A DNA stretch of 64,000 bases from Calditrichota bacterium (GTDB lineage: Bacteria > Zhuqueibacterota > Zhuqueibacteria > Zhuqueibacterales > Geothermadaptataceae). The stretch spans positions 990,336 to 1,054,335 of the forward strand of contig QQUE01000002.1 in the NCBI GenBank assembly GCA_008501765.1, given 5' to 3'. The notes below the pieces were generated by a model, which worked only from the letters and a program-made list of their open reading frames with translations, did not search any database and had not been told where the DNA came from. Positions 1 to 64,000 of the stretch are shown in pieces. A program made the translations under genes and the position numbers. The number at the start of each line of letters is the position of its first letter. Positions within the stretch are counted from its first letter, which is position 1.

Positions 1-1146
1 TTCCGGTTTCGCCTCTTCTCCGCTTGCATCCGTATTGTCAAACTCGGCGTCCAGGGCATCGAAAAAGTCTTGTCCTTCAGCTTCACCCTCTTTTGCCTGG
101 GAAATGAATTCCAATTCACTGTCGTCCATTGGTTTTAAGTTTTCAAGTGCGGCATTTTCTGGTGATTCAATTTTGTTAAATTCAATTGTTTCATCACCGG
201 ATGGTAGCGGCAAATCTGCGGATTGATCCGTTTGCGACGCATCCGTATTGAGCTCAACAGCATGGTCCGGCTCCACCTCAGGTGCATCCGGATCGTAGGG
301 TTTAACCTGAATGCCATCCAAAACATCCACCTCTGGAATAGCCTTGGATTCTGGCTTATCTGGTTCATTTTCGAGCACATCGTTTTCTTCGATATCATTT
401 TCTTCAGCAGCTATATTGTCCTTTTGGGCTTCTTCGGGCGTACTATCTTCGAAAATGTCATCCAGAATCGAAGTTACACCTTCCGGCGATGAATCGGAGA
501 TTTCAATTTTTTCGATTTCTTGCATCGATTTTGGGGGATCGTCGGCGAATAAATCATCATCGATATTTATTGAAGTTGTCTCGATCGGCTGTGCATCCGG
601 GGTCTCACCAATCACAGATTCGGCCATTTCAGATTCTTCAAACGAGGTGATATCCGGCTGGAATCCCGGAGATTCCTCGGCGATTGGTTTTGGCAGGGAC
701 CCTTCAGCAGGCGAAACAACCATTTGTTCGCTCGCTACATCCCGCTTGATCGTTTCCAGTGTTTGACGGATGGTATTGTCATGCGGATCGATTTTGAGAA
801 TTTCGGCATAACTTTTTTCACATGCTTCCGACCAGCCTGCTTCTTTCATTAAATCACCGGTAAATTTATGGGCAGCAATATATTTTGGTTCAAATAAAAG
901 AACGCGCTTGAATTCCTTTTCAGCTAAATCAAACATCTTTTTTTGTAAATAACATTTGCCCAGCACCATGTGGCCGGTTACATAGTAAGGATGTTTTCGG
1001 ATGCCTTCTTCGCTAATCCGGATCGCTTCATCAACTTTACCGCGCACGAGCAGTGCTTCCGCAACCCGGGCGAATACAACAGAGTCCGGATTTTGCTGAA
1101 GTTTACTCTTTAGGTTATCAAATTTATTATCATTCTGTTCTGTCAT
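1..1146 (-). CDS. TPR-repeat protein with long acidic tail, partial (C-terminus beyond window)
   Basis: An open reading frame runs on the minus strand from an ATG at 1146 to the window edge without a stop, so 382 codons are visible and the C-terminus is missing. Residues of about 20-135 form TPR-like helical pairs (for example ALLVRGKVDEAIRISEEG and LGKCYLQKKMFDLAEKEF). The rest is low complexity and rich in Asp, Glu, Ser and Pro, so probably disordered. There is no signal peptide, so a cytoplasmic scaffold role is likely. The family is too general for a precise function. It lies 235 bp downstream of lptE on the same strand and may have its own promoter. Confidence 0.75.
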   Translation of the reverse strand, partial: MTEQNDNKFDNLKSKLQQNPDSVVFARVAEALLVRGKVDEAIRISEEGIRKHPYYVTGHMVLGKCYLQKKMFDLAEKEFKRVLLFEPKYIAAHKFTGDLMKEAGWSEACEKSYAEILKIDPHDNTIRQTLETIKRDVASEQMVVSPAEGSLPKPIAEESPGFQPDITSFEESEMAESVIGETPDAQPIETTSINIDDDLFADDPPKSMQEIEKIEISDSSPEGVTSILDDIFEDSTPEEAQKDNIAAEENDIEENDVLENEPDKPESKAIPEVDVLDGIQVKPYDPDAPEVEPDHAVELNTDASQTDQSADLPLPSGDETIEFNKIESPENAALENLKPMDDSELEFISQAKEGEAEGQDFFDALDAEFDNTDASGEEAKPE

Positions 1147-1381
1147 TGGTGCGCCTCCTGCAACTTAAAAAAGTAGATGCCGATGAAAAGTAATTTTTTA
1201 CACATAAATTCCTGCACTCAAGTCTCATGGCATCATTTAAATATAAAAAGAATATTTTTTTTGTGATATTCCTGTCTAAATTAAGTAGAATATCAACTTA
1301 AAGTAAGAATAAAATGAATTCGTTTAGAAAATTTAATTTTGAATCACGATATGATATGTGAATAGTGCGATATCCCGTATT

Positions 1382-1894
1382 TTACCAACCGGAAATTGAG
1401 CGGTTCAGTACCTCATTTGTGATTTTTGTAATCGCTTCCGCGATGGCATCCTCTCTGGTTGTGTTGCTTGTGCTGCCACCAGATGGGGCATAGGTCCCGA
1501 CCTCACTCAACCTGCCCTCCCAGACCAGCTTGCGTTTCTGCAGGTCTTCAAATTTCACCTGCACCGAAATTGTCACCCGGATTTCATCGACAGTTTCGGC
1601 ACGGTCAAAGGCACCGGCACCATCTTTCACCGAAACTATCCGTCCGGTAATCATCGAATCTGCATTGCGCCGTTCAGCGATCTTCAGGGTATTGTCACTG
1701 GTGAACGCTTCAATGAGCGCGTTGGTCAAGTCATCTTTTACACCAAATTCCGCTGTGTCGTCTTGAAACGTAGGAATGGCCACAGTTTTCAGGTGCGGCA
1801 AAGCCGAACCGGAAAAACTGTAGTATGCGCATCCAGTACAGCACATCAGGTAAAATCCGGAAAGAAGTAAAAATATTTTAAAATGGGAGGCCAT
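1382..1894 (-). CDS. lptE: LptE-like LPS-assembly lipoprotein
   Basis: This is a 170-residue protein read from the ATG at 1894. A longer frame to 1984 exists, but its first 30 residues are antisense-like and the signal peptide begins exactly at this ATG. The N-terminus (MASHFKIFLLLSG...) is a hydrophobic signal ending in a lipobox CTGC with the modified Cys at about residue 22, followed by AYYSFSGSALPHLKTVAIP, which is typical of LptE in the FCB group. In that family LptE is an outer-membrane lipoprotein that plugs LptD and helps insert lipopolysaccharide. The start codon lies inside the end of the upstream sigma-54 activator gene, which implies coupled translation. The remainder is predicted alpha/beta with a conserved E-A-I-T-K C-terminal helix. 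Confidence 0.8.
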   Translation of the reverse strand: MASHFKIFLLLSGFYLMCCTGCAYYSFSGSALPHLKTVAIPTFQDDTAEFGVKDDLTNALIEAFTSDNTLKIAERRNADSMITGRIVSVKDGAGAFDRAETVDEIRVTISVQVKFEDLQKRKLVWEGRLSEVGTYAPSGGSTSNTTREDAIAEAITKITNEVLNRSISGW

Positions 1895-3059
1895 ATTCTT
1901 TGATTTTTCTGTACAAAGTTCGTTCGCTGATCGCGAGCAGAACAGCGGCTTTGCGTTTATTGCCACCGGTTTTTTCGAGGGCACGATAAATTAACTCATG
2001 CTCCATTTGATTCACGGTTGGGAAAACATCTTCAGTCTCTTCCTCAATGCGCCCAAAATCATTGGCAACGAAATCCATTTGATCTTTTTCAATATTATTT
2101 AATCCCGGCATCAACCGCCGATTCGGCATAATATATTTGCCGAGTACAGCCTCGCGGAGTTGTGCAATTTCATTTTTTATCTCAAACAAGGCGCGATAAA
2201 GAAATTCTCTTTCGAGTTCTTCATTGGATCTGTTGATGTGTACCGGCAACTGGGTATTCATTCGGACATCGGAAACCGGCAATCGTGCGCGCACTGCTGC
2301 GCTGCCAATTGTCATGCCTTTTTCCATAACAATGATGCTTTCAACAAAATTCTTGAGCTCACGAATATTGCCGGGCCAACCGTAATTGATCAGAATATCG
2401 ATGGCCTCGTCGGTGAAACCACCGTATTCGATGCGGTTTTGATTACAAAATTCTGTGGCAAAATGATGAATCAGCAGCGGAACATCTTCTTTGCGCTCAC
2501 GCAACGATGGTACTTTTACATTGACAGCGTTGAGGCGGTAATACAAATCTTCGCGAAACCGGCCGGCGTGTACATCTTCCAGCAAGTCGCGGTTGGTTGC
2601 AGCAATAATTCGTACATTTATGCTTTTTGATGCACTGCCGCCAACACGCAGTATTTCGCGATTTTCCAGAACCCGGAGCAGTCGAACCTGCGTTTCCAAA
2701 GGCATTTCACCAATTTCATCAAGAAAAATGGTGCCGCCCTCTGCGATTTCAAAATAACCTTTGCGCTGCCCAATGGCCCCGGTAAACGAGCCTTTTTCAT
2801 GACCGAACAGCTCTGATTCCATAATTCCTTCGGGAATAGCGCCGGCGTTGACAACCACAAATGGACCTTCTTTGCGGTCACTTAAAGCGTGAATTGCCTT
2901 GGCAACAAGTTCCTTGCCCGTACCGCTTTCTCCATTTATGAGAACCAGAATGTTTGTTGAGGCGACTTGTTCTATGGTACGCAGGATTTGGTCAAGCGCG
3001 GGCGAACTTCCTATAAAACCAAGGTTTTGTCTGATTTTTAAGAATTGATTGTTACTCAT
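1878..3059 (-). CDS. Sigma-54-dependent transcriptional activator without receiver domain
   Basis: The 393-residue protein starts almost directly with the AAA+ domain: Walker A GESGTGKE at residues 43-50, the sigma-54 contact loop GSFTGA at 90-95 (Ser in place of the usual Ala), and Walker B IFLDEI at 111-116. A Fis-type helix-turn-helix (NKRKAAVLLAISERTLYRKI) ends the protein. There is no N-terminal receiver, PAS or GAF domain, as in PspF. Such proteins hydrolyse ATP to open sigma-54 promoter complexes and are usually controlled by a separate partner or by expression level. The stop overlaps lptE by 17 bp, so an envelope-stress role is plausible but inferred. About 70 residues between AAA+ and the HTH form a linker. 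Confidence 0.92.
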   Translation of the reverse strand: MSNNQFLKIRQNLGFIGSSPALDQILRTIEQVASTNILVLINGESGTGKELVAKAIHALSDRKEGPFVVVNAGAIPEGIMESELFGHEKGSFTGAIGQRKGYFEIAEGGTIFLDEIGEMPLETQVRLLRVLENREILRVGGSASKSINVRIIAATNRDLLEDVHAGRFREDLYYRLNAVNVKVPSLRERKEDVPLLIHHFATEFCNQNRIEYGGFTDEAIDILINYGWPGNIRELKNFVESIIVMEKGMTIGSAAVRARLPVSDVRMNTQLPVHINRSNEELEREFLYRALFEIKNEIAQLREAVLGKYIMPNRRLMPGLNNIEKDQMDFVANDFGRIEEETEDVFPTVNQMEHELIYRALEKTGGNKRKAAVLLAISERTLYRKIKEYGLPF

Positions 3060-3095
3060 AGCACTCGCGCGTATTTGGTTAAATACAATAACAGT

Positions 3096-4016
3096 TTAGT
3101 TTTTATTTTGAAAAAATTTAATTGTTTCATTGATACCAGTTTTCAGGTCAACTTGCGGTTCCCATCCTAAAATTTCTTTTGTTTTGGCAAAAGAGAGGAC
3201 GCTCCGCACTTGTTCCCCGGTTTTAGCCGGTGCGTGTTTTTCTAATTTTTGCGTGCCAATGCCGGAGTTTAATTCATGAAATATAGTGTTAATATCTGTC
3301 TCAATTCCTGTACCCACATTCAGATAGAAATTATCATTGTGCTCCAAAGCCCGCAAATTGGCCTGAACCACATCGCTGACATAAACAAAATCGCGGGTTT
3401 GCTTTCCATCGCCATTTATGATGGGTTGTTTATCGGCCAGGAGCAATTTGCAAAAAATAGCAACGACGCCTGCCTCCCCATGGGGATTTTGTCGTGGCCC
3501 GTAAACATTTGCATAACGCAGTAATGCGTAGGACATCCCGTAACTCTGTGAAAAATAATTAATATAACGCTCACATGCCAGTTTTGTTATTCCATACGGT
3601 GAATCCGGCCATTGCGGGTGTTCCTCGGTAGCCGGAAATTCTGACTGTTCGCCATAACTTGCACCTCCGGTGCTGGCAAACTGAAATCTTTTGACTCCGG
3701 ATTCAGCACACGCCCGCAGCAAGTTAATAGTTCCCATAATATTTGTATCCGCATCGAAGCGCGGATCTTCTACAGATTTTCGCACATCCATTTGTGCAGC
3801 CTGATGGATAACGGCGTCAAATTTTTCCTGTTTTAATAAATCTCCCAGTTCTTCGCTGCGGATATCAAGCTGAAAAAATTTTGCATCCGGGTTGATATTG
3901 TCTTTTTGACCCGTAATCATACTATCAACTATGGCGACATCATGTCCTTTTTCGAGCAACGCATCGACGATGTGTGACCCGATAAATCCGGCTCCTCCGG
4001 TTACCAATGTTTTCAT
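3096..4016 (-). CDS. NAD-dependent sugar epimerase/dehydratase (UDP-glucose 4-epimerase-like)
   Basis: This is a 306-residue extended short-chain dehydrogenase. The NAD-binding GGAGFIGSH motif is at residues 7-15, and the catalytic Tyr-x3-Lys is YGITK with Tyr141 and Lys145. A Ser/Thr (FASTGG) near 115 completes the triad, and the sugar-binding part contains RYANVYGPRQNP. These are the marks of GalE-type nucleotide-sugar 4-epimerases or related dehydratases. The likely substrate is a UDP- or dTDP-hexose, and the sequence does not decide which. It is 36 bp upstream of the sigma-54 activator and 47 bp downstream of purD on the same strand. Length is normal for the family. Confidence 0.88.
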   Translation of the reverse strand: MKTLVTGGAGFIGSHIVDALLEKGHDVAIVDSMITGQKDNINPDAKFFQLDIRSEELGDLLKQEKFDAVIHQAAQMDVRKSVEDPRFDADTNIMGTINLLRACAESGVKRFQFASTGGASYGEQSEFPATEEHPQWPDSPYGITKLACERYINYFSQSYGMSYALLRYANVYGPRQNPHGEAGVVAIFCKLLLADKQPIINGDGKQTRDFVYVSDVVQANLRALEHNDNFYLNVGTGIETDINTIFHELNSGIGTQKLEKHAPAKTGEQVRSVLSFAKTKEILGWEPQVDLKTGINETIKFFQNKN

Positions 4017-4063
4017 TTTTCAAAGACTCCTGGTTGTTGTGCATGTTGCAGTTTTAAAGGTGC

Positions 4064-5338
4064 TTACAAATACTTTAAGGCTTTTTCTCCGATGTCATTT
4101 CGGAAATAGGCTCCGTCAAAATGAATATTCTTAACAGCATCGTAAGCCAACTTTCGGCTATTTTGAAAATCATCGCTTACTGCGGTCACCGCAAGAACGC
4201 GGCCGCCGGAAGTGACAAGTTCGTTCTTATCATTTCGGCTTGTTCCGCTATGAAATACAATAATATCACTATTAAATTGTATTTCGTGACCTGTTATCGA
4301 TTTTCCCGTTTCATAACTTCCGGGATATCCACCGGATGCCATAACAACACATACAGCCGATTTATTCGTACTTTTTGCTCGACGTTCATCAATTTTTCCT
4401 AGCGCGCCATTGAGCATAATTTCTGCCAAATCTCCGTCCAGCAGCGGCAGAATCACTTGTGCTTCCGGGTCTCCAAATCGACAATTGTACTCCAGGACTT
4501 TGGCCTTGCCATTATCGATCATCAATCCGATAAAAAGCACCCCTTTATAGGGTATCCCTTCTCGCATCATCCCATCAAGTGTGGGTTCAATAACTTGCTT
4601 CTTCACATTTTCAAGAAGCGTTTCTGTAACTAAGGGAGCTGGGGCGTAGGCTCCCATTCCACCGGTATTTGGGCCTTTGTCTCCATCAAATATAGCTTTG
4701 TGATCTTGTGCCGGTTGCAGTAAAATGTAATTTTTGCCGTCACATAAAGCGAAAATGGATGCTTCTTCGCCGGTGAGAAAATCTTCAACCAGCACTTTGG
4801 CACCGGCTTCCCCGAACTCCTGATCTTTCATGCACCGCCGCAGTGCAGTTTCAGCTTCGGGGATATTATTTACAATAATTGCGCCTTTGCCGGCCGCGAG
4901 ACCATCGGCTTTGACAACACAGGGATAGGTCGCTGTTTTAACGTGTGATAGCGCTTGTGAAAAATCAGTAAAAACCCGGCATTTGGCTGTGGGAATGTTG
5001 TACTTTTCCATGAAATATTTTGAAAATGCTTTGGAGCCTTCCAGAGCAGACGCTTTTTGTGAGGGGCCAAAAATTACCAGATTCTTTTCTTCGAATGCGT
5101 CGACGATCCCGGCTACGAGCGGGGCTTCCGGTCCGGGAATTGTGAGATTAATTTCAGATTTTAAGGCAAAATTAAGTAAGCCATCGATATTATCAACAGG
5201 GATTGGGATGCAAGTTGCAACTTCAGCAATACCCGGGTTACCGGGTGCACAATAGATGTTTTTAACACTTTTGCTTTGGCTCAATTTCCATGCGATCGCA
5301 TGTTCGCGAGCGCCATTTCCAATTATAAGAATATTCAT
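4064..5338 (-). CDS. purD: Phosphoribosylamine-glycine ligase (GAR synthetase)
   Basis: This 424-residue enzyme catalyses the second step of de novo purine synthesis, joining phosphoribosylamine and glycine with ATP. The N-terminal domain begins MNILIIGNGAREHAIAWKL, the family signature. The ATP-grasp region contains VVKADGLAAGKGA near residue 140 and the metal/phosphate site EYNCRFGDPEAQ near 290. Length matches bacterial PurD and no key motif is missing. It heads a minus-strand series with the epimerase and sigma-54 activator, but has no other pur gene beside it. A long inverted repeat lies upstream, between it and uvrB. Confidence 0.97.
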   Translation of the reverse strand: MNILIIGNGAREHAIAWKLSQSKSVKNIYCAPGNPGIAEVATCIPIPVDNIDGLLNFALKSEINLTIPGPEAPLVAGIVDAFEEKNLVIFGPSQKASALEGSKAFSKYFMEKYNIPTAKCRVFTDFSQALSHVKTATYPCVVKADGLAAGKGAIIVNNIPEAETALRRCMKDQEFGEAGAKVLVEDFLTGEEASIFALCDGKNYILLQPAQDHKAIFDGDKGPNTGGMGAYAPAPLVTETLLENVKKQVIEPTLDGMMREGIPYKGVLFIGLMIDNGKAKVLEYNCRFGDPEAQVILPLLDGDLAEIMLNGALGKIDERRAKSTNKSAVCVVMASGGYPGSYETGKSITGHEIQFNSDIIVFHSGTSRNDKNELVTSGGRVLAVTAVSDDFQNSRKLAYDAVKNIHFDGAYFRNDIGEKALKYL

Positions 5339-5681
5339 TTTTAAATTTTATGAGTAAAGGGTTTTCACAGGATATTAAATGACAACCAAAGTTGTGGGGT
5401 TGATATCAATTTTTTGATTAGGACCTTAGCTCCGTTGATTAAACTTTAAGATTCTGATTATTAACGTTTTATGCATTTTCTTTTTTGCTTGATCAAAAAA
5501 GAAACAAAAAAATCAAGGCTGACGAAAAATCGGCTAAAATTTTGGACAATTTCCTGAATCATTTTGAACTCGCTTCGCTCAAACAAAAAAATGATTCTTA
5601 ACGGAAATTATCCAAAATTTCTTAACGCCATTTTTCGAAGGCCACTTTTTAGAAAAAATGCGGAGCTAAAGGCACAATCAA
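5339..5681. other. Gene-free stretch between purD and uvrB
   Basis: No convincing coding region is seen. The stretch is AT-rich and dominated by a long imperfect inverted repeat (described separately). The remaining part next to purD is presumably its leader. I found no clear riboswitch structure. Confidence 0.6.
5516..5643. repeat. Long imperfect inverted repeat (foldback element)
   Basis: Two near-complementary arms are visible. Positions 5537-5554 pair with 5603-5620 (18 bp, one mismatch), and 5556-5565 pair perfectly with 5588-5597. Outer segments 5516-5535 and 5622-5643 pair less well around a shared CGAAAAAT/ATTTTTCG core. The loop holds the short sequence ctcgcttcgctc. The whole would form one long hairpin of roughly 130 nt on either strand. 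It lies between two divergent-to-tail housekeeping genes and carries no T-tract that would make it an ordinary terminator. It resembles dispersed intergenic repeats seen in FCB-group genomes, but that likeness is from memory. Confidence 0.7.
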
Positions 5682-7730
5682 TCAATTTTTATAATTTGTG
5701 TAATTTGATTTTCCGCCCCGTTTTTTATTTGTGCGCAATCTTTTAATTTCATCGCGCAGGAGTGCAGCTTTCTCAAAATCCATACTTTCTGAGGCAGCCA
5801 ACATTTGTCGATCGAGCATATCGAGCTTTTCCTCGCGTTCAAATGGCGTCATTTTGTGCCACACTGAATCTGAAATTTCCATCTCGTTGTCCTGAGATGA
5901 ATCAGTATATTTTTCGGAACGCACATCAGCGACACGTGTTGCCTGCAGCACTTCCTCAGCGGATTTATAAATGGTTTTTGGTGTGAGCCCCATTTTCTCG
6001 TTGTATTTTTGCTGAATGTCGCGTCTTCGCGCTGTTTCGTCGATAACACCTTGCATGGATTTGGTGATTTTATCCGCATAAAAAATGACTTTGCCTTCAG
6101 CGTTTCTGGCAGCACGACCGGCAATCTGTAGCAAACTTCTCTCACTCCGTAAAAAACCCTCTTTGTCGGCATCGAGGATGGCGACAAGCCCGACTTCCGG
6201 CAAATCAAGACCTTCGCGCAGCAGATTAATTCCAACCAACACATCGAACTCGGCCAACCGCAAATCACGCAAAATTTCAACGCGGTCAAGGGCATCAATT
6301 TCAGAGTGCAAATAGCGAACACGAATATCCATTTCGGCCAGATAATCGGTGAGATCTTCCGACATGCGTTTGGTCAAAGTAGTAACCAGGATGCGTTGTT
6401 TTTTTTCAACGCGTTTTCTAATCTCAGCAATTAAATCATCAATTTGATTTTTTACCGGCCGCACATCAATTTCCGGATCGAGTAAACCGGTTGGCCGAAT
6501 CACCTGCTCAACGATGACACCGTTGGTATTTTCCAATTCTGTATCAGCCGGCGTGGCAGAGATATAAATCGATTGCGGAACTAATTCATCAAATTCCTCA
6601 TAGCGTAAGGGCCGGTTATCCAGTGCGCAGGGCAGGCGAAATCCGTGCTCAACGAGCGATTCTTTGCGCGATCTATCACCCTTGTACATGCCTCGAATCT
6701 GTGGAATTGTGACATGTGATTCATCAATTAAACACAAGAAATCTTTCGGAAAATAGTCGAGCAAGGTCAGCGGGCGTTCGCCTGGCTGGCGGCCGGTCAG
6801 CATGCGAGAATAATTCTCAACCCCGCTGCAATATCCAAGTTCTTCCAGCATTTCTATATCATAGCGCGCCCGCATTTCCAGTCGCTGGGCTTCGAGCAGT
6901 TTTCCTTTTTGTTTAAAAAATTCCAGCCGTTCTGCCAGCTCATCTTTAATTTCAACGATGGCTGTTTTAAGCTTGGATTCGGAAGTGACAAAATGTTTTG
7001 CCGGAAAGATGGCTACCAGCGGTAGCGTTTCGAAGAGTTCAGCAGTGACAGGATTTATCCGGCTGATATTTTCAATCTCATTACCAAACATCTCGATACG
7101 AATTGCTTCGCGTTCGTAAGCCGGCATCACTTCGATCACATCGCCGCGAACGCGAAAAGTGCCGCGGTCAAATTCATAATCATTGCGCGTATAATGAATA
7201 TTTACAAGGTGTTCGAGAATAAGATTGCGATCGATAAATTGGCCTTTTTCCAATGTGTAGAGCTGATCTTTGTATTCTTGCGGATCCCCAAGACCATAAA
7301 TACAGGAGACGGAGGCAACGATTATGACATCATTGCGTGTCAGCAGGGCGCTGGTGGCTTTCAGCCGCAGTCGGTCAATTTCGTCGTTGATCGAGGTATC
7401 TTTTTCGATGTAAGTATCCGTTGAAGCGATGTAAGCTTCGGGTTGATAATAATCATAATAACTGATAAAATATTCGACTGCATTGTGGGGGAAATAACTT
7501 TTGAATTCGCTGTAAAGTTGGGCTGCCAGGGTTTTATTGTGGGAAAAAACCAGCGTCGGTTTATTAATCTTTTCGATTACATTGGCGGCCGTAAAAGTTT
7601 TTCCACTGCCTGTAACACCAAGTAAAGTCTGGTATTTATCCCCTCGTAACACTCCGGATGTCAGTTCACGAATCGCCTGCGGCTGATCGCCAGTCGGGGC
7701 GTATTCAGAAACGAGTTTAAATTTATGCAT
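5682..7730 (-). CDS. uvrB: UvrABC excinuclease subunit B
   Basis: This is a 682-residue DNA-repair helicase-like protein that verifies damage handed over by UvrA and recruits UvrC. Walker A GVTGSGKT is at residues 38-45, and the damage-probing beta-hairpin region [13 protein letters not shown] is near 88-100. The helicase motifs include LIDESHVT and the motif VI region QIAGRAARN. The C-terminal UVR domain ([20 protein letters not shown]) binds UvrC. Length and order match the family and nothing is missing. Transcription would start in the 7731-7911 gap, away from the foldase gene. Confidence 0.98.
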
Positions 7731-7818
7731 AATTATATATTTCTCAATCTATTTAAGTTGAATGGTAAATATAGACTTCGCCTGCTAAAATGTCAAGCGT
7801 CAAATTGGTAAAAACCGC

Positions 7819-7847
7819 TTGCATTTTAGGTTCGCTGACGGTATATT
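7819..7847 (+). promoter_or_regulatory. Putative sigma-70-type promoter for the foldase gene
   Basis: A -35-like TTGCAT (7819-7824) and -10-like TATATT (7842-7847) are separated by 17 bp, about 80 bp before the start codon at 7927. This is a sequence match only. Confidence 0.4.
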
Positions 7848-7926
7848 TCCCAGCTATTGTACAAAGTGATTATCATATGAAAATTAACTATATTTTTAAA
7901 TCATCTGCGAATTGGGAGCTTTACCC

Positions 7927-9738
7927 ATGGCGTTAATGGAAAGAATGCGCGGTTTTACAAAAGTCGTGCTCTATGTTTTAGTTTTTGCTTTTGTTGGAAC
8001 AATTATTTTTGACTGGGGAATGAACATCACAGGTCTAAAATCAAATCCACGGGTAATCGGGATTGTAAACGGTGATGAAATTGATACGGCTTATTTTAAT
8101 AATGTTTTGCAGCAAGAGCTAACACGTTACTCACAGCAAACAGGTTCTTCGGTGCCGGAATCCCAACAAGATTATCTGATCGAACAGGTTTGGGAGCAAA
8201 TTGTTCGTGAAGTTATTTTAAATCAGGAAATAAAGAAAAGAAATTTAAATCCTTCGGCAAAAGAAATTGCCTACAATATGCGCAACAATCCGCCTCAATT
8301 TATACTCAATGATTCAAGTTTTGCCACCGACGGTCAATTTGATCATGCAAAATATAACCTGGCACTCCAGCGGGATAATTATAACGCAAATATTCAATAT
8401 TGGACACAAGTTGAAGAATATGTCCGCTACATGATTCCGCGGCAAAAATTGCAGGATAATCTTTCGGCGGGAATTTATGTGACGAACAGCGAAGTCAAAA
8501 GTGAATATTTGCAGCGAAATCAGGAGGCCACTGTGGAATATATCAGTGTTGCGCCTGCCCGTTTTAAAGATGCGGATATTGAGCTGACGGACGCTGAATT
8601 GTCGGATTATTATAACTCCCACAAAGAAGATTTTCAGGAAAAACTGAAACGGAAAATCGAGTTTGTTGTTTATTCAAGTCAAGCCACAAAAGCGGATTCG
8701 GCTGAAGTGGAAGCCGAGGTGCAGGACTTGCTTGAGCTGGCACAATCAGGCGCTGACTTTGCTGAACTGGCAATTTCCAATAGTGATGATAATTCGGCAG
8801 AACAAGGCGGCGACCTGGGATTTTTCAAACGTGAAGCCATGGTGAAGCCTTTTTCGGATGCCGCATTCGCAGCAAAAGTTGGAGAGATTGTTGGCCCGGT
8901 CAAATCACAATTTGGATTGCATATCATCAAAGTTGTCGATAAAAAACAGGAAGACGGTGTTGAACAGGTTCGCGCAAGTCACATTCTGCGTAAATATGAA
9001 GCATCGTCAAATACCGTTGAAGCCGCCCGTGACAGCGCCGCATTTCTTGCTACTATTGCTGAGGAAGATGGATGGGAAAGTGCGCTGCAGGAAGAGAAAG
9101 TCCAATCGCAAACCAGCACATTTTTTACTGAGGGCAGTGGTTTTATCCCGGGATTGGGAATTGAGCGCGCCATTTCGAAGTTTGTTTTCCAAAATAAAGT
9201 GGGTAGCGTCAGCAATTACTACACGACCAAACAAGGTTTTGCCGTCGTCAAAATAATTGATGAGCAGGCGCCGCGAACCAAGAAACAGGAAGAAGTTAAA
9301 GGTTTAATCGAAAATATCCTCAAGCAGGATAGACAATGGGATTTAGCGAAAGAATACGCAGAAAATCTTCGGAAAGAGATCGATGGTGGCGCTACTTTTG
9401 AATCGCTGGCAACCTCGGAAAAGCTCGAACATGAAAAGCCGGAAAAATTCAATCGTCAAAGTTATATTGCGAAAGTTGGCCGTGATCCGGTCTTTATTGG
9501 TACTGCATTTCGCTTAAAAGCGGGCGAATATAGTAAACCTGTAAAGGCATCCCGTGCTTACTACATTATCAAACTCAATCAAGTTACAGAATTTGCAGCC
9601 AATGATTTTGAGATCAAAAAAGAAATTATCCGGAAAGAATTGTTGCAACGCAAGCAACAAGAATCATTTAACCAGTGGTATGCTGCATTGAAAGATGACG
9701 CAGAAATTGTCGACAACCGGAAAGATTTCTTGCGCTAA
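7927..9738 (+). CDS. SurA/PpiD-like periplasmic peptidyl-prolyl isomerase, membrane-anchored
   Basis: This 603-residue protein starts at the ATG at 7927. A GGGAG ribosome site at 7914-7918 sits just upstream, which argues against the TTG start five codons earlier. An N-terminal transmembrane helix spans residues about 13-29, followed by a SurA-type helical chaperone domain. Two parvulin-like segments follow: a clear one (FAELAISNSDDNSAEQGGDL...GFFKREAM...FGLHIIKV) and a more divergent one starting at RASHILRKYEA. A third helical module closes the protein. The layout is that of PpiD, an inner-membrane foldase for outer-membrane proteins. It stands alone on the plus strand and is followed by a terminator. 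Confidence 0.85.
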   Translation: MALMERMRGFTKVVLYVLVFAFVGTIIFDWGMNITGLKSNPRVIGIVNGDEIDTAYFNNVLQQELTRYSQQTGSSVPESQQDYLIEQVWEQIVREVILNQEIKKRNLNPSAKEIAYNMRNNPPQFILNDSSFATDGQFDHAKYNLALQRDNYNANIQYWTQVEEYVRYMIPRQKLQDNLSAGIYVTNSEVKSEYLQRNQEATVEYISVAPARFKDADIELTDAELSDYYNSHKEDFQEKLKRKIEFVVYSSQATKADSAEVEAEVQDLLELAQSGADFAELAISNSDDNSAEQGGDLGFFKREAMVKPFSDAAFAAKVGEIVGPVKSQFGLHIIKVVDKKQEDGVEQVRASHILRKYEASSNTVEAARDSAAFLATIAEEDGWESALQEEKVQSQTSTFFTEGSGFIPGLGIERAISKFVFQNKVGSVSNYYTTKQGFAVVKIIDEQAPRTKKQEEVKGLIENILKQDRQWDLAKEYAENLRKEIDGGATFESLATSEKLEHEKPEKFNRQSYIAKVGRDPVFIGTAFRLKAGEYSKPVKASRAYYIIKLNQVTEFAANDFEIKKEIIRKELLQRKQQESFNQWYAALKDDAEIVDNRKDFLR

Positions 9739-9759
9739 ATTCTATTTTGACTTCGATTG

Positions 9760-9789
9760 CCTCGGCTTGTTTGATAGCCGGGGCTTTTT
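9760..9789 (+). terminator. Rho-independent terminator after the foldase gene
   Basis: An 8-bp stem (9760-9767 with 9776-9783, one G-T pair) is followed by a short T-run at 9785-9789. It lies between the converging foldase and HD-GYP genes and may serve mainly the plus strand. Confidence 0.7.
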
Positions 9790-9793
9790 CATT

Positions 9794-11182
9794 TTAGGGC
9801 GATTCAAGTTGCGTTAGGGGGCTTCGCAACACCGCATCAACGACTTGTGGATGGAATTGCTTTCCCCTGTTTGCTGCCAGAATATTATAGGCTGTTTTTA
9901 TCATGCGTTTTTTTTTGTACGGCCTGTCGGTAGTAATTGTATCCAGAGCGTCTGCTGCACAAATGATAGCGCCGAGAATCGGTATTTCCTCACCTTTTAA
10001 ACCCATCGGATAACCGGATCCATCATACCATTCGTGATGTGTTTTTACTGCTTGGATGACCTGATCGAGCCGGCTGATTGGTGTTAAAATTTTTGCTCCT
10101 TTTTCAGGATGTGTTTGCAAAATTTGAAATTCCTCGTCGGTTAATTTCCCGGGTTTTTGCAGCAATTCATCGGGGATGCCGATTTTACCGATATCATGCA
10201 GGCTGCCAGCGATAACCAATTGTTCCAATTGATCTGTATCCAGATTGAGCCGTTCGCCAATTTCACGGGCAATTAATGAGACGCGCTGCGAGTGGCCGTG
10301 GGTGTAGGGATCTTTCTCATCCAACGTGAAGGCCAATGTTTTTATCGTATTTAAAAAGAGTTCTTCGACTTCGTTTATTAATGCCGAATTATCCATTGCA
10401 GTGGTAAATTGGGACGCCAGAATTGCGGCCATGTCAATATCTGCCTTTGAAAACCCTGTCTCGGAATCAGTGAGTAGTTCAAGAACGCATTTTTCGTTAT
10501 TGGCCATATTGAACGGCACTGAAATGAGCGTAGCCGAGTCGTTTTTATTTATGACGTTATGGAAAGTCAAAGATTCGGAAAGGCTGTCCTGTTTGCTTTT
10601 GGAAGGCAGCAGATGTTCTTCAATTTCTAAGATTGGTTCTTTCGTCACCGGATCCAGGTGGTAAATCTTCCCGGTTGCAGCTCCGGTTTCATGAATTGCT
10701 GCCTGGAGAACGATTTCATGTAATTTTACCGGATCATGAATTGTGGCTATTTTTTCTGATGCCCGCATCAAATTGACAATGGATTGCAAGCGGAAGTTTT
10801 CTTTTTTTAAGCGCTCTTTTTCGATGAGATTTTTAACGACGAGTTTAAATTCCTGAACATGGAATGGTTTGTGGATGAAATTTCCTGCCCCCTCGCGCAC
10901 GGCCTGAACCGCTGTATTAACCGTTGCATAAGCCGTCATTACAATCACCGGGATTTCCGGAATTATCTCTTTAGCCTTGTGCATTAATTCAAGTCCGGTC
11001 ATGGTCGGCATTTTTATATCGGTGATGAGCAGCCCGTACTCCTCAGCGGCGAGCAATTCAAGGCCTTCGTGGGGATTTGTCGTCCATTTAACCACTGGAA
11101 ATTCAGTATTTAGACTTGAATAGCAAAGACGACAAATGGCTTCTTCATCATCAACAATCAGTATCGCATTCTTATTGAACAC
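9794..11182 (-). CDS. Response regulator with GAF and HD-GYP domains (cyclic-di-GMP phosphodiesterase type)
   Basis: The 462-residue protein has an N-terminal receiver domain (residues about 5-120) with acidic VDDEE and phosphoacceptor Asp in LLITDIKMP. A GAF-like segment (about 145-275) follows, then a C-terminal HD-GYP domain. The catalytic set is visible: HGHSQRVS, HDIGKIGIP and the diagnostic HHEWYDGSGYP. HD-GYP enzymes split cyclic-di-GMP, so it should link a phosphorelay to lower second-messenger levels. It lies 35 bp downstream of a receiver-histidine kinase gene on the same strand, which probably signals to it. No DNA-binding domain is present. Confidence 0.93.
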   Translation of the reverse strand: MFNKNAILIVDDEEAICRLCYSSLNTEFPVVKWTTNPHEGLELLAAEEYGLLITDIKMPTMTGLELMHKAKEIIPEIPVIVMTAYATVNTAVQAVREGAGNFIHKPFHVQEFKLVVKNLIEKERLKKENFRLQSIVNLMRASEKIATIHDPVKLHEIVLQAAIHETGAATGKIYHLDPVTKEPILEIEEHLLPSKSKQDSLSESLTFHNVINKNDSATLISVPFNMANNEKCVLELLTDSETGFSKADIDMAAILASQFTTAMDNSALINEVEELFLNTIKTLAFTLDEKDPYTHGHSQRVSLIAREIGERLNLDTDQLEQLVIAGSLHDIGKIGIPDELLQKPGKLTDEEFQILQTHPEKGAKILTPISRLDQVIQAVKTHHEWYDGSGYPMGLKGEEIPILGAIICAADALDTITTDRPYKKKRMIKTAYNILAANRGKQFHPQVVDAVLRSPLTQLESP

Positions 11183-11217
11183 AACGTAATTCCGGCCAAT
11201 TAATTCGACTTGTCAAT

Positions 11218-12396
11218 TTACATGGCATCCCCCTTAAATTCAATTGGTATTGCAACCGCAAAGACAGATCCTTCTCCAACACTGCTCTCAACTTTGATTT
11301 CTCCACCGTGCGCTTTAACGATCTCTTTTACCTGTGTCAGGCCAATACCGAGTCCGCCACCTTTAAAACTCGTTTCTCCGGAACTGTGGTAATCCGAATG
11401 TTGAACCTCGTAAAAGGGTTCAAAAATTTTGCCTTGTTCGGAGTGGGGAATGCCAATTCCGGTATCTTTAACAATAATGTGACATTGGTTATCAACTGTT
11501 GTAATTTGAACGGTAATTTGGCCTTCATCATTTGTGAACTTAATTGCATTTTTAATAAGTTCAGTTAACATTGCTTTCAGTTTTAATCTATCGGCTGTTA
11601 AAACAAGGCCGTTAGAATAATTATCAATTTCCAGTGATAAATGCCGTTCTTCAAGAGCCAGTCTAAAAGCTGATTTAATTTGTTGCAACAATTCGGCTGG
11701 TTTCACATCTTCAATGTTTAATTCGATTTCCTTTTGTCGGAATCGAACCACATCAAACATGCTGTTCACCAACTCCTCCAAATCAAAAATAGCATTGTTA
11801 ATAATATTTTTACATTCCGCGATTTCTTCCTGACTCATCTCATTGATGAAGTCATCATTTAAAATGTTAAAATACCCCTTGATATGACCGATAGGTGTTC
11901 GCAGTTCATGGGAAGTGATGGCAAGAAATTTTTCTTTAATATCTTTTAACTCCATCAACTTTTTATTTGTATGCCGGAGTTCTTCAATTTCATGATTTAA
12001 ATTTATTTTATCGATGCACTTGTTTATGGCCACCCGTATTTGATCCGTCGATAGTGGCTTGAGAATAAAATCTGCAGCGCCTGCTTTCATCGCTTCGATG
12101 GCATATTCTATGGTCGCGTAACCTGTCATCATAAGAACTTCGATGTGCGGCCAGTCTCGCTTCACTTCTCTCAATACAGTTTGGCCGTCCATATTTGGCA
12201 TTTTTAAATCGGTGATAACGATATCTATTTTGCTGTTGGAGCGCAGAATCTCAAGTCCCTGAAATCCGCTTTCGGCTGAATGAACAACATGACCGGCTTT
12301 GATTAATACAAATTTGCAGACTTTGCGGACTGTTTCCTCATCATCGATAATCAAGATGGAATAGCTGGTTTTTTCTTTGCTTTCGGGTGTGTGCAT
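11218..12396 (-). CDS. Receiver-histidine kinase (N-terminal REC, HisKA, HATPase_c)
   Basis: The 392-residue soluble protein has a receiver domain first (IDDEE acidic pocket, phosphoacceptor in DIVITDLKMPNMDG). A short coiled linker leads to HisKA with the phosphorylatable His in ITSHELRTPIGH. A complete HATPase_c follows, with N-box NAIKFT, G1 DTGIGIP and G2 GGGLGIGL. There is no membrane segment, so it must sense through another protein's phosphorylation of its REC domain. Reversed hybrids of this kind act as mid-chain kinases. It precedes and probably partners the HD-GYP regulator 35 bp downstream. Confidence 0.93.
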   Translation of the reverse strand: MHTPESKEKTSYSILIIDDEETVRKVCKFVLIKAGHVVHSAESGFQGLEILRSNSKIDIVITDLKMPNMDGQTVLREVKRDWPHIEVLMMTGYATIEYAIEAMKAGAADFILKPLSTDQIRVAINKCIDKINLNHEIEELRHTNKKLMELKDIKEKFLAITSHELRTPIGHIKGYFNILNDDFINEMSQEEIAECKNIINNAIFDLEELVNSMFDVVRFRQKEIELNIEDVKPAELLQQIKSAFRLALEERHLSLEIDNYSNGLVLTADRLKLKAMLTELIKNAIKFTNDEGQITVQITTVDNQCHIIVKDTGIGIPHSEQGKIFEPFYEVQHSDYHSSGETSFKGGGLGIGLTQVKEIVKAHGGEIKVESSVGEGSVFAVAIPIEFKGDAM

Positions 12397-12700
12397 TTTT
12401 TCTAGTCAGGTTTTGAATATGGAGTGAGACAATTCTCAAAAAAGAGTGCTATACTAATAAAATCAACTGTCAAATAAAAAAACTTTCGTACTATTTATAT
12501 TAAATATTAATAACATAATACACGGATATAAGCCACGAAAAATACTTTCATCTAATTATACATTTTTTCAAATCAAAACTGGTGATCCAGATTTTCTAAA
12601 AATTGGTTTTAGGCAGCCAGTTTTTGTTCTATATTATCACTTCGCAATTAAATTGAAGATGGCTGGTGATGGATGAATTTTTTCAGATTTGGAGGTAGTT
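12397..12700. other. Divergent intergenic region, AT-rich
   Basis: This is the promoter space between the kinase (minus) and the GH78-type gene (plus). A minus-strand TTGACA hexamer lies at 12468-12473, but the nearest TATAGC (12448-12453) is only 14 bp away, so it is a poor match. A strong GGAGGT ribosome site for the plus gene is at 12691-12696. No other gene is seen. Confidence 0.5.
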
Positions 12701-14833
12701 ATGGGTTTAAAACGCAGTTTGATGGTATTCTCTATCCTCTTTTTTCTAAGTATAGCCTCAATTACCGTATATGCAAATGAAAAACCACAAACTTTAACAA
12801 TTGAGTTTTTACGCGGTCAAAATTTAGCCAATATCCGGGATTTTCAGCCAGAATTCGGATGGGTTTTGCCTTCAACTGCTGCAGATAATTCCCAGACAGC
12901 CTATCGTATTCTCGTTGCCAGCACGCTGCCGCTTCTTCGAAAGAACAAAGGAGATATGTGGGACAGTGGAAAAATTGTATCTCCAGAAATAGTTAATATT
13001 GAATATAACGGAAAAAGTCTAGAAAGTAACCACACATATTTCTGGAAAGTAAAAATGTGGGACTCAAAGAATACGGCCAGCTCATGGTCAAGCTACCAGG
13101 CATTTTCCCTGGCAGATACGGTCAAAGAATACCAAACCTCACGACATGCTTTGCAACAATCAAAAATTTACCCACATAAAATTATTGAAAAAAAATCAGG
13201 CCATTATTTGGTGGATTTTGGTAAATCAGCATTTGGTTTCCTGAAGATAGAAACAGCTTCACCAGAGGGCGTGCCGCCTTTTGAAGTCCATTTTGGAGAA
13301 CGCGGCAGCGAGGATGGTGTAAATCGAAGTCCGGGTGGCACCGTTCGCTATTATAAAGTTTTGCAGGAAGCGATGCCCGGATTGCATGCATACGAAATTC
13401 ACCCGCCAAGAAATGATCGCAACACACGGGAACATGCAATAAAATTGCCTGAAGAAGTGGGTATCGTCGCGCCATTTCGTTATGTTGAACTCATTAATTT
13501 TCCATCACAGCTCAAAAAAGATCAGATTCAACAAATAACCGTACATTATCCTTTTGATGAGAATGCCGCCAGTTTTCACTCCGATAACAAGATTCTGAAT
13601 CAGGTTTGGGACCTTTGTAAATATAGTATGAAAGCGACAAGTTTTACAGGGATTTATGTCGATGGCGACCGTGAGCGAATTCCCTATGAAGCGGATGCTT
13701 ACATAAATCAACTGTCCCATTATGCTGTTGACAGAGAGTATAGTATTGCCCGTTTCAGCCACGAATATCTCCTGTCACATCCGACATGGCCGACGGAATG
13801 GAAACAGCATTCGATTCTGATGGCATGGGCGGATTACATGTATACCGGCAATAACGAGTCACTTGTGGCAAACTATGACTTGCTTAAATCACAAAAAACT
13901 CTGGAAAAATTTGCCCGGGAAGATGGCTTGCTCAACACGCGTGGGCTGAAAGACATTGTCGATTGGCCACGCGGTGAACGGGATAATTATGATTTCCGGG
14001 AAGTGAATACGGTGGTGAATGCATTTTATTATCAAACGCTGCTGCACATGGCTGACCTGGCGAAAGGCATTAACAACGACGATGATTTTTTTTATTATCG
14101 CAATAAAGCGGCTCAGTTGAAAAAAGTTTTCAATGCTGTTCTTTTCGATAAAAAACGCGGCATTTATATTGACGGGGAAGGTTCGACACATGCATCTCTG
14201 CACGCGAACATGATGCCGCTTGCGTTTGAGATCGTTCCGCCGGAGCGGATTGAACGTGTTGCCGATTTTTTAGTCTCACGCGGCATGGCGTGCAGTGTTT
14301 ATGGTGCGCAATACCTGTTGGAGGCACTCTTTAAAAGCGGGCGGGCGGATATGGCGCTGCAGCGGATGACCTCGACCGACCTTCGCAGTTGGTACAATAT
14401 GATACGGGTAGGCTCGACAATTACGCTGGAAGCCTGGGACAACGAATTCAAGCCAAATCAGGACTGGAACCATGCCTGGGGAGCGGCGCCGGCAAATATC
14501 ATTTCGCGATTTGTATTGGGGGTGCAGCCATTAGAGCCGGGATTCAAAAAAGTTCTCATTCATCCACAGCCGGGAGGTCTCAAGAATGTTTCGGCGAAAG
14601 TTCCAACGATTCGCGGTACAATTCATGTTAAATTTGAGCATGAGCCAGAGAACCTATTAAATTTGACAATTACAATTCCAGGCACAATGACTGCACGGGT
14701 TGGTTTGCCATGGGTTAATACGCCGCCCCGCTATATTCTGCTCAATGGCTCACGTGTTAAAGGCGAAATTATTAAAAATACTATTTTTCTAGATGATATC
14801 GGACCGGGCAAGCATTTTTTGTCTCTGGAATAA
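12701..14833 (+). CDS. Exported GH78-type alpha-L-rhamnosidase homologue
   Basis: The 710-residue protein starts at the ATG at 12701, 4 bp after GGAGGT. Residues 1-25 are a signal peptide ending near ITVYANE. An N-terminal fibronectin-like part (GDMWDSGKIVS, HTYFWKVKMWD) is typical of GH78 enzymes. The alpha-toroid catalytic part carries DGDRERIPYEADA, corresponding to the acidic general-acid loop, and TLEAWDNEF near the second catalytic Glu. A C-terminal beta-sandwich (PLEPGFKKVLIHPQPGGL) closes it. The family removes terminal rhamnose from glycans. It is shorter than many GH78 proteins, so the substrate may differ. A POT transporter follows on the same strand. Confidence 0.82.
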   Translation: MGLKRSLMVFSILFFLSIASITVYANEKPQTLTIEFLRGQNLANIRDFQPEFGWVLPSTAADNSQTAYRILVASTLPLLRKNKGDMWDSGKIVSPEIVNIEYNGKSLESNHTYFWKVKMWDSKNTASSWSSYQAFSLADTVKEYQTSRHALQQSKIYPHKIIEKKSGHYLVDFGKSAFGFLKIETASPEGVPPFEVHFGERGSEDGVNRSPGGTVRYYKVLQEAMPGLHAYEIHPPRNDRNTREHAIKLPEEVGIVAPFRYVELINFPSQLKKDQIQQITVHYPFDENAASFHSDNKILNQVWDLCKYSMKATSFTGIYVDGDRERIPYEADAYINQLSHYAVDREYSIARFSHEYLLSHPTWPTEWKQHSILMAWADYMYTGNNESLVANYDLLKSQKTLEKFAREDGLLNTRGLKDIVDWPRGERDNYDFREVNTVVNAFYYQTLLHMADLAKGINNDDDFFYYRNKAAQLKKVFNAVLFDKKRGIYIDGEGSTHASLHANMMPLAFEIVPPERIERVADFLVSRGMACSVYGAQYLLEALFKSGRADMALQRMTSTDLRSWYNMIRVGSTITLEAWDNEFKPNQDWNHAWGAAPANIISRFVLGVQPLEPGFKKVLIHPQPGGLKNVSAKVPTIRGTIHVKFEHEPENLLNLTITIPGTMTARVGLPWVNTPPRYILLNGSRVKGEIIKNTIFLDDIGPGKHFLSLE

Positions 14834-14970
14834 ACAGGGCTCTGTAATTCAAAAAAGAAGATTCAGCGAGGGTAAAAATGCCCTTTGCATTCGCTGGAGC
14901 GATTGTTATATTGAATAACAAATTATTAACTATCTAATTGCCTGATTTTAAACGTTTCATGGAGGTGTAA

Positions 14971-16419
14971 ATGTTTAAAGAGCATCCACGGGGGTTGCAA
15001 GTTCTGTTTCTAACAGAGATGTGGGAACGATTCAGTTATTACGGTATGAGAGCGATTTTAGTTCTTTTTATGACCGCAGCTGTTGCCAGCGGTGGCTTGG
15101 GAATTGACAGCGCCAATGCGACTGCGATTTACGGCCTTTACACTTTTGGCGTTTATGCGATGGCGCTGCCAGGTGGCTGGGTTGCCGATCGAATTATGGG
15201 ACAAAAGCGCTCCGTTTTGATTGGTGGGATACTAATTGCACTCGGTAACTTCTCATTAGCAGTTCCCGGAATGCCCACATTTTATCTGGGATTGGTGCTT
15301 GTTATTTTTGGAACCGGAATGTTAAAACCAAATGTGAGTGCGATCGTCGGGGAACTTTACCCCGAAGGTGGCGCTCGCCGTGATGCTGGATTTTCTATTT
15401 TTTATATGGGAATCAATGTTGGTGCCGTGCTTGGCCAGTTTATCTGTGCCTGGGTCGGTGAGAAAATTGACTGGCATTTAGGCTTTCTCGCCGCAGGAAT
15501 TGGTATGACCCTCGGTGTGATTCAGTTTATGAGCCGTGGCAAATGGCTTGGAGATGCGGGAACGATAAAAGGTGAAGAGGCCTCTGAAAATATGATCAGC
15601 AAAGCCAAACGTCAGTTCTTGATGGGCATTGGCGTGACCGTGGTCATTGTCATCGGATTGGTTCTTTATTATCAAGCTGCCGGTAGTTTTAATATTGTGA
15701 GTTTTGCTGAGGGAACCGGCTTTATTTTATTAGCAGTGGCGATTCTCTATTTTATTGCCATCATTATTTTTGCCTGTAAAGATGGGGATGAAAGAAAACG
15801 CGTGGGCATGATAACAATCTTATTTCTCGGGGCGATTGTTTTCTTTGGTGGCTTCGAACAGGCTGGTTCATCGATGAATCTTTTCGCACGAGATTTTACC
15901 GATCGTGTCGTTTTTGGTTGGGAAGTGCCAACCGGGTGGTTGCAAAATATTAATCCGCTCTTCATCGTAACTTTGGCCCCTGTAATCGGTGCGCTTTGGG
16001 TAAAATTAGGAGATAAAAATCCTTCGATCCCTGTGAAGTTTGGCCTTGGACTTATCCTGTTGGGCGCCGGATTTTTCGTCCTCGCCTGGGGATCAATGTT
16101 CGTCGAAGCTGGCAAAGTGAACCCAATGTGGCTGATCGTGACCTATTTCTTTCATACGGTCGGCGAACTTTGTTTAAGTCCGGTGGGATTGAGCAGTATC
16201 ACAAAACTGTCGCCGCAACGCCTTGTCGGACAGATGATGGGCACATGGTTTATGGGTGCGGCGCTCGGTAATCTCATCGCTGGGCTCGTGGCTGGTTATA
16301 TTGAAAGCTTCCCACAATATTTGCTTTTTGCCGTTGTTGGTGGGTTTGTGGCAGTCACCGGATTGATATTTGTCCTTCTCTATAAGCCGATCAAATCGTT
16401 GGCGACTGATATTAATTAA
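14971..16419 (+). CDS. Proton-dependent oligopeptide transporter (POT/PTR2 family)
   Basis: This 482-residue polytopic protein of about 12-14 helices takes up di- and tripeptides with protons. The ExxERFxYYG signature is present as EMWERFSYYGMRAILVLF near the N-terminus, where it couples proton binding. The second PTR2 signature is FSIFYMGINVGAVLGQ. A GGAGGTG ribosome site lies 5 bp before the ATG. It is followed by a strong terminator and then by an M14 peptidase lipoprotein, which suggests a peptide-scavenging context. Confidence 0.95.
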   Translation: MFKEHPRGLQVLFLTEMWERFSYYGMRAILVLFMTAAVASGGLGIDSANATAIYGLYTFGVYAMALPGGWVADRIMGQKRSVLIGGILIALGNFSLAVPGMPTFYLGLVLVIFGTGMLKPNVSAIVGELYPEGGARRDAGFSIFYMGINVGAVLGQFICAWVGEKIDWHLGFLAAGIGMTLGVIQFMSRGKWLGDAGTIKGEEASENMISKAKRQFLMGIGVTVVIVIGLVLYYQAAGSFNIVSFAEGTGFILLAVAILYFIAIIIFACKDGDERKRVGMITILFLGAIVFFGGFEQAGSSMNLFARDFTDRVVFGWEVPTGWLQNINPLFIVTLAPVIGALWVKLGDKNPSIPVKFGLGLILLGAGFFVLAWGSMFVEAGKVNPMWLIVTYFFHTVGELCLSPVGLSSITKLSPQRLVGQMMGTWFMGAALGNLIAGLVAGYIESFPQYLLFAVVGGFVAVTGLIFVLLYKPIKSLATDIN

Positions 16420-16441
16420 GCCCGATGCGCTAAATAAATTG

Positions 16442-16467
16442 CCCCGATTATCGGGGTTTTTTTTTCT
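16442..16467 (+). terminator. Rho-independent terminator after the POT transporter
   Basis: A CCCCGA/TCGGGG stem with a short ATTA loop is followed by about ten T residues, 23 bp after the stop codon. It is a textbook terminator on the plus strand. Confidence 0.9.
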
Positions 16468-16555
16468 CCAGATTGGAATAGCATGTGTCTTTTTTCAATA
16501 ATTCCAATCGGCTTTATTTTTATATTTCAAGTAATAAAAGACATGAGGTTTTGCG

Positions 16556-17785
16556 ATGCAGATGTTATTTAAATTACTGGTTTTACTATTTGTATTTGGC
16601 TGTACACCAAAGAAAAATAATCAACCTGTTTCCTACGATCCTCCAGGTTCTACAGACACAAGAGACAAAGAGATCGTTTCGCAAAACAAAAAGGTCTTTT
16701 ATTTTGAAAGGGGTAAAATATCTTTTAGCAACATGTTTCCGGGAGCCCGATTAAATATGGTTTCTCAGTTAACTGATTCCAGTTTTCAGATAGAAATATC
16801 ACCGGAAAATGCGCCCATAAATAACAGCGCCTGGTACGCATTTCAAGTATGGGCAAAAGCAAACCAAATGATAGAAATCACACTCAAATACCAAAACGGG
16901 TCCCATCGTTATATCCCCAAACTCAGTCCCGATGGTCGGAACTGGTCCCCAATCGAAAATAATTTTTTTAGCAGCGATACAACCGCTGGTACTGCACAAC
17001 TTAAATTACAGGTCGGCCCGCAAAAACTTTGGATCAGCGCTCAGGAGTTAATTACATCTAAAATAATGGCTGACTGGGTTCAAAAACTCGCTCACTTTCA
17101 GTTTGTCGAAACTAAAATAATTGGCGCATCAGTAGAAAACCGGAATATCATCGCTGTTGAAATTACTGAAAATCCCAGCGCACAAAAGCATATCTTAATT
17201 ATTGGGCGGCAGCATCCCCCGGAAGTTACGGGTGCAATCGCCCTGCAGGCATTCCTCGAGCGAATCACAGAGGATGACTCACTCAGCACGTTGTTCCGGC
17301 AGAATTACATTGTCTCAGCAGTTCCAATTGTCAATCCGGATGGTGTTGACGCCGGACAATGGCGGCACAATGTGCACGGTGTTGATTTGAACCGGGATTG
17401 GGTTAATTTTAACCAGATCGAAACACAAATTGTGCGTGATTATTTCCTGCAGAAAACGAAGCAAGCGCAAGAACCTGTTTTTTTCACTTTTGATTTTCAC
17501 TCGACTCAGAAAGATATTTTTTATACACTCAAAGAAAACCTTGCCACGGAACCACCGCGATTAATGGAAAAATGGTTGCAAATAATGGCGGAACGCCTGC
17601 CCGAGGAAACGCTCGATATTCAGCCGTTCGGCCTTGAATCACCGGTTTCAAAAACATGGTTTTATTCGACTTTCAAAGCTCCGAGTATAACTTACGAAGT
17701 CGGGGATGAAGACGATCGGGAGTATATCAAAACAAAAGCCAGGATTGCAGCCGAAGTTTTGATGGAAATTCTTGTTGAGCAGTAA
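16556..17785 (+). CDS. M14-family zinc carboxypeptidase, predicted lipoprotein
   Basis: The 409-residue protein starts at the ATG at 16556 with GAGG a few bases upstream. A short hydrophobic N-terminus ends in the lipobox FGC, predicting a lipid-anchored protein. Residues about 40-170 form a beta-sandwich-like domain of unknown role. The peptidase part carries the zinc ligands HPPE and the later His in FDFHSTQ, the substrate motif NPDGV...DLNRDW, and the catalytic Glu in YEVGDEDD. All catalytic elements are present, so it should be active. The family trims C-terminal residues from peptides or peptidoglycan stems. Its place after the POT transporter supports peptide scavenging. Confidence 0.87.
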   Translation: MQMLFKLLVLLFVFGCTPKKNNQPVSYDPPGSTDTRDKEIVSQNKKVFYFERGKISFSNMFPGARLNMVSQLTDSSFQIEISPENAPINNSAWYAFQVWAKANQMIEITLKYQNGSHRYIPKLSPDGRNWSPIENNFFSSDTTAGTAQLKLQVGPQKLWISAQELITSKIMADWVQKLAHFQFVETKIIGASVENRNIIAVEITENPSAQKHILIIGRQHPPEVTGAIALQAFLERITEDDSLSTLFRQNYIVSAVPIVNPDGVDAGQWRHNVHGVDLNRDWVNFNQIETQIVRDYFLQKTKQAQEPVFFTFDFHSTQKDIFYTLKENLATEPPRLMEKWLQIMAERLPEETLDIQPFGLESPVSKTWFYSTFKAPSITYEVGDEDDREYIKTKARIAAEVLMEILVEQ

Positions 17786-18123
17786 TTTACCGCATGAGTA
17801 CCAGTTGCCTCTCATCACAAAATTCAATTCGAAATATTTCATTTTCTGATATTTAGTAAAATGAACAATCAATGCCTCATCAAATTTTGGGATACATTTC
17901 CAACAAGTCTTTCAAAATCGTATTTTTCCACATTTATGAAATTCTGAATCTGATTGCAGCGCCAGATTTAGGCAGTAATTTTTAATTTTCCATCAATTGG
18001 CCTCGTATTTGCGTTAAATTTTGCGAAATAGCATTGTTATTCGTTTTTGAGGTGAACCATTTTTTTTTAAATAAAAAAAATTCAAAACACAGGTTTATTT
18101 TATTGATGATTAGGTATTCGATA
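17786..18123. other. Intergenic region before the heparinase-like gene
   Basis: It is AT-rich, with no recognised gene or clear terminator. A short segment at about 17999-18030 (TTTGCGTTAAATTTTGCGAAAT) resembles part of the inverted-repeat region near 28050, which may be chance. Confidence 0.4.
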
Positions 18124-20514
18124 ATGGCACAAAAAGTAAATTTAAATACTCTGTTTTCTGGCTTAACGATAGCATTAATCTTCTCAACGAATCTCTTCTC
18201 GCTGCCTTTTTTTTCCAAAAATGGAGGCAATGCAGCTGCAACAGAGCATCCGAAACTATTTTTCAACGCAGATGAAATTAATAACCTGCGACAGAAAGCT
18301 CAAACGACACATGCCGAAATTTGGGCACCAATAATTGACTACGCGCAATGGCACCTTGATGACGATGCTCCACCCGTCTCGGCACCGGATGAGGGACAAA
18401 CTGCCTACCGCAATTATGCCAATCGGCTCATTCCTTTCGCATTTAGCGCGGTAATCACAGATGCGGACTCAATTAAAAATTTCGTAAAGTCCTATTTATT
18501 GACGCTTGCATCTTGGGATCAATGGGGGAATAAGCACACCCGTGATTTGGCGCTGGCCCACATGATCTTGGCCAATTCCCTGGCCTACGATTGGCTGTAT
18601 TCGGAGTTGACTGAAAATGAACGCCAGATTATTCGCAGCAGCCTTGGCGATTGGGCTGAAAAAATGTACGAGGCGAGCTCTGGCCCCCGGGAAATGGATT
18701 GGGGCAACTGGTGGCGGAAATCGTATATGCAAAATCATCACTGGATAAATAATTCTGCCCTCGGAATTGCCGGCATTTTGCTGCTGGATGAAGATAATCG
18801 TGCTCAAAAATGGCTTGATCAAGCCACCGACCAAATGGAGCGGGTGAAATTTTTATTTGATGGAATTGGTGATGGCAGTTGGCACGAAAGTATGCATTAT
18901 CAAAGTTATGGCTTAACTTTATCGCTGCCGTTTCTCTATAGTTTAAAACAAAATCTACAGATTGATTTGCTGCCACAGAATTATTTAAAGAATTATACAG
19001 ATTGGAAAATATACAACTACCTTCCCGGTTCAAAATGGCCAATTTTCTCTCACGGGGATTTTGAAACTGACTGGGGAATTGCCTATCCACCGCAAAATAT
19101 TTTACGCTTTATTGCAGCAGAATATCAGGATCAGCATGCAGAATGGATGGCACAAAAAATTATCAATACCGATGGTCGATATGCGAATCAATGGCGGGCG
19201 CCGTGGTATGTATTCGAATTTTTATACTACGAACCCGCTGTTCTTGCCCAGGCTCCACAAGATATGGATTTGACAGCTGTTTTTCCAGATTTTACCGGTG
19301 TCATCTGGCGAACAAGCTGGGCTGATGACGCACTTGTTTTTGGTTTCAAAACTGGCGCTTATGGGGGCCTATTCGCCTCAGATACGTTTATAGAAGGCTC
19401 TTATCCGTGGGAGCGACCCTACCCTGAAACCGGATGCCAGTTGAATATCGGGCACAATCACGATGATACCAACAGCTTTTATCTTTATGGGCGCGGGACC
19501 TGGTTGGCCAACGAAAGCGAAGGAAACGGCGATTATGAGTCCAGTCTGCATAATACAATTCTCATCGATGGACAGAGTCAATATCGACCGCCCGCTACCT
19601 GGAAGGATGCGAATGATTTTGAAGAAAGTAGCGGTGCACTGCAAGCCCATTTTAGCAGCGCTAACTACAATTTTATTTCTGCGGATGCGACCAATCGTTA
19701 CAAAAATACGGCCGGGATCACCAAGGTAAGTCGCGACATCCTATTTGTAAAACCTGATTACTTTTTGATTTTTGACCAGATTCAGGCTGAATCACCGCAT
19801 ATTTATGAATGGATTTCTCACTTTGGAACTGAGGTCGGGATTGAGGGAAATTGGATAAAAGGCGAGGGGGAAGGTGAGCACATCCTCGGTGTTGGTATTT
19901 TGTCGCCCACTGATTTCACTGTAACTACTGGAAATGACGGCAAACCATTCGCCCGCATTCGTCCGACAAATCCCGGTAGAGATACGGATTTTATTACAAT
20001 ACTAAATCCAACCACCCGGTCTGATTGGCCGAATCTGCCCGATATCTCACTTGTCACGGAAAATGAAGCAGCGCGGTTGATAAAAGTTGTTAATAAAAGT
20101 GGCGCAGGCTGGTTTGATCATGTGATTTCGGCAAAGAAAATATCTGGAATTTCACCTGTTTCCCAGTATCAAAGCGATGCCCAATATGCAATTATCCGAC
20201 GCGATAATTCGGGTGCCCTTACAAGACTCTTGCTGAACAACGGGACTTACCTGAAGGATGATTCCCGGGAATTGGAACTGGTTGTTGCAGAAGATCACGA
20301 GCTTTTTATCGATATCGATTATGCCCAGGCAACGGTACATTTACTTGGCCATGTAGGTGGTCAAATCCGGTTGTTTGGACCGGCGGTAAATACCGTTATT
20401 TCAAATGGGAATTCCGTACCCTTTGGAAAAACCGGCGATTTTATAATTATTAATGCAGATCAGGTTGCCCCTCTAAAACCAAAAGGAATTCAAATTGAGG
20501 TGAAACAGGATTAG
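18124..20514 (+). CDS. Secreted heparinase II/III-type polysaccharide lyase homologue
   Basis: I place the start at the ATG at 18124, which has TTAGG about 9 bp upstream; ATG 18106 is an alternative. The result is 796 residues with a signal peptide (FSGLTIALIFSTNLFSLPFF). An N-terminal alpha-toroid domain begins HPKLFFNADEINNLRQK. The C-terminal beta-sandwich contains IGHNHDDTNSFYLYGRG and SLHNTILIDGQSQYRP, the Hepar_II_III signature with His residues near the active site. The family cleaves uronic-acid polysaccharides, and several homologues sit in exopolysaccharide loci. It converges with the EPS locus only 13 bp from its last gene. Confidence 0.8.
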   Translation: MAQKVNLNTLFSGLTIALIFSTNLFSLPFFSKNGGNAAATEHPKLFFNADEINNLRQKAQTTHAEIWAPIIDYAQWHLDDDAPPVSAPDEGQTAYRNYANRLIPFAFSAVITDADSIKNFVKSYLLTLASWDQWGNKHTRDLALAHMILANSLAYDWLYSELTENERQIIRSSLGDWAEKMYEASSGPREMDWGNWWRKSYMQNHHWINNSALGIAGILLLDEDNRAQKWLDQATDQMERVKFLFDGIGDGSWHESMHYQSYGLTLSLPFLYSLKQNLQIDLLPQNYLKNYTDWKIYNYLPGSKWPIFSHGDFETDWGIAYPPQNILRFIAAEYQDQHAEWMAQKIINTDGRYANQWRAPWYVFEFLYYEPAVLAQAPQDMDLTAVFPDFTGVIWRTSWADDALVFGFKTGAYGGLFASDTFIEGSYPWERPYPETGCQLNIGHNHDDTNSFYLYGRGTWLANESEGNGDYESSLHNTILIDGQSQYRPPATWKDANDFEESSGALQAHFSSANYNFISADATNRYKNTAGITKVSRDILFVKPDYFLIFDQIQAESPHIYEWISHFGTEVGIEGNWIKGEGEGEHILGVGILSPTDFTVTTGNDGKPFARIRPTNPGRDTDFITILNPTTRSDWPNLPDISLVTENEAARLIKVVNKSGAGWFDHVISAKKISGISPVSQYQSDAQYAIIRRDNSGALTRLLLNNGTYLKDDSRELELVVAEDHELFIDIDYAQATVHLLGHVGGQIRLFGPAVNTVISNGNSVPFGKTGDFIIINADQVAPLKPKGIQIEVKQD

Positions 20515-20527
20515 CTCGATTGAATTT

Positions 20528-21253
20528 TCAACCTCGTTTTTGGGCACAAATTAGAACCCAGGGACTGAGCATATAAAAACTGTTCAGAAAGAGTGCTTTT
20601 TCAAGAAAGGCAGCCGAATTAACCAGGTGACTTTTGCTATGTCTGTTGAAGGGAAGCCAATAATAACCGGTGACAGCCTTGATTGAAAATCCATTTTCAA
20701 CAAGCATATCGAATAATTCCGCCGTAGTAAACCTTTCCTCATTTTCCCAAAGCGGACGATTGAAAACGGTATTTGCCAGTTTCCTGATATGCCTGCGGTA
20801 ATTATTCCTGTTCAATGCCTGTAAAATTAAGATTCCCTCATCGGCGAGGAGTCGTGCACATTCCCGAACAAATCGGTTGGTATCCAAATATTCGAAGCAT
20901 TGAATAGCCAGCAGTCTGTCGAAAGATTGATCAGCGAAGGGGGTTGAATGCGCATCGCTGATAACTGTTTTCGCTTGCGGACAGTGCTGCTTTAATAATC
21001 GCAGAGCCGAGGCATTGGCATCCATACTGACAACATCCATTTTGTTTTTGAGCAATAATTTGGATAACCGACCTGACCCGCAACCGACATCCAATATTCG
21101 AACAGGCAGCTCGTTAATTGGAAGCCATCGATTTATAAATTTCCATTCGTAATTAATCAGATATTTTCCTAACGCCGTACTATTTGAGGTGTCCCAATGA
21201 AATGCAAATTTCTCTTCCGAATCCTGTGTTTTGTTCAATAAATTTTCTGTCAT
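20528..21253 (-). CDS. Class I SAM-dependent methyltransferase
   Basis: The 241-residue protein carries motif I ILDVGCGSGRLSKLL near residue 55 and an acidic motif II (VVSMDANAS). A Methyltransf_11-type core with FDRLLAIQCFEYLD and an acidic post-motif follows. The substrate is not evident. It is the last gene of the minus-strand EPS locus. The upstream FemAB-like gene ends at 21250, so the two overlap by 4 bp and are probably translated together, which hints at a small molecule or polymer modification. Confidence 0.85.
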   Translation of the reverse strand: MTENLLNKTQDSEEKFAFHWDTSNSTALGKYLINYEWKFINRWLPINELPVRILDVGCGSGRLSKLLLKNKMDVVSMDANASALRLLKQHCPQAKTVISDAHSTPFADQSFDRLLAIQCFEYLDTNRFVRECARLLADEGILILQALNRNNYRRHIRKLANTVFNRPLWENEERFTTAELFDMLVENGFSIKAVTGYYWLPFNRHSKSHLVNSAAFLEKALFLNSFYMLSPWVLICAQKRG

Positions 21254-22386
21254 CGAATTCGAATCATATTAAGTATTTTTTTCAGAAATGGCGTATTAAT
21301 TATATGTATGAATATGGAACTGTACAACGCCTGTAAAAATCCATTGGGGAGAAATTCAAAGGGACCGGGATTTGAAACGATATCGCCTCCAAAGCCAATT
21401 TTGAATCGATGAATTGAATTGTTCAGAAAATCTGGCAAAGGTTTACCTTCCAGGGTGAGTTTTGCAGCTGCTGGCGAAATACCTTCAAAATCATAATATC
21501 GAAATCCTGCTGCTTTGGCCCACTGAATAGCATGCCAATGCATTAGTTCGTTGGGTTTCAGATTCTTCTTTTTAGCGAACCAACCCCCTCTTTTATAAAT
21601 AATTGTATCGCCAAAAGTAATTAATAATACGGCAGATAAATCATGGCCGTCGTGGTGCGTTATAAAAAGTTTAATAAATCCATCCGGATGAAACTGCTCC
21701 CATAATCGCAAGAAAAACTCCAGGGATTCTGCTGGAAAATCCTGTCTTTTTGCAGTCGCAGTTAACAAATTATGGAATGCTTTAAGATCATCTATATTTC
21801 CTTCGCGGACGGAGATTCCCTGGCGCTGTGCTTTGCGGATATTGTAGCGGGTTTTTGATTTCATTCGAGCAAGAATATCACCCGGCTCTTGATGCAAGTC
21901 AACCAGCACCGTTGCTACTGGGGCGAATGAAAGCGACGATGATTTAAAGCCGGAATTAATGAGTGCATCGGTGTATTCAACCTGGCAGCGGGGCGGCTGA
22001 ATAATTATATGCCTGATGTGACACAGTTTGAGTTGCTTTTTAAGCTCTTCCATAATGAGCTCAAATTGTTCGATATCGAATTTTTTGAAGACCGGGCCTT
22101 TGGGAACATAGGCAAAAGAGCCGATATATTTTAGCGGTACGGCACGATAAAGCATTTGTGCCCCGGATACAATTTTGCCGAAATCTTTAATTATGATATT
22201 TACAAATTGCCATCCCTGAACTGATTTAACATTGCCCCACCTGCAACTTTGCACATGGTTTGCCCCATCGACGCTGAGCAGAAAATCGTCCCATGCTTCA
22301 TCTCTCTGGTTGCGGGTTATATGAACTGTAAATCGATTAGTTTGTTGTTTTGGGGCTGCCAAAAAAGTTTCTTCTGTTGGATTCAT
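21250..22386 (-). CDS. FemAB/GNAT-type aminoacyl- or acyltransferase
   Basis: The 378-residue protein has the double-GNAT pattern of FemA/FemB/MurM-like transferases: TRYNIRKAQRQGISVREG in the middle and HWHAIQWAKAAGFRYYDFEG near the end. In the classical family these enzymes transfer amino acids from aminoacyl-tRNA to peptidoglycan precursors. Relatives in EPS loci have no proved substrate. There is no signal peptide or membrane helix. It is 4 bp over the methyltransferase start and 118 bp after a second FemAB-like gene. I infer amino-acid or acyl decoration of the polysaccharide. Confidence 0.8.
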   Translation of the reverse strand: MNPTEETFLAAPKQQTNRFTVHITRNQRDEAWDDFLLSVDGANHVQSCRWGNVKSVQGWQFVNIIIKDFGKIVSGAQMLYRAVPLKYIGSFAYVPKGPVFKKFDIEQFELIMEELKKQLKLCHIRHIIIQPPRCQVEYTDALINSGFKSSSLSFAPVATVLVDLHQEPGDILARMKSKTRYNIRKAQRQGISVREGNIDDLKAFHNLLTATAKRQDFPAESLEFFLRLWEQFHPDGFIKLFITHHDGHDLSAVLLITFGDTIIYKRGGWFAKKKNLKPNELMHWHAIQWAKAAGFRYYDFEGISPAAAKLTLEGKPLPDFLNNSIHRFKIGFGGDIVSNPGPFEFLPNGFLQALYSSIFIHIINTPFLKKILNMIRIR

Positions 22387-22504
22387 AGTTGTGGTTCCGG
22401 GTGTTAGTTTGGTGAATTTGAAACAAGAGGCCTTATTTTTTGATTAATTTGAAAGCAAAGAGAAATCAGCAGTGGATTGATTCTAATCGATATTGAATTT
22501 AACT

Positions 22505-23524
22505 TTAAGTAAAAAATTTATATAATAGGTCTCCTGCTTTTTCGGTGATTTCATCTGGCACGGATTCGTCGGTAAATAAATCAGTCAGCTGCGGTAACAA
22601 ACTGCGAATTTGTGCATCCTTTTCACTGACAGATCCTTCCGGGGTGTGCCGTAAAAACGATATAACTTTTTCTTCAGTCGCATATTTTTGTTTGTAGCGG
22701 ATTAGCCCTTCTTGACCCCAATCACTCAATCCGAGATCGAGAAAAGTGGCACTGTTTTTTTTCGCATATTTTATGCCCTCCCACATAAGTAGATCGTTAG
22801 GGCGGATGTTTTGTGCCTCAGGGGCGGAAGCATTAAATTTATAATAAAGATTGTTTTTCCATTTTAAATAGAAGACCCCACCAATTATTTGACCGTCAGA
22901 TTCAGCAAGCATCAATGCGCCTTCGCCTGGTTCAATAAAATTTTTCCAAATATTTTGCAGAAATTTATACGACTGCGCCAACAACCGGTATTTGTCTTTT
23001 CTGATTTTAAGATGTAATTCAAAAAAAGCGCGCAGGTCTGTTTCATGCTCGGCAGTGCGTACCGTAATTCCTGCCTTTTCAGCTTTACGAATAGCCCGCC
23101 TGCTCGATCCATGAATTTTGCTAAAGATTGAATCGAGATCGTCTGTTATATCGCGCCCATGCCAATTCGCACGATTTATTCGCTCAAACCGATCATCCGC
23201 AAGAGGAATAGAATTATGCAAACACCGTACTGTAAGAGGCTGTTTTTCTGATATTAGACTTGTAGTTAATTTTACCCACTGTTCCCTGTTTTGTACTATC
23301 GGATCGCAATAGTCTGAAAATGGCACAGAAACAATTCTGGGTGAGAACATATCATCAATTTTTATAAATGGAATGCCAGCCACAGGTTGATTCTCAGCGT
23401 CGATTAGAATCTTGGCACGCACAGTGAAATCATAAGTTTTTGCCAGTACTTCAAGCCACTTGGGCGAATGAAAAACATCCGATTGGTTTTCTTCGATCAA
23501 TTGCAGCCAATGTTTTGATTGCAA
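22505..23524 (-). CDS. Second FemAB/GNAT-like transferase
   Basis: This 339-residue protein is related in layout to the next gene but divergent in sequence. Landmarks are SSRRAIRKAEKAGITVRTA, LMLAESDGQIIGGVFYLKW (a GNAT beta-bulge region) and DLLMWEGIKYAKKNSATFLDLG, matching the Acetyltransf_6/BioF2-like group. Enzymes of this type are common in exopolysaccharide and exosortase loci. It lies 25 bp downstream of the thymidylate-kinase-like gene, in one transcription unit. The acyl donor is not predictable from sequence. Confidence 0.75.
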   Translation of the reverse strand: MQSKHWLQLIEENQSDVFHSPKWLEVLAKTYDFTVRAKILIDAENQPVAGIPFIKIDDMFSPRIVSVPFSDYCDPIVQNREQWVKLTTSLISEKQPLTVRCLHNSIPLADDRFERINRANWHGRDITDDLDSIFSKIHGSSRRAIRKAEKAGITVRTAEHETDLRAFFELHLKIRKDKYRLLAQSYKFLQNIWKNFIEPGEGALMLAESDGQIIGGVFYLKWKNNLYYKFNASAPEAQNIRPNDLLMWEGIKYAKKNSATFLDLGLSDWGQEGLIRYKQKYATEEKVISFLRHTPEGSVSEKDAQIRSLLPQLTDLFTDESVPDEITEKAGDLLYKFFT

Positions 23525-23549
23525 TGGATTTACTTCTATTAATTCCAGT

Positions 23550-24248
23550 TTATTGGCCCTTCAGGTTTTGTGTTTTATGCATCACTTCTTCATTTATAAA
23601 ACCGATAATATGGTGCTTTACTTCTTTATGAACATTATCAATGTTTTGCGTCACGTCTATTCGAATAAAATGCTTAAAATTACCCCTTTGCCTGAGAATT
23701 GCTTTTCTTCTTCTTTCCAGATACTCCAACGTGCCTTCGTCTTTACGATTTAATAAAACTTCAGGCGGTGCATCGAGAAAGAACACAAGATCAGGTTTGG
23801 GATAGATATGGCGCAATTCCCAATAGTGGATACGATCAGTTGCTCTTTTTGCAACACCGGATGGAGCAAAATCAAAAACTGGGTGCCGGTCATATAAAAT
23901 ATTGTATTTGAAGAGTTGAAATGACCACGAGACAAATTGCTTGTGCCAGTCTTCCGCAATCCTGTTTAACAGTCTTAATGCCGCACCCAATTTACCTCTT
24001 TTGTCAGGCCTGTGTTCCAGATCAAGTTTCGAAGTATTTTCTTGCTGCTGCATATGTTTATACTTTTTTCTCACTAACCTATATTTCAACCAGAAAATGA
24101 ATCGTGACGTCGGCAATGCATATTTGTTCATCCGGACATTCGTCCCCATATATAAATATTTTACCCGAATCGGGAGAGACTTGATTAGCATTTTTGCAAT
24201 CGTCGTTTTACCTGCACCATCGACACCGATGAGCGCAATTGTAAACAT
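23550..24248 (-). CDS. Thymidylate-kinase-like P-loop protein
   Basis: I start at the ATG at 24248, since GGGAGG lies 8 bp upstream and the P-loop follows directly; a longer frame to 24368 adds 40 unlikely residues. The 232-residue protein opens MFTIALIGVDGAGKTTIAKML, a Walker A of the thymidylate kinase type, and has the DRHP motif (YNILYDRHPVFD) where that family has DR(Y/H). A basic lid-like segment, RRKAILRQRG, is present. Housekeeping Tmk is about 205 residues, so a specialised kinase is likely. Embedded in the EPS locus, it may phosphorylate a sugar or nucleotide precursor. Confidence 0.75.
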   Translation of the reverse strand: MFTIALIGVDGAGKTTIAKMLIKSLPIRVKYLYMGTNVRMNKYALPTSRFIFWLKYRLVRKKYKHMQQQENTSKLDLEHRPDKRGKLGAALRLLNRIAEDWHKQFVSWSFQLFKYNILYDRHPVFDFAPSGVAKRATDRIHYWELRHIYPKPDLVFFLDAPPEVLLNRKDEGTLEYLERRRKAILRQRGNFKHFIRIDVTQNIDNVHKEVKHHIIGFINEEVMHKTQNLKGQ

Positions 24249-24276
24249 GGCCAAACCTCCCAATCTTGCGATAGCG

Positions 24277-25404
24277 TTATTTCTGAATTCGTTTAAATTC
24301 GCGCAAACAATACAAATGCATATGTTCATACAATTGATCCAAAGAACAAGGGTATGGGTGTTTAACAATATAACAGGGAAATCCTTTGAGTGCGGCGCTT
24401 AAAAGATCTGTCTGAAGTTCGTCGTATCTTTCAATTAATGGATTGGAAAGATACGGAAATGCAAATTTGAACGCACGATAATATTCGATCAATCCGATCA
24501 ATTCATATCCATTTGCCGCTACCATTTTCTGTACTATATCAGTCGATTTCGTCTCTGTAATCTGGATGTCCTGTTTGTTGTGACTCATCGTGAAAAAAAC
24601 TTTGTCAACTTTGACGATCGGTGAGTTTAACTGTGCTCTAAAAACCTCCTGTGGTTGAATTTTAAATTTTAGCAGTTTTTGAGCTTTTAGATCGATATGA
24701 TTGATTAATTGTACAAAAAGAAATTTGCTTGAATTTACTTTCCGTAGTAGTTTTGCACACCACGTTAGAAAATGTATCGTATCGAAAAGAATTTTTTTTG
24801 ATGTACTAAGGTATCGTTTTAGTTCAGGGACGTATTTTAATTGCCAATCGGAAATCTCAAGCGGATAGGGAATACCGAGCAATTTTTTCCCATCTGCAGA
24901 TAACATCAGCCATTCATCACCAATATAGAACGCACCTGCTTTTAAAAATGCAAGTAAATTACTGGTTTTGCCCCCCTTCGCCCACGCGAGATTCAATATG
25001 TTCTTGCCCTGAAAATTGAAGGCAGATGCGTGCAGGGGGACATATTTACTTTTTAAAAACATCAGTTTGATGATTTCGGTCAGCAAGGGATAACCAGCTC
25101 CACGACGATAAACTATTTCACACGATTCTCCAAGTTGCGCCATCGGAATCCTGGCTATTGGAAAGCCGTTATGTTGGCAGAGCAGATAAAATCCTTCGGC
25201 GTTGAAAGCAACCGAATTTATACCGAGATAATCAAGTTCCTCAGTGGCGAATTCATCGACGAACTGAATCTTCAGCTCAGCAGTCTCGGAAGAGTCTGGA
25301 TCCATTATTGCGCCATACCGATTTATGAATAAATCAATATCAGCCTGTCGGGCATCGAAAAGGCTGATCCGGACAATTTTATGGATGCTTAGATTTGTCG
25401 CCAT
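24277..25404 (-). CDS. HprK-like P-loop protein of EPS locus
   Basis: The 375-residue protein has a mid-region P-loop-like stretch NLAWAKGGKTSNLLAF with an atypical first residue, preceded by YVPLHASAFNFQGK. This arrangement recalls HPr kinase/phosphorylase-like proteins in surface polysaccharide loci, where the His of the HASA segment precedes the P-loop. A following GDEWLML would be a Walker B-like segment. The function of these homologues is unproved. It is 28 bp upstream of the thymidylate-kinase-like gene and 3 bp downstream of the ATP-grasp gene. Confidence 0.6.
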   Translation of the reverse strand: MATNLSIHKIVRISLFDARQADIDLFINRYGAIMDPDSSETAELKIQFVDEFATEELDYLGINSVAFNAEGFYLLCQHNGFPIARIPMAQLGESCEIVYRRGAGYPLLTEIIKLMFLKSKYVPLHASAFNFQGKNILNLAWAKGGKTSNLLAFLKAGAFYIGDEWLMLSADGKKLLGIPYPLEISDWQLKYVPELKRYLSTSKKILFDTIHFLTWCAKLLRKVNSSKFLFVQLINHIDLKAQKLLKFKIQPQEVFRAQLNSPIVKVDKVFFTMSHNKQDIQITETKSTDIVQKMVAANGYELIGLIEYYRAFKFAFPYLSNPLIERYDELQTDLLSAALKGFPCYIVKHPYPCSLDQLYEHMHLYCLREFKRIQK

Positions 25405-25407
25405 AAA

Positions 25408-26664
25408 TCAGGAAGATTTATAATCTTCTCCTCCCTGTTCCTTTTTTGATAGCAATGCCGGTAAAGCGTTTTTAATGGCAGTAAAAAATGGCACCAGATC
25501 TCTAATCGAAAATAAGGCATAAGATTTTCGACCTCGAACCGAAGTAAGCCATTGCCAAATTGATAATTCACCGCGCCGCAAGTGATGAATCGCCGCTTGC
25601 GTGTCGCGCAACTCGTGAATCCATTTTCGTCCTGAAAAATTCTGGGTGCGGTTTTTGGGAAGAGGCATATTTAATGCGTGGCAATACATCGTGTAGAGAA
25701 AATCAACGCCACCTGCTTCCGCCATCGAAGAACGTCCGGTCGGCCGGCCAACATTTGGCTCAATTATCAGATTTTCTCCGGTATTTTCATCACGTTTCAT
25801 TTCCAGGTAGCCCAGCCCCCAAAATTTGAATTGCTTGAAAAGCCGATGTGTTTCTGCGACAACCCGATCATTGCGAAATTCTTCTGCAAGACAAGCCTGG
25901 CCCGTTTTCGGCAGCCATTGACGAAGCTTGCGCGAGGTAAATGTTACCAGTGGTTCCGAGTTTTTGTCAAAATAACAATTACAGGTAAAATGGTTCTCGT
26001 TTGGCCCTTCGATCCAGTTTTGCACGAGTAAAATATCAATCCACTTGTGATAATGATCATAAAGGCTTAAAAATTCTTGTTTGGAATTTGCTTTCAATGC
26101 TTTGACTTTCGTGTGCTTTGTCCAGGATTCAGGGCGCCATGGTGGTTTCAGGAGACAAGGGTAGCTCATTTTTCCTGCCGCATTTTCCGCGTCTTCCCGG
26201 GATTTCAGGATAAAAGTTTTTGGCACAGGCAACCCTTTTTGTTGAGCCAATTCGTAAAACAACACCTTGTCCAGCAGCGATTCAATAATTTCGTGTGCTG
26301 GCATCAAAATATGATACCATTGTTCGAGCCGTTCCCGGTTGCGGGAAATGTTGAGTACATTTTTATCCTGGCAGGGAAAAATGACCGGTTTGCTGTCAAA
26401 CTGCGGCCCGATTTTTTCCAACAAGGTTATCAGTTCTTCTCCTGCGGTATCTGCAAATAAAATTTCCTGGCAACTGTTGGTTTTGCAACAATGATAATCA
26501 GGGTTTTTTGCTATTCCGATGACAGGAATTTTATAACCAGATAATATTCGAGCTGTACTCAGGCCCTGCAGGCAATCCAGTCCGATGACGAGGGCTGGAG
26601 GATTTGCCGAGCTGGTGCGAACATTTTTCGAATTTTTACTATTTGGACTCATAAGGCTCCACAA
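25408..26664 (-). CDS. ATP-grasp carboxylate-amine ligase-like protein
   Basis: The 418-residue protein has an N-terminal pre-ATP-grasp domain (LVIGLDCLQGLSTARIL), a lid segment with LLDKVLFYELAQQKGLPVPKT, and an ATP-grasp core ending in ENLIIEPNVGRPTG, where the metal-binding Glu and Asn lie. The family forms an amide bond between a carboxylate and an amine with ATP. EPS-linked members have not been assigned a substrate. Together with two FemAB-like genes downstream it suggests amino-acid chemistry on a glycan. The C-terminal 90 residues are rich in Lys and Arg. Confidence 0.8.
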   Translation of the reverse strand: MWSLMSPNSKNSKNVRTSSANPPALVIGLDCLQGLSTARILSGYKIPVIGIAKNPDYHCCKTNSCQEILFADTAGEELITLLEKIGPQFDSKPVIFPCQDKNVLNISRNRERLEQWYHILMPAHEIIESLLDKVLFYELAQQKGLPVPKTFILKSREDAENAAGKMSYPCLLKPPWRPESWTKHTKVKALKANSKQEFLSLYDHYHKWIDILLVQNWIEGPNENHFTCNCYFDKNSEPLVTFTSRKLRQWLPKTGQACLAEEFRNDRVVAETHRLFKQFKFWGLGYLEMKRDENTGENLIIEPNVGRPTGRSSMAEAGGVDFLYTMYCHALNMPLPKNRTQNFSGRKWIHELRDTQAAIHHLRRGELSIWQWLTSVRGRKSYALFSIRDLVPFFTAIKNALPALLSKKEQGGEDYKSS

Positions 26665-26687
26665 AGTGCAATCTTCAAGTACGAATT

Positions 26688-27881
26688 TTAGAGAGATTCA
26701 TAGGCCGTGACCAGGTTTGGTTCCTGAAATTGCCAGGCGAGCTCTGTCTCAATTCGTTTTCTGCCAATTTTTCCCATTTTTTGTCGTTGTTCGGGATTGT
26801 CCATCAATTCCGCGATACACCGTGCTAAATCGGCTGGATCATTCGGTTGAGCATAGGACGCAGCTTCCAGGGCCGTAACCGTGTGTTCTTTGAGTCGGAA
26901 AGCAACTATCGGCTTTGCCAGGGCCATGTATTCCATCATTTTAATCATTGTCGAACGATTGGTAAAATCATTCTTTGGGTCCGGATCGACGCAAATATCG
27001 GCGGTTGATAAATAGCGTAACATATCGGCATCGGGAATGAAGCCGGTAAATCGGACATAGGTATCCAGCTTCAGCTTTGTCGTCAGCTTTTTCATATCTT
27101 CCCACGCATCGCCCTCGCCGATGATTACGCAGTAAAAATCGGTTCGCCCAAGCTCAGTGACAAGGCAATGAATCGCCCGGATTAGATTGTCAACACCATC
27201 GTGGTAGCCCATATCGCCAACGAATCCGATAATCGTTTTGCCCATGGCCTGCAATTCCTGATCGGGCTCGGATAAACGCAGCCGCTTTAATTCAGGGCCA
27301 TTTCGCACGATCGAGACTTTTTCCTTGTCGACTTTGCCGCGGGTTACAGCAATTTCTTTGTAAGATTCGTTAGTCGCGATGACGTGATCCGCAAAGCGAA
27401 AAGTCATTTTTTCAATCGCCAGCAAGGCTTTGTAAACAATCTTATTGCCTTCGCCGGAAAAACGTGCATAATACATTTCAGGGGATAAATCATGGTGGTC
27501 GAAGACAAATTGCTTGCCGAAAATTTTGTAAAAAGCAGCAATAAAAACAAAGGTGTCCGGTGGATTGTGTGCATGAATAACATCAAAACCTCTATTAAAA
27601 AAGACGTACAGTGATAAAAAAAAGGATGCCAGCATCGAATAACTGTATTCCCAGATATAACCTAAAAATCCGTCCGCCTGCACCGGTTCCGGATATCGAA
27701 AAGCGTGCACATTATCGATTGTCTCCTTCCACGGCTGGTGTTTTCGCCCAGGGCTTATGATGGAAACGTGATGGCCCGCTGCTATGAGCGTTTTTGCTTC
27801 TCTTCGAACCCGGCCATCGTGGGGATAGGGATTATTCTCCAAAAGCATTAAAATTTTTTTACCGGTAGTATTATTCGCCAA
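26688..27881 (-). CDS. Glycosyltransferase family 4
   Basis: This 397-residue GT-B enzyme begins KKILMLLENNPYPHDGRVRR, an N-terminal pattern typical of GT4 enzymes in polysaccharide loci. The nucleotide-sugar site has KMMEYMALAKPIVAF, with the expected acidic residue of the EX7E motif. It should transfer a sugar from a nucleotide donor to a lipid-linked chain at the inner face of the membrane. The donor and linkage cannot be read from sequence. It lies 23 bp upstream of the ATP-grasp gene. Confidence 0.9.
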   Translation of the reverse strand: MANNTTGKKILMLLENNPYPHDGRVRREAKTLIAAGHHVSIISPGRKHQPWKETIDNVHAFRYPEPVQADGFLGYIWEYSYSMLASFFLSLYVFFNRGFDVIHAHNPPDTFVFIAAFYKIFGKQFVFDHHDLSPEMYYARFSGEGNKIVYKALLAIEKMTFRFADHVIATNESYKEIAVTRGKVDKEKVSIVRNGPELKRLRLSEPDQELQAMGKTIIGFVGDMGYHDGVDNLIRAIHCLVTELGRTDFYCVIIGEGDAWEDMKKLTTKLKLDTYVRFTGFIPDADMLRYLSTADICVDPDPKNDFTNRSTMIKMMEYMALAKPIVAFRLKEHTVTALEAASYAQPNDPADLARCIAELMDNPEQRQKMGKIGRKRIETELAWQFQEPNLVTAYESL

Positions 27882-28203
27882 TTGCTTTAAGCTCCAAATT
27901 TTCTGATATTTATCAATTCAATCCACTGGCTATCCAAATAACTCCGCAAGGATAACTTATTATTTTATAAAGCCAAACTATAAATCACTCGAATTTACAC
28001 GAATATTTTTTTGAGTAAACGGGCCTGTATTTTCAATTATTTTTATTCGTAAAATTTGCGAAATTAGCGGACAATTATCTATTAATCCTAGTTTTAAGTT
28101 TGCTGACTTATTTGGATAACCAGAATTCAATCCTGAATGTAGCCCCGTTTTTTGCCGGGAACCCAAATTTTAAATTCAATTAATTATTTTTATTTACAAT
28201 CGC
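27882..28203. other. Gap inside the EPS locus
   Basis: This is the longest gap within the otherwise dense minus-strand EPS locus. No gene is seen. It holds an imperfect inverted-repeat structure, listed separately, and may split the locus into two transcripts. Confidence 0.5.
27926..28123. repeat. Imperfect inverted repeat, MITE-like
   Basis: Outer arms 27926-27941 and 28108-28123 are complementary at 15 of 16 positions. Inner segments around 27987-28010 and 28043-28062 share an inverted ATTCGT-AAATT core. The spacer is AT-rich and non-coding. The size (about 200 bp) and foldback form recall a small non-autonomous element, but I see no target-site duplication. Confidence 0.45.
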
Positions 28204-29106
28204 CTACAATGGCTTCTGATGGACGATAGTCAAAATGATGCAATTCAGATCTTCCTGGGAATAATGCTGAAATTTAGGTTGAATTTTTATCCCGCCAATT
28301 TCCCGGTTTTCACATATTTTCGTAATAAAATTATATCCATATTTTTCAAATAATTTGAGCCAGTCAGACATTTGCAGCCTGTTGATATACTGCACATCAT
28401 TTTCGAAGAGATACTTCCACATAAACTCAGAATAGCGCATGTAATTTTTCGGCGATTCCTTTTTGTCATAATGTGTGTGATGATCGTCAATTCCGATCTG
28501 GTGAATTGAAAGGCCACCGGGTTTTAAAATCCGGAACATTTCTTTGATATTATTTTCATAGGATTTTACATGCTCCATCACATGGAAGCTGTAAATGCAA
28601 TCAAAGGAATTATCTGCAAATTGGGCCAAAGAACCGCTGGTTTCCAGGATGTATTCCATGTTGCGCAATTTATAGAGTTCGTCAAAACTGCCCGTCTGCA
28701 GAATCTGATCAATCGATTCAATCTGTTGGCTGTAATCCTCATCACACGATTGAAAATGCTCTTTTAAATTATTAATGTACGTTTTCATTACATCGAGCTG
28801 GCGGTTGTCCCAAATATCAAACAGTGTTGAATTAATGTCGTGGAACAGGCTCAAGTACAAGGCATACCAGTGAAACCAGCCAGTGCCAATTTCCAGAAAT
28901 TTACTTCCCGGCTTGATTTCCATATTTTGTTCACACAACTCTCGAAACAGTTTCCCCCGGTCGAAATAGGATTTGCGTCGTCTGGCTTTTACTTTCAAGC
29001 GGCGTCGCTGACCAATAGTATTGCCCAATTTACGATATATTTTCTTCGTTGTACCGTTCAGTGAAAACATTTTTAAAGCGACTGCTGTAGATAAATATCG
29101 AAGCAT
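28204..29106 (-). CDS. SAM-dependent methyltransferase of the EPS locus
   Basis: The 300-residue protein has motif I FLEIGTGWFHWYAL and the conserved FDCIYSFHVMEHVKSYENN followed by FRILKPGGLSIHQIG, all marks of class I methyltransferases. A basic N-terminal segment (residues about 20-45) may bind membrane or RNA. It probably modifies a sugar or lipid-linked intermediate. It ends 6 bp before... the next upstream gene's stop lies at 29113, so the two genes are tightly packed. Confidence 0.8.
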   Translation of the reverse strand: MLRYLSTAVALKMFSLNGTTKKIYRKLGNTIGQRRRLKVKARRRKSYFDRGKLFRELCEQNMEIKPGSKFLEIGTGWFHWYALYLSLFHDINSTLFDIWDNRQLDVMKTYINNLKEHFQSCDEDYSQQIESIDQILQTGSFDELYKLRNMEYILETSGSLAQFADNSFDCIYSFHVMEHVKSYENNIKEMFRILKPGGLSIHQIGIDDHHTHYDKKESPKNYMRYSEFMWKYLFENDVQYINRLQMSDWLKLFEKYGYNFITKICENREIGGIKIQPKFQHYSQEDLNCIILTIVHQKPL

Positions 29107-29112
29107 GAATAG

Positions 29113-30279
29113 TTACCCTTTTTGTATTTCAGAAAATTTCTCAATGCCTTTCGCATGTAATTTCAATTCTGACAAAAAATGAAAAAGAATCATGCAGAGA
29201 TAGCGTGCATATGATCTTTTATCAGTCAGAAATCCGTAATTTTTTCGTGAGTAGAACTGCATATTGCCATCCGTTTTTTGCTGTGAAAGGAGCCGGCCAT
29301 AGGCCCGGTCGGCCAATTTTTGATAATCACCAAATCCCATCACCGTGGCGCGCCGCAGGGCAGCCCCGAGGGCGGTTGTGTAGTACGCTACTTCCGGAAA
29401 TTCTTTTTCACACGTGTAGCGGCAGGCACCGGAATCGGTGACACCGGTAACGAGATAACGTGATAATTTTCGCAGAACCGGCAAAATCGTCTGGTCCTGT
29501 GTTAGATCGAAGTAGTCTGCCAAATTTAAAAATTCAAAAGCATTGTACTGATGGCAAAGGAAATGAATCCGGTCAGATTTGTGCTTTTCTCCAGGCGGTC
29601 TCACCGCGTAGGGGAGTTCGCCGGAATCGAGTTGCACTGTGTTAAGCCAGTTAACCATCGGGACGCAGATTTCAAGATAGCGATCATCCCGGGCTTGTTC
29701 TGCGAGCATGGCAAAAACTCGCACGATCGAAGCAGAGTTGTTCGGGACCATCGCTGTACCATAATTGCCAAAATAATTGATTGCGATGAATTCCCCATCC
29801 TTCTGAAAACCAATTTCGTTCACAGCGTATTCGTACCATTTTTTTGCTCCTTCCAGCAGTGGCGCGTGGAAAGTTCTGGCGAAAGTTTCAAGCATTCCGA
29901 TGGTGGCGTAATTGCCTTCAACTGTGGCAATTCGACCTCGCCACTCCGGATTCGGATATTCCCAATATCCCTCGGGTCGCTGCACTTTTAGCAGATAATC
30001 GGAACAGGCGATGGCCATTGCCTTGCAGGATTTAATATCCCCACAGCCAAGGTCATGCATCAACCAGTTGCTGGCAATCCAATATTTTTGTGCCTGCGAA
30101 TAAACGAGATTGTCGGACCACGGCATAAAATTTAAGTAGCCCTTGACAAAGCGCCCCACCCGGGCATTAAAACGAATCCCGGGATCCGGCCCGACAACGG
30201 CTTCTCCATTCCAATGTGTTTTTTTAATGTGACTGTGCAAACGCAAAATCGCCTCTGCAATTTGCTGTTTCGAGGTCAT
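29113..30279 (-). CDS. Alpha-toroid-fold protein of unknown function
   Basis: I do not recognise this 388-residue protein as a named enzyme. It is rich in Trp, Tyr and Leu and has evenly spaced helical repeats such as YWEYPNPEWRGRI, YATIGMLETFA and NAFEFLNLADYFDLT, consistent with an (alpha/alpha)6 toroid as in uronyl epimerases, lyases and glycosidases. There is no signal peptide, so it acts in the cytoplasm or on a lipid-linked intermediate. It sits 3 bp downstream of a GT4 gene and is probably co-translated. A C5-epimerase or hydrolase role is only inference. Confidence 0.6.
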   Translation of the reverse strand: MTSKQQIAEAILRLHSHIKKTHWNGEAVVGPDPGIRFNARVGRFVKGYLNFMPWSDNLVYSQAQKYWIASNWLMHDLGCGDIKSCKAMAIACSDYLLKVQRPEGYWEYPNPEWRGRIATVEGNYATIGMLETFARTFHAPLLEGAKKWYEYAVNEIGFQKDGEFIAINYFGNYGTAMVPNNSASIVRVFAMLAEQARDDRYLEICVPMVNWLNTVQLDSGELPYAVRPPGEKHKSDRIHFLCHQYNAFEFLNLADYFDLTQDQTILPVLRKLSRYLVTGVTDSGACRYTCEKEFPEVAYYTTALGAALRRATVMGFGDYQKLADRAYGRLLSQQKTDGNMQFYSRKNYGFLTDKRSYARYLCMILFHFLSELKLHAKGIEKFSEIQKG

Positions 30280-30282
30280 TTT

Positions 30283-31470
30283 TCAAACTACCTTTTTCGT
30301 TTTATCAGTTTCTGTGATCGGATTTTTTCCATTTTTGATTTTAGCACAGGTCTGGAGAATATTTTCCAGCCGGTCGCTGTTTTTTAGGGAAAACATGGTC
30401 TCTGCACGGCGCCGGTTTTTTTGGCCAACGCTTATTCTAAGCTCAATTTTATCACAGGCTTGCGCGAGAGCACCTGCGAGCTGTTCAACATTGTTTTCCT
30501 CGACCAGAAAATCGTCAATTGCTTCCGGAATGCCTGCGTGATATGTACTCACAACCGGTTTTCCGCTGGCCATTGCCTCCGCGATTACGTTGGGAAATCC
30601 CTCGTGGTCACCGTGGCGGTCCGGCCGGGAAGGCAGGCAAAAAATATCGCATTCGCGATACAGCGCCCGCAATGCATTGCCGCTTTGTTCACCAAAGAAT
30701 GCAACGCTGTCCAATATTCCTATATTTTCAGCCATTTGCCGTCCATCAACTTTCACGATGGAGCGGTTAATATCTCCGACAACCCACAATTCGATATCTT
30801 GGCGATTCATTAATTTAATGGCGTTGAATAAAACTTCATGGCCTTTCTTTTCAGCGAAAAATCCAACGATTAATATTTTAATTTTAGGCTGTGGATGAAA
30901 CTTTTCCAGCTCAACAATCTGCCTGACGATATCGATTTCAGATTCATTGGCTGCAAATCGTTCCACCAGCAGTTTTTTATTGTGATCTGTTATCGTTACA
31001 ATCCGATCACAGTTGGCCAGTGCTTTCATAAACATTTTTTCGTTCGGATTCCGGTATAACTCATAAGCACGAATTGTTACGACCAGGGGGATACCTGTCA
31101 GCCGTTTACAAAAATAACCGGTGAAGAGTTTGTGGTCACCGAAATAGGCAAAAATTATGTCCGAATTTTTTAATTCTTCATAAAAACTCACACCAATCAT
31201 GAAATCTTTTACTGCATTTAATTGCCGCGCTTCTCGCAACAAACGGAGATATTTTGCACTCATTTTAAAAAAGACTGCAAACTGGCTGCGAATAATTCCG
31301 AGCCGGGTAACAGGAAATACGTTCCATCGATCGGTCGGATTGTACAGGCCACGATTGTTCAACAACGTGAATATTTTAAGCTCGTGCTTTTTGTCGAGCA
31401 AGGCTTCAATGTCCCGATGCAGGAATTTTGTCGGCCCGTATTTCATGCTTACGATCATGGCAATTTTCAT
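30283..31470 (-). CDS. Glycosyltransferase family 4
   Basis: This 395-residue GT-B enzyme has the C-terminal donor site ending AEAMASGKPVVSTYHAGIPEAI, the family hallmark EX7E. The acceptor domain begins MKIAMIVSMKYGPTKFLHRD. It should add a sugar to the growing repeat unit. The donor is unknown. The start overlaps the upstream GT2 stop by 4 bp, so translation is coupled. Confidence 0.93.
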   Translation of the reverse strand: MKIAMIVSMKYGPTKFLHRDIEALLDKKHELKIFTLLNNRGLYNPTDRWNVFPVTRLGIIRSQFAVFFKMSAKYLRLLREARQLNAVKDFMIGVSFYEELKNSDIIFAYFGDHKLFTGYFCKRLTGIPLVVTIRAYELYRNPNEKMFMKALANCDRIVTITDHNKKLLVERFAANESEIDIVRQIVELEKFHPQPKIKILIVGFFAEKKGHEVLFNAIKLMNRQDIELWVVGDINRSIVKVDGRQMAENIGILDSVAFFGEQSGNALRALYRECDIFCLPSRPDRHGDHEGFPNVIAEAMASGKPVVSTYHAGIPEAIDDFLVEENNVEQLAGALAQACDKIELRISVGQKNRRRAETMFSLKNSDRLENILQTCAKIKNGKNPITETDKTKKVV

Positions 31471-32489
31471 CGCTCATCCTCTTCGGGCGGAGTTTTTTTG
31501 AGAATCTCAAAATTTTCAGGGTAATCCTTCGGGGTCAACGGCGTTTTAAAGAAGCCACGAACCGTACCATCAATAATTAAAATTCTGTGCAGCAACGTTC
31601 CCAGAGTGAGATAGAAACTGCCTCTGCGCAAAGTGGTACTGACAAGGAAAGCGGCAAAGCCAGCAAGCCAAAATAAAATATAGGCACTTTCGCCGGAGCT
31701 GAGAAACCAGAAAAAAGCAGTTAATCCTGCAATAATTATAGCTAATGGAACGGTGGCGAAATCGCGTTCTTTAATATAGGGCCACAGGTATTTATTTTTC
31801 AGGTTGTACCGTAAATTTTGCCCCGAACCCATATATAAATTCCGTCTCCAGCGACCAATTTTGGTCGAGAGCTTGTCTGATGGATCGGAATAATGGAGAA
31901 CAATTGTTTGCTTTAGCTCGATAATTTTATAGCCGTTGTAGCGAATTCGCAGGCAAATATCCGGTTCTTCGTCGGAGCAAAGATAGGGATTAAATTGTCC
32001 TATTTCATCGAGTGTCGAACGGCGATACATGGCAGCGCCGCCACCCTTTTCTACAGGAACACCACGATCATTTTCAATTACTGGCAAAACGGGTTTGTCA
32101 GCAGATTGGGTTTCTTCAGGTAAATCGATCCGTTGCCCGGTAATAGCGGCTATTTCCGATTGATTTTGGATCAGCTCCATAGCTTTGTCGAGCCAATGGG
32201 GACACAGCTCCATATCGCCATCGAGGAAGAGAATAAAATCGCCAGTTGTGTGTTTGAAACCAACATATCGCCCTGCTGCCGGAGTTAGAAATTTACTGTC
32301 GTGCAGTCGAATGATATTGATCGGATAGTGCTGGGCAATTTCGGTTGTGCAATCGTCTGAAGCTGAATCAACGAGAAGGATTTCCCTCGCTTGAATACCT
32401 TCCGTTTTCCTCAAAACAGATTCGATCAACCGTTTGATATTCCAGTCCTGGTTTTTACTAATAAGAACGACTGATAGAATAATTTTCAT
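31467..32489 (-). CDS. Glycosyltransferase family 2, membrane-associated
   Basis: The 340-residue protein has a GT-A domain: SVVLISKNQDWNIKRLIES at the N-terminus and the metal-binding DXD-type motif FLDGDMELCP near residue 92. A later CLRIRYNGYKI region follows. The C-terminal 100 residues include about two to three hydrophobic segments, so it is membrane-bound. It would transfer a sugar to a lipid-linked acceptor at the cytoplasmic face. It lies 64 bp after the Wzx gene. Confidence 0.9.
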   Translation of the reverse strand: MKIILSVVLISKNQDWNIKRLIESVLRKTEGIQAREILLVDSASDDCTTEIAQHYPINIIRLHDSKFLTPAAGRYVGFKHTTGDFILFLDGDMELCPHWLDKAMELIQNQSEIAAITGQRIDLPEETQSADKPVLPVIENDRGVPVEKGGGAAMYRRSTLDEIGQFNPYLCSDEEPDICLRIRYNGYKIIELKQTIVLHYSDPSDKLSTKIGRWRRNLYMGSGQNLRYNLKNKYLWPYIKERDFATVPLAIIIAGLTAFFWFLSSGESAYILFWLAGFAAFLVSTTLRRGSFYLTLGTLLHRILIIDGTVRGFFKTPLTPKDYPENFEILKKTPPEEDER

Positions 32490-32553
32490 TGTTTTTTGTG
32501 CTACTCCGGGTCAAAAGCCATTAAGAATTGATTCGCTTACTGGCATTCTGTTT

Positions 32554-34005
32554 TTATTTCGAATTAAGCGTCAGGTATCGCAGTTTAATCTGATCAAGAT
32601 TTCCAATTGAGATATAAAGCAGTGCAAACAGCGTCGCGAGATAGAACAAGTTGGCTGATATCGCTGCAATGATTACGTTAATGTCCTGTAAAAATATGAG
32701 CAATAAGGCCATAAAAAAAACAGCACAAAGTGATTTCCAGCTTACTTCCCGCACTTCAAGATTTTTGAACATGCGGGACACAGGAACATAATGTTGGATA
32801 AAGTCGATTATTCTCACACTGAGCATCGTAAATGCGCTGCCGATGACGCCATATTGACTTACGAGAATAAAACCTAAAAAGACCATGGCGATCAAATCGA
32901 CCACCAGAATTTGCAGCGTTTTTTTCTCTTTAAAACTGGCGATTAATGCGACACCCAATACCTTGGACGATGCGCGTAATATGAGTATCCAGACAATGAT
33001 TTTGAGGACGGCCGCCGACTGGGAAAAATCTTCATTACCATAAATAGTGACAAAGAGGGCGTCCGACAGAAAAAAGAGCGTGATAGTTGCAGGCAGCACG
33101 ATAGCTAATAATATTTCCCAGACGCGTTTTGTCATTTGCTTCAGTTTGCCCATGCCACTTTCAAAACTTCGGCACATTACCGGGTAAACCCCGACAACGA
33201 CGCTTTCAAACAATAAACTAATTGGGGATAAAAGTTGATTGGCTGCGCTGAGGATTCCAACCTGGACTTCATTGGTAAATTTTGAAAGCAGAATAATATT
33301 AAAACTCGAAGTCGCCGCGTTGACGCCATTAATTCCTAAAAATGTAGTTGAGGATTTTGCCATGACGAAACATTGTTCACGGTCAAATTTTGCTCCGGTT
33401 GGCGTCATCTGACGTAATAAAAACCATAATTTTATCAAGAAGTTTATAAAATAAGTTAGAATAAAAAACACAATCAGTAGTTGCAGTGAATTCTTCCACC
33501 AAAGCAGGATAAATACGCCGGAAATTCTGAAGACATTGACAAAGAAATTGGAGTAAGTGATATAATGCATTTGTTCCCGAGCTTGAAAGAGCGCATCACA
33601 AACGGACGCCAGAGAAAAGGGCAATAAGCCAAGGGAAAGGAGAATAATTGTAGAACTCGTTTGAAAGGAGTATTGCATTATCCAGACAAAGACAATCAAA
33701 AAGAGAATCGCGGCCAGGGATGTGGCACTAACAACGACACTGGCATTGATCAGGAAAAACTCGGTTTTGTCGTGATCTTTTGCTACTTCTCGCGTTATAA
33801 AGGATTGCAATCCAGCGACGGCAAGCATCTGAAAGGTTTGAAAAAATGTGAAGGCAAGGGCCATCTGTCCAAATTCCAATGAGCCTAAAAACCGCGCGAC
33901 CAATACATAAGTAATAAACGCGGATATGCGGTTCATCACATCGCTGGCGAGAATTGATACAGCGTTCGAAAATATTCGGAGGGCGTTTCTTTGTAATTTT
34001 AGCAT
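32554..34005 (-). CDS. Wzx-type oligosaccharide flippase
   Basis: The 483-residue protein is strongly hydrophobic, with about 12-14 membrane helices. It starts with the amphipathic segment and FITYVLVARFLGSLEFGQMA, typical of Polysacc_synt proteins of the MOP superfamily. These flip undecaprenyl-linked repeat units to the periplasmic side. Its pairing with the adjacent polymerase/ligase-like gene and the Wzz and Wza genes upstream supports a Wzx/Wzy-dependent pathway. Confidence 0.92.
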   Translation of the reverse strand: MLKLQRNALRIFSNAVSILASDVMNRISAFITYVLVARFLGSLEFGQMALAFTFFQTFQMLAVAGLQSFITREVAKDHDKTEFFLINASVVVSATSLAAILFLIVFVWIMQYSFQTSSTIILLSLGLLPFSLASVCDALFQAREQMHYITYSNFFVNVFRISGVFILLWWKNSLQLLIVFFILTYFINFLIKLWFLLRQMTPTGAKFDREQCFVMAKSSTTFLGINGVNAATSSFNIILLSKFTNEVQVGILSAANQLLSPISLLFESVVVGVYPVMCRSFESGMGKLKQMTKRVWEILLAIVLPATITLFFLSDALFVTIYGNEDFSQSAAVLKIIVWILILRASSKVLGVALIASFKEKKTLQILVVDLIAMVFLGFILVSQYGVIGSAFTMLSVRIIDFIQHYVPVSRMFKNLEVREVSWKSLCAVFFMALLLIFLQDINVIIAAISANLFYLATLFALLYISIGNLDQIKLRYLTLNSK

Positions 34006-34063
34006 TTATTCCTTGCCGGGGCCATTAAATAAGCGCTCGGCTGGTGTCTTTTCACGAGATGGA

Positions 34064-35527
34064 TTATGCCGGCATCGTTTTTTCGCTGGCAGTTTGTGCC
34101 TTTTCAGTGTTCAAGATATTTAATATTGTTAATGTCAGCGCACATGAAATCCATAGGATTTGTACCAGCGCTCTGTTCTGAAATGTGTCAAAATGCATAT
34201 GGGCCATATGGCCAATAATAGCGGCCGAGATGGCAAGACCCACCGGTGCAAAAAATTTGTCTTGTGATTTCCAGCAACGCCAGCCATTTCGAATGCTGAA
34301 ACCAAGAAAGGTTAAAAAGGCCATTAATCCGCCAGGGCCGGTTTCAGCCCAGACGAGCAAATATTTGTTATGTACAGCGTAAAGCCATAATCCGCTTAAT
34401 TCATGAGAAATATAATCATTCATCACCAGGGAAAAATTATTGATCCCCACTCCCAAAAACGGATTGGCCATGATTATGCGAAAGGCCAGTTGCATGAGCG
34501 GCCATCTTGCCTGCGCTGCTCCGTCATCGTCTCCGAAAAGTCTTTCGAGCAGTATTTCATGGAACAACAGCGCCAAAAGCAGTGCAACCACAAACATCAC
34601 CATCGGGATACGAATCGACAGCCAACCCCGCGACCAACTGATTGAAATAAAAATAAGGCTCGATAAAATAAAAGCCACCCAGCCTCCACGAGACATCGTA
34701 AGCACAATAGCCATGGCGCCCAACCCAAAAGCAACTGCGCCGACCCATTTGTAGATTTTGGTTGAATTGGCAATGAGCATGCTTAATGCAGGAACTAAAA
34801 GTAGGCTGAAATAACCACCCGCCGTGTTTGGCCCCCCCACAGTTCCCCCAATTCGCATGCCTTTGTCGACTCGTGCTTTCATGCCTGCAATTTTAATTGT
34901 ATGTCCGATTCCCCGCAGCATGATAACAATTGTGCCCTCTAGAATTAGACCAACAAAAAGGATAAGCAGGATATATTTAACTTCCTCACGCGTTTTTACC
35001 GTGCCGACAATATAAATGAAGAGGAGCAGCTGTTGCAGCAGCATGAAATTCTCGAAAGCAGCCAGTTGCATATCTTTCGCGGCTACAATTGATAAAAGGC
35101 AAAATCCAAGGTAAACTGATAATGGAATTAGACTTTTCCCGAGGCTGGCTTTACTTCGCGTGGTCGGATATGAAGCGTAATTTTCTAAAAACCACAAAAC
35201 ATAGAGAACGATTAATGCAATTGAGGTAATCGAAAGATTCCAGCCACCGATCGCTCCATACTCCGGAATATCCGTGCGGTAGCCCAAATGAATATCAAGT
35301 TGGAACGGAATATCGAATAAAATCAGAGTAAGCAGCAGCTTGCGAATATTGCCGACGATGACCACAACAAACGCAAAAAGACAGGCTGCGATGACCAACA
35401 TGAGCCACTTTGGTGGTAATACTGTCATCTGCATGGTGCCTATTCCAATGGCTATGCCGATCCCTACGACGAGTAGCCATTGGGGTATCGATTCCTGAAT
35501 TTTTGCGTTTAACTTGAACGGTGGCAT
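34064..35527 (-). CDS. O-antigen polymerase/ligase-like membrane protein (Wzy/WaaL family)
   Basis: This 487-residue protein has about 11-12 membrane helices and a large periplasmic loop region near residues 320-390 (NPFLGVGINNFSLVMNDYIS). That loop motif, with its preceding Arg in ARWPLMQLAF, is the Wzy_C signature. It either polymerises repeat units or ligates polymer to an acceptor. Polymerase is favoured by the Wzz and Wzx neighbours. It lies 58 bp upstream of wzx. Confidence 0.88.
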   Translation of the reverse strand: MPPFKLNAKIQESIPQWLLVVGIGIAIGIGTMQMTVLPPKWLMLVIAACLFAFVVVIVGNIRKLLLTLILFDIPFQLDIHLGYRTDIPEYGAIGGWNLSITSIALIVLYVLWFLENYASYPTTRSKASLGKSLIPLSVYLGFCLLSIVAAKDMQLAAFENFMLLQQLLLFIYIVGTVKTREEVKYILLILFVGLILEGTIVIMLRGIGHTIKIAGMKARVDKGMRIGGTVGGPNTAGGYFSLLLVPALSMLIANSTKIYKWVGAVAFGLGAMAIVLTMSRGGWVAFILSSLIFISISWSRGWLSIRIPMVMFVVALLLALLFHEILLERLFGDDDGAAQARWPLMQLAFRIIMANPFLGVGINNFSLVMNDYISHELSGLWLYAVHNKYLLVWAETGPGGLMAFLTFLGFSIRNGWRCWKSQDKFFAPVGLAISAAIIGHMAHMHFDTFQNRALVQILWISCALTLTILNILNTEKAQTASEKTMPA

Positions 35528-35595
35528 AATAATTCGTGGTGCAATCTAAATCAAAGGTGCTCCTCGTTTGAACGGACAAACGAGGAGCGCTGAAT

Positions 35596-36696
35596 TTATT
35601 CTGCAAATTCCTTCAATACCTCAACTGTATAATTTATCTGTTCTTCATTCAATTCCGGGAACATGGGCAAGGAGATAATTTCATCTGCATATTTCTCGGT
35701 GATTGGAAAATCGCCTTTTTGGTATCCAAGATCCGCATAGGCTTGCTGTAAATGAATTGGAATTGGATAATGAATGCCTGCACCGACACCTTTTTGGTGC
35801 AAATGTGCCAGCAGCGCGTCTCTTTTTTGAACTCGAATAACATACAGATGATACACAGATTCAGCAAAATCGGCATCGATGGGCGTTATTGTTTCATTGT
35901 TTTGCAGTAGGGTGCTGTACCGCGCTGCATTTTTTCTACGAGCTTCATTCCATGCATCGAGATATGGGAGTTTAGCGCGCAATACAGCGGCCTGTAATGT
36001 ATCGAGCCGGCGATTGTAGCCCTTAATCAAATGATGGTATTTTTGTTTTTGTCCGTAGTCGCGCAGCAAAGTGAGTTTTTCAGCTACTTTTGCATTGTTG
36101 GTGACGAGTGCACCACCATCGCCATAAGCACCAAGATTTTTTCCGGGATAAAAGCTGAACGCAGCCGCGTCGCTGAGGGAGCCGGCGCGGCGTCCTTTGT
36201 ATTGTGCGCCATGTGCCTGGCAGGCATCTTCGATCACCAATAAATCGTGTTTTTTAGCAATTTCGGTAATCGCATCCATATCGACAGGCTGGCCGTACAA
36301 ATGCACAGGCATAATCGCACGCGTCCGGTCGGTGATGGCCGCTTCAATTTTTGTGACATCAATATTGTTGGTTTCAGGGTGGATATCGATGAGCACCGGT
36401 TTGGCTCCGGCGCTGGAAATAGCCAGGGTTGTCGCGATAAAAGTATTGGCAACAGTGATAACTTCATCGCCGGCACCAATTGCAAAAGCCCGCAACGCCA
36501 ACTCCAGCGCCGAGGTGCCGGAATCGACACCAATGGCAAACTCTGTATTGCAATAATCGGCAAATTCCTGCTCAAACAAACGCACATCTTCACCCATGAT
36601 GAATTGCGCCTTGCTCATGATGTTTTCCATCGCAGGCACTATCTGATCTTTGAGACCCTGATACTGCGTAACAAGGTCGACAAATGGAACATTCAC
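35596..36696 (-). CDS. DegT/DnrJ/EryC1-type sugar aminotransferase
   Basis: The 366-residue PLP enzyme has the catalytic lysine in SFYPGKNLGAYGDGGA (Lys186). A conserved EDACQAHGAQYKG (about 156-168) stacks on PLP, and GVDSGTSALELAL is near the N-terminus. It turns a keto-sugar nucleotide into an amino sugar, so the polymer probably carries a 3- or 4-amino sugar. Length is normal for the family. It follows the Gfo/Idh-type dehydrogenase by 17 bp, which may supply its keto substrate. Confidence 0.95.
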   Translation of the reverse strand: MNVPFVDLVTQYQGLKDQIVPAMENIMSKAQFIMGEDVRLFEQEFADYCNTEFAIGVDSGTSALELALRAFAIGAGDEVITVANTFIATTLAISSAGAKPVLIDIHPETNNIDVTKIEAAITDRTRAIMPVHLYGQPVDMDAITEIAKKHDLLVIEDACQAHGAQYKGRRAGSLSDAAAFSFYPGKNLGAYGDGGALVTNNAKVAEKLTLLRDYGQKQKYHHLIKGYNRRLDTLQAAVLRAKLPYLDAWNEARRKNAARYSTLLQNNETITPIDADFAESVYHLYVIRVQKRDALLAHLHQKGVGAGIHYPIPIHLQQAYADLGYQKGDFPITEKYADEIISLPMFPELNEEQINYTVEVLKEFAE

Positions 36697-36713
36697 TTTA
36701 ACTTCCTTTCAAT

Positions 36714-37778
36714 CTATATTAAACCTTTCACCGAGCCATTTGTATCAGCCGGCGAAAATTGTTTGATATCGTTTAATTCGACCATCTCACCATTGTTGTG
36801 CAATGAAATGTCAGCAGCTTCGAGAACTTTGACAACATCCAATCCATTTTGGCCATCTGTCAAAGGTTGCGTGTCGTTTTGTACGCAGTTGAGAAATTGC
36901 TGGCATTCTGCTTTCAGGGGTTCAACCTGGTGTAACCACGGTGAAAGTGTGTCACCATATTGAAAGGCAAACTGGAATTCTCCAAAAGAATCCGAGTAGG
37001 ATGGGGCTTCAACACGTTTGTTGTAAACCCGGATTTTTTCGAGTGGCTCCATGTCATTGAATGTCGCCATTTTTTGTTCCCCAACGATCGTCATGAGTCG
37101 GGTTTTGCTTGGATCGAGCCAACTCACATTGATTATCGCCATACATTTGGGCTCAAAATGCATGGTTAATGTGCAGACGTCATGTACTTTTTCATTGAGA
37201 TACGCCAAGCCCTGACAGTTGACTGAAACGGGCGGGCTGCCAATAAAGTCGAGCATGATTGAAATATCGTGCGGCGCCAAATCCCATAACGCATTCACAT
37301 CCTGGCGAATGGGCCCTAAATTCAGTCGCTGTGAGCTCATATAACAAATATTCCCCAAATCCCCGCTGGTGACGAGTTCTTTCATCTTTTTTACGGCCGT
37401 GTTGTATAAAAAGAGATGGCCAACAAACAGGATAAGTCCAAATTTTTCAGCTAAATCAACGAGAATTTGGCATTCCAGAGCTGAGGTCGCAAGCGGTTTT
37501 TCCACGAAAACATGCAGCCCTGCTTCGAGCGCTTTTTTCGTGATTTCAAAATGTGTTTTTGTTGGTGTGGAGACAACCAACGCATCAATTCGGTCCTTAT
37601 CGAGCATTTCTTCGAGGTTCTGCGTTGTAAAAACCTCTGGTATCTTCTCTTTCCCATAATTTAGTCGGTCTTCATTCAGGTCACAAATAGCCGTAATCTC
37701 AGAATCAGGTAAATTCGTGAAAGTCCTTTCGAAGTTAGGCCCCCAGTATCCTAGGCCGACAATCCCTATCCTTACCAT
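36714..37778 (-). CDS. Gfo/Idh/MocA-family NAD(P)-dependent sugar dehydrogenase
   Basis: The 354-residue protein has a Rossmann domain with GLGYWGPNFERTF and the conserved catalytic segment HVFVEKPLATSALECQ (Lys of EKP). The C-terminal domain carries LAPHDISIMLDFIGS, the His of which often binds substrate. In EPS loci such enzymes (WlbA-like) oxidise UDP-HexNAc uronates before amination by DegT enzymes. The gene order here fits that path, though the substrate is inferred. Confidence 0.92.
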   Translation of the reverse strand: MVRIGIVGLGYWGPNFERTFTNLPDSEITAICDLNEDRLNYGKEKIPEVFTTQNLEEMLDKDRIDALVVSTPTKTHFEITKKALEAGLHVFVEKPLATSALECQILVDLAEKFGLILFVGHLFLYNTAVKKMKELVTSGDLGNICYMSSQRLNLGPIRQDVNALWDLAPHDISIMLDFIGSPPVSVNCQGLAYLNEKVHDVCTLTMHFEPKCMAIINVSWLDPSKTRLMTIVGEQKMATFNDMEPLEKIRVYNKRVEAPSYSDSFGEFQFAFQYGDTLSPWLHQVEPLKAECQQFLNCVQNDTQPLTDGQNGLDVVKVLEAADISLHNNGEMVELNDIKQFSPADTNGSVKGLI

Positions 37779-37814
37779 TGTGTAAATCCTTTCTTGATTT
37801 TTATTATCCCAGCA

Positions 37815-38543
37815 TTAATTGCGCATACTTTGCCAAACCTGCTTTAAAATGGCCGGTATAGTTAAAAGCAGGATTTTTATTTCGAGAGTAAAGGAGAGTT
37901 GCTGTCCGTATTCGATGTCGTAGCGGATCATTTCCGTGAAAGTTGTGCTGTTTTTGCCGTTAATTTGCCAGAGTCCTGTCATCCCGGGCAGAACATCCAG
38001 CCGGGCGCAATGCCAGCGTTGAAATTCATCGACAGCGTACGGTAGTTCGGGCCTGGGCCCAACCAGGCTCATTTCTCCTCGAATCACATTTATAAGTTGT
38101 GGTAATTCATCGATACAACTGTTGCGCAGGAAATTTCCAAAAGGGAAAATCCGTGGATCATTTTCCACTTTTTTGAGCTCAAGATCGTTTTTTATCTCGT
38201 TCCGAATTTGTGTGGCGTGCAACCCTGAGTCTGCATTGAGATGCATCGTTCGGAATTTCCAAATAACAAACGATTTACCAAGATATCCCGTCCTTATTTG
38301 TTTAAATAAAACAGGCCCCGGTGAAACAATTTTTATTATCAGAATAGATAAAATAAATAGTGGAAAAAGTAATAAAATTGCGAGAGAAGCCCCGAGAAGA
38401 TCGACCGTGCGTTTCCACGCAGGGATGGGTGCAGCTAAGATTGGCTCCAGACTTTGCGTATCCTCAGCGCAAAAAGTTTGAGATTCCTTACCCGCTATTA
38501 AATCTAATGTAGAATTCGACTTTTCCAAGTATAAATTATTCAT
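37815..38543 (-). CDS. Polyprenyl-phosphate sugar phosphotransferase (bacterial sugar transferase)
   Basis: The 242-residue protein has the short Bac_transf form: a single N-terminal membrane segment after WKRTVDLLGAS (residues about 47-75), the catalytic FKQIRTGYLGKSFVIWKFRT, and LPQLINVIRGEMSLVGPRPE. It moves a sugar-1-phosphate onto undecaprenyl phosphate and so starts repeat-unit synthesis. It lacks the long N-terminal four-helix domain of WbaP/WcaJ. Its start overlaps the stop of the GGDEF-like gene by 8 bp, which suggests linked translation and possible joint control. Confidence 0.95.
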   Translation of the reverse strand: MNNLYLEKSNSTLDLIAGKESQTFCAEDTQSLEPILAAPIPAWKRTVDLLGASLAILLLFPLFILSILIIKIVSPGPVLFKQIRTGYLGKSFVIWKFRTMHLNADSGLHATQIRNEIKNDLELKKVENDPRIFPFGNFLRNSCIDELPQLINVIRGEMSLVGPRPELPYAVDEFQRWHCARLDVLPGMTGLWQINGKNSTTFTEMIRYDIEYGQQLSFTLEIKILLLTIPAILKQVWQSMRN

Positions 38544-39033
38544 CGTGATTGTTTGCCCTTCCTGCGCTCACTTCCATCACCTGCGATACGCTTGCTCGGT
38601 CTGATTTCTTCTTAAATGGCCAAACCGATGGATAGGTAAATATTTGAATATCACTTATAGCAGACGCGTGTTCGATGCTGTTGCGAATATCTTCAGCAAG
38701 TTTGGCGGCATCCTCCGCAATAGTGTACGGTAAAATGATGCCAATCTTGTTGTCTGCAAACCAACCGGTTTCATCTATGGAACGTAATCTGGATGCCAGA
38801 AAGTGGCAAAAATCAACGAGAAAAGTTTTATCTTTATTGTATTTTCCCAGCTCAAAAACTAGCACAGAAAATTCGTGATTGTTGCGGTCTGAACGTGCTC
38901 GCTCACGGGTCAGGATAGAGCGCAATTCATCGACGGAATAGAGTTTTATGGGATTGTTTGATTTAAATAGCGCGTTGCGGATTCTGTTTCGCATTGTTTT
39001 ATCTCTGATTGGTGTCCCGAATGCAGGAAACAT
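38536..39033 (-). CDS. Degenerate GGDEF-like protein coupled to the sugar transferase
   Basis: I use the ATG at 39033, with AGGGG about 9 bp upstream, rather than the GTG at 39051. The result is 165 residues. Residues about 35-145 look like a GGDEF-fold core (FSVLVFELGKYNK, FCHFLASRLRSIDE, KLAEDIRNSIE), but where the GGDEF loop should be there is only WFADNKIGIILP. The active site is therefore lost, and it cannot be an ordinary diguanylate cyclase. A binding or scaffolding role for the overlapping sugar transferase is possible. Fold assignment is by pattern only. Confidence 0.6.
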   Translation of the reverse strand: MFPAFGTPIRDKTMRNRIRNALFKSNNPIKLYSVDELRSILTRERARSDRNNHEFSVLVFELGKYNKDKTFLVDFCHFLASRLRSIDETGWFADNKIGIILPYTIAEDAAKLAEDIRNSIEHASAISDIQIFTYPSVWPFKKKSDRASVSQVMEVSAGRANNHDE

Positions 39034-39110
39034 GGCATTTTTCCCCTGCACAGGTTCCGTTTATCTAAACAATGGAAATCCCTTTCTGATGATTTATAAA
39101 GCCCTACGTC

Positions 39111-39929
39111 CTATAAAAGCTTATTTAAACTCTTGGGAATAAAATTCCCCCTTCTGTTTAAAATACTACCGATAATGTTGATGCCTGCTTCGGAGAGGCG
39201 TGTTTTTGCTTCTCCGATTTCTTCAATTGTCGTTTGTCCGGCCTGTACAATCATAATAACGCCGTCACAAAGCATGCTCAACGAAACCCCTTCAGAATAA
39301 TTGATAAGCGACGGGAGATCGATAAAAATAAATTCAAAATGCAGTCGTGCTTCAAGTAACAGGTTCCGAAATTTCTCTCCGTAATCCGAAATCCATTGGC
39401 CATCGTGGTTCGCACCGAAGGGTATTACACATAAATTCGTGTTTGTTACCTCACGAACGACCTGAGTTAATGCAGCATCGCCTTTTAATACATCAATGAG
39501 TCCGGTTGGATGCGGATCCTCGTAAAACGTGTGGACAGCCGGTTTTCTTAATTGGGCATCAATGAGCAAAATGCCACCATGATGACTATTGCTTTGACTT
39601 GCAGGAGACGGGGCTTTGTCCGCCATAATCGTCGCAGAAGCCAAGGCAATTGTTGATGCCCCCTCCCCGGGCAGGGCGCTGGTAAATCCGACAATTTTGG
39701 CCGTACTTTTTAGCACAGCTGTGTGGATATTTTCGACGATTCGTTGCACATCTTCAGTCATTTGCCGGGTGATTATCACCCGCTGAAGCCTAACTTGATG
39801 GATGCCCGTGTCCTGCCTGACTCCCGCCGGGTCCTTGTCCTTTGCCTCTCGCCGGATAGGGGCTTCGGATGGCGCAGCGAGTTTACCTTCTGCCTGCGCT
39901 TTTTTTAAAGCTTCGTGAATTAAATCCAT
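39111..39929 (-). CDS. BY-kinase/CpsD-like ATPase with degenerate nucleotide site
   Basis: The 272-residue protein is laid out as a cytoplasmic bacterial tyrosine kinase partner of Wzz (MDLIHEALKKAQAEGK opening). The Walker A reads SALPGEGASTIA at about 84-95: the usual PGEGKS/T Lys is Ala (codon GCA). Walker A' is LLIDAQLRKP, with Gln for the second Asp of DxDxR. Walker B (FIFIDLPS) is normal. The C-terminus has no tyrosine cluster. Binding or catalysis is probably impaired, so this may be a pseudokinase. It is 59 bp after the ExeA-like gene. Confidence 0.85.
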   Translation of the reverse strand: MDLIHEALKKAQAEGKLAAPSEAPIRREAKDKDPAGVRQDTGIHQVRLQRVIITRQMTEDVQRIVENIHTAVLKSTAKIVGFTSALPGEGASTIALASATIMADKAPSPASQSNSHHGGILLIDAQLRKPAVHTFYEDPHPTGLIDVLKGDAALTQVVREVTNTNLCVIPFGANHDGQWISDYGEKFRNLLLEARLHFEFIFIDLPSLINYSEGVSLSMLCDGVIMIVQAGQTTIEEIGEAKTRLSEAGINIIGSILNRRGNFIPKSLNKLL

Positions 39930-39988
39930 TTAATTATTTCTCCAGCATTAACTATTGTGCTCAGTGTTTTTTGATTCCCAAGTATACA

Positions 39989-41197
39989 CTATTGCGTTAA
40001 ATTAAGCACAAATGTTGTCAGCATCTGTGAGAAAAAGACTATTATGAAAATCAAAATAATTCCAAAAAAAATTTGTCGGGGTGCAAAGCGCCGCATCGTC
40101 ATTTCTTTGGTATGTTCCGGATCGTCAAATGATTCTTTCTTGTGATCCATATCTTCAAGCCGGCTTAAAATTCTTTTTAATAAACTATGCAAATCTCGGT
40201 TTTTTACTTTCTCCTCAGGAACTTGATTGTGATTTTGTGGAAAAAACGATTCTCCAGGTACGGTTAGATTTTCAAGCGGTCTAACCGGCCTCCTTTTTGT
40301 GATAATTACTGGATCTTCAACCTCAATTGACGGTTGATGCGCTGCCTGGACTTTTTCCTGGTTGGGCGTAACCGCTTCTTCCATTTCATCAAAAACATCC
40401 TCCGATTTTACTCGAAGCACGATGCCAGAGTCAATTGAACGTGTGTTGGTTACATAGCCCATTAACAGAGATTTTTCTGCAATGATATTTATTTTACGCG
40501 GAATACCCTTTGTTTCGTCGTAAATTTCTTCGATTGCATTTTCAGAGAAGAGACTTGTTCCAGTGTTATTGTATCCCGCGATATGTAGTCTGTGATTGAG
40601 ATAGGCTGTTGTTTCTTCAATGTTTAATGGCTTTAAGTTGTATTCCTGGGTGATCCGGTCTTTCAGTTGGCGCAAATCATACTGATTTAGTTTCGATTGG
40701 AGCTCAGGTTGCCCCAACATAAAAATGTTGAGGTACTTTTCATTCACCGCTTCGATATTCGAAAGGATACGGATGTCTTCCAGCAGATTCCGACTCAGGC
40801 TTTGTGCCTCATCCAAAATTAGAACAGATTGCTTGCCTTCCTTGTGCTGTTTTTGCAAAAATATATGCAGTTTTATCAATAACTCGGATGTCGTCTCCCG
40901 CGAATATTCAATGCCAAATTGGGTGAAAATATTTTGTACGAGGCCTTTCGTGCTAAATATTTTATGATTAATGCTGGCGATTTCACAGTTCTGTGGGATA
41001 TTATCGATAAATTTGTTGATTAAAGTTGTCTTGCCAGTACCTACCTCGCCGGTTATGACAATAAAACCGGCTTTCTCGCTGAGCGAATAAATAAATTGTG
41101 ACATAGCCTCCTGGTGGCTAGCGCTCTCATACAAAAACTTCGGATTTGGAGACAATGTGAAGGGCTTTTCCCTAAGCCCATAAAAGTCCAGATACAT
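39989..41197 (-). CDS. ExeA/GspA-like AAA ATPase, membrane-anchored
   Basis: The 402-residue protein begins MYLDFYGLREKPFTLSPNP, the start typical of ExeA-type and exosortase-associated ATPases. Walker A is GEVGTGKTTL (about 50-59) and Walker B is LILDEAQSLS. Arg finger and sensor regions lie near GIPRKINIIAEKSLL. A low-complexity linker leads to one C-terminal membrane helix (FFGIILIFIIVFFSQML). In EPS loci such proteins are thought to help assembly or export, but the mechanism is unproved. It starts 2 bp after the Wzz stop. Confidence 0.88.
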   Translation of the reverse strand: MYLDFYGLREKPFTLSPNPKFLYESASHQEAMSQFIYSLSEKAGFIVITGEVGTGKTTLINKFIDNIPQNCEIASINHKIFSTKGLVQNIFTQFGIEYSRETTSELLIKLHIFLQKQHKEGKQSVLILDEAQSLSRNLLEDIRILSNIEAVNEKYLNIFMLGQPELQSKLNQYDLRQLKDRITQEYNLKPLNIEETTAYLNHRLHIAGYNNTGTSLFSENAIEEIYDETKGIPRKINIIAEKSLLMGYVTNTRSIDSGIVLRVKSEDVFDEMEEAVTPNQEKVQAAHQPSIEVEDPVIITKRRPVRPLENLTVPGESFFPQNHNQVPEEKVKNRDLHSLLKRILSRLEDMDHKKESFDDPEHTKEMTMRRFAPRQIFFGIILIFIIVFFSQMLTTFVLNLTQ

Positions 41198-41199
41198 TT

Positions 41200-42633
41200 T
41201 TACCCACCAACGCCTTGCCTGGGAAAGTCTTTAACTGAACCCAAAACAGTCATTCCGGTTGCCTGTTTCAGTTCACGGTCAGTATGGACAGACTGATCAA
41301 AATAATCCACAATAAAGGCCAGACCCAATCCTCCCATAATTCCCAGAATGGCACCTAAAATGAGATTTAAAGATTTCTGTGGTTTAATCGGTTTACGCGG
41401 TGGAATAGCCGGGTTGATTATTTTAACGTTGACGCCACCGTTTAATCTTTCCGAAGATAATCGCGCTTCCTCGCGTTGTTTTAGCAGAACAGAATAAAAC
41501 TCGCGGTTGTCTTCGATGCCTCTTTTGAGTTGCTTGATTTGAAAATCTTTTTGGGCAAATGCTTGAACCTCCATATTCAACTTGGCTATCATTTGCTGCA
41601 AAACTTGTTTTTCTGCCTGCAGTGCACGTATTGAGGCGTCCTCCTGCTCAACAATTTCTATTATTTCATTTGTGATAATTTTTTTAGTTGCGGTAATTTT
41701 TGTTTCGAGTTCTTTAACTTTTACATACGTTGGTTTGAACCGCTGCAACAACTGGTCACGTTCAATTTTCATCGTCAGCAATTGACTTTTCAGCATGGCA
41801 ATGTGTTTTTCCCGGCTCGGGCTGTCGCTCACTTCAGTTGACGGAATATTGATATCAGAGCTGTTTTTTAGTTGATCCCGAATAATTTTCAATTTCGCTT
41901 TTTTACCGATAAGCCGTGTGGTCACCTGAGTCAAGTTTTTTTCATAATCCGTTAATTTTGTGAGCAAAACGCTGGCATTTTCATCTGTCGAAATAATGCT
42001 TTCATCGCGTTTGTAAGCCGCTTCGTTGTCTTCCAGGCCGCGTAATTTGTTCGCGACAAGCTCTAACTGCTCCTCATAAAATTGCAGACTTTCCGATTCA
42101 TCGTAAATTTCAGAGCGGTAATCTAAATATTGTTTAACAACCCCGTTCACAACTTTCGATGCAACTTGCGGGTCTTCGTGCTCGAAACTTATTTGAATAA
42201 CATTACTGTTTTGCCCACTTTCCAGAATCAAACTTTTTTGAAATTTTTCCACAGCCGCAGTAAAATTTGATTTTTGAAGTTCGGGTGTGAGTTTTCCATC
42301 ATCACTTTCGACTGCCGCTAAATTAAAAGCTTCAACTGTTTTTTCTGCAACCGGCCGTGTTTTCAATATATCAATCTCAGAATTGATCCACGTTTGCGGA
42401 TTGAGCTTTGTTGGCGAATTAAGTCGGAACAAAATCATGCTATCGGATAGCTTTTCAGGCTTTACGAGTATTTTTGCGCTGGCCCTGAAAACAGGTGTCG
42501 CAGTAAATGTGAGCGCTGCGACCACAACAAGCGTCGTTAGAAAAACGCCAATGATAATATATTTTCGTTTCAGGATAACCAGTAAAAATTTTTGCAATGG
42601 CTGTGATTGATTGGTCTGTGATAAATCGCTCAT
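41200..42633 (-). CDS. Wzz-family polysaccharide chain-length/co-polymerase protein
   Basis: The 477-residue protein has one N-terminal (IIIGVFLTTLVVVAALTF) and one C-terminal (LILGAILGIMGGLGLAFIV) membrane helix flanking a long periplasmic coiled-coil part. The sequence RKPIKPQKSLNL precedes the second helix, the proline-rich Wzz signature. It should set polymer length and dock to the export lipoprotein encoded just upstream. It lacks a fused kinase domain; the separate ATPase two genes on fills that place. Confidence 0.93.
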   Translation of the reverse strand: MSDLSQTNQSQPLQKFLLVILKRKYIIIGVFLTTLVVVAALTFTATPVFRASAKILVKPEKLSDSMILFRLNSPTKLNPQTWINSEIDILKTRPVAEKTVEAFNLAAVESDDGKLTPELQKSNFTAAVEKFQKSLILESGQNSNVIQISFEHEDPQVASKVVNGVVKQYLDYRSEIYDESESLQFYEEQLELVANKLRGLEDNEAAYKRDESIISTDENASVLLTKLTDYEKNLTQVTTRLIGKKAKLKIIRDQLKNSSDINIPSTEVSDSPSREKHIAMLKSQLLTMKIERDQLLQRFKPTYVKVKELETKITATKKIITNEIIEIVEQEDASIRALQAEKQVLQQMIAKLNMEVQAFAQKDFQIKQLKRGIEDNREFYSVLLKQREEARLSSERLNGGVNVKIINPAIPPRKPIKPQKSLNLILGAILGIMGGLGLAFIVDYFDQSVHTDRELKQATGMTVLGSVKDFPRQGVGG

Positions 42634-42636
42634 TTT

Positions 42637-43368
42637 TTACCTGCGATCGTAGTAAAGTGTCGCACGAAGATATAAATCCAATGGTGGCAGCATGCCGGTG
42701 TAGATCATCTTCATGAAATCTGCCGCACTTGAAATGGCTGTCTTGGGAACAAAAATTATATCTTGCGGCTTGACTAAAAGGTATTCCTGTGAATATTCGA
42801 TCTCTCCGTTTCCCTGCAAATAATCGGATATGCTTATTTTTGTTGCTGTGAGCTCTGCGTGTCTATTTTTTCTTAAAATCATAACACTATTCAATTTAGC
42901 TGAATTCATCGCCCCGCCCGCGACGGCTAACGCCTGTAAAATAGACAGATCTTTGCTCAGCTCATAACCGCCCGCTTTGTGAACCTCGCCTAAAATATAA
43001 AACTGGTTGCCGCTGAATTCACGAACGATTACGGTAATTTCCGGATTGACAACAAATTCATCATAACTCCGTGTAATCACGCTGTCGAGCTGGAGCGGTG
43101 TCATGCCTGTTACTTGTATTTCACCTACGCGTGGGAGACTGATCCTCCCGTCCGGCCGTACCTTCACGGTCTCATTAAATTCTGTATTGCGAAAAAATTT
43201 GACGTCGATAACATCGCCGAATCCCAGCCGGTACTGCGGAATAAATCCGTTGTCTGCGCCTTCTGAATTTCCGTGTAAGGATGCAGTTGCTGGCTGTGTT
43301 TTTGATGGTCCGGCACAACCCCCAAAGAGTAAAAGGATTATAATTAATGTTGAGAAATAGCGAAACAT
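42637..43368 (-). CDS. Wza-type polysaccharide export lipoprotein
   Basis: The 243-residue protein starts with a lipoprotein signal ending LFGGCAGPS. The Poly_export domain follows (YRLGFGDVIDVKFF...VRPDGRISLPRVGEIQVTG), then a SLBB-like segment (QFYILGEVHKAGGYELSKD). The C-terminal part is probably membrane-inserting. Such proteins build the outer-membrane channel for surface polymer. It is the first gene of the minus-strand EPS locus, 3 bp before the Wzz gene. Confidence 0.93.
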   Translation of the reverse strand: MFRYFSTLIIILLLFGGCAGPSKTQPATASLHGNSEGADNGFIPQYRLGFGDVIDVKFFRNTEFNETVKVRPDGRISLPRVGEIQVTGMTPLQLDSVITRSYDEFVVNPEITVIVREFSGNQFYILGEVHKAGGYELSKDLSILQALAVAGGAMNSAKLNSVMILRKNRHAELTATKISISDYLQGNGEIEYSQEYLLVKPQDIIFVPKTAISSAADFMKMIYTGMLPPLDLYLRATLYYDRR

Positions 43369-43394
43369 TTCAGCCTGATATAATTCTAATAGAT

Positions 43395-43424
43395 ATTATA
43401 AGTCTATGAATTTGAGTATGTTAT
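43395..43424 (-). promoter_or_regulatory. Possible promoter for the EPS locus
   Basis: On the minus strand, TATAAT (43400-43395) is 18 bp after ATAACA (43424-43419, four of six matches to TTGACA), about 27 bp before the first ATG. A TGGCAT element (43434-43429) could alternatively be a -24 box, but its -12 position reads AC, not GC. Confidence 0.35.
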
Positions 43425-43968
43425 ACCCATGCCAATATTGGGAAGTTATGATAAATTTTAGCGCGTACAGTCACAACAAGATGGGAAGAATACCAAACTC
43501 AGATTTCGATTTAGACAATTCCATAAGCATGTGTATAATTAAAATCTTCTCCAATCGAGAATTGGCTCTCAGAATGTACCAATGATTCAAAGAAAGGGCG
43601 ATTCGACATACCTTAAATTATTTTAAGTTTATATATTTATCTTACCATCGAATATTTATTATGCGTATTATTTTTTTTTACTATAACTTATTAAATTTAT
43701 TGTATTATTTAGCCTGAATAAATCCTGTGCGGCAATTAGATACTTAAATAGTGAGTATTAATTTTATAAAAAATGTTGTTAAATTTTATGATTTTATTTA
43801 ATAAAAATGAGTAAAATTCTTTTTGAAGAAATAAAATTTTAGATTTAATTGATTTAATGATGTTTAATGCCCGTTGGGCATTTTCGATTGCTGATTTCCG
43901 AACACGGGAGAAGAAATTGGGCAAGTGTGTGCGTTATCACCTGATATTTAAGAATGTTTCTGGCCAAA

Positions 43969-44006
43969 ATGAAAAAAGCCGGAATCAATTTCTCAATTCA
44001 GGCTTT
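43969..44006 (-). terminator. Rho-independent terminator after the GshB-like gene
   Basis: Stem 43975-43985 pairs with 43996-44006 (11 positions, one mismatch). Read on the minus strand it is followed by a T-rich run. It lies about 210 bp after the stop of the ATP-grasp gene and probably ends the six-gene operon. Confidence 0.65.
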
Positions 44007-44218
44007 AAACAGCACTTTTTCGATGATACATTTCAAACGTAAATAACGATCAATTCACAAAAAGTCCAATGCTCACTTTCGGTGTTTGGAAGATGAAAAC
44101 AGCTCATGCGATAGAACATATTATTGAGCCAGTAAAAAGGTATGTGAGATTTTGGGCGTTTTGCGGCACCCCGCCCAGATTGCCACTCACTCCAATCGCG
44201 ACATGACAATTTCCGGTG

Positions 44219-45265
44219 CTATAGCGTTGCCATTTCATCGTTGTCGAAATTTCTGCGGTAATAGCTCATGTATTCGACTTTTCTTTCCAGCGCATCGATA
44301 ACAGCATGGCTGAAATTTACTTTTTCGAATTTTTGAGCGCTACCCAGGCCGCCGGGGCTAAAAACATTGATTTCCATCAGTTTGTCTCCCACAATATCGA
44401 GGCCCACCAGAAACATACCGTCCTGGACCAGCTTGGGCCGGACGATTTCTGCCAGCTTTAAGTGCTCATCCGTTATTTGAGCTTGGGCTAATTTACCACC
44501 AGCGTGCACGTTGCTTCGCATGTCGTCCCCGGATCGACGCCGGCGGAAAGCAGCATATTTTCCCTTATGGCGCAAAGGTTGACCATTCATCATAAAAAGC
44601 CGGATATCACCTTCTTCGGCCGCGGGTAAATATTCCTGGGCGATAATATATCCGTCTCGCTGCAATGATTCTACAATTTGATTCACATTGGCGCGGTGTT
44701 CATCCCCGACAAGAAAAACACCGGAACCACCCGAGCCCTGCAAAGGTTTGAGCACGATTTTTCCGCCCTGTTCTTTTGCAAATGCCTTGATCTCATTTAA
44801 GTCGCGGGTTATCAATGTCCGTGGTCGGACTTCTTCAGGAAACAGCTGAAAGTACGTTTTGTTTACTGCCTTGGCCAGGCCGTTTGGATCGTTTACAACA
44901 ATGACCCCATGGCGCATGGCAATACGGCCAAAATTTATACCTGCGTTGGCTGCCCAAGCACGTTGGCCGGTTTCATTGGCAGGATCGCTGCGCAGCATTA
45001 GTACGTCAAGATCATCAACGGTAATTCGTTCATTGATGGCTTTTTTTCCCTGAAGTGTTTTTATGTAAAGCTCATTGGATTTATACTGTTTTTTGGGCAC
45101 AGTCCGGGCACGGGCACGAATAATTTCATCTGCATCATAAGCCAAATCTCCTAAACCTATAACCCAGACCTCATGGCCGCGGTTTATCGCCCACATACCC
45201 AACCGGGTTGTGGTATAGCCTGCTTGTTCAGTCATAATATCATTAACGACAAAACCAATCCTCAT
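44219..45265 (-). CDS. GshB-like ATP-grasp ligase
   Basis: The 348-residue protein resembles prokaryotic glutathione synthetase: N-terminal MRIGFVVNDIMTEQAGYTT, the ATP-binding glycine loop KPLQGSGGSGVFLV, and LDIVGDKLMEINVFSPGG near the end, with the metal-binding Glu and Asn. True GshB joins gamma-glutamylcysteine to glycine, but there is no gshA here. Its partners are a QEGLA metallopeptidase and an N-formylglutamate-amidohydrolase-like protein. A peptide or amino-acid ligase is therefore more likely. The start overlaps the QEGLA stop as ATGA, with GGAG upstream. Confidence 0.85.
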   Translation of the reverse strand: MRIGFVVNDIMTEQAGYTTTRLGMWAINRGHEVWVIGLGDLAYDADEIIRARARTVPKKQYKSNELYIKTLQGKKAINERITVDDLDVLMLRSDPANETGQRAWAANAGINFGRIAMRHGVIVVNDPNGLAKAVNKTYFQLFPEEVRPRTLITRDLNEIKAFAKEQGGKIVLKPLQGSGGSGVFLVGDEHRANVNQIVESLQRDGYIIAQEYLPAAEEGDIRLFMMNGQPLRHKGKYAAFRRRRSGDDMRSNVHAGGKLAQAQITDEHLKLAEIVRPKLVQDGMFLVGLDIVGDKLMEINVFSPGGLGSAQKFEKVNFSHAVIDALERKVEYMSYYRRNFDNDEMATL

Positions 45266-47163
45266 TTTTTGCTCCTTTTTACCAAGTTAATTATTGTTAG
45301 ACCATTGCGCAGGCCATTTAATTTATTAAGCGATTGTGGATTGCAAAGATAGCGCGGGATAAGTGGCGCCGGATGTAAAACTTTACGCCATTGCAATTCC
45401 TTGATTATTGAAATATGGTTAGCAGAAATTTTTCCGATGAGCAAGGGCTCCAATTCGCCGCCATTTTTAAGATAATCTAAAAGTTGTACCAGTCCACGCA
45501 AATATACAGCATCCTTCGTCAAACCACCACTACGAAATGTGCGCACGGTAATTGTAAATGCCGTGCGGCGTTCAAACCCATAAGTTTTATTGAGTTCCCG
45601 AAATACATCAACAAAAGACGCACCATTTGTGAGCGCATGCGCAGCGACTACCCGCGCTGCCAAAAGCCGCATGCGTGGACGTGTGAGCCCACCAACCAGG
45701 TATTCAGCCAATACGGCTAACCCTTCCTGGAGTTCATCGTACCCTGCAAGGCCAATATAGAGTTGCCGGAAAGGTTGTGTTTTACCATTGATGTAGGTTA
45801 AAACATGCGTCCCGACTTCGTGTTGTATGAGCGCTTCAATCCGGGTCTCTGGAATTTTTGTGCGCGCTCCAATGAGCAGGTTTCCTTGTGAAACCATCAA
45901 ACCGTTTATGTCATCGCGTACCATAACTTTATTTTGACTTTCCGGCAAGATGTTATGAAAAGTGCTTAGTTCCTGCATGGCTAATGCCGCAAAAGTTTTC
46001 GCATCGACAGATTTTCCTGACGATTCATCCCGGCTGCGCGGGGGGAGTTTTTCCAATAATTCATTGGCGAGATTGAGCAATGGTGCTTTCACAGCGCCGT
46101 AAAGCTGAAGGCTACCGAATAAAAAGCGTTGCGTCCCGCGGTCGATTAATAGTGTGAGTTTTCTGTCCAGCTCGAGCTGTTGTTCGCGGAAAAGTTGTGC
46201 TATCGTTGGGTCTTCAATTCGTTCAATTGGAATATGGAAGAGTAGACGCTTGGTCATCACCGGGTCGAGGGGGAGGGGGCGATAGACAAACGCCGGTGTT
46301 TTTTCGAAGTGGTTGCGTTGGAAAGATGACCAGGCTGCAGTGCTATTGATGGGGGTAACCTGGAGGAGAAAATCAAAATGGTTGCTTATCTCTGCAAGTT
46401 GTTTATCCACTTCCCAAACAGCTTTTACCATACTCCAGCGTCCCAGAGCAAGATAGTGCTGAGGACGAAAGGCGGTTAGCTTATTGGTGAATTCAAAAAA
46501 ATATGTTTTTAACGCCCTGGAAAATTGTCTTTGCAGTTCACGACGAATAAGTGGAAATATTTCGCCAGTTTCCGGATTTTTAATTATTTGCCGGACTTCA
46601 ATCCCGATGATGTGGCAACCAAGCTGTCTGGCTTCCGCTGGGGTAAGAAGTGGCGGCATTCCTTTAGGAGCTATTTTTGATGCGGTGACTATCTTGACTT
46701 CAGCAGCTTCTTTGCGGATTTTTATTCTTTTTAACGCTTTCTCGAAGGTATCAACTGTTGACAAAATAGCTGATTTTGGAGTGCTAATAATTTTGAAGGC
46801 CGGTTTTGAAAAAGGGGATTCGTTGTTCGTTCCTTCGGTTGTAAACCACACCTCCACGACCAAAAATGAACCAAAATTTTCCTTTTGTGTTTGTGCAATA
46901 TTTTTAACCAGATTCGCCAATTGCCGCTGAAAACTGCGATTTCGGGTTGCCGTTAAATAGGAAGCTTCACCCATTATCAAGCGTTCAGACAAAGAATCAT
47001 CGTTTAAATTCTGTCTGCGGTAGACGCAAAGAAATGGCAATTGCCGATCGATGTGCACGCGTCCCCATTTTGGCAACGACCGCCTCACCTGTTTGTTGTT
47101 GGCCAGTCGTTGGCAAACTGTTTTTATAAATCGATCCGAGACGGTTTTTGTCTCAATTTTCAC
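45262..47163 (-). CDS. QEGLA-motif (DUF1704-family) metallopeptidase
   Basis: The 633-residue protein starts with GTG at 47163, overlapping the previous stop by 4 bp (GTGA). The metal site HEVGTH and the following ELQEGLAVLAEYL (about residues 435-475) are the signature of the family named flavohemoglobin expression-modulating QEGLA protein, related to human MATCAP tyrosine carboxypeptidase. The HExxxH spacing seen here agrees with that zinc site. An N-terminal part of 300 residues (FLCVYRRQN...) has an unknown role. The bacterial substrate is unknown; cleavage of a peptide made by the downstream ligase is my inference. Confidence 0.87.
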   Translation of the reverse strand: MKIETKTVSDRFIKTVCQRLANNKQVRRSLPKWGRVHIDRQLPFLCVYRRQNLNDDSLSERLIMGEASYLTATRNRSFQRQLANLVKNIAQTQKENFGSFLVVEVWFTTEGTNNESPFSKPAFKIISTPKSAILSTVDTFEKALKRIKIRKEAAEVKIVTASKIAPKGMPPLLTPAEARQLGCHIIGIEVRQIIKNPETGEIFPLIRRELQRQFSRALKTYFFEFTNKLTAFRPQHYLALGRWSMVKAVWEVDKQLAEISNHFDFLLQVTPINSTAAWSSFQRNHFEKTPAFVYRPLPLDPVMTKRLLFHIPIERIEDPTIAQLFREQQLELDRKLTLLIDRGTQRFLFGSLQLYGAVKAPLLNLANELLEKLPPRSRDESSGKSVDAKTFAALAMQELSTFHNILPESQNKVMVRDDINGLMVSQGNLLIGARTKIPETRIEALIQHEVGTHVLTYINGKTQPFRQLYIGLAGYDELQEGLAVLAEYLVGGLTRPRMRLLAARVVAAHALTNGASFVDVFRELNKTYGFERRTAFTITVRTFRSGGLTKDAVYLRGLVQLLDYLKNGGELEPLLIGKISANHISIIKELQWRKVLHPAPLIPRYLCNPQSLNKLNGLRNGLTIINLVKRSKK

Positions 47164-47954
47164 AATTTAGATCCAAGTTTTTCCAATTCATTCATTACGC
47201 CAGGAACAGTGGATTTAATCGCCCAGTGAATTTTATCCAATTGAACATGATCCGGCTCACCGGTCCATTCATCCATAAAAAATTTTTTCAATTCAATGGC
47301 AATACAACAACCGGATTGCGGAAAATTTTGGTGTATCCAACGTGGGAAGTTTCCACCTCGGAATTTTACATTCTCCCGCACATCCAAATGCCGCGAGTTG
47401 AAATTATAAGCACGCAAATCAGAAATAAAACGATCCACCAACGGAGCCCAGCGTTCCCGCTCCATAGTTCCTGTGCCGATATTCACTTCCGGATTTAACT
47501 CCGGATCGGCGATTTTTCCGTCACGACCATCCCGACGGTGGTTGTAGGAATGTAGGTCAAAAACAACAAACTTTCCAAATTGTTTTTCGAGCTCGGTGAA
47601 AAGGCGGTATGCTTCCGCGTAAAAAGCGTCGTATTGTGCCAGTGACCGGTTAATGAGCTCGATTGGTGGTTTGTCTTTCCACACGTGCAAACCCCAGGCG
47701 TCTTCCGGTTTTATATAAACGGCTGTATCCCGCGGGCGGTTTAAATCCACCTCAAATCGCGACTGCAAGCCGATGATCTGCGTGTCAGACACGATTGTCC
47801 ATTCCCACGTAAATGGGTCTTCTTCCCGCAAACGCTCTGCATCGCTGAGCGCCATCAGGTCTGCTACTTCCTCACGCAAATTGTGCCCATTGTGAATTGC
47901 CGTTGCCACCAGGGGGACATCGCCCTGGTTTAATTGCCATATTTTTGAATTCAT
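47160..47954 (-). CDS. N-formylglutamate amidohydrolase-like protein
   Basis: The 264-residue protein has the family's metal-binding pattern: VATAIHNGHNLREEV near the N-terminus, a central FVVFDLHSYNHRRDG, and a late CIAIELKKFFMDEWTG supplying an acidic residue. Enzymes of this fold remove an acyl or amino acid group from small substrates and are related to zinc carboxypeptidases. No other his-utilisation gene is present, so histidine catabolism is unlikely. Its 4-bp overlap with the QEGLA gene ties it to that system. Confidence 0.85.
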   Translation of the reverse strand: MNSKIWQLNQGDVPLVATAIHNGHNLREEVADLMALSDAERLREEDPFTWEWTIVSDTQIIGLQSRFEVDLNRPRDTAVYIKPEDAWGLHVWKDKPPIELINRSLAQYDAFYAEAYRLFTELEKQFGKFVVFDLHSYNHRRDGRDGKIADPELNPEVNIGTGTMERERWAPLVDRFISDLRAYNFNSRHLDVRENVKFRGGNFPRWIHQNFPQSGCCIAIELKKFFMDEWTGEPDHVQLDKIHWAIKSTVPGVMNELEKLGSKL

Positions 47955-47990
47955 CTCACACTATCCGTTGTGGTTAAATACTGGTTCGTA

Positions 47991-48635
47991 TTATTCGACT
48001 TGCGGTTTAAATTTATGCAGCATGCTGATCACAGCTTCTTTTTTACCCATTAGCATAATTTTATCACCTGCTATTATGTTGGTCTCGCCGTGGGGAATAA
48101 TGGTTTCTTCATTGCGAATGATGACACCCAGAAGAATATCTGCCGGAGTATCAATCTCACTCAACGTCAACCCAATATAGGGCGAGTCGTCGCTAACAGT
48201 AAAATGCTCAATCGAACCGCCGGCAGAATCCAGTTCATGGCGAAGGGTTTTAAGTTCGTGCATGGAAATCGATTGTTTCTCATAAATATTACTTTGCACT
48301 TCCAGGATTTTTTCTTGCTCTTCCAGCTTATCCCGGAGTTCCTCCAGTCTCTCGATATCGCTTTGGATATTGTCAATGATCTGTTCTTTTTTATTCGTCG
48401 TGTACAATACATAAACTTCACCGCCCAATGCGGTGAAGTTGTTTTGTATCACGGTGCGCAATTCCACGACTTCGGCTTGCAGTTTACTTAATTCAATCGC
48501 ATTGCCGGACTCGTCTTGCGTTTTTCGTATTTTGTCAGCGCTTTTTTGCAGTAAGCTACCACTTGATTCAACTATCTCGTTGGTCTTGCCCACAATTGCT
48601 TCAGCACTGCCTTTAATTTTTTCCCATAAATTCAT
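47991..48635 (-). CDS. Coiled-coil protein with C-terminal RCK_C (TrkA-C) domain
   Basis: I start at the ATG at 48635, with AGGAA 7 bp upstream; an earlier frame start at 48677 adds 14 residues. The 214-residue protein has coiled-coil heptads (residues about 20-130). A C-terminal RCK_C-like domain follows (LTLSEIDTPADILLGVIIRN, ETNIIAGDKIMLMGKKEAV). RCK_C domains bind small ligands and usually regulate ion channels or antiporters; none is encoded alongside. Here it may be a ligand-sensing scaffold. It lies 36 bp before the amidohydrolase gene. Confidence 0.8.
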   Translation of the reverse strand: MNLWEKIKGSAEAIVGKTNEIVESSGSLLQKSADKIRKTQDESGNAIELSKLQAEVVELRTVIQNNFTALGGEVYVLYTTNKKEQIIDNIQSDIERLEELRDKLEEQEKILEVQSNIYEKQSISMHELKTLRHELDSAGGSIEHFTVSDDSPYIGLTLSEIDTPADILLGVIIRNEETIIPHGETNIIAGDKIMLMGKKEAVISMLHKFKPQVE

Positions 48636-48717
48636 GTTATATTTCCTGGTTATTATGTGCCGTGTAATGTTAGCCAAGTTGTTATAGTTTTGTTTCGTAG
48701 TAGCGTTACACGTTTTT

Positions 48718-50187
48718 TTAGTTCGCCGACATTGCCGGTGTAATCACAACGTCGATGCGACGGTTTTTAGCCCGGCCACCCTGCGTTTCATTGCTGGCAA
48801 CAGGATCATTTTCACCAAAGCCGACTGCTTTAATTCGAATCGTGTCGAGATTCATATTTGCCAGCAAGTATTGTCTGACAGCCTCTGCCCGTTCATTGGA
48901 AAGTTTCAGATTTTGTTCATCGCTGCCATGCGAGTCGGTATGGCCGTTAATATCGATCATGCAACCTGAAAATTCATTTATCGCCCGTTGCACTTTTGTG
49001 AGCAGACCGAAGTACTGTGGCTCAATGATCGATTTGTTTACCGGAAAAGTCAGCCCATATAAACGAATGATGACATTTTCGCCTTCACGGAATACACGCG
49101 CTTCACTGATATCAAATAATTCTGCTACAGTAGCAAAACGTTTGCGATTTTCCGCCTGCTGCTTGATACGCAGTGACAACTGGGATTTCTCTTTTTCAAT
49201 TCCACCCAATTGGCCTTCCATCTCGGTGATTCGGGCACTTAAAGTTTCGACCTGCGTCTTAAGGCTGTTCACATCACCACTCAACCTGTCTTTATTTTCC
49301 TGTAGCGAACCAAGTGATTTAACGACTGCTTCGGTGGTTGCATCATAGCCGGCGTCAAATTTGGCAGAAATATCCAGTTTCCCGGCGATTTTCTGCAGCG
49401 GTTTTTCAGAAGCCAATACAATATCTTCAATTTTTTGGTCGCTGTCTTTGAACTCTTTGCTGAAGTTTGTCAGGTAAATTGCATGCCGCGCCTCATAATT
49501 CGCTTCTTGCGCAATGCTGCGTGGTTCATCGGTGTCATAGCGGCTTTCATTGAGTTGTTTTTCTGCTTGCTTGACCAGTGTTTGAGCGCGTTGCAGTGTT
49601 TTCGGTGCATGATCATCCGCATCGATTTTCTTTGCTTTTTCGAGCAATTCCCATGTATCGGCAAGATAGGTTGCTTTTATGGCGCTCAATTCCGCTTTGC
49701 GGTACAGACTTTCAGCCTCACCCGATTTGTTTTTTGCAGCATTCATATCGCCTTTTTCGAGCTTGTGGCCTGCTTCATCGAATTGTTTTTCAGCTTCTTC
49801 CCAGAGTTTCTTGGCATATTTCGGGGCTTCGGCCTCTTGTGCATCGTGCCGTGCTTTCATCGATGTTTTGAGGGTGACATTGGCCAGTTCGGTTGCTTTA
49901 ACAGCCTTGTTAAAATAACTGACAGCCGCCCGCAGTTGTTTGCGAATTTCTTCCAGGTTTTCACCCTTTTTAAAATCGGCTTCTGCTATTTTATAATGCT
50001 TCATTGCTTGTTCAAAACTTTTGGGTGAGAGTACATCAGCCTTGGCCTTTTTCGCTACAGTCAAAGCAGCATCAGCGTCTTTGAACAAAGATGCCCTAAT
50101 ATCCTGTCCGACTGCAGATGAAAAATTAAATGTAACGAGCAGCCCGATAATTATTGTGGCATTCAGTATCCTTTTAATTCTATCCAT
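48718..50187 (-). CDS. OmpA-family protein with long coiled-coil region
   Basis: The 489-residue protein has a signal peptide (residues about 1-27, ending SAVGQ). A long Lys/Glu/Ala-rich helical region follows, with DUF4398-like repeats (residues about 30-250), then a heptad segment (LKTQVETLSARITEMEGQLG). The C-terminal OmpA domain (about 370-489) has DINGHTDSHGSDEQN and LSNERAEAVRQYL for peptidoglycan binding. No lipobox or beta-barrel is seen, so it is probably periplasmic. It is second in the six-gene run, linking that system to the envelope. Confidence 0.9.
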   Translation of the reverse strand: MDRIKRILNATIIIGLLVTFNFSSAVGQDIRASLFKDADAALTVAKKAKADVLSPKSFEQAMKHYKIAEADFKKGENLEEIRKQLRAAVSYFNKAVKATELANVTLKTSMKARHDAQEAEAPKYAKKLWEEAEKQFDEAGHKLEKGDMNAAKNKSGEAESLYRKAELSAIKATYLADTWELLEKAKKIDADDHAPKTLQRAQTLVKQAEKQLNESRYDTDEPRSIAQEANYEARHAIYLTNFSKEFKDSDQKIEDIVLASEKPLQKIAGKLDISAKFDAGYDATTEAVVKSLGSLQENKDRLSGDVNSLKTQVETLSARITEMEGQLGGIEKEKSQLSLRIKQQAENRKRFATVAELFDISEARVFREGENVIIRLYGLTFPVNKSIIEPQYFGLLTKVQRAINEFSGCMIDINGHTDSHGSDEQNLKLSNERAEAVRQYLLANMNLDTIRIKAVGFGENDPVASNETQGGRAKNRRIDVVITPAMSAN

Positions 50188-50216
50188 TTTTGTATCCTTT
50201 CAAAATGGTTTGGTTG

Positions 50217-50522
50217 TTAATGGAGTATAAGATCACTAAGTATTTTTTCAACATCCCCTTTTTGCATTTGTCCATAATATTTTTCGATCATTTTTTGATC
50301 AGCAAAAACGAGTAATGTAGGAATGCCGTAAATCTGGTAAAGCCGACAAAGCTTATTTTCTCTGTCATATTCCACCTCCTCGAACAAAATTCTATTATAT
50401 AAAGGGCTCGTTTGCATGGCTTCATTTATCGCAATTCGCATAGCCTGGCTTTCTCTATTGTCATTGCGATAGAAAAGCATAAGTGAGAATTTGTTTCTGT
50501 GAGGCACGCCGTTCAATCCCAT
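50217..50522 (-). CDS. Thioredoxin-fold protein lacking the CXXC motif
   Basis: The 101-residue protein has a thioredoxin-like order of segments with the cis-proline stretch YGIPTLLVFAD at about 66-76. At the usual active-site place there is only NDNRES, so no CXXC and no redox activity by that motif. No signal peptide is present. No good ribosome site precedes the ATG at 50522. It is the first gene of the six-gene run, 29 bp before the OmpA gene. Confidence 0.75.
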   Translation of the reverse strand: MGLNGVPHRNKFSLMLFYRNDNRESQAMRIAINEAMQTSPLYNRILFEEVEYDRENKLCRLYQIYGIPTLLVFADQKMIEKYYGQMQKGDVEKILSDLILH

Positions 50523-50584
50523 TTGTGCAGTATTGTTGTCATGATTTCGTTGACCGATTAATTATGTGACTACTGTGGGTTAAT

Positions 50585-50600
50585 GACAACTTCCATGCCA
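50585..50600 (-). promoter_or_regulatory. Candidate sigma-54 promoter
   Basis: Read on the minus strand the site is TGGCATGGAAGTTGTC. The -24 GG is followed by the correct 10 bp and GT, where the consensus wants GC. It matches TGGCA and TTG well, with two mismatches. It is 63 bp before the thioredoxin-like start codon and the neighbouring gene encodes a sigma-54 activator. Confidence 0.4.
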
Positions 50601-50604
50601 GCGA

Positions 50605-50621
50605 TGTTGAAAAATTCAACA
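50605..50621. repeat. Perfect palindrome TGTTGAA-AAA-TTCAACA
   Basis: A 7-bp inverted repeat lies just upstream of the candidate sigma-54 promoter. It shares TGTTG/CAACA ends with the repeats at 50866-50918 and may be an operator. Confidence 0.45.
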
Positions 50622-50874
50622 ACTGCTATGGAACGCTGATACAATCCTGGTAGCTGATTAGCCAGCATAATTTTTGAGCATTGCAGCGTTTCCCACTCAA
50701 TAGCAGCGGGATGGTAGTACGTGCGACACGTTCACAGGATAATTGCAGGGATTGCCTCTTCCCGGCCATGTTTATCGAGTTAGTGTTTGAGAAAGGGATT
50801 AGCCAGATTTATTTCTAAAACATTGAAAATGACATGAAAAACATGAGATTGCGCGCCTGGTAAAATGTTGCGCT

Positions 50875-50918
50875 AAAAAAAACGTTGCAACATTTTTACG
50901 GATTTGTTGCAACGTTTT
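50875..50918 (-). terminator. Terminator-like hairpin of the sigma-54 activator gene, with TGTTGC repeats
   Basis: A perfect 14-bp stem (50879-50892 with 50905-50918) encloses a 12-nt loop. On the minus strand it runs into eight T residues (50882-50875), 30 bp after the activator's stop. Each arm contains GTTGCAAC, and a third TGTTGC lies at 50866-50871. Confidence 0.8.
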
Positions 50919-50947
50919 GCCGCTTTTGCATCATCTGAAATTGTATT

Positions 50948-52360
50948 TTATCGAGAAATAATTGTCGCTTTACCAAATCCTTTATTGATACGGTATTCCT
51001 TCATTTTGCGCCAGAGTGTGGTGCGGTGCATCGTGAGAATGGTGGCCGCCTTATTCATGTTGCCATTAGTTGCGAGCAGAGTCCGTCGCAATTCTTCTTC
51101 TTCTTCACCCTTGCCGGTTTCTTCGGGCGGCGGTGGTGGTGCTCCCTGTTCATTGGAAAGTCGTAATTCGGGTGGGAACTGTTGCGGCTCTAACAGGGCG
51201 CCGGTAGCTAAAACAAAAGAATGCTCAATTGCATTCTGCAACTCCCTGACATTCCCCGGCCATTGGTAGTTTTCGAGCATTACCCGGGCTGACGGGGAGA
51301 GGCCAACGATGCTCTTGTTATAATACCGGTTCAATCGGGTAATAAAATGGTCGGCAAGAATGATTATGTCTTCCCGGCGTTCTCGCAATGGCGGCAAGTT
51401 GATCTGAAGAACTTTAAGCCTATAGTACAAATCATCGCGAAATTCATTCTTTGCAATGAGTTCCAGGAGGTCCCTGTTTGTCGCTGAAACGATGCGAACA
51501 TCAACAGGGATTCCTTTCGAGCTACCAAGCGGTTCAACAACTCTTTCCTGGATAGCGCGCAGTAGTTTGATTTGTGTATGAGGCGGCAATGTCCCAACTT
51601 CATCCAAAAAGAGTGTACCGCCATTCGCAACCTGAAATCGCCCCATATGATTTGAACTTGCGCCGGTAAAAGCGCCTTTCACATATCCAAACAGCTCGCT
51701 CTCAATCAAATCAGACGGTAAGGCGGAACAATTGACCGGTACAAACGGCTGATTTTTTCGATCACTAATATCATGCAAAGCACGAGCGAAGAGTTCTTTT
51801 CCTGTCCCTGTTTCACCGACGATCAACACGGATGTATCATATTGTTTGATAGATTCGATAAGGGCATACAATTTTTTCATCTCTTTGGATTTACCTATAA
51901 TTTCGCCGTAGCGCTGCATTTGCAGCGTCAGTTTTCGCAGGCGGGTAATTTCCGAGATATCATGCAGGATAAGCACAATGCCGAATTCTTCTTCCAATTC
52001 TTCAGCAATTGCTGTACTCACAAGAAAAGAATTAATTTCTCCATCCGGTGAAATTCTTTCGATCGTATAGTTCCGGACGCCTTTTCGTGTTTTCAATGTT
52101 TGCATGATGACTTTGTACACGCCGGGGAATCGTTTTTCCAGGAGCTGGGAAACATCAGTACCGATAATTGCATCCAGTGGGGTTTCAAGCATTTCAACAA
52201 TGGCCCGATTGGCCGTCGCAATTTTCATTTCTTCGTCCAATATTGCAACGATTCCATCAGGCAAGTAATCAAAAACTGTTTTAAGTTCATTAAATCTATG
52301 GACGTATTCGCTAAATTTCGGGTGATCCGTATGTGTCGACATAAATTTATTGGTCTTCAT
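50948..52360 (-). CDS. PAS-containing sigma-54-dependent transcriptional activator
   Basis: The 470-residue protein has an N-terminal PAS-like domain (about 20-135: FDYLPDGIVAILDEEMKIA). A full AAA+ domain follows, with Walker A GETGTGKE and the sigma-54 loop GAFTGA (intact). The Walker B FLDEVGTLPPHTQIK leads to an HTH at the end (NMNKAATILTMHRTTLWRKM). It lacks a receiver, so a small ligand or redox signal is probably sensed by PAS. It lies upstream of and in the same direction as the six-gene run, which makes that run its likely target. Confidence 0.94.
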   Translation of the reverse strand: MKTNKFMSTHTDHPKFSEYVHRFNELKTVFDYLPDGIVAILDEEMKIATANRAIVEMLETPLDAIIGTDVSQLLEKRFPGVYKVIMQTLKTRKGVRNYTIERISPDGEINSFLVSTAIAEELEEEFGIVLILHDISEITRLRKLTLQMQRYGEIIGKSKEMKKLYALIESIKQYDTSVLIVGETGTGKELFARALHDISDRKNQPFVPVNCSALPSDLIESELFGYVKGAFTGASSNHMGRFQVANGGTLFLDEVGTLPPHTQIKLLRAIQERVVEPLGSSKGIPVDVRIVSATNRDLLELIAKNEFRDDLYYRLKVLQINLPPLRERREDIIILADHFITRLNRYYNKSIVGLSPSARVMLENYQWPGNVRELQNAIEHSFVLATGALLEPQQFPPELRLSNEQGAPPPPPEETGKGEEEEELRRTLLATNGNMNKAATILTMHRTTLWRKMKEYRINKGFGKATIISR

Positions 52361-52461
52361 TGGTCAATCCAAAGGTTAAAGATCTTTTTTACCGGCATCC
52401 ATCAATTTCCGGGGTGTTGGCAAAATATGGATTTAGTATTGATAAAGTCAATTTAATCATA

Positions 52462-53478
52462 CTAATTTTGCTGCTTTTTCTTCTGCAAAACGCGTTCATT
52501 CAGCGGGGAAACTAATCGTGCTGTATCGAGCCGATTTCCATAAATCGAAGCGAGAACGCCCACGAGCAAGATTCCGCCGATAACAGCCAAAGAAACCCAA
52601 GTCGGTATGGGAAAATAATGAATAATAAGCATTTTTACGCCCACATAAGCCAGTATAAATACCAAACTCATTTTCAGGTAGCGAAATTTTTCCATCATCG
52701 CTGCCAGGGCAAAATAGAGTGAACGTAGTCCCAAAATTGCAAAAACATTGGACGTGAAAACGATAAACGGATCCAGCGTTACGGCGAAAATAGCCGGGAT
52801 GGAATCGACGGCGAAGAGAACATCACTGCTTTCCACGACGACCAACGCAATAAATAATGGCGTGGCGGCGCGTTCTCCATTACGAGTTGTAAAAAAATGC
52901 TGACCGTCAAATTCGCTACTGACCGGATAGAATCGACGAACCAATTTGACCAAAGGATTTTTGTCCGGTTCGAGATTGTCGTGGCGGGCAATGAGCATTT
53001 TTACAGCCGTCAGGATAAGAAATGCCCCGAACACATAAACCATCCAGGAAAATTTTTGAATTAATGCAGCGCCGGCGGCAATCATCACACCTCGCAGGAT
53101 GAGTGCACCGAGAATACCCCAAAACAAAACGCGGTGCTGGTAAAGAGCCGGAACTTTGAAATAGGCAAAAATCAGCGCGATAACAAAGATGTTATCCAGG
53201 CTTAACGATTTTTCTATAACATATCCGGTAAAAAATTGCAGGGCAGCTTTTTTTCCGCCAAGTTCGTGCCCGATTTCGCTGCCGATGCCCAGCCAATGGT
53301 TTTCATAAGCAAAATAAAGAAAGACGTTGAACAGCAAGGCAAGGGTAATCCAAAATGCGGACCATAAAAAGGCTTCTTTTATATTAATAACATGGAGCTT
53401 GCGGTGGAATACACCGAGATCAAGCGCCAGCATAATCAAAACAAATAGCAAAAATCCAATCCATAACCAGATGGCCAT
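52462..53478 (-). CDS. TerC/Alx-family integral membrane protein
   Basis: This 338-residue protein has about 8-9 membrane helices. The family signatures are SLSLDNIFVIALIFAYF and VVESSDVLFAVDSIPAIFAVT, each with acidic residues inside helices that may bind metal ions. Proteins of this family have been linked to Mn2+ export and tellurite or pH stress. It is 1 bp after an MscS-type gene, so the pair is probably one operon for ion stress. Confidence 0.93.
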   Translation of the reverse strand: MAIWLWIGFLLFVLIMLALDLGVFHRKLHVINIKEAFLWSAFWITLALLFNVFLYFAYENHWLGIGSEIGHELGGKKAALQFFTGYVIEKSLSLDNIFVIALIFAYFKVPALYQHRVLFWGILGALILRGVMIAAGAALIQKFSWMVYVFGAFLILTAVKMLIARHDNLEPDKNPLVKLVRRFYPVSSEFDGQHFFTTRNGERAATPLFIALVVVESSDVLFAVDSIPAIFAVTLDPFIVFTSNVFAILGLRSLYFALAAMMEKFRYLKMSLVFILAYVGVKMLIIHYFPIPTWVSLAVIGGILLVGVLASIYGNRLDTARLVSPLNERVLQKKKQQN

Positions 53479-53479
53479 A

Positions 53480-54445
53480 TTAATTTTCCTCCCTCAGGAA
53501 TTTGTCTTTGTTGCCAGGCAAAGGATGCGATTTTGCCCTGGCGTCCCTTTTGCCTTCTACTACATTATCATAAAACCGTTGCGTGGGGTAGGCAAAATCA
53601 ATATTTTCACATTTGGAAAATTCCCTTAAAATATCTTCCCAAATGCCTTGCTCGCTACTTCGGCGTTGGCGCGGATCAATTAAATAGCGAATGGTTAACA
53701 TTACGCCGCAATCCTGAACCGAAGTATAGACCGTTGGTGTAAGTGTTTTATAAAAAATCATGTATCGTTTGCTTGCTTCTTTCAGCCGTTTTTCGGCTGC
53801 GCTCGACAAATGCGCGGCATGGCGGGTAGCTATTTCCTGAAGTATCTCTTTGCCTTTTTCCCAATTGCTTTCAAAGGTTAGAAGAACCGGTATTTCGTTC
53901 CAGATAAATTGAAATCCCTGCCCATAATTCGATATAGCTTCTGTTAAAACATAACTGTTGGGCAGATGGATAATCCTGCCTGTACTCTGGTCTGCATGAA
54001 CCCAATTTCCAATTTCCATCATTGTAAATTTAAAGATGCGAATATCGACCACATCACCGGCATTTGCCCCGACCTGGATACGATCACCCACTGAAAATGG
54101 GCGACGCCATAAAATAAATCCCCATCCTGCAAAGCTTTTAACAATATCTTGTAAAGCAATCGCCAGGCCGGCAGTTACAAGCCCTAAAAATGTCGCCAAA
54201 GATTGGATGCCGGCAAACCAGATTCGCCCTACGAGCAGAAAGCCCAATGTAACGACAACATAAGTAGAAACTTTTTGCCAATGATAGCGCAATTGCACAG
54301 CCTCGGTCTTTTTCCAAACAACACGGATAAGGATTCTTTGAATAAGCCACAATGTTAGGATAGTTATAATCGAACTGGCTAACTTTGACTGCAACTCAGG
54401 GCTTAATCCCGTTGCTTGAAAGAGCCATTGCGCTAAGGAATTCAT
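53480..54445 (-). CDS. MscS-type mechanosensitive channel
   Basis: The 321-residue protein has about 3-4 N-terminal helices. The pore-lining region is FLGLVTAGLAIALQDIVKSF, with WRRPFSVGDRIQVGANAGDVV entering the beta domain. These match the conserved MscS core. It opens under membrane tension to release solutes. It precedes TerC with a 1-bp gap and differs strongly from the second MscS gene at 56160. Confidence 0.9.
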   Translation of the reverse strand: MNSLAQWLFQATGLSPELQSKLASSIITILTLWLIQRILIRVVWKKTEAVQLRYHWQKVSTYVVVTLGFLLVGRIWFAGIQSLATFLGLVTAGLAIALQDIVKSFAGWGFILWRRPFSVGDRIQVGANAGDVVDIRIFKFTMMEIGNWVHADQSTGRIIHLPNSYVLTEAISNYGQGFQFIWNEIPVLLTFESNWEKGKEILQEIATRHAAHLSSAAEKRLKEASKRYMIFYKTLTPTVYTSVQDCGVMLTIRYLIDPRQRRSSEQGIWEDILREFSKCENIDFAYPTQRFYDNVVEGKRDARAKSHPLPGNKDKFLREEN

Positions 54446-55346
54446 AAAGTGATAACTTTCGTAGAATATTGATTGCGTAAGTCAAAATTACGGCATGTTG
54501 GATAAAATTTATTTTTTCAGGATTATGCAATTAGCGCGCCAACATATCTTTACAAATAACTTTATCTCCGGTAGCTACATAAGTTTTCATTTGATTCGAG
54601 CGTGTATGATAATTGATCCCGGTTGTCATGTTTTTTTATGATTCAAGATGGGGTATTCAGGATGCTCACCAAGAGTTCAAGGAGGTTTGATGTGATGCTC
54701 GGCTGTGCCCAGGGAATAATCTTCGCGAGCGCAAATCAGTGTGGGATGCTTGCGTATTTATTGATAATTTCCAACCAGCCGTTTCACGCTTTTTTTGCCA
54801 CTCCTCAATCCACCGATAAAGCTGATCCGGGTTGATGAGTCCAACTTTGGCCGAAACTTTACTTTATTTTCTGGTCAGGCCTGTCGAATTTTCAAAATCG
54901 TCCTAAATCACTTTGATTATATTGCTCGCAGTTATTCGTGTTTTCTGCTTATTTTTTTTGTACGATATAGTATGCGTGTTTTTGCGGTCAGGTTTCAGGG
55001 AATCAATACACCTTTCCCCGCCTCAACGACAAAATCGAGTAGATTTCTGGCTTTGAAATGCATCGCAGCGCCCTGCTTTTACAAAGGGCATTGCTGTATT
55101 CTACAGATTTTTAATTGCTTTATGCTTTAAAAATGTTTAAATATTCAGCTTGTTATTTTAAGTATAGGCCAATTTAAATTAATAGTCAAGTCTGTTTTAT
55201 ACGTTGCCGTAGCAGGTTAAAATCAATAAAAATCAATTCGTTATAACTCACCCTTCGACTCTTTGAAATGTTTTATAAATCATCACCAATATTTCAGTAT
55301 CGATTCGATGCAACCAAAATTATTCGGTGCTAAAATCAAGGCTATC
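54446..55346. other. Gene-poor divergent region
   Basis: About 900 bp with no gene I accept. On the minus strand at about 54680-54850 a frame reads PDQLYRWIEEWQKKRETAG, which may be the remnant of a transposase-type or other gene, without start or good context. A hairpin GCCCT/AGGGC occurs at 55070-55089. The rest is AT-rich and presumably carries promoters for both sides. Confidence 0.45.
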
Positions 55347-56150
55347 ATGAAAAGACAAAAAGAATTATATTGGGATCGATACCAGCTTAAGCTTAACGAG
55401 ATTAGGAAAATTGAGATAGCGGATTTAAAACTTTATTTCCAGTTGTTGAAAAATGAAATAAAAGTGGGATCTACTTATTCGAAGGGCAACAAGGTGCACG
55501 ATAATATTTCCCTGCCGGAAAACCTGGAATGGAGACGTTGGCCTTTGCGTAAAGAAATATCAACAATACAGCTGGACCCAGTTCTTCCCGACCGACCTAT
55601 CCTCGTAAGCCCGGAGTCGTCATTTAGTCTCCTGGAAAATTTCGAATCCAGGCATTACGTTCGCTTTCCGGTTTCAGTAAAAATAGCGATGGTTTATGAT
55701 AAAAAGACAGTTGATCTGTTTGAAATCCCAACAATTAAATTGTCCAATACATGGTTTGGTACTTTTAATGAGGGGGAGGCCTGTTATGGTATTTCATCGG
55801 GTATCCGAACTGAAATTGAACCTGATACTACCAGGCCTTATATGGCCATTTGTCCGCTGTTATTAAAAAACAAGACTGAAGAATCATTGTTTGTTGGCAA
55901 GATTTGTGTGCGTTCAGATTATCTTTCGTTATTCCTGCACGAATCGCAGCTATGGACGAATGAAATGGGAATATCTTATGTTGGTAAAAATGAGATCAGT
56001 CAGGTTCAAGTGTCAGCGCGAGGACCGGCAAACGCGCCGGGAGCCACGCTTATAACCAAAGCGCGAAGCGCGGTGAAAAAAACACTATCCGCCCGCTCAT
56101 TTGTCAGCATAAAGGATTTTTATGGGGCGGGTTTGTTTACCAGTAGATAG
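55347..56150 (+). CDS. DUF432-like protein paired with MscS
   Basis: I choose the ATG at 55347, with AAGG 5 bp upstream; ATG 55308 is an alternative. The 267-residue protein is soluble with many beta strands and contains ESRHYVRFPVSVKI, GEACYGISSGIRTE and YLSLFLHESQLWTNEM. It resembles the DUF432 family, which I recall next to mechanosensitive channels in archaea and bacteria. It has no catalytic motif I recognise. It ends 9 bp before the second MscS gene, so a role in channel control is plausible. Confidence 0.6.
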   Translation: MKRQKELYWDRYQLKLNEIRKIEIADLKLYFQLLKNEIKVGSTYSKGNKVHDNISLPENLEWRRWPLRKEISTIQLDPVLPDRPILVSPESSFSLLENFESRHYVRFPVSVKIAMVYDKKTVDLFEIPTIKLSNTWFGTFNEGEACYGISSGIRTEIEPDTTRPYMAICPLLLKNKTEESLFVGKICVRSDYLSLFLHESQLWTNEMGISYVGKNEISQVQVSARGPANAPGATLITKARSAVKKTLSARSFVSIKDFYGAGLFTSR

Positions 56151-56159
56151 GGAGTAATA

Positions 56160-57035
56160 ATGGAATCCTTTTTTGATATTGACTTTGGCTCTTATTTGAC
56201 GCAGAAAAACTTGTCGGTTTTTTTAAGACTCATGTTTTGGGTTGTGATTGGATTTCCGCTGGTACATTTTACAGCAAAATGGGTACAGAAAGTAGCAGCG
56301 GAAAAAGTTTCTGCACAATTATCGATGATTTTTCAAAAACTCATTTCATATACCGGATACATTATCATTACGTTTTCTATCCTAAATATATTTGGTTTTG
56401 AAATGTCAACCCTGCTCGGTGCAGCAGGGATTATCGGAATTGCTATTGGATTTGCATCGCAAACCAGTGTATCAAATATTATAAGCGGCTGGTTTTTAAT
56501 CGCTGAAAAACCCTTTGAAGTAACGGATGTGATAACAGTTGGCAGCGTTTCTGGTGTGGTTTTGTCCGTTGACATGCTTTCAATAAAACTGCGTACATTC
56601 GATAATAAATATGTTCGAATTCCCAATGAGACGATTATTAAAACAGAAGTAACCAATATCACCCGCTTCCCGATCCGCAGGCTGGATGTTGATATTGGTG
56701 TTGCCTACAAAGAAAATGTTCAGCATGTGAAAACCGTATTGCTGAACATTGCGAAAAACAATCCTTTGTGTCTGAATGAACCGGAACCGATGATCATATT
56801 TTCAGGGTTTGGCAATTCTTCGCTTGATTTCCGGTTTCTTGTTTGGGCGCTAAAAGAAGAGTGGATGAAGCTAAAAAATTCAATTATGGAAGAAATTAAG
56901 AATCGATTTGATGAAGAGAATATAGAAATACCATTTCCTCATGTTTCTCTTTATACAGGAAGTGTAAGTAAGCCCTTTCCAGTGCAAATAACCAACCAGA
57001 ATAACAATAATGAGAACCAAAGCGGAGTATCCTGA
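56160..57035 (+). CDS. Second MscS-type mechanosensitive channel
   Basis: The 291-residue protein has the core MSTLLGAAGIIGIAIGFASQT (pore helix) and AEKPFEVTDVITVGSVSGVV (beta domain), typical of small MscS proteins. An additional helix at the N-terminus (FLRLMFWVVIGFPLVHF) anchors it. Length is near the E. coli protein (286). It starts 9 bp after the DUF432-like gene, with GGGAG upstream. Confidence 0.93.
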   Translation: MESFFDIDFGSYLTQKNLSVFLRLMFWVVIGFPLVHFTAKWVQKVAAEKVSAQLSMIFQKLISYTGYIIITFSILNIFGFEMSTLLGAAGIIGIAIGFASQTSVSNIISGWFLIAEKPFEVTDVITVGSVSGVVLSVDMLSIKLRTFDNKYVRIPNETIIKTEVTNITRFPIRRLDVDIGVAYKENVQHVKTVLLNIAKNNPLCLNEPEPMIIFSGFGNSSLDFRFLVWALKEEWMKLKNSIMEEIKNRFDEENIEIPFPHVSLYTGSVSKPFPVQITNQNNNNENQSGVS

Positions 57036-57765
57036 ACGTAAAAAAATATGAAACGGATTTATATTCATCCGCTCGTCATTGAAAATGTGTTCAACACAGC
57101 GCATTTGCAAATGGAAAAAATGCGCAGACTCTTTTTGCTGTGATCCATATAGTTAATAATAGTGAAGAAATCCAGGAGCAACCTGCGAACAAAAAAAATG
57201 ATTTTGCTGATAATTTCGTTCCATCTTTTCAGCGCCAAAGTGCGATATTTTCATTTCGTTTCGGGAACACTTTAAAAACAACAAAGCATGATTCTTAAAA
57301 GTGGATAAGGTTATTAGTCCCATACCATCACTCATCCAATCTCAATTTTAACCTGCATATGCGGTGTGAACTTCGATACGGAGATCAGCCCAATTTATTT
57401 GCCGGGTTCAGGCAGCCAAATTGGTATTATTTTCGTTTTGTATGTTGATTAAAGAAGAAATTAAGTGGTTAAAACTCATATGATCATTGCCGTTATCACT
57501 TTAACACTTATTTTTAGCCCATTCTGGATTTTATTTGTTTAATCCACGGTGAAGACATTTGATGATTTTGAACCTAATAATATTTTACTGAAGAAGTTGA
57601 CTTACATTGAGTTAAGACGTGTGGTCACAAAATGTTGAGGTGAGCATCATCGATTTTTAATAGAAGGATTTCTATTATTCGCTATCCATTCATCGTGATG
57701 GTGCTGGTTTTGAAGCCTTGCTCTGAAATATAAATCCAACAATTTACAACCAAAAGGAATCACAA
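57036..57765. other. Intergenic region before the cotransporter gene
   Basis: No accepted gene. Two very short open frames touch as ATGA at 57480, coding 13 and 20 residues (the second is one hydrophobic helix), but lack ribosome sites. No terminator was clear. Confidence 0.4.
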
Positions 57766-60006
57766 GTGAATAATCATAAAACCTCCGGCAAAGGATATGG
57801 ATTTGGTACAGCCCCGGTATTTTTAGCTGCAATCAGCACTATTTTAGGCGCCATTTTATTCCTGCGTTTTGGCTATGCTGTCGCTCACACAGGAATGTTG
57901 GGCACGATATTGATTATTTTAATTGGACATGCCATTACCATCCCGACTGCCCTGGCCATTGCAGAAATTGCAACGAACTTGAAGGTGGAAGGTGGTGGAG
58001 AATATTTTATCATCAGCCGCTCCTTTGGATCGATGGTCGGGGGAACTATTGGCATCTCGCTCTATTTTTCACAAGCAATATCAGTGGCGTTTTATATGAT
58101 TGCTTTTGCCGAGGCATTTACCCCCCTATTTGCATGGTTTCAAAATGTTTCCGGTTTTACACCCCAAACCTGGATGATCAGTATTCCAGCCTCCATTATT
58201 TTGCTTTTGGTGATTTTAAAAAAAGGCGCTACCCTGGGCGTCTCCGCCCTCTGGGTAGTTGTTGGCATTCTGATTGTTTCATTGGCGATGTTCTTTCTTG
58301 GCAATTCCACAACAGAACCTGCAACTTTCGATATATTTGCCAAGGTGGCCGATCCGGATAATTTTTTCATCGTATTCGCTATTATTTTTCCTGCTTTCAC
58401 AGGAATGACCGCGGGAGTGGGTCTTTCCGGCGACTTAAAAAATCCTCGTAAATCTATCCCTTTGGGAACATTGACGGCAACGCTTACCGGGATGATAGTT
58501 TATATATTGATCGTAGTTAAATTATCCTACAGCCTTTCACCCGAAAGTATGGCAGCCAATCAATTCGCCATGGGAGAAGTTGCGCTTTGGAGCCCGATTA
58601 TCCCAATTGGGCTTGCAGCCGCCACACTGTCCTCGGCTATTGGCTCCATTCTGATCGCACCGCGAACGATGCAGGCATTGGCGGGTGACGACATCTTTCC
58701 GGTTCCCCGATTTAATGAGCTTCTTAAAAAAGGCACCGGTGAGAGCAACGAACCGGTAAACGCGACTTTAATCACGGCTGTTATTGTGCTTGTATTTGTA
58801 TCCATGGGCAGTGTTGATTTTGTGGCACAAATCATCAGCATGTTTTTTATGATTACCTATGGTTCACTTTGCCTCGTCAGTTTTTTAGAGCATTTTGCTG
58901 GAAATACTTCTTATCGTCCTACTTTTCGTTCCAAGTGGTATTTATCATTAATTGGCGCCATTGCGTGTTTTGTGATGATGTTCCAAATGGCGCCCTTGTA
59001 TGCTTTTTTCGCCGTTATCGCTATCATTATTATCTATTTAAGTTTAAAACGCGGCCGTGAAGAAGAAGATGATTTATCTGCAATGGTCAAAGGGGTTCTC
59101 TTTCAACTAACCCGCCGTCTGCAAGTGCTGATTCAAAGAAAACATACGGAAGTTGCAGTAACCGGTTGGCGGCCGTCCTTTATCGCTGTGTCCTCAACTT
59201 CATTAACACGCCTGGCTCCTTTTGATCTGCTACGGTGGATTTCTCATTATTATGGATTTGGTACGTTTATTCATTTTATTAAAGGGCTTTTGGATGAAAC
59301 CAACAACGATGAAGCCAGGAAAAAACTGAATCAGCTTATTCAGCAGGGGAAAGCAAGCCGTGCCGGTATTTATGTTGATACTATAATATCCCCCAGCTTT
59401 AAAACAGCGATCGCACAAATAGTGCAAATCCCAGGAATTTCCGGGATGGACAATAATAGCATTCTTTTTGAATTTCATGAAGATGATCAGCAGGACATTA
59501 CTGATATAATAGAAGGGTGTCAGTTTGCTGCTTTTGTCAATTTTAATATTTGTGTATTGCGATCGTCGGAACGTCACTTTGGCTATAAAAAGAAAATCCA
59601 CCTATGGTTAACCCCGGGCGATTATCGCAATGCCAACATGATGATACTTTTGGCTTATATCTTGTTAGGTCACCCTGAATGGAAGGGGTGTGAAATTGAA
59701 TTATTTGCTGCGGCTGAAAAGAATGAAATGCCGAAACAAATTGCGCGCCTGTATCAGCTTATTGACCAGGGACGTATCCCAATTTCACGTAAAAATGTCC
59801 AAAAAATGCCCTGGGATAAAAAGAAAACAACTTATGAGTCAATGGTTTCCACCCATTCTGATGAAGCTGATTTGGTTATTATGGGTTTTTCATTGCAGAA
59901 AATTACAAAAGAGCAGGGGGACTTTTTTAAAAGATTTGAAAATATTAAGGATATATTGTTTGTCAGAGCCGGGCAGGATATTGCCATTAAAGAAACGGAT
60001 GTTTAA
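57766..60006 (+). CDS. SLC12-like cation-chloride cotransporter homologue
   Basis: The 746-residue protein starts with GTG at 57766 (AAGGA 8 bp upstream). The membrane part has about 12 helices and starts GFGTAPVFLAAISTILGAIL. The ISTILGAILFLRFGYAV and later NPRKSIPLGTLTATLTG are characteristic of APC-superfamily SLC12 relatives. The C-terminal cytosolic part (about 450-746) contains IHLWLTPGDYRNANMMILLA and DLVIMGFSL, matching the SLC12 C-terminal domain. The expected role is coupled transport of K+ or Na+ with chloride. The gene follows two channel-like genes. Confidence 0.85.
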   Translation: MNNHKTSGKGYGFGTAPVFLAAISTILGAILFLRFGYAVAHTGMLGTILIILIGHAITIPTALAIAEIATNLKVEGGGEYFIISRSFGSMVGGTIGISLYFSQAISVAFYMIAFAEAFTPLFAWFQNVSGFTPQTWMISIPASIILLLVILKKGATLGVSALWVVVGILIVSLAMFFLGNSTTEPATFDIFAKVADPDNFFIVFAIIFPAFTGMTAGVGLSGDLKNPRKSIPLGTLTATLTGMIVYILIVVKLSYSLSPESMAANQFAMGEVALWSPIIPIGLAAATLSSAIGSILIAPRTMQALAGDDIFPVPRFNELLKKGTGESNEPVNATLITAVIVLVFVSMGSVDFVAQIISMFFMITYGSLCLVSFLEHFAGNTSYRPTFRSKWYLSLIGAIACFVMMFQMAPLYAFFAVIAIIIIYLSLKRGREEEDDLSAMVKGVLFQLTRRLQVLIQRKHTEVAVTGWRPSFIAVSSTSLTRLAPFDLLRWISHYYGFGTFIHFIKGLLDETNNDEARKKLNQLIQQGKASRAGIYVDTIISPSFKTAIAQIVQIPGISGMDNNSILFEFHEDDQQDITDIIEGCQFAAFVNFNICVLRSSERHFGYKKKIHLWLTPGDYRNANMMILLAYILLGHPEWKGCEIELFAAAEKNEMPKQIARLYQLIDQGRIPISRKNVQKMPWDKKKTTYESMVSTHSDEADLVIMGFSLQKITKEQGDFFKRFENIKDILFVRAGQDIAIKETDV

Positions 60007-60194
60007 TTATACAGATAATTGAAACGTTAGAAATAGGCAGTGCAAGACTTAAGGGCAATGTCTTTTCGGAGAAGAGGAAACGTATGGTGCCCAATGGATA
60101 ACTTAAAGGAGTTTCTAATTATCCATTCACTACCATTTTCCTTCCATTAATACCTGATGCATTTTAATCCATCATTTTTTTACACGAGGATTTT

Positions 60195-60296
60195 GTTACG
60201 AAACTCCATGAGTCGCAGCTCGAAGAACTGCTGAAAGATTACAATTCCCAAGACGCCATTCTGGGTGAGGATGGTCCGGTTTAACAGCTTTAAAAA
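60195..60296 (+). pseudogene. Decayed N-terminal fragment of an IS256-family transposase
   Basis: In one plus-strand frame the DNA reads VTKLHESQLEELLKDYN then SQDAILGEDG, close to the start of IS256-type transposases (LEELLKDY...ILGENGLLKQLTK). It is broken by TAA and TAA codons at the KQLTK-like part. No terminal repeats or remaining gene were found. Family match is from memory. Confidence 0.55.
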
Positions 60297-60353
60297 ACGT
60301 GTGTCAGGAAAAGCATCGTTCTGCACCTAACGAACCAGCCACTTACCGAAATT

Positions 60354-60389
60354 AAAAAAAGGCCAACATTTTTTTAAATGTTGGCCTTT
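60354..60389 (-). terminator. Rho-independent terminator after tRNA-Asn
   Basis: A GGCCAACATTT/AAATGTTGGCC stem (60361-60371 with 60376-60386) is followed on the minus strand by seven T residues. It lies 12-15 bp after the tRNA 3' end. Confidence 0.88.
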
Positions 60390-60400
60390 GTCCTGCCTTG

Positions 60401-60473
60401 CTCCCGAGGTAGGACTTGAACCTACGACCCAGTGGTTAACAGCCACTTGCTCTGCCAGCTGAGCTACTCGGGA
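60401..60473 (-). tRNA. tRNA-Asn (anticodon GTT)
   Basis: A 73-nt cloverleaf on the minus strand. The 7-bp acceptor stem TCCCGAG pairs with CTCGGGA and the discriminator is G. The anticodon loop CTGTTAA contains GTT, and the T-loop is TTCAAGT in a GTAGG/CCTAC stem. CCA is not encoded. It has its own promoter and terminator. Confidence 0.95.
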
Positions 60474-60505
60474 ATTTCACAACTGTATAGTATTTTGAAG
60501 AACAG

Positions 60506-60535
60506 ATAATATAAGAATTACCAAATAATTGTCAA
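60506..60535 (-). promoter_or_regulatory. Strong promoter of tRNA-Asn
   Basis: On the minus strand a perfect -35 TTGACA (60535-60530) is followed by TATATT (16-bp spacer) or TATTAT (18-bp spacer), about 33-40 bp before the tRNA 5' end. Confidence 0.75.
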
Positions 60536-60845
60536 TAAGAATTTTAAATCATTTGATGGGATAATATAAATATAATTTTATTGTAGCAGGGTTACTTTTA
60601 TTGTGGCAATAAAATCAAAGCTGTGTCAATATCAAACGCCAAAACCGGAATTGAATCTTTCATGTTCAATAAAATCAGAGAGCTCACTTCTGTCATTTTT
60701 TTCGATAATAGTAAACACACATTAAGGTTTTGCAAAGAGCCGTATTTAGCTTGTTTCTTTGTCTGATAATGCTAAAATAGCTCTACCCAATTATTAATAT
60801 TCCGGCTTTAGAAATTTCATAAAACAGGTTAAGGCATCTTTGGCT

Positions 60846-61238
60846 ATGACAACGCGAAATAAAAAACTGATGATTGTCGATGACGAACCACTCTTTCAGG
60901 AATTAATGCAAGATATTTTTCGAAAAATGGACATTGCAATTACCAGCGCCTACAATGGCCATGAGGCGTTGGCGCAACCGGAACATGATTTATATGTACT
61001 CGATTTAGGGATGCCGGGACTGGATGGAATTTCGACACTCTGTGCTTTGCAGGAACAATTTGACCGCCAGGTGCCGGCTATTTTAATTACAGGATATGAT
61101 ATTTCCAGCCTTGAATATTTGAAAGATGAACACGGAATCAGCGCTATTTTGCAAAAACCATTTGATGTTGATTCACTAAAAATTCTAATCGAAGATCATT
61201 TTTCGAATGCGCGGCCCATGAATTTTTGCAGCGAATGA
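60846..61238 (+). CDS. Single-domain response regulator (receiver protein)
   Basis: I use ATG 60846 rather than the TTG at 60840. The 130-residue protein is one receiver domain: acidic VDDEP near residue 12, phosphoacceptor Asp in YVLDLGMPGLDG, Thr in ILITGYD, and Lys in ILQKPFD. There is no output domain, so it acts through a partner, as CheY does. No kinase is adjacent. The neighbouring DsbD-like gene converges and is probably unrelated. Confidence 0.9.
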   Translation: MTTRNKKLMIVDDEPLFQELMQDIFRKMDIAITSAYNGHEALAQPEHDLYVLDLGMPGLDGISTLCALQEQFDRQVPAILITGYDISSLEYLKDEHGISAILQKPFDVDSLKILIEDHFSNARPMNFCSE

Positions 61239-61291
61239 AAATCATATTGATGCATGCCAGCGGAAAGCTTGTCCGGCAGGCAATCCAATTA

Positions 61292-63409
61292 TTAGTTTCC
61301 TACCTTTTGTATCGCTTCCAAAATAATACTTTCTGTTATGATCTCCGGTAAAATGTGCGGTGTGGCATTTTTGCCGTCGTATAAAACATACAGCGGCACG
61401 CTGTTGCGCCCAAACTTTTCCAGCGCTTTCGATATGACAGGATCACGGTTCGTCCAGTCGGCTTTGACCGTAGCAATTCCCAATTCTTTGAATTTTTTTC
61501 CGGCTTTATCGCTAAATGCGACCCGCTCATTTACCTTGCAGCTCAAGCACCAGGATGCGGTGAAATCAATAAAAATCGGCTGGTTGTTTTCATGCAATTT
61601 TGCCAGGAGTTCTTCTGAATAAGGCTGCCACTCAATGGAGCCGGTCGTGTGCGATGATGTGGCGGCCGGTGTTAAATCTTGCGTATTCGCAACTCCAAAA
61701 TAAACTCCGGAAATCATAAAAATTGCAGCCATAATTGTGGCGATGTTTCTTGTTTTTGCGGTTGCAACGGGCGTGGCCCAGCGACCGTAAATCCAACTGC
61801 CAATACTGACAAAAAGCAGTGCGAAGAGCAAAACAGCAATGCCATCAACGCCTGTTTGATTGCCCAATACCCACACCAACCAGACAACGGTTGCCATCAT
61901 CAAAAATCCCATAAATTGTTTGAATGATTCCATCCAACGGCCCGGTTTCGGCACAAAAGTCAACAGTTTTGGCGACGAAGCCAAAACGAGATAAGGCGCC
62001 GACATTCCCAGCCCGAGAAATGTAAAAACAAGCATGGCGACCCAGGTGGGCTGTGTAAGGGCATATCCCAACGCGGAACCCATGAACGGCGCGGTACACG
62101 GCGTGGCAACAACAGTGGCTGCAACGCCGCTCCAAAATGAACCTCCGAGTCCGCTGCCGCGATCCATTTTTCCGCCGACACTCATGAGTGAGGTGCCAAT
62201 TTCAAACACGCCGAAAAGACTTAATCCAAAGAGGAAAATGATGGCAGATAAAATGACGATGAACATCGGTGATTGCAGTTGAAATCCCCAGCCGAGCTGT
62301 TCCCCGCCGGCGCGAAGCGCGATTAAAGTTCCGGCGAGCAGCCAAAACGTGATCAGGACACCGAATGTGAAAAACAGGCCGTGCTTCCAGGGTTGGCTGT
62401 CTTTTTCTCCAGCCTGGTTAACGAAACTGAGAACTTTGATTGAAAGCACTGGTAGAACACAGGGCATCAGATTGAGAATCATGCCCCCGATAAACGAAAA
62501 AATCAGCGCATAAAATAAACCTGTAGTGCTGCCGGATCCGCCAGCAGGGCTGAGATTTTTCGAGATCGGAATATCAATTTCCAATGCTTTTTCAGAGTCA
62601 GGCCCACGCCAGCCAACAGGTGAAGTCAGGACACCGGCAATTTTTGTTATAGGTGCTTCGGCATACTTCGAAACACGGAAGGTCAACCGGAAGGCATTTC
62701 CGTGTTTTGTTAAAACGGGGAGTACAGAATTTTCGATTATTCCCTCATCAAAGGGGCAAAATTCCAGTTCCTGCAGGTCTGCTGCAAATCCGGCAGGAGG
62801 CGACGCCTGAATAGTGAGAATTGTGTCATCTATGGCTGCTTCTATTGTCCAATCACTATTTTTAATGGGTAAGTTTGCACGCGTTTCAGTAAAAGCCGTT
62901 GCCCATTTATTATTGATGGCTGGAATTTCACTTGTTACCGGCAGCGTTATTTTCAATTCAGCAGAACCGGGCAGGCAGATGTTTTTACATACCAGCCAGT
63001 CGGCCGTCGCATTTAAAGTGACGTCTGTGCCGGTTTCCAGGTCGGCTGGCGTTTGTAAATCGAACAATAAAAAGACTTCGTGTGAGTAACCATAAGCGAT
63101 CAGTGGCGGCGTGACAACTCGTTCCGGATAGGGCCAATAAAACTCGGAAGCGGTGAAACCCGGTGGTAGATCCCACGTTAGCGTTGTTGGCAAACCGGCA
63201 TCTCCCGGGTTGCGCCAGTAAGTGTGCCATTCCGGATCCATTTTTAAGCGCAAAGCCATGGAAGCTTTGTTGCCCGGTTTAATTGCGGTAAATTCAGAAA
63301 TGAGTTCGGCTTCTACGTATTCAACTTTTACAGCTTGTGCATTCAGTGATGAAAATATCGCGATCCCGGCAAGGATTATAATTGAAAATGCTTTTTTCAT
63401 ATCGATCAT
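61292..63409 (-). CDS. DsbD/ScsB-like thiol:disulfide interchange protein
   Basis: This 705-residue protein has a signal peptide and an N-terminal periplasmic domain with a Cys pair (WLVCKNICLPG). A membrane core of about 8 helices has the reactive Cys in LMPCVLPVLSIKV and VATPCTAPFMGSALG. The C-terminal thioredoxin domain has the site SWCLSCKVNE. It carries reducing power from the cytoplasm to periplasmic disulfides. The architecture is complete. It may start at 63409 or at the second ATG at 63400. The OsmC-type gene lies divergently. Confidence 0.93.
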   Translation of the reverse strand: MIDMKKAFSIIILAGIAIFSSLNAQAVKVEYVEAELISEFTAIKPGNKASMALRLKMDPEWHTYWRNPGDAGLPTTLTWDLPPGFTASEFYWPYPERVVTPPLIAYGYSHEVFLLFDLQTPADLETGTDVTLNATADWLVCKNICLPGSAELKITLPVTSEIPAINNKWATAFTETRANLPIKNSDWTIEAAIDDTILTIQASPPAGFAADLQELEFCPFDEGIIENSVLPVLTKHGNAFRLTFRVSKYAEAPITKIAGVLTSPVGWRGPDSEKALEIDIPISKNLSPAGGSGSTTGLFYALIFSFIGGMILNLMPCVLPVLSIKVLSFVNQAGEKDSQPWKHGLFFTFGVLITFWLLAGTLIALRAGGEQLGWGFQLQSPMFIVILSAIIFLFGLSLFGVFEIGTSLMSVGGKMDRGSGLGGSFWSGVAATVVATPCTAPFMGSALGYALTQPTWVAMLVFTFLGLGMSAPYLVLASSPKLLTFVPKPGRWMESFKQFMGFLMMATVVWLVWVLGNQTGVDGIAVLLFALLFVSIGSWIYGRWATPVATAKTRNIATIMAAIFMISGVYFGVANTQDLTPAATSSHTTGSIEWQPYSEELLAKLHENNQPIFIDFTASWCLSCKVNERVAFSDKAGKKFKELGIATVKADWTNRDPVISKALEKFGRNSVPLYVLYDGKNATPHILPEIITESIILEAIQKVGN

Positions 63410-63737
63410 TCTTTCGTAGGGTAAAAAGGCGGTGTTCTTTTGAAAAATCGTAATTTAGAACATTAAAATAACATTTTGTATTTCCAATAAATTTTATTCA
63501 TTTTTTGGAAAATATGCGAATGTTTTTGCTATTATCCATCGTGCCTGTTGAAATTCGCTTTTTTCCTTTCGAACGCCCGCAGAAATTTTCACGAAAATTT
63601 AAGAATGAATGGATAGAAATCAGGATGACAGGCAGGCTAAAATAAAAGGTTGATGAAAAAATTGAAAATAATGGTTATAATATCAACCTGTTACACGAAT
63701 AAAACTATGGCAGCCAGATCACATAAGAGGTATTTGA
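63410..63737. other. Divergent intergenic region
   Basis: Promoter space between the DsbD-like gene and the OsmC gene. A 43-codon open frame (63514-63645) is present but has no family features. I accept no gene. AGAGG at 63726-63730 is the ribosome site of the OsmC gene. Confidence 0.4.
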
Positions 63738-64000
63738 ATGAAAAAAACAGCAGAAGTCAATTGGGCTAACGGCATGCAACTCATCGGCAAATCAGAGTCA
63801 AAAGTTCCGATTGTCATTGGCCAGTCAAGCGGTGAGGAAGGACAGATGAACAGCCCGATGGAACTTATCCTGCTTGGGTTATGCGGCTGCACTGCTTTGG
63901 ATGTCGTTCATATTCTCAAGCGCAAACGTCAAGATTTGACGGCATTGCAGGTAAAAGTAGATGCAGAACGGGCTGAATCCCATCCTAAAATTTATACTTC
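63738..64000 (+). CDS. OsmC/Ohr-family protein, partial (C-terminus beyond window)
   Basis: The ATG at 63738 follows AGAGG by 7 bp. The frame is open to the window edge, with 87 full codons visible. MKKTAEVNWANGMQLIGKSE opens an OsmC-type fold, and MELILLGLCGCTALDVVHIL contains the first active Cys in GCT. The second Cys would lie beyond the edge. Family members reduce organic or fatty-acid hydroperoxides with thiols. It is close to a DsbD-like gene, but divergent. Confidence 0.85.
   Translation, partial: MKKTAEVNWANGMQLIGKSESKVPIVIGQSSGEEGQMNSPMELILLGLCGCTALDVVHILKRKRQDLTALQVKVDAERAESHPKIYT

Follow-up and report, generated by a model that had tools for sequence, protein, structure and literature searches.

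The window (the whole 64,000-nucleotide stretch of Calditrichota bacterium DNA that was analysed) carries a collinear run of 21 exopolysaccharide (EPS) genes at 20528-43368, the distal part of which holds five genes on the minus strand at 21250-26664. All five reading frames proposed by the sequence-only reading were found in the proposed order, and the genes for Wzx, Wzy, Wza and Wzz surround them, in agreement with its placing of the five inside an EPS locus. The genes considered here are:

18034..20514, plus strand: heparinase II/III-like lyase, facing the operon (Pfam Hepar_II_III_C 36.7, 24 needed)
20528..21253, minus strand: methyltransferase MT1 (Pfam Methyltransf_11 72.1)
21250..22386, minus strand: Fem1, FemABX-type transferase (Pfam FemAB; FemX alignment)
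22505..23524, minus strand: Fem2, GNAT/FemAB-like transferase (Pfam Acetyltransf_6, FemAB)
23550..24248, minus strand: thymidylate-kinase-like (TMK-like) P-loop kinase (Pfam Thymidylate_kin)
24277..25404, minus strand: HprK/PEPCK-like P-loop kinase (AF2 model fold, profile matches to HprK chains)
25408..26664, minus strand: ATP-grasp ligase, called ATPgA (AF2 model fold, invariant residues)
26688..43368, minus strand: remaining EPS run, with glycosyltransferases, Wzx, Wzy, initiating transferase, tyrosine kinase, ATPase, Wzz and Wza
35596..36696, minus strand: DegT sugar aminotransferase (QdtB and WbpE among the closest solved relatives)
36714..37778, minus strand: Gfo/Idh/MocA oxidoreductase (best model UDP-GlcNAc 3-dehydrogenase, below cut-off)

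In reading order, the gaps between the ATP-grasp, HprK-like, TMK-like, Fem2 and Fem1 genes are 3, 28, 25 and 118 bases, and the MT1 gene, which belongs to the same distal operon end, overlaps Fem1 by 4 bases. The start listed for the TMK-like gene is a TTG at 24368. Because this codon overlaps the HprK-like gene and a GGGAGG precedes an alternative ATG at 24248, the ATG is the better-fitting start. The position of the lyase gene beside the Fem genes is kept in two relatives. The 21-gene run also holds a tyrosine kinase and, by our own reading of the sequence, a GGDEF-like remnant.

The HprK-like protein gave no Pfam or NCBIfam match at E<=1, and so matched neither the curated HprK nor the curated PEPCK model. 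A profile search retrieved HprK chains (E 0.0011-0.036), and the AF2 model (pLDDT 90.6) superposed on PEPCK over 292 of 375 residues (Z 16.3, rmsd 5.2, 9% identity) and on HprK over the 135 residues of the P-loop kinase core (Z 13.0, rmsd 3.2). The PEPCK/HprK-type assignment is settled by these fold models: as modelled, the protein has an HprK-like core and appears to follow a PEPCK-type fold along nearly its whole length. It shares the core, and apparently the longer fold, with the superfamily of HPr kinase/phosphorylase and PEP carboxykinase, from which it differs by an identity of about 8-14% and by the missing family-model match.

The thymidylate kinase family converts monophosphates to diphosphates. 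The TMK-like protein scored 39.9 bits with Pfam Thymidylate_kin (cut-off 27) and remained below the cut-off of the dTMP kinase equivalog model (TIGR00041, 44.3 of 83.25 bits). The motifs G-D-G-G-K-T and D-R are invariant in 15 sequences. Since the HprK core fold is that of a protein-serine kinase family, the HprK-like protein might be a protein kinase regulating EPS synthesis, with the TMK-like protein making its signal or acting as a nucleotide kinase for sugar donors; the GGDEF-like remnant and the tyrosine kinase of the same run would fit such a role. We consider it very unlikely, given that the apparent whole-length likeness is to PEPCK, a small-molecule enzyme, that the TMK-like protein lies under the dTMP kinase cut-off and that the pair co-occurs with acid-making genes.

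ATPgA gave only sub-cut-off matches in Pfam, and its assignment is likewise settled by fold models: the AF2 model (pLDDT 90.7) has an ATP-grasp fold (best Z 25.9) close to L-amino-acid ligase and PylC. E288, K290, E302, N304 and R307 are invariant in 24 sequences, the protein being 40-60% identical to 23 aligned homologues. The earlier ATP-grasp call is thus borne out by the fold and by the invariant E..N..R residues of carboxylate ligases. As modelled, the HprK/PEPCK and ATP-grasp folds fix the class of chemistry, not the substrate.

Fem1 scored 121 bits with Pfam FemAB (cut-off 24) and aligned with FemX over residues 27-305 (E 1.8e-15) and with the lipid II glycyltransferase (E 2.4e-18). It is therefore a full-length relative of the FemABX aminoacyl transferases, as its description as FemAB-like had implied, and differs from them by its place in a Wzx/Wzy-type EPS operon. 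Fem2 scored 72.8 with Acetyltransf_6 (cut-off 22) and 32.1 with FemAB (24); among solved FemX-type structures it matched a single chain, over no more than 61 residues (E 7.8e-07). The TIGR03019 cut-off of 260.35 was not reached (61 and 67.1 bits, the latter for Fem2). A FemX-like protein in an EPS pathway has a precedent in HfsK of the Caulobacter holdfast, a tandem GNAT protein that affects polymer properties; the available part of PMC5362036 reports no kinase pair or ATP-grasp gene beside HfsK, unlike here. In the same part the catalytic role of this EPS-locus relative is unclear, in keeping with the earlier remark that no substrate is proved for these families in EPS loci.

The oxidoreductase matched NF040723 with E 2.2e-53 (181.7 of the 450 needed). 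From their sequences, this enzyme and the aminotransferase are predicted to be the C3-oxidase and C3-aminotransferase of a 3-amino-sugar pathway, so that a free sugar amine to acylate is plausible in this operon. None of the 21 genes in the run was recognised as encoding a sugar N-acetyltransferase. The GnnA/GnnB pathway provides a 3-amino sugar for lipid A, and the two genes could serve lipid A instead.

A set of 74 loci with the HprK-like gene was compared. They comprise 71 from a genome scan, 14 longer stretches from a phylum search and the window (86), minus 11 duplicates and locus L096, in which HprK was not found by profile; L034 and L035, near-copies filed under different phyla, were both counted. 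Short contigs make up many of the loci (38 reach 15 kb or more), and ORFs were taken stop-to-stop. HprK, TMK-type and ATP-grasp genes occur together in 46/74 loci, a within-locus count that leans towards detection since members of these loci served to build the profiles for ATP-grasp, TMK and PepM. ATPgA and HprK are the two nearest genes, within 300 bases, in 17 of the 34 ATPgA loci, and another ATP-grasp family accompanies the kinase pair in 19 loci. Neither TMK nor ATP-grasp was within reach in 14/74 loci, four of them on stretches >15 kb.

The counts by phylum and order do not depend on which loci were chosen, but rest on a loose first look in which some of the TMK candidates went unscored. 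Fisher values were also computed; they take no account of shared descent and are given no weight here. The HprK-like gene was present in 14/82 genomes of the phylum, and the genomes with the TMK-like gene (E<=1e-30) were the same 14; both were present in 2/245 Propionibacteriales, in the same two genomes, and the TMK-like gene was found in 6/7 genomes chosen from other lineages. Strong ATPgA matches (E<1e-180) were obtained in 12/14 of the HprK genomes against 1/68 of the other phylum genomes. Named carriers that are not MAGs include Geodermatophilus, Blastococcus and Nocardioides caldifontis. Two scans of viral contigs returned no relative of the HprK-like query, and plasmids gave one weak partial match, covering 21% of the query, in Halobaculum. 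The kinases and the ligase thus recur together in EPS loci of many bacterial phyla, which is not a random association.

The Fem genes behave differently. They are local to few loci (3/74), and a genome of the same genus (G069), in which the rest of the EPS operon is syntenic, retains Fem1, Fem2 and ATP-grasp and lacks the HprK-like, TMK-like and MT1 genes. G069 does without the kinases, so that the Fem/ATP-grasp step does not require them. These data show three evolutionary units side by side, namely the HprK-like and TMK-like pair, the ATP-grasp ligase and the two Fem transferases; the five-gene cassette of the sequence-only reading is not real as a unit. Its proposal of amino-acid or acyl decoration keeps the kinship of Fem1, the fold and residues of the ligase and the predicted sugar amine in its favour, and acyl decoration of the polymer is plausible. 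Were all five genes to load amino acids, with the P-loop proteins merely aiding precursor activation, the closeness of Fem1 to FemX and the glycyltransferase and of the ligase fold to L-amino-acid ligase and PylC would be accounted for. Such a role for all five is unlikely in view of the rarity of the Fem genes, of the kinase-free locus of G069 and of the kinase pairs found elsewhere with PEP-mutase-like genes and without Fem.

PEP-mutase-like, other kinase and phytase genes recur as neighbours, and in relatives the neighbours also include VTC; the recurring ones point to a chemistry of phosphorus more than to the activation of amino acids. The kinases might phosphorylate the glycan or a sugar precursor directly, leaving a separate job to ATP-grasp and Fem. 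This would agree with the separability of the pair in G069, with the kinase, phytase and VTC neighbours and with the loci in which the pair goes with a different ATP-grasp family; the adjacency of ATPgA and HprK and their strong genome-level link make it rather unlikely.

The PEP-mutase-like gene was found in 20/34 ATPgA loci and in 0/40 loci without ATPgA, each time with a 2-hydroxyacid dehydrogenase, pointing to phosphonate-decorated EPS in those loci. The published hallmark EDKX5NS is present in 6/20 of these proteins; in 10 the motif is EDN.FPKRNS, and the pattern used left 4 unread. The NCBI PEP mutase cut-off (TIGR02320) was passed by 2/4 tested proteins, the two EDN types falling below it. 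On the ATP-grasp tree, the PepM label requires 8 changes compared to 12.6 in shuffles, hence PepM was gained and lost repeatedly. The window's own subclade has no PEP-mutase-like gene. As in PEP-mutase phosphonoglycans, the ligase relatives adjoin PEP-mutase-like genes in EPS loci; the window differs by having no such gene, and the constant partner in the relatives is the hydroxyacid dehydrogenase, whereas the available part of PMC6697681 stresses nucleotidyltransferases. ATP-grasp enzymes also occur in phosphonate peptide pathways (PMC7858074, PMC12723261), which the relatives resemble in having an ATP-grasp gene next to a PEP mutase; the set studied here differs by its EPS loci and its HprK/TMK kinase pair.

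Several other readings were rejected. A PEP mutase phosphonate cluster in the window's own genome was discarded, since the sole match there was partial and scored 23 bits against a cut-off of 31.5. For the XrtA/PEP-CTERM EPS system, no exosortase was found in the genome (PF09721, 0 matches), TIGR03015 reached 265.9 of 324.5, and TIGR03019 stayed below its cut-off as given above. For a defence role, PADLOC gave weak P-loop matches for the TMK-like protein only and none for the other four. Lasso-peptide-like sets combine an HprK-type kinase, a nucleotidyltransferase and asparagine synthetase; NTP_transf_5-TMK fusions do exist, but asparagine synthetase was in none of the four ~600-residue neighbours scanned, which were APH-type kinases or had no match.

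Together, these results indicate that the kinase/ligase set probably decorates the sugar chain with an unusual group of acyl or phosphorus type. In the explanation that we tentatively favour, and which as a whole falls a little short of an even chance, the genes would modify the EPS repeat unit in the cytoplasm, ahead of flipping and polymerisation. The oxidoreductase/aminotransferase pair would make a 3-amino sugar. The Fem enzymes would acylate a free amine, with amino acids carried by aminoacyl-tRNA as the most likely acyl groups, and the ATP-grasp enzyme would attach a further small acid, whose carboxylate would form an amide or ester. A hydroxyl of either this acid or the sugar would be phosphorylated by the HprK-like enzyme, and a second phosphate may come from the TMK-like one. 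Within the PEP-mutase branch the acid would probably be phosphonolactate, formed from PEP through phosphonopyruvate, and in the window's branch it would be another acid. A broader proposal, somewhat unlikely in its entirety, is a widespread EPS pathway in which PEP mutase, hydroxyacid dehydrogenase, ATP-grasp and the HprK/PEPCK-like and TMK-like kinases would attach a phosphonolactate-type or diphosphorylated acid via its carboxylate, without the nucleotidyl activation that phosphonate glycans usually involve. The HprK/PEPCK-like enzyme would then be the founder of a new family of small-molecule or glycan kinases, and the window an offshoot in which the phosphonate was swapped for another acid and Fem was added.

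Searches of the open-access full-text literature found no description of the kinase-ligase set. EPS loci are interpreted as pathways for sugar polymers; a fixed kinase and ligase group recurs in them across many phyla. Because a same-genus genome lacks the pair and named carriers other than MAGs exist, the question is testable. Should the set introduce phosphorus or phosphonate groups, it would count as a new source of C-P or phosphate polymers among environmental bacteria, and an unassigned kinase family would gain a function.

Here the exopolysaccharide (EPS) genes lie in a source genome of 5.9 Mb with a completeness of 98.9%. The five genes of interest form part of a minus-strand run, which was annotated as follows.

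43368 to 20528, minus strand: run of 21 genes, in the order Wza, Wzz, TIGR03015-like ATPase, tyrosine kinase, GGDEF-like fragment (read from the sequence, without Pfam match), initiating sugar transferase, Gfo/Idh/MocA oxidoreductase, DegT aminotransferase, Wzy and Wzx; the remainder comprises three glycosyltransferases, the protein at 29113-30279, two methyltransferases and the five genes of interest
21250-26664, minus strand: the five genes, encoding an ATP-grasp ligase, an HprK/PEPCK-like P-loop kinase (HprK-like), a thymidylate-kinase-like P-loop kinase (TMK-like), Fem2 and Fem1
18034-20514: heparinase II/III-like lyase, facing the 21-gene run

The five genes are real and tightly packed, with intergenic gaps of 3 to 118 bases, which confirms the observation of the sequence-only reading. 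The protein at 29113-30279 (388 residues, without family) occurs at the same EPS-run position in two relatives with 58-74% identity. Beyond the Wza end, three genes in tight order (44219-47954) were named by reading their sequences: a RimK/glutathione-synthase-like ATP-grasp gene, one for a protein of 633 residues and one resembling N-formylglutamate amidohydrolase.

Fem1 is a FemABX relative over its full length and Fem2 a more remote one. The ATP-grasp model (pLDDT 90.7) matched a CarB-like protein, PurK, PylC and L-amino-acid ligase with Z of 23-26, and residues E288, K290, E302, N304 and R307 were invariant in an alignment of 24 sequences. The TMK-like protein scored below the dTMP kinase cut-off; its P-loop and DR motif are retained in 15 sequences. 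The HprK-like protein matched no curated family. The top four solved matches of its profile (37 sequences) were HPr kinases (E 0.0011 to 0.036), and its model (pLDDT 90.6) matched ATP-dependent PEP carboxykinase across 292 residues, almost end to end (Z 16.3), and HPr kinase across 135 residues of the core (Z 13.0). Its invariant residues H125, G145-K146 of the P-loop and D163-E164 presumably correspond to the metal- and nucleotide-binding site in the HprK/PEPCK superfamily.

A genome of the same genus (G069, 97% complete) keeps the EPS run in unchanged order, Wza through lyase, with 18 of the 21 genes and the lyase at 54-79% identity. This run is devoid of HprK, TMK and the methyltransferase MT1 (20528-21253), and no copy of either kinase was found elsewhere in the G069 genome. 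The window's order of ATP-grasp, HprK, TMK and Fem2 is also seen in G027, a member of the same class, which makes a loss in G069 the more parsimonious explanation. The two kinases thus behave as a unit, and the remaining genes of the run can do without them.

Within the phylum set, the HprK-like protein was detected in 14 of 82 genomes and the TMK-like protein in 16 at E<=1e-20; at E<=1e-30, exactly the 14 HprK-like carriers were recovered. Strong ATP-grasp matches (E<1e-180) were found in 13 genomes, namely 12 of the 14 carriers and G069. In Propionibacteriales, the order of the Nocardioides genome that holds locus L098, the HprK-like and TMK-like proteins occur in the same 2 of 245 genomes, both among the 4 with the ATP-grasp protein. 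The TMK-like protein was also present in 6/7 genomes of other lineages reached via loci.

Scanning the HprK-like alignment against 84,980 species genomes gave 71 loci, the titles of whose records name KSB1, Calditrichia, Acidobacteria, Chloroflexi, actinobacterial genera, Planctomycetota, Gemmatimonadetes, Latescibacterota and Ignavibacteria, among others. Adding the loci of the phylum search and the window, and setting duplicates aside, left 74 loci for comparison. In 46 of them HprK is accompanied by both a TMK type and ATP-grasp, and 14 have neither a TMK type nor ATP-grasp (four of these on stretches >15 kb). A single TMK gene is present in 45 loci, at <=3 kb from HprK in 36 of these, and a nucleotidyltransferase-TMK fusion in 18. 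The window-type ATP-grasp occurs in 34 loci, <=300 bases from HprK in 17, and a different ATP-grasp family (~23% identical) in 19. Polysaccharide deacetylase was found in 30/74 loci, 2-hydroxyacid dehydrogenase in 22, a PEP-mutase-like gene in 20 and Fem in 3.

Several neighbours were observed in individual loci. The fusion, similar in all 18 loci, joins an uncharacterised nucleotidyltransferase domain (NTP_transf_5, below cut-off) to a TMK-like kinase, e.g. at 4555-5931 of L017, the second EPS locus of G027. In L017, three genes (12459-17033) separate the ATP-grasp and PEP-mutase-like genes and encode a CotH-kinase/beta-helix protein (1023 residues; this ~1000-residue family was found in 5 loci), a VTC-domain protein and a DUF4956 membrane protein. 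In the related EPS locus L024, the immediate neighbour of the ATP-grasp gene (11897-13204) encodes a phytase of the beta-propeller type (PF02333, E 4.6e-102). Sugar nucleotidyltransferase and GHMP kinase genes adjoin HprK in L026 (7557-9316) and L019 (4345-6688), the latter also with SIS-domain genes beside it, as in a pathway to an activated heptose.

All 20 loci with a PEP-mutase-like gene carry the window-type ATP-grasp gene and 2-hydroxyacid dehydrogenase, and the PEP-mutase-like gene is missing from all 19 loci of the other ATP-grasp family. According to two papers, the EDKX5NS hallmark separates PEP mutase from its relatives (PMC6697681, PMC12723261). The motif was read in 16 of the 20 proteins, six with EDKX5NS and ten with EDN.FPKRNS. 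The EDKX5NS records are titled Acidobacteria, Calditrichia, Bacteroidota, Chloroflexi, Ignavibacterium and the planctomycete Laterigemmans. At 404 and 390 bits, two EDKX5NS proteins clear the 319.6-bit threshold of NCBI's PEP mutase model, whereas two EDN proteins, at 265 bits, fall short of it. The genes run Fem, dehydrogenase, PEP mutase, HprK, TMK, ATP-grasp and Fem in the Ignavibacterium locus, and HprK, TMK, dehydrogenase, PEP mutase and ATP-grasp in the planctomycete one. No PEP mutase above cut-off was found in the window genome, and the window ATP-grasp belongs to a six-member clade without PEP mutase (L039, L044, L050, L030, the window and L102; support 100/99).

The nearest model to the oxidoreductase was UDP-GlcNAc 3-dehydrogenase, with a score below that model's cut-off, and QdtB and WbpE are among the closest solved relatives of the aminotransferase; taken together, these likenesses suggest a 3-amino sugar as the product. 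The 21-gene run held no recognisable sugar acetyltransferase. Fem1 and Fem2 would acylate an amine, the ATP-grasp enzyme would attach an acid via its carboxylate, and the HprK-like and TMK-like kinases would phosphorylate one after the other. What the analysis shows is confined to gene sets, folds and conserved residues, and we infer every substrate in this scheme.

The sequence-only reading had described the five genes as one cassette and suggested amino-acid or acyl decoration of the polymer, with the P-loop proteins activating precursors. This interpretation is partly supported, the five genes representing three units of different range. Full-text searches of an open-access library gave no description of the recurring kinase-ligase set. 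What merits follow-up is this set, which recurs in EPS loci and has a tie to PEP-mutase-like genes.
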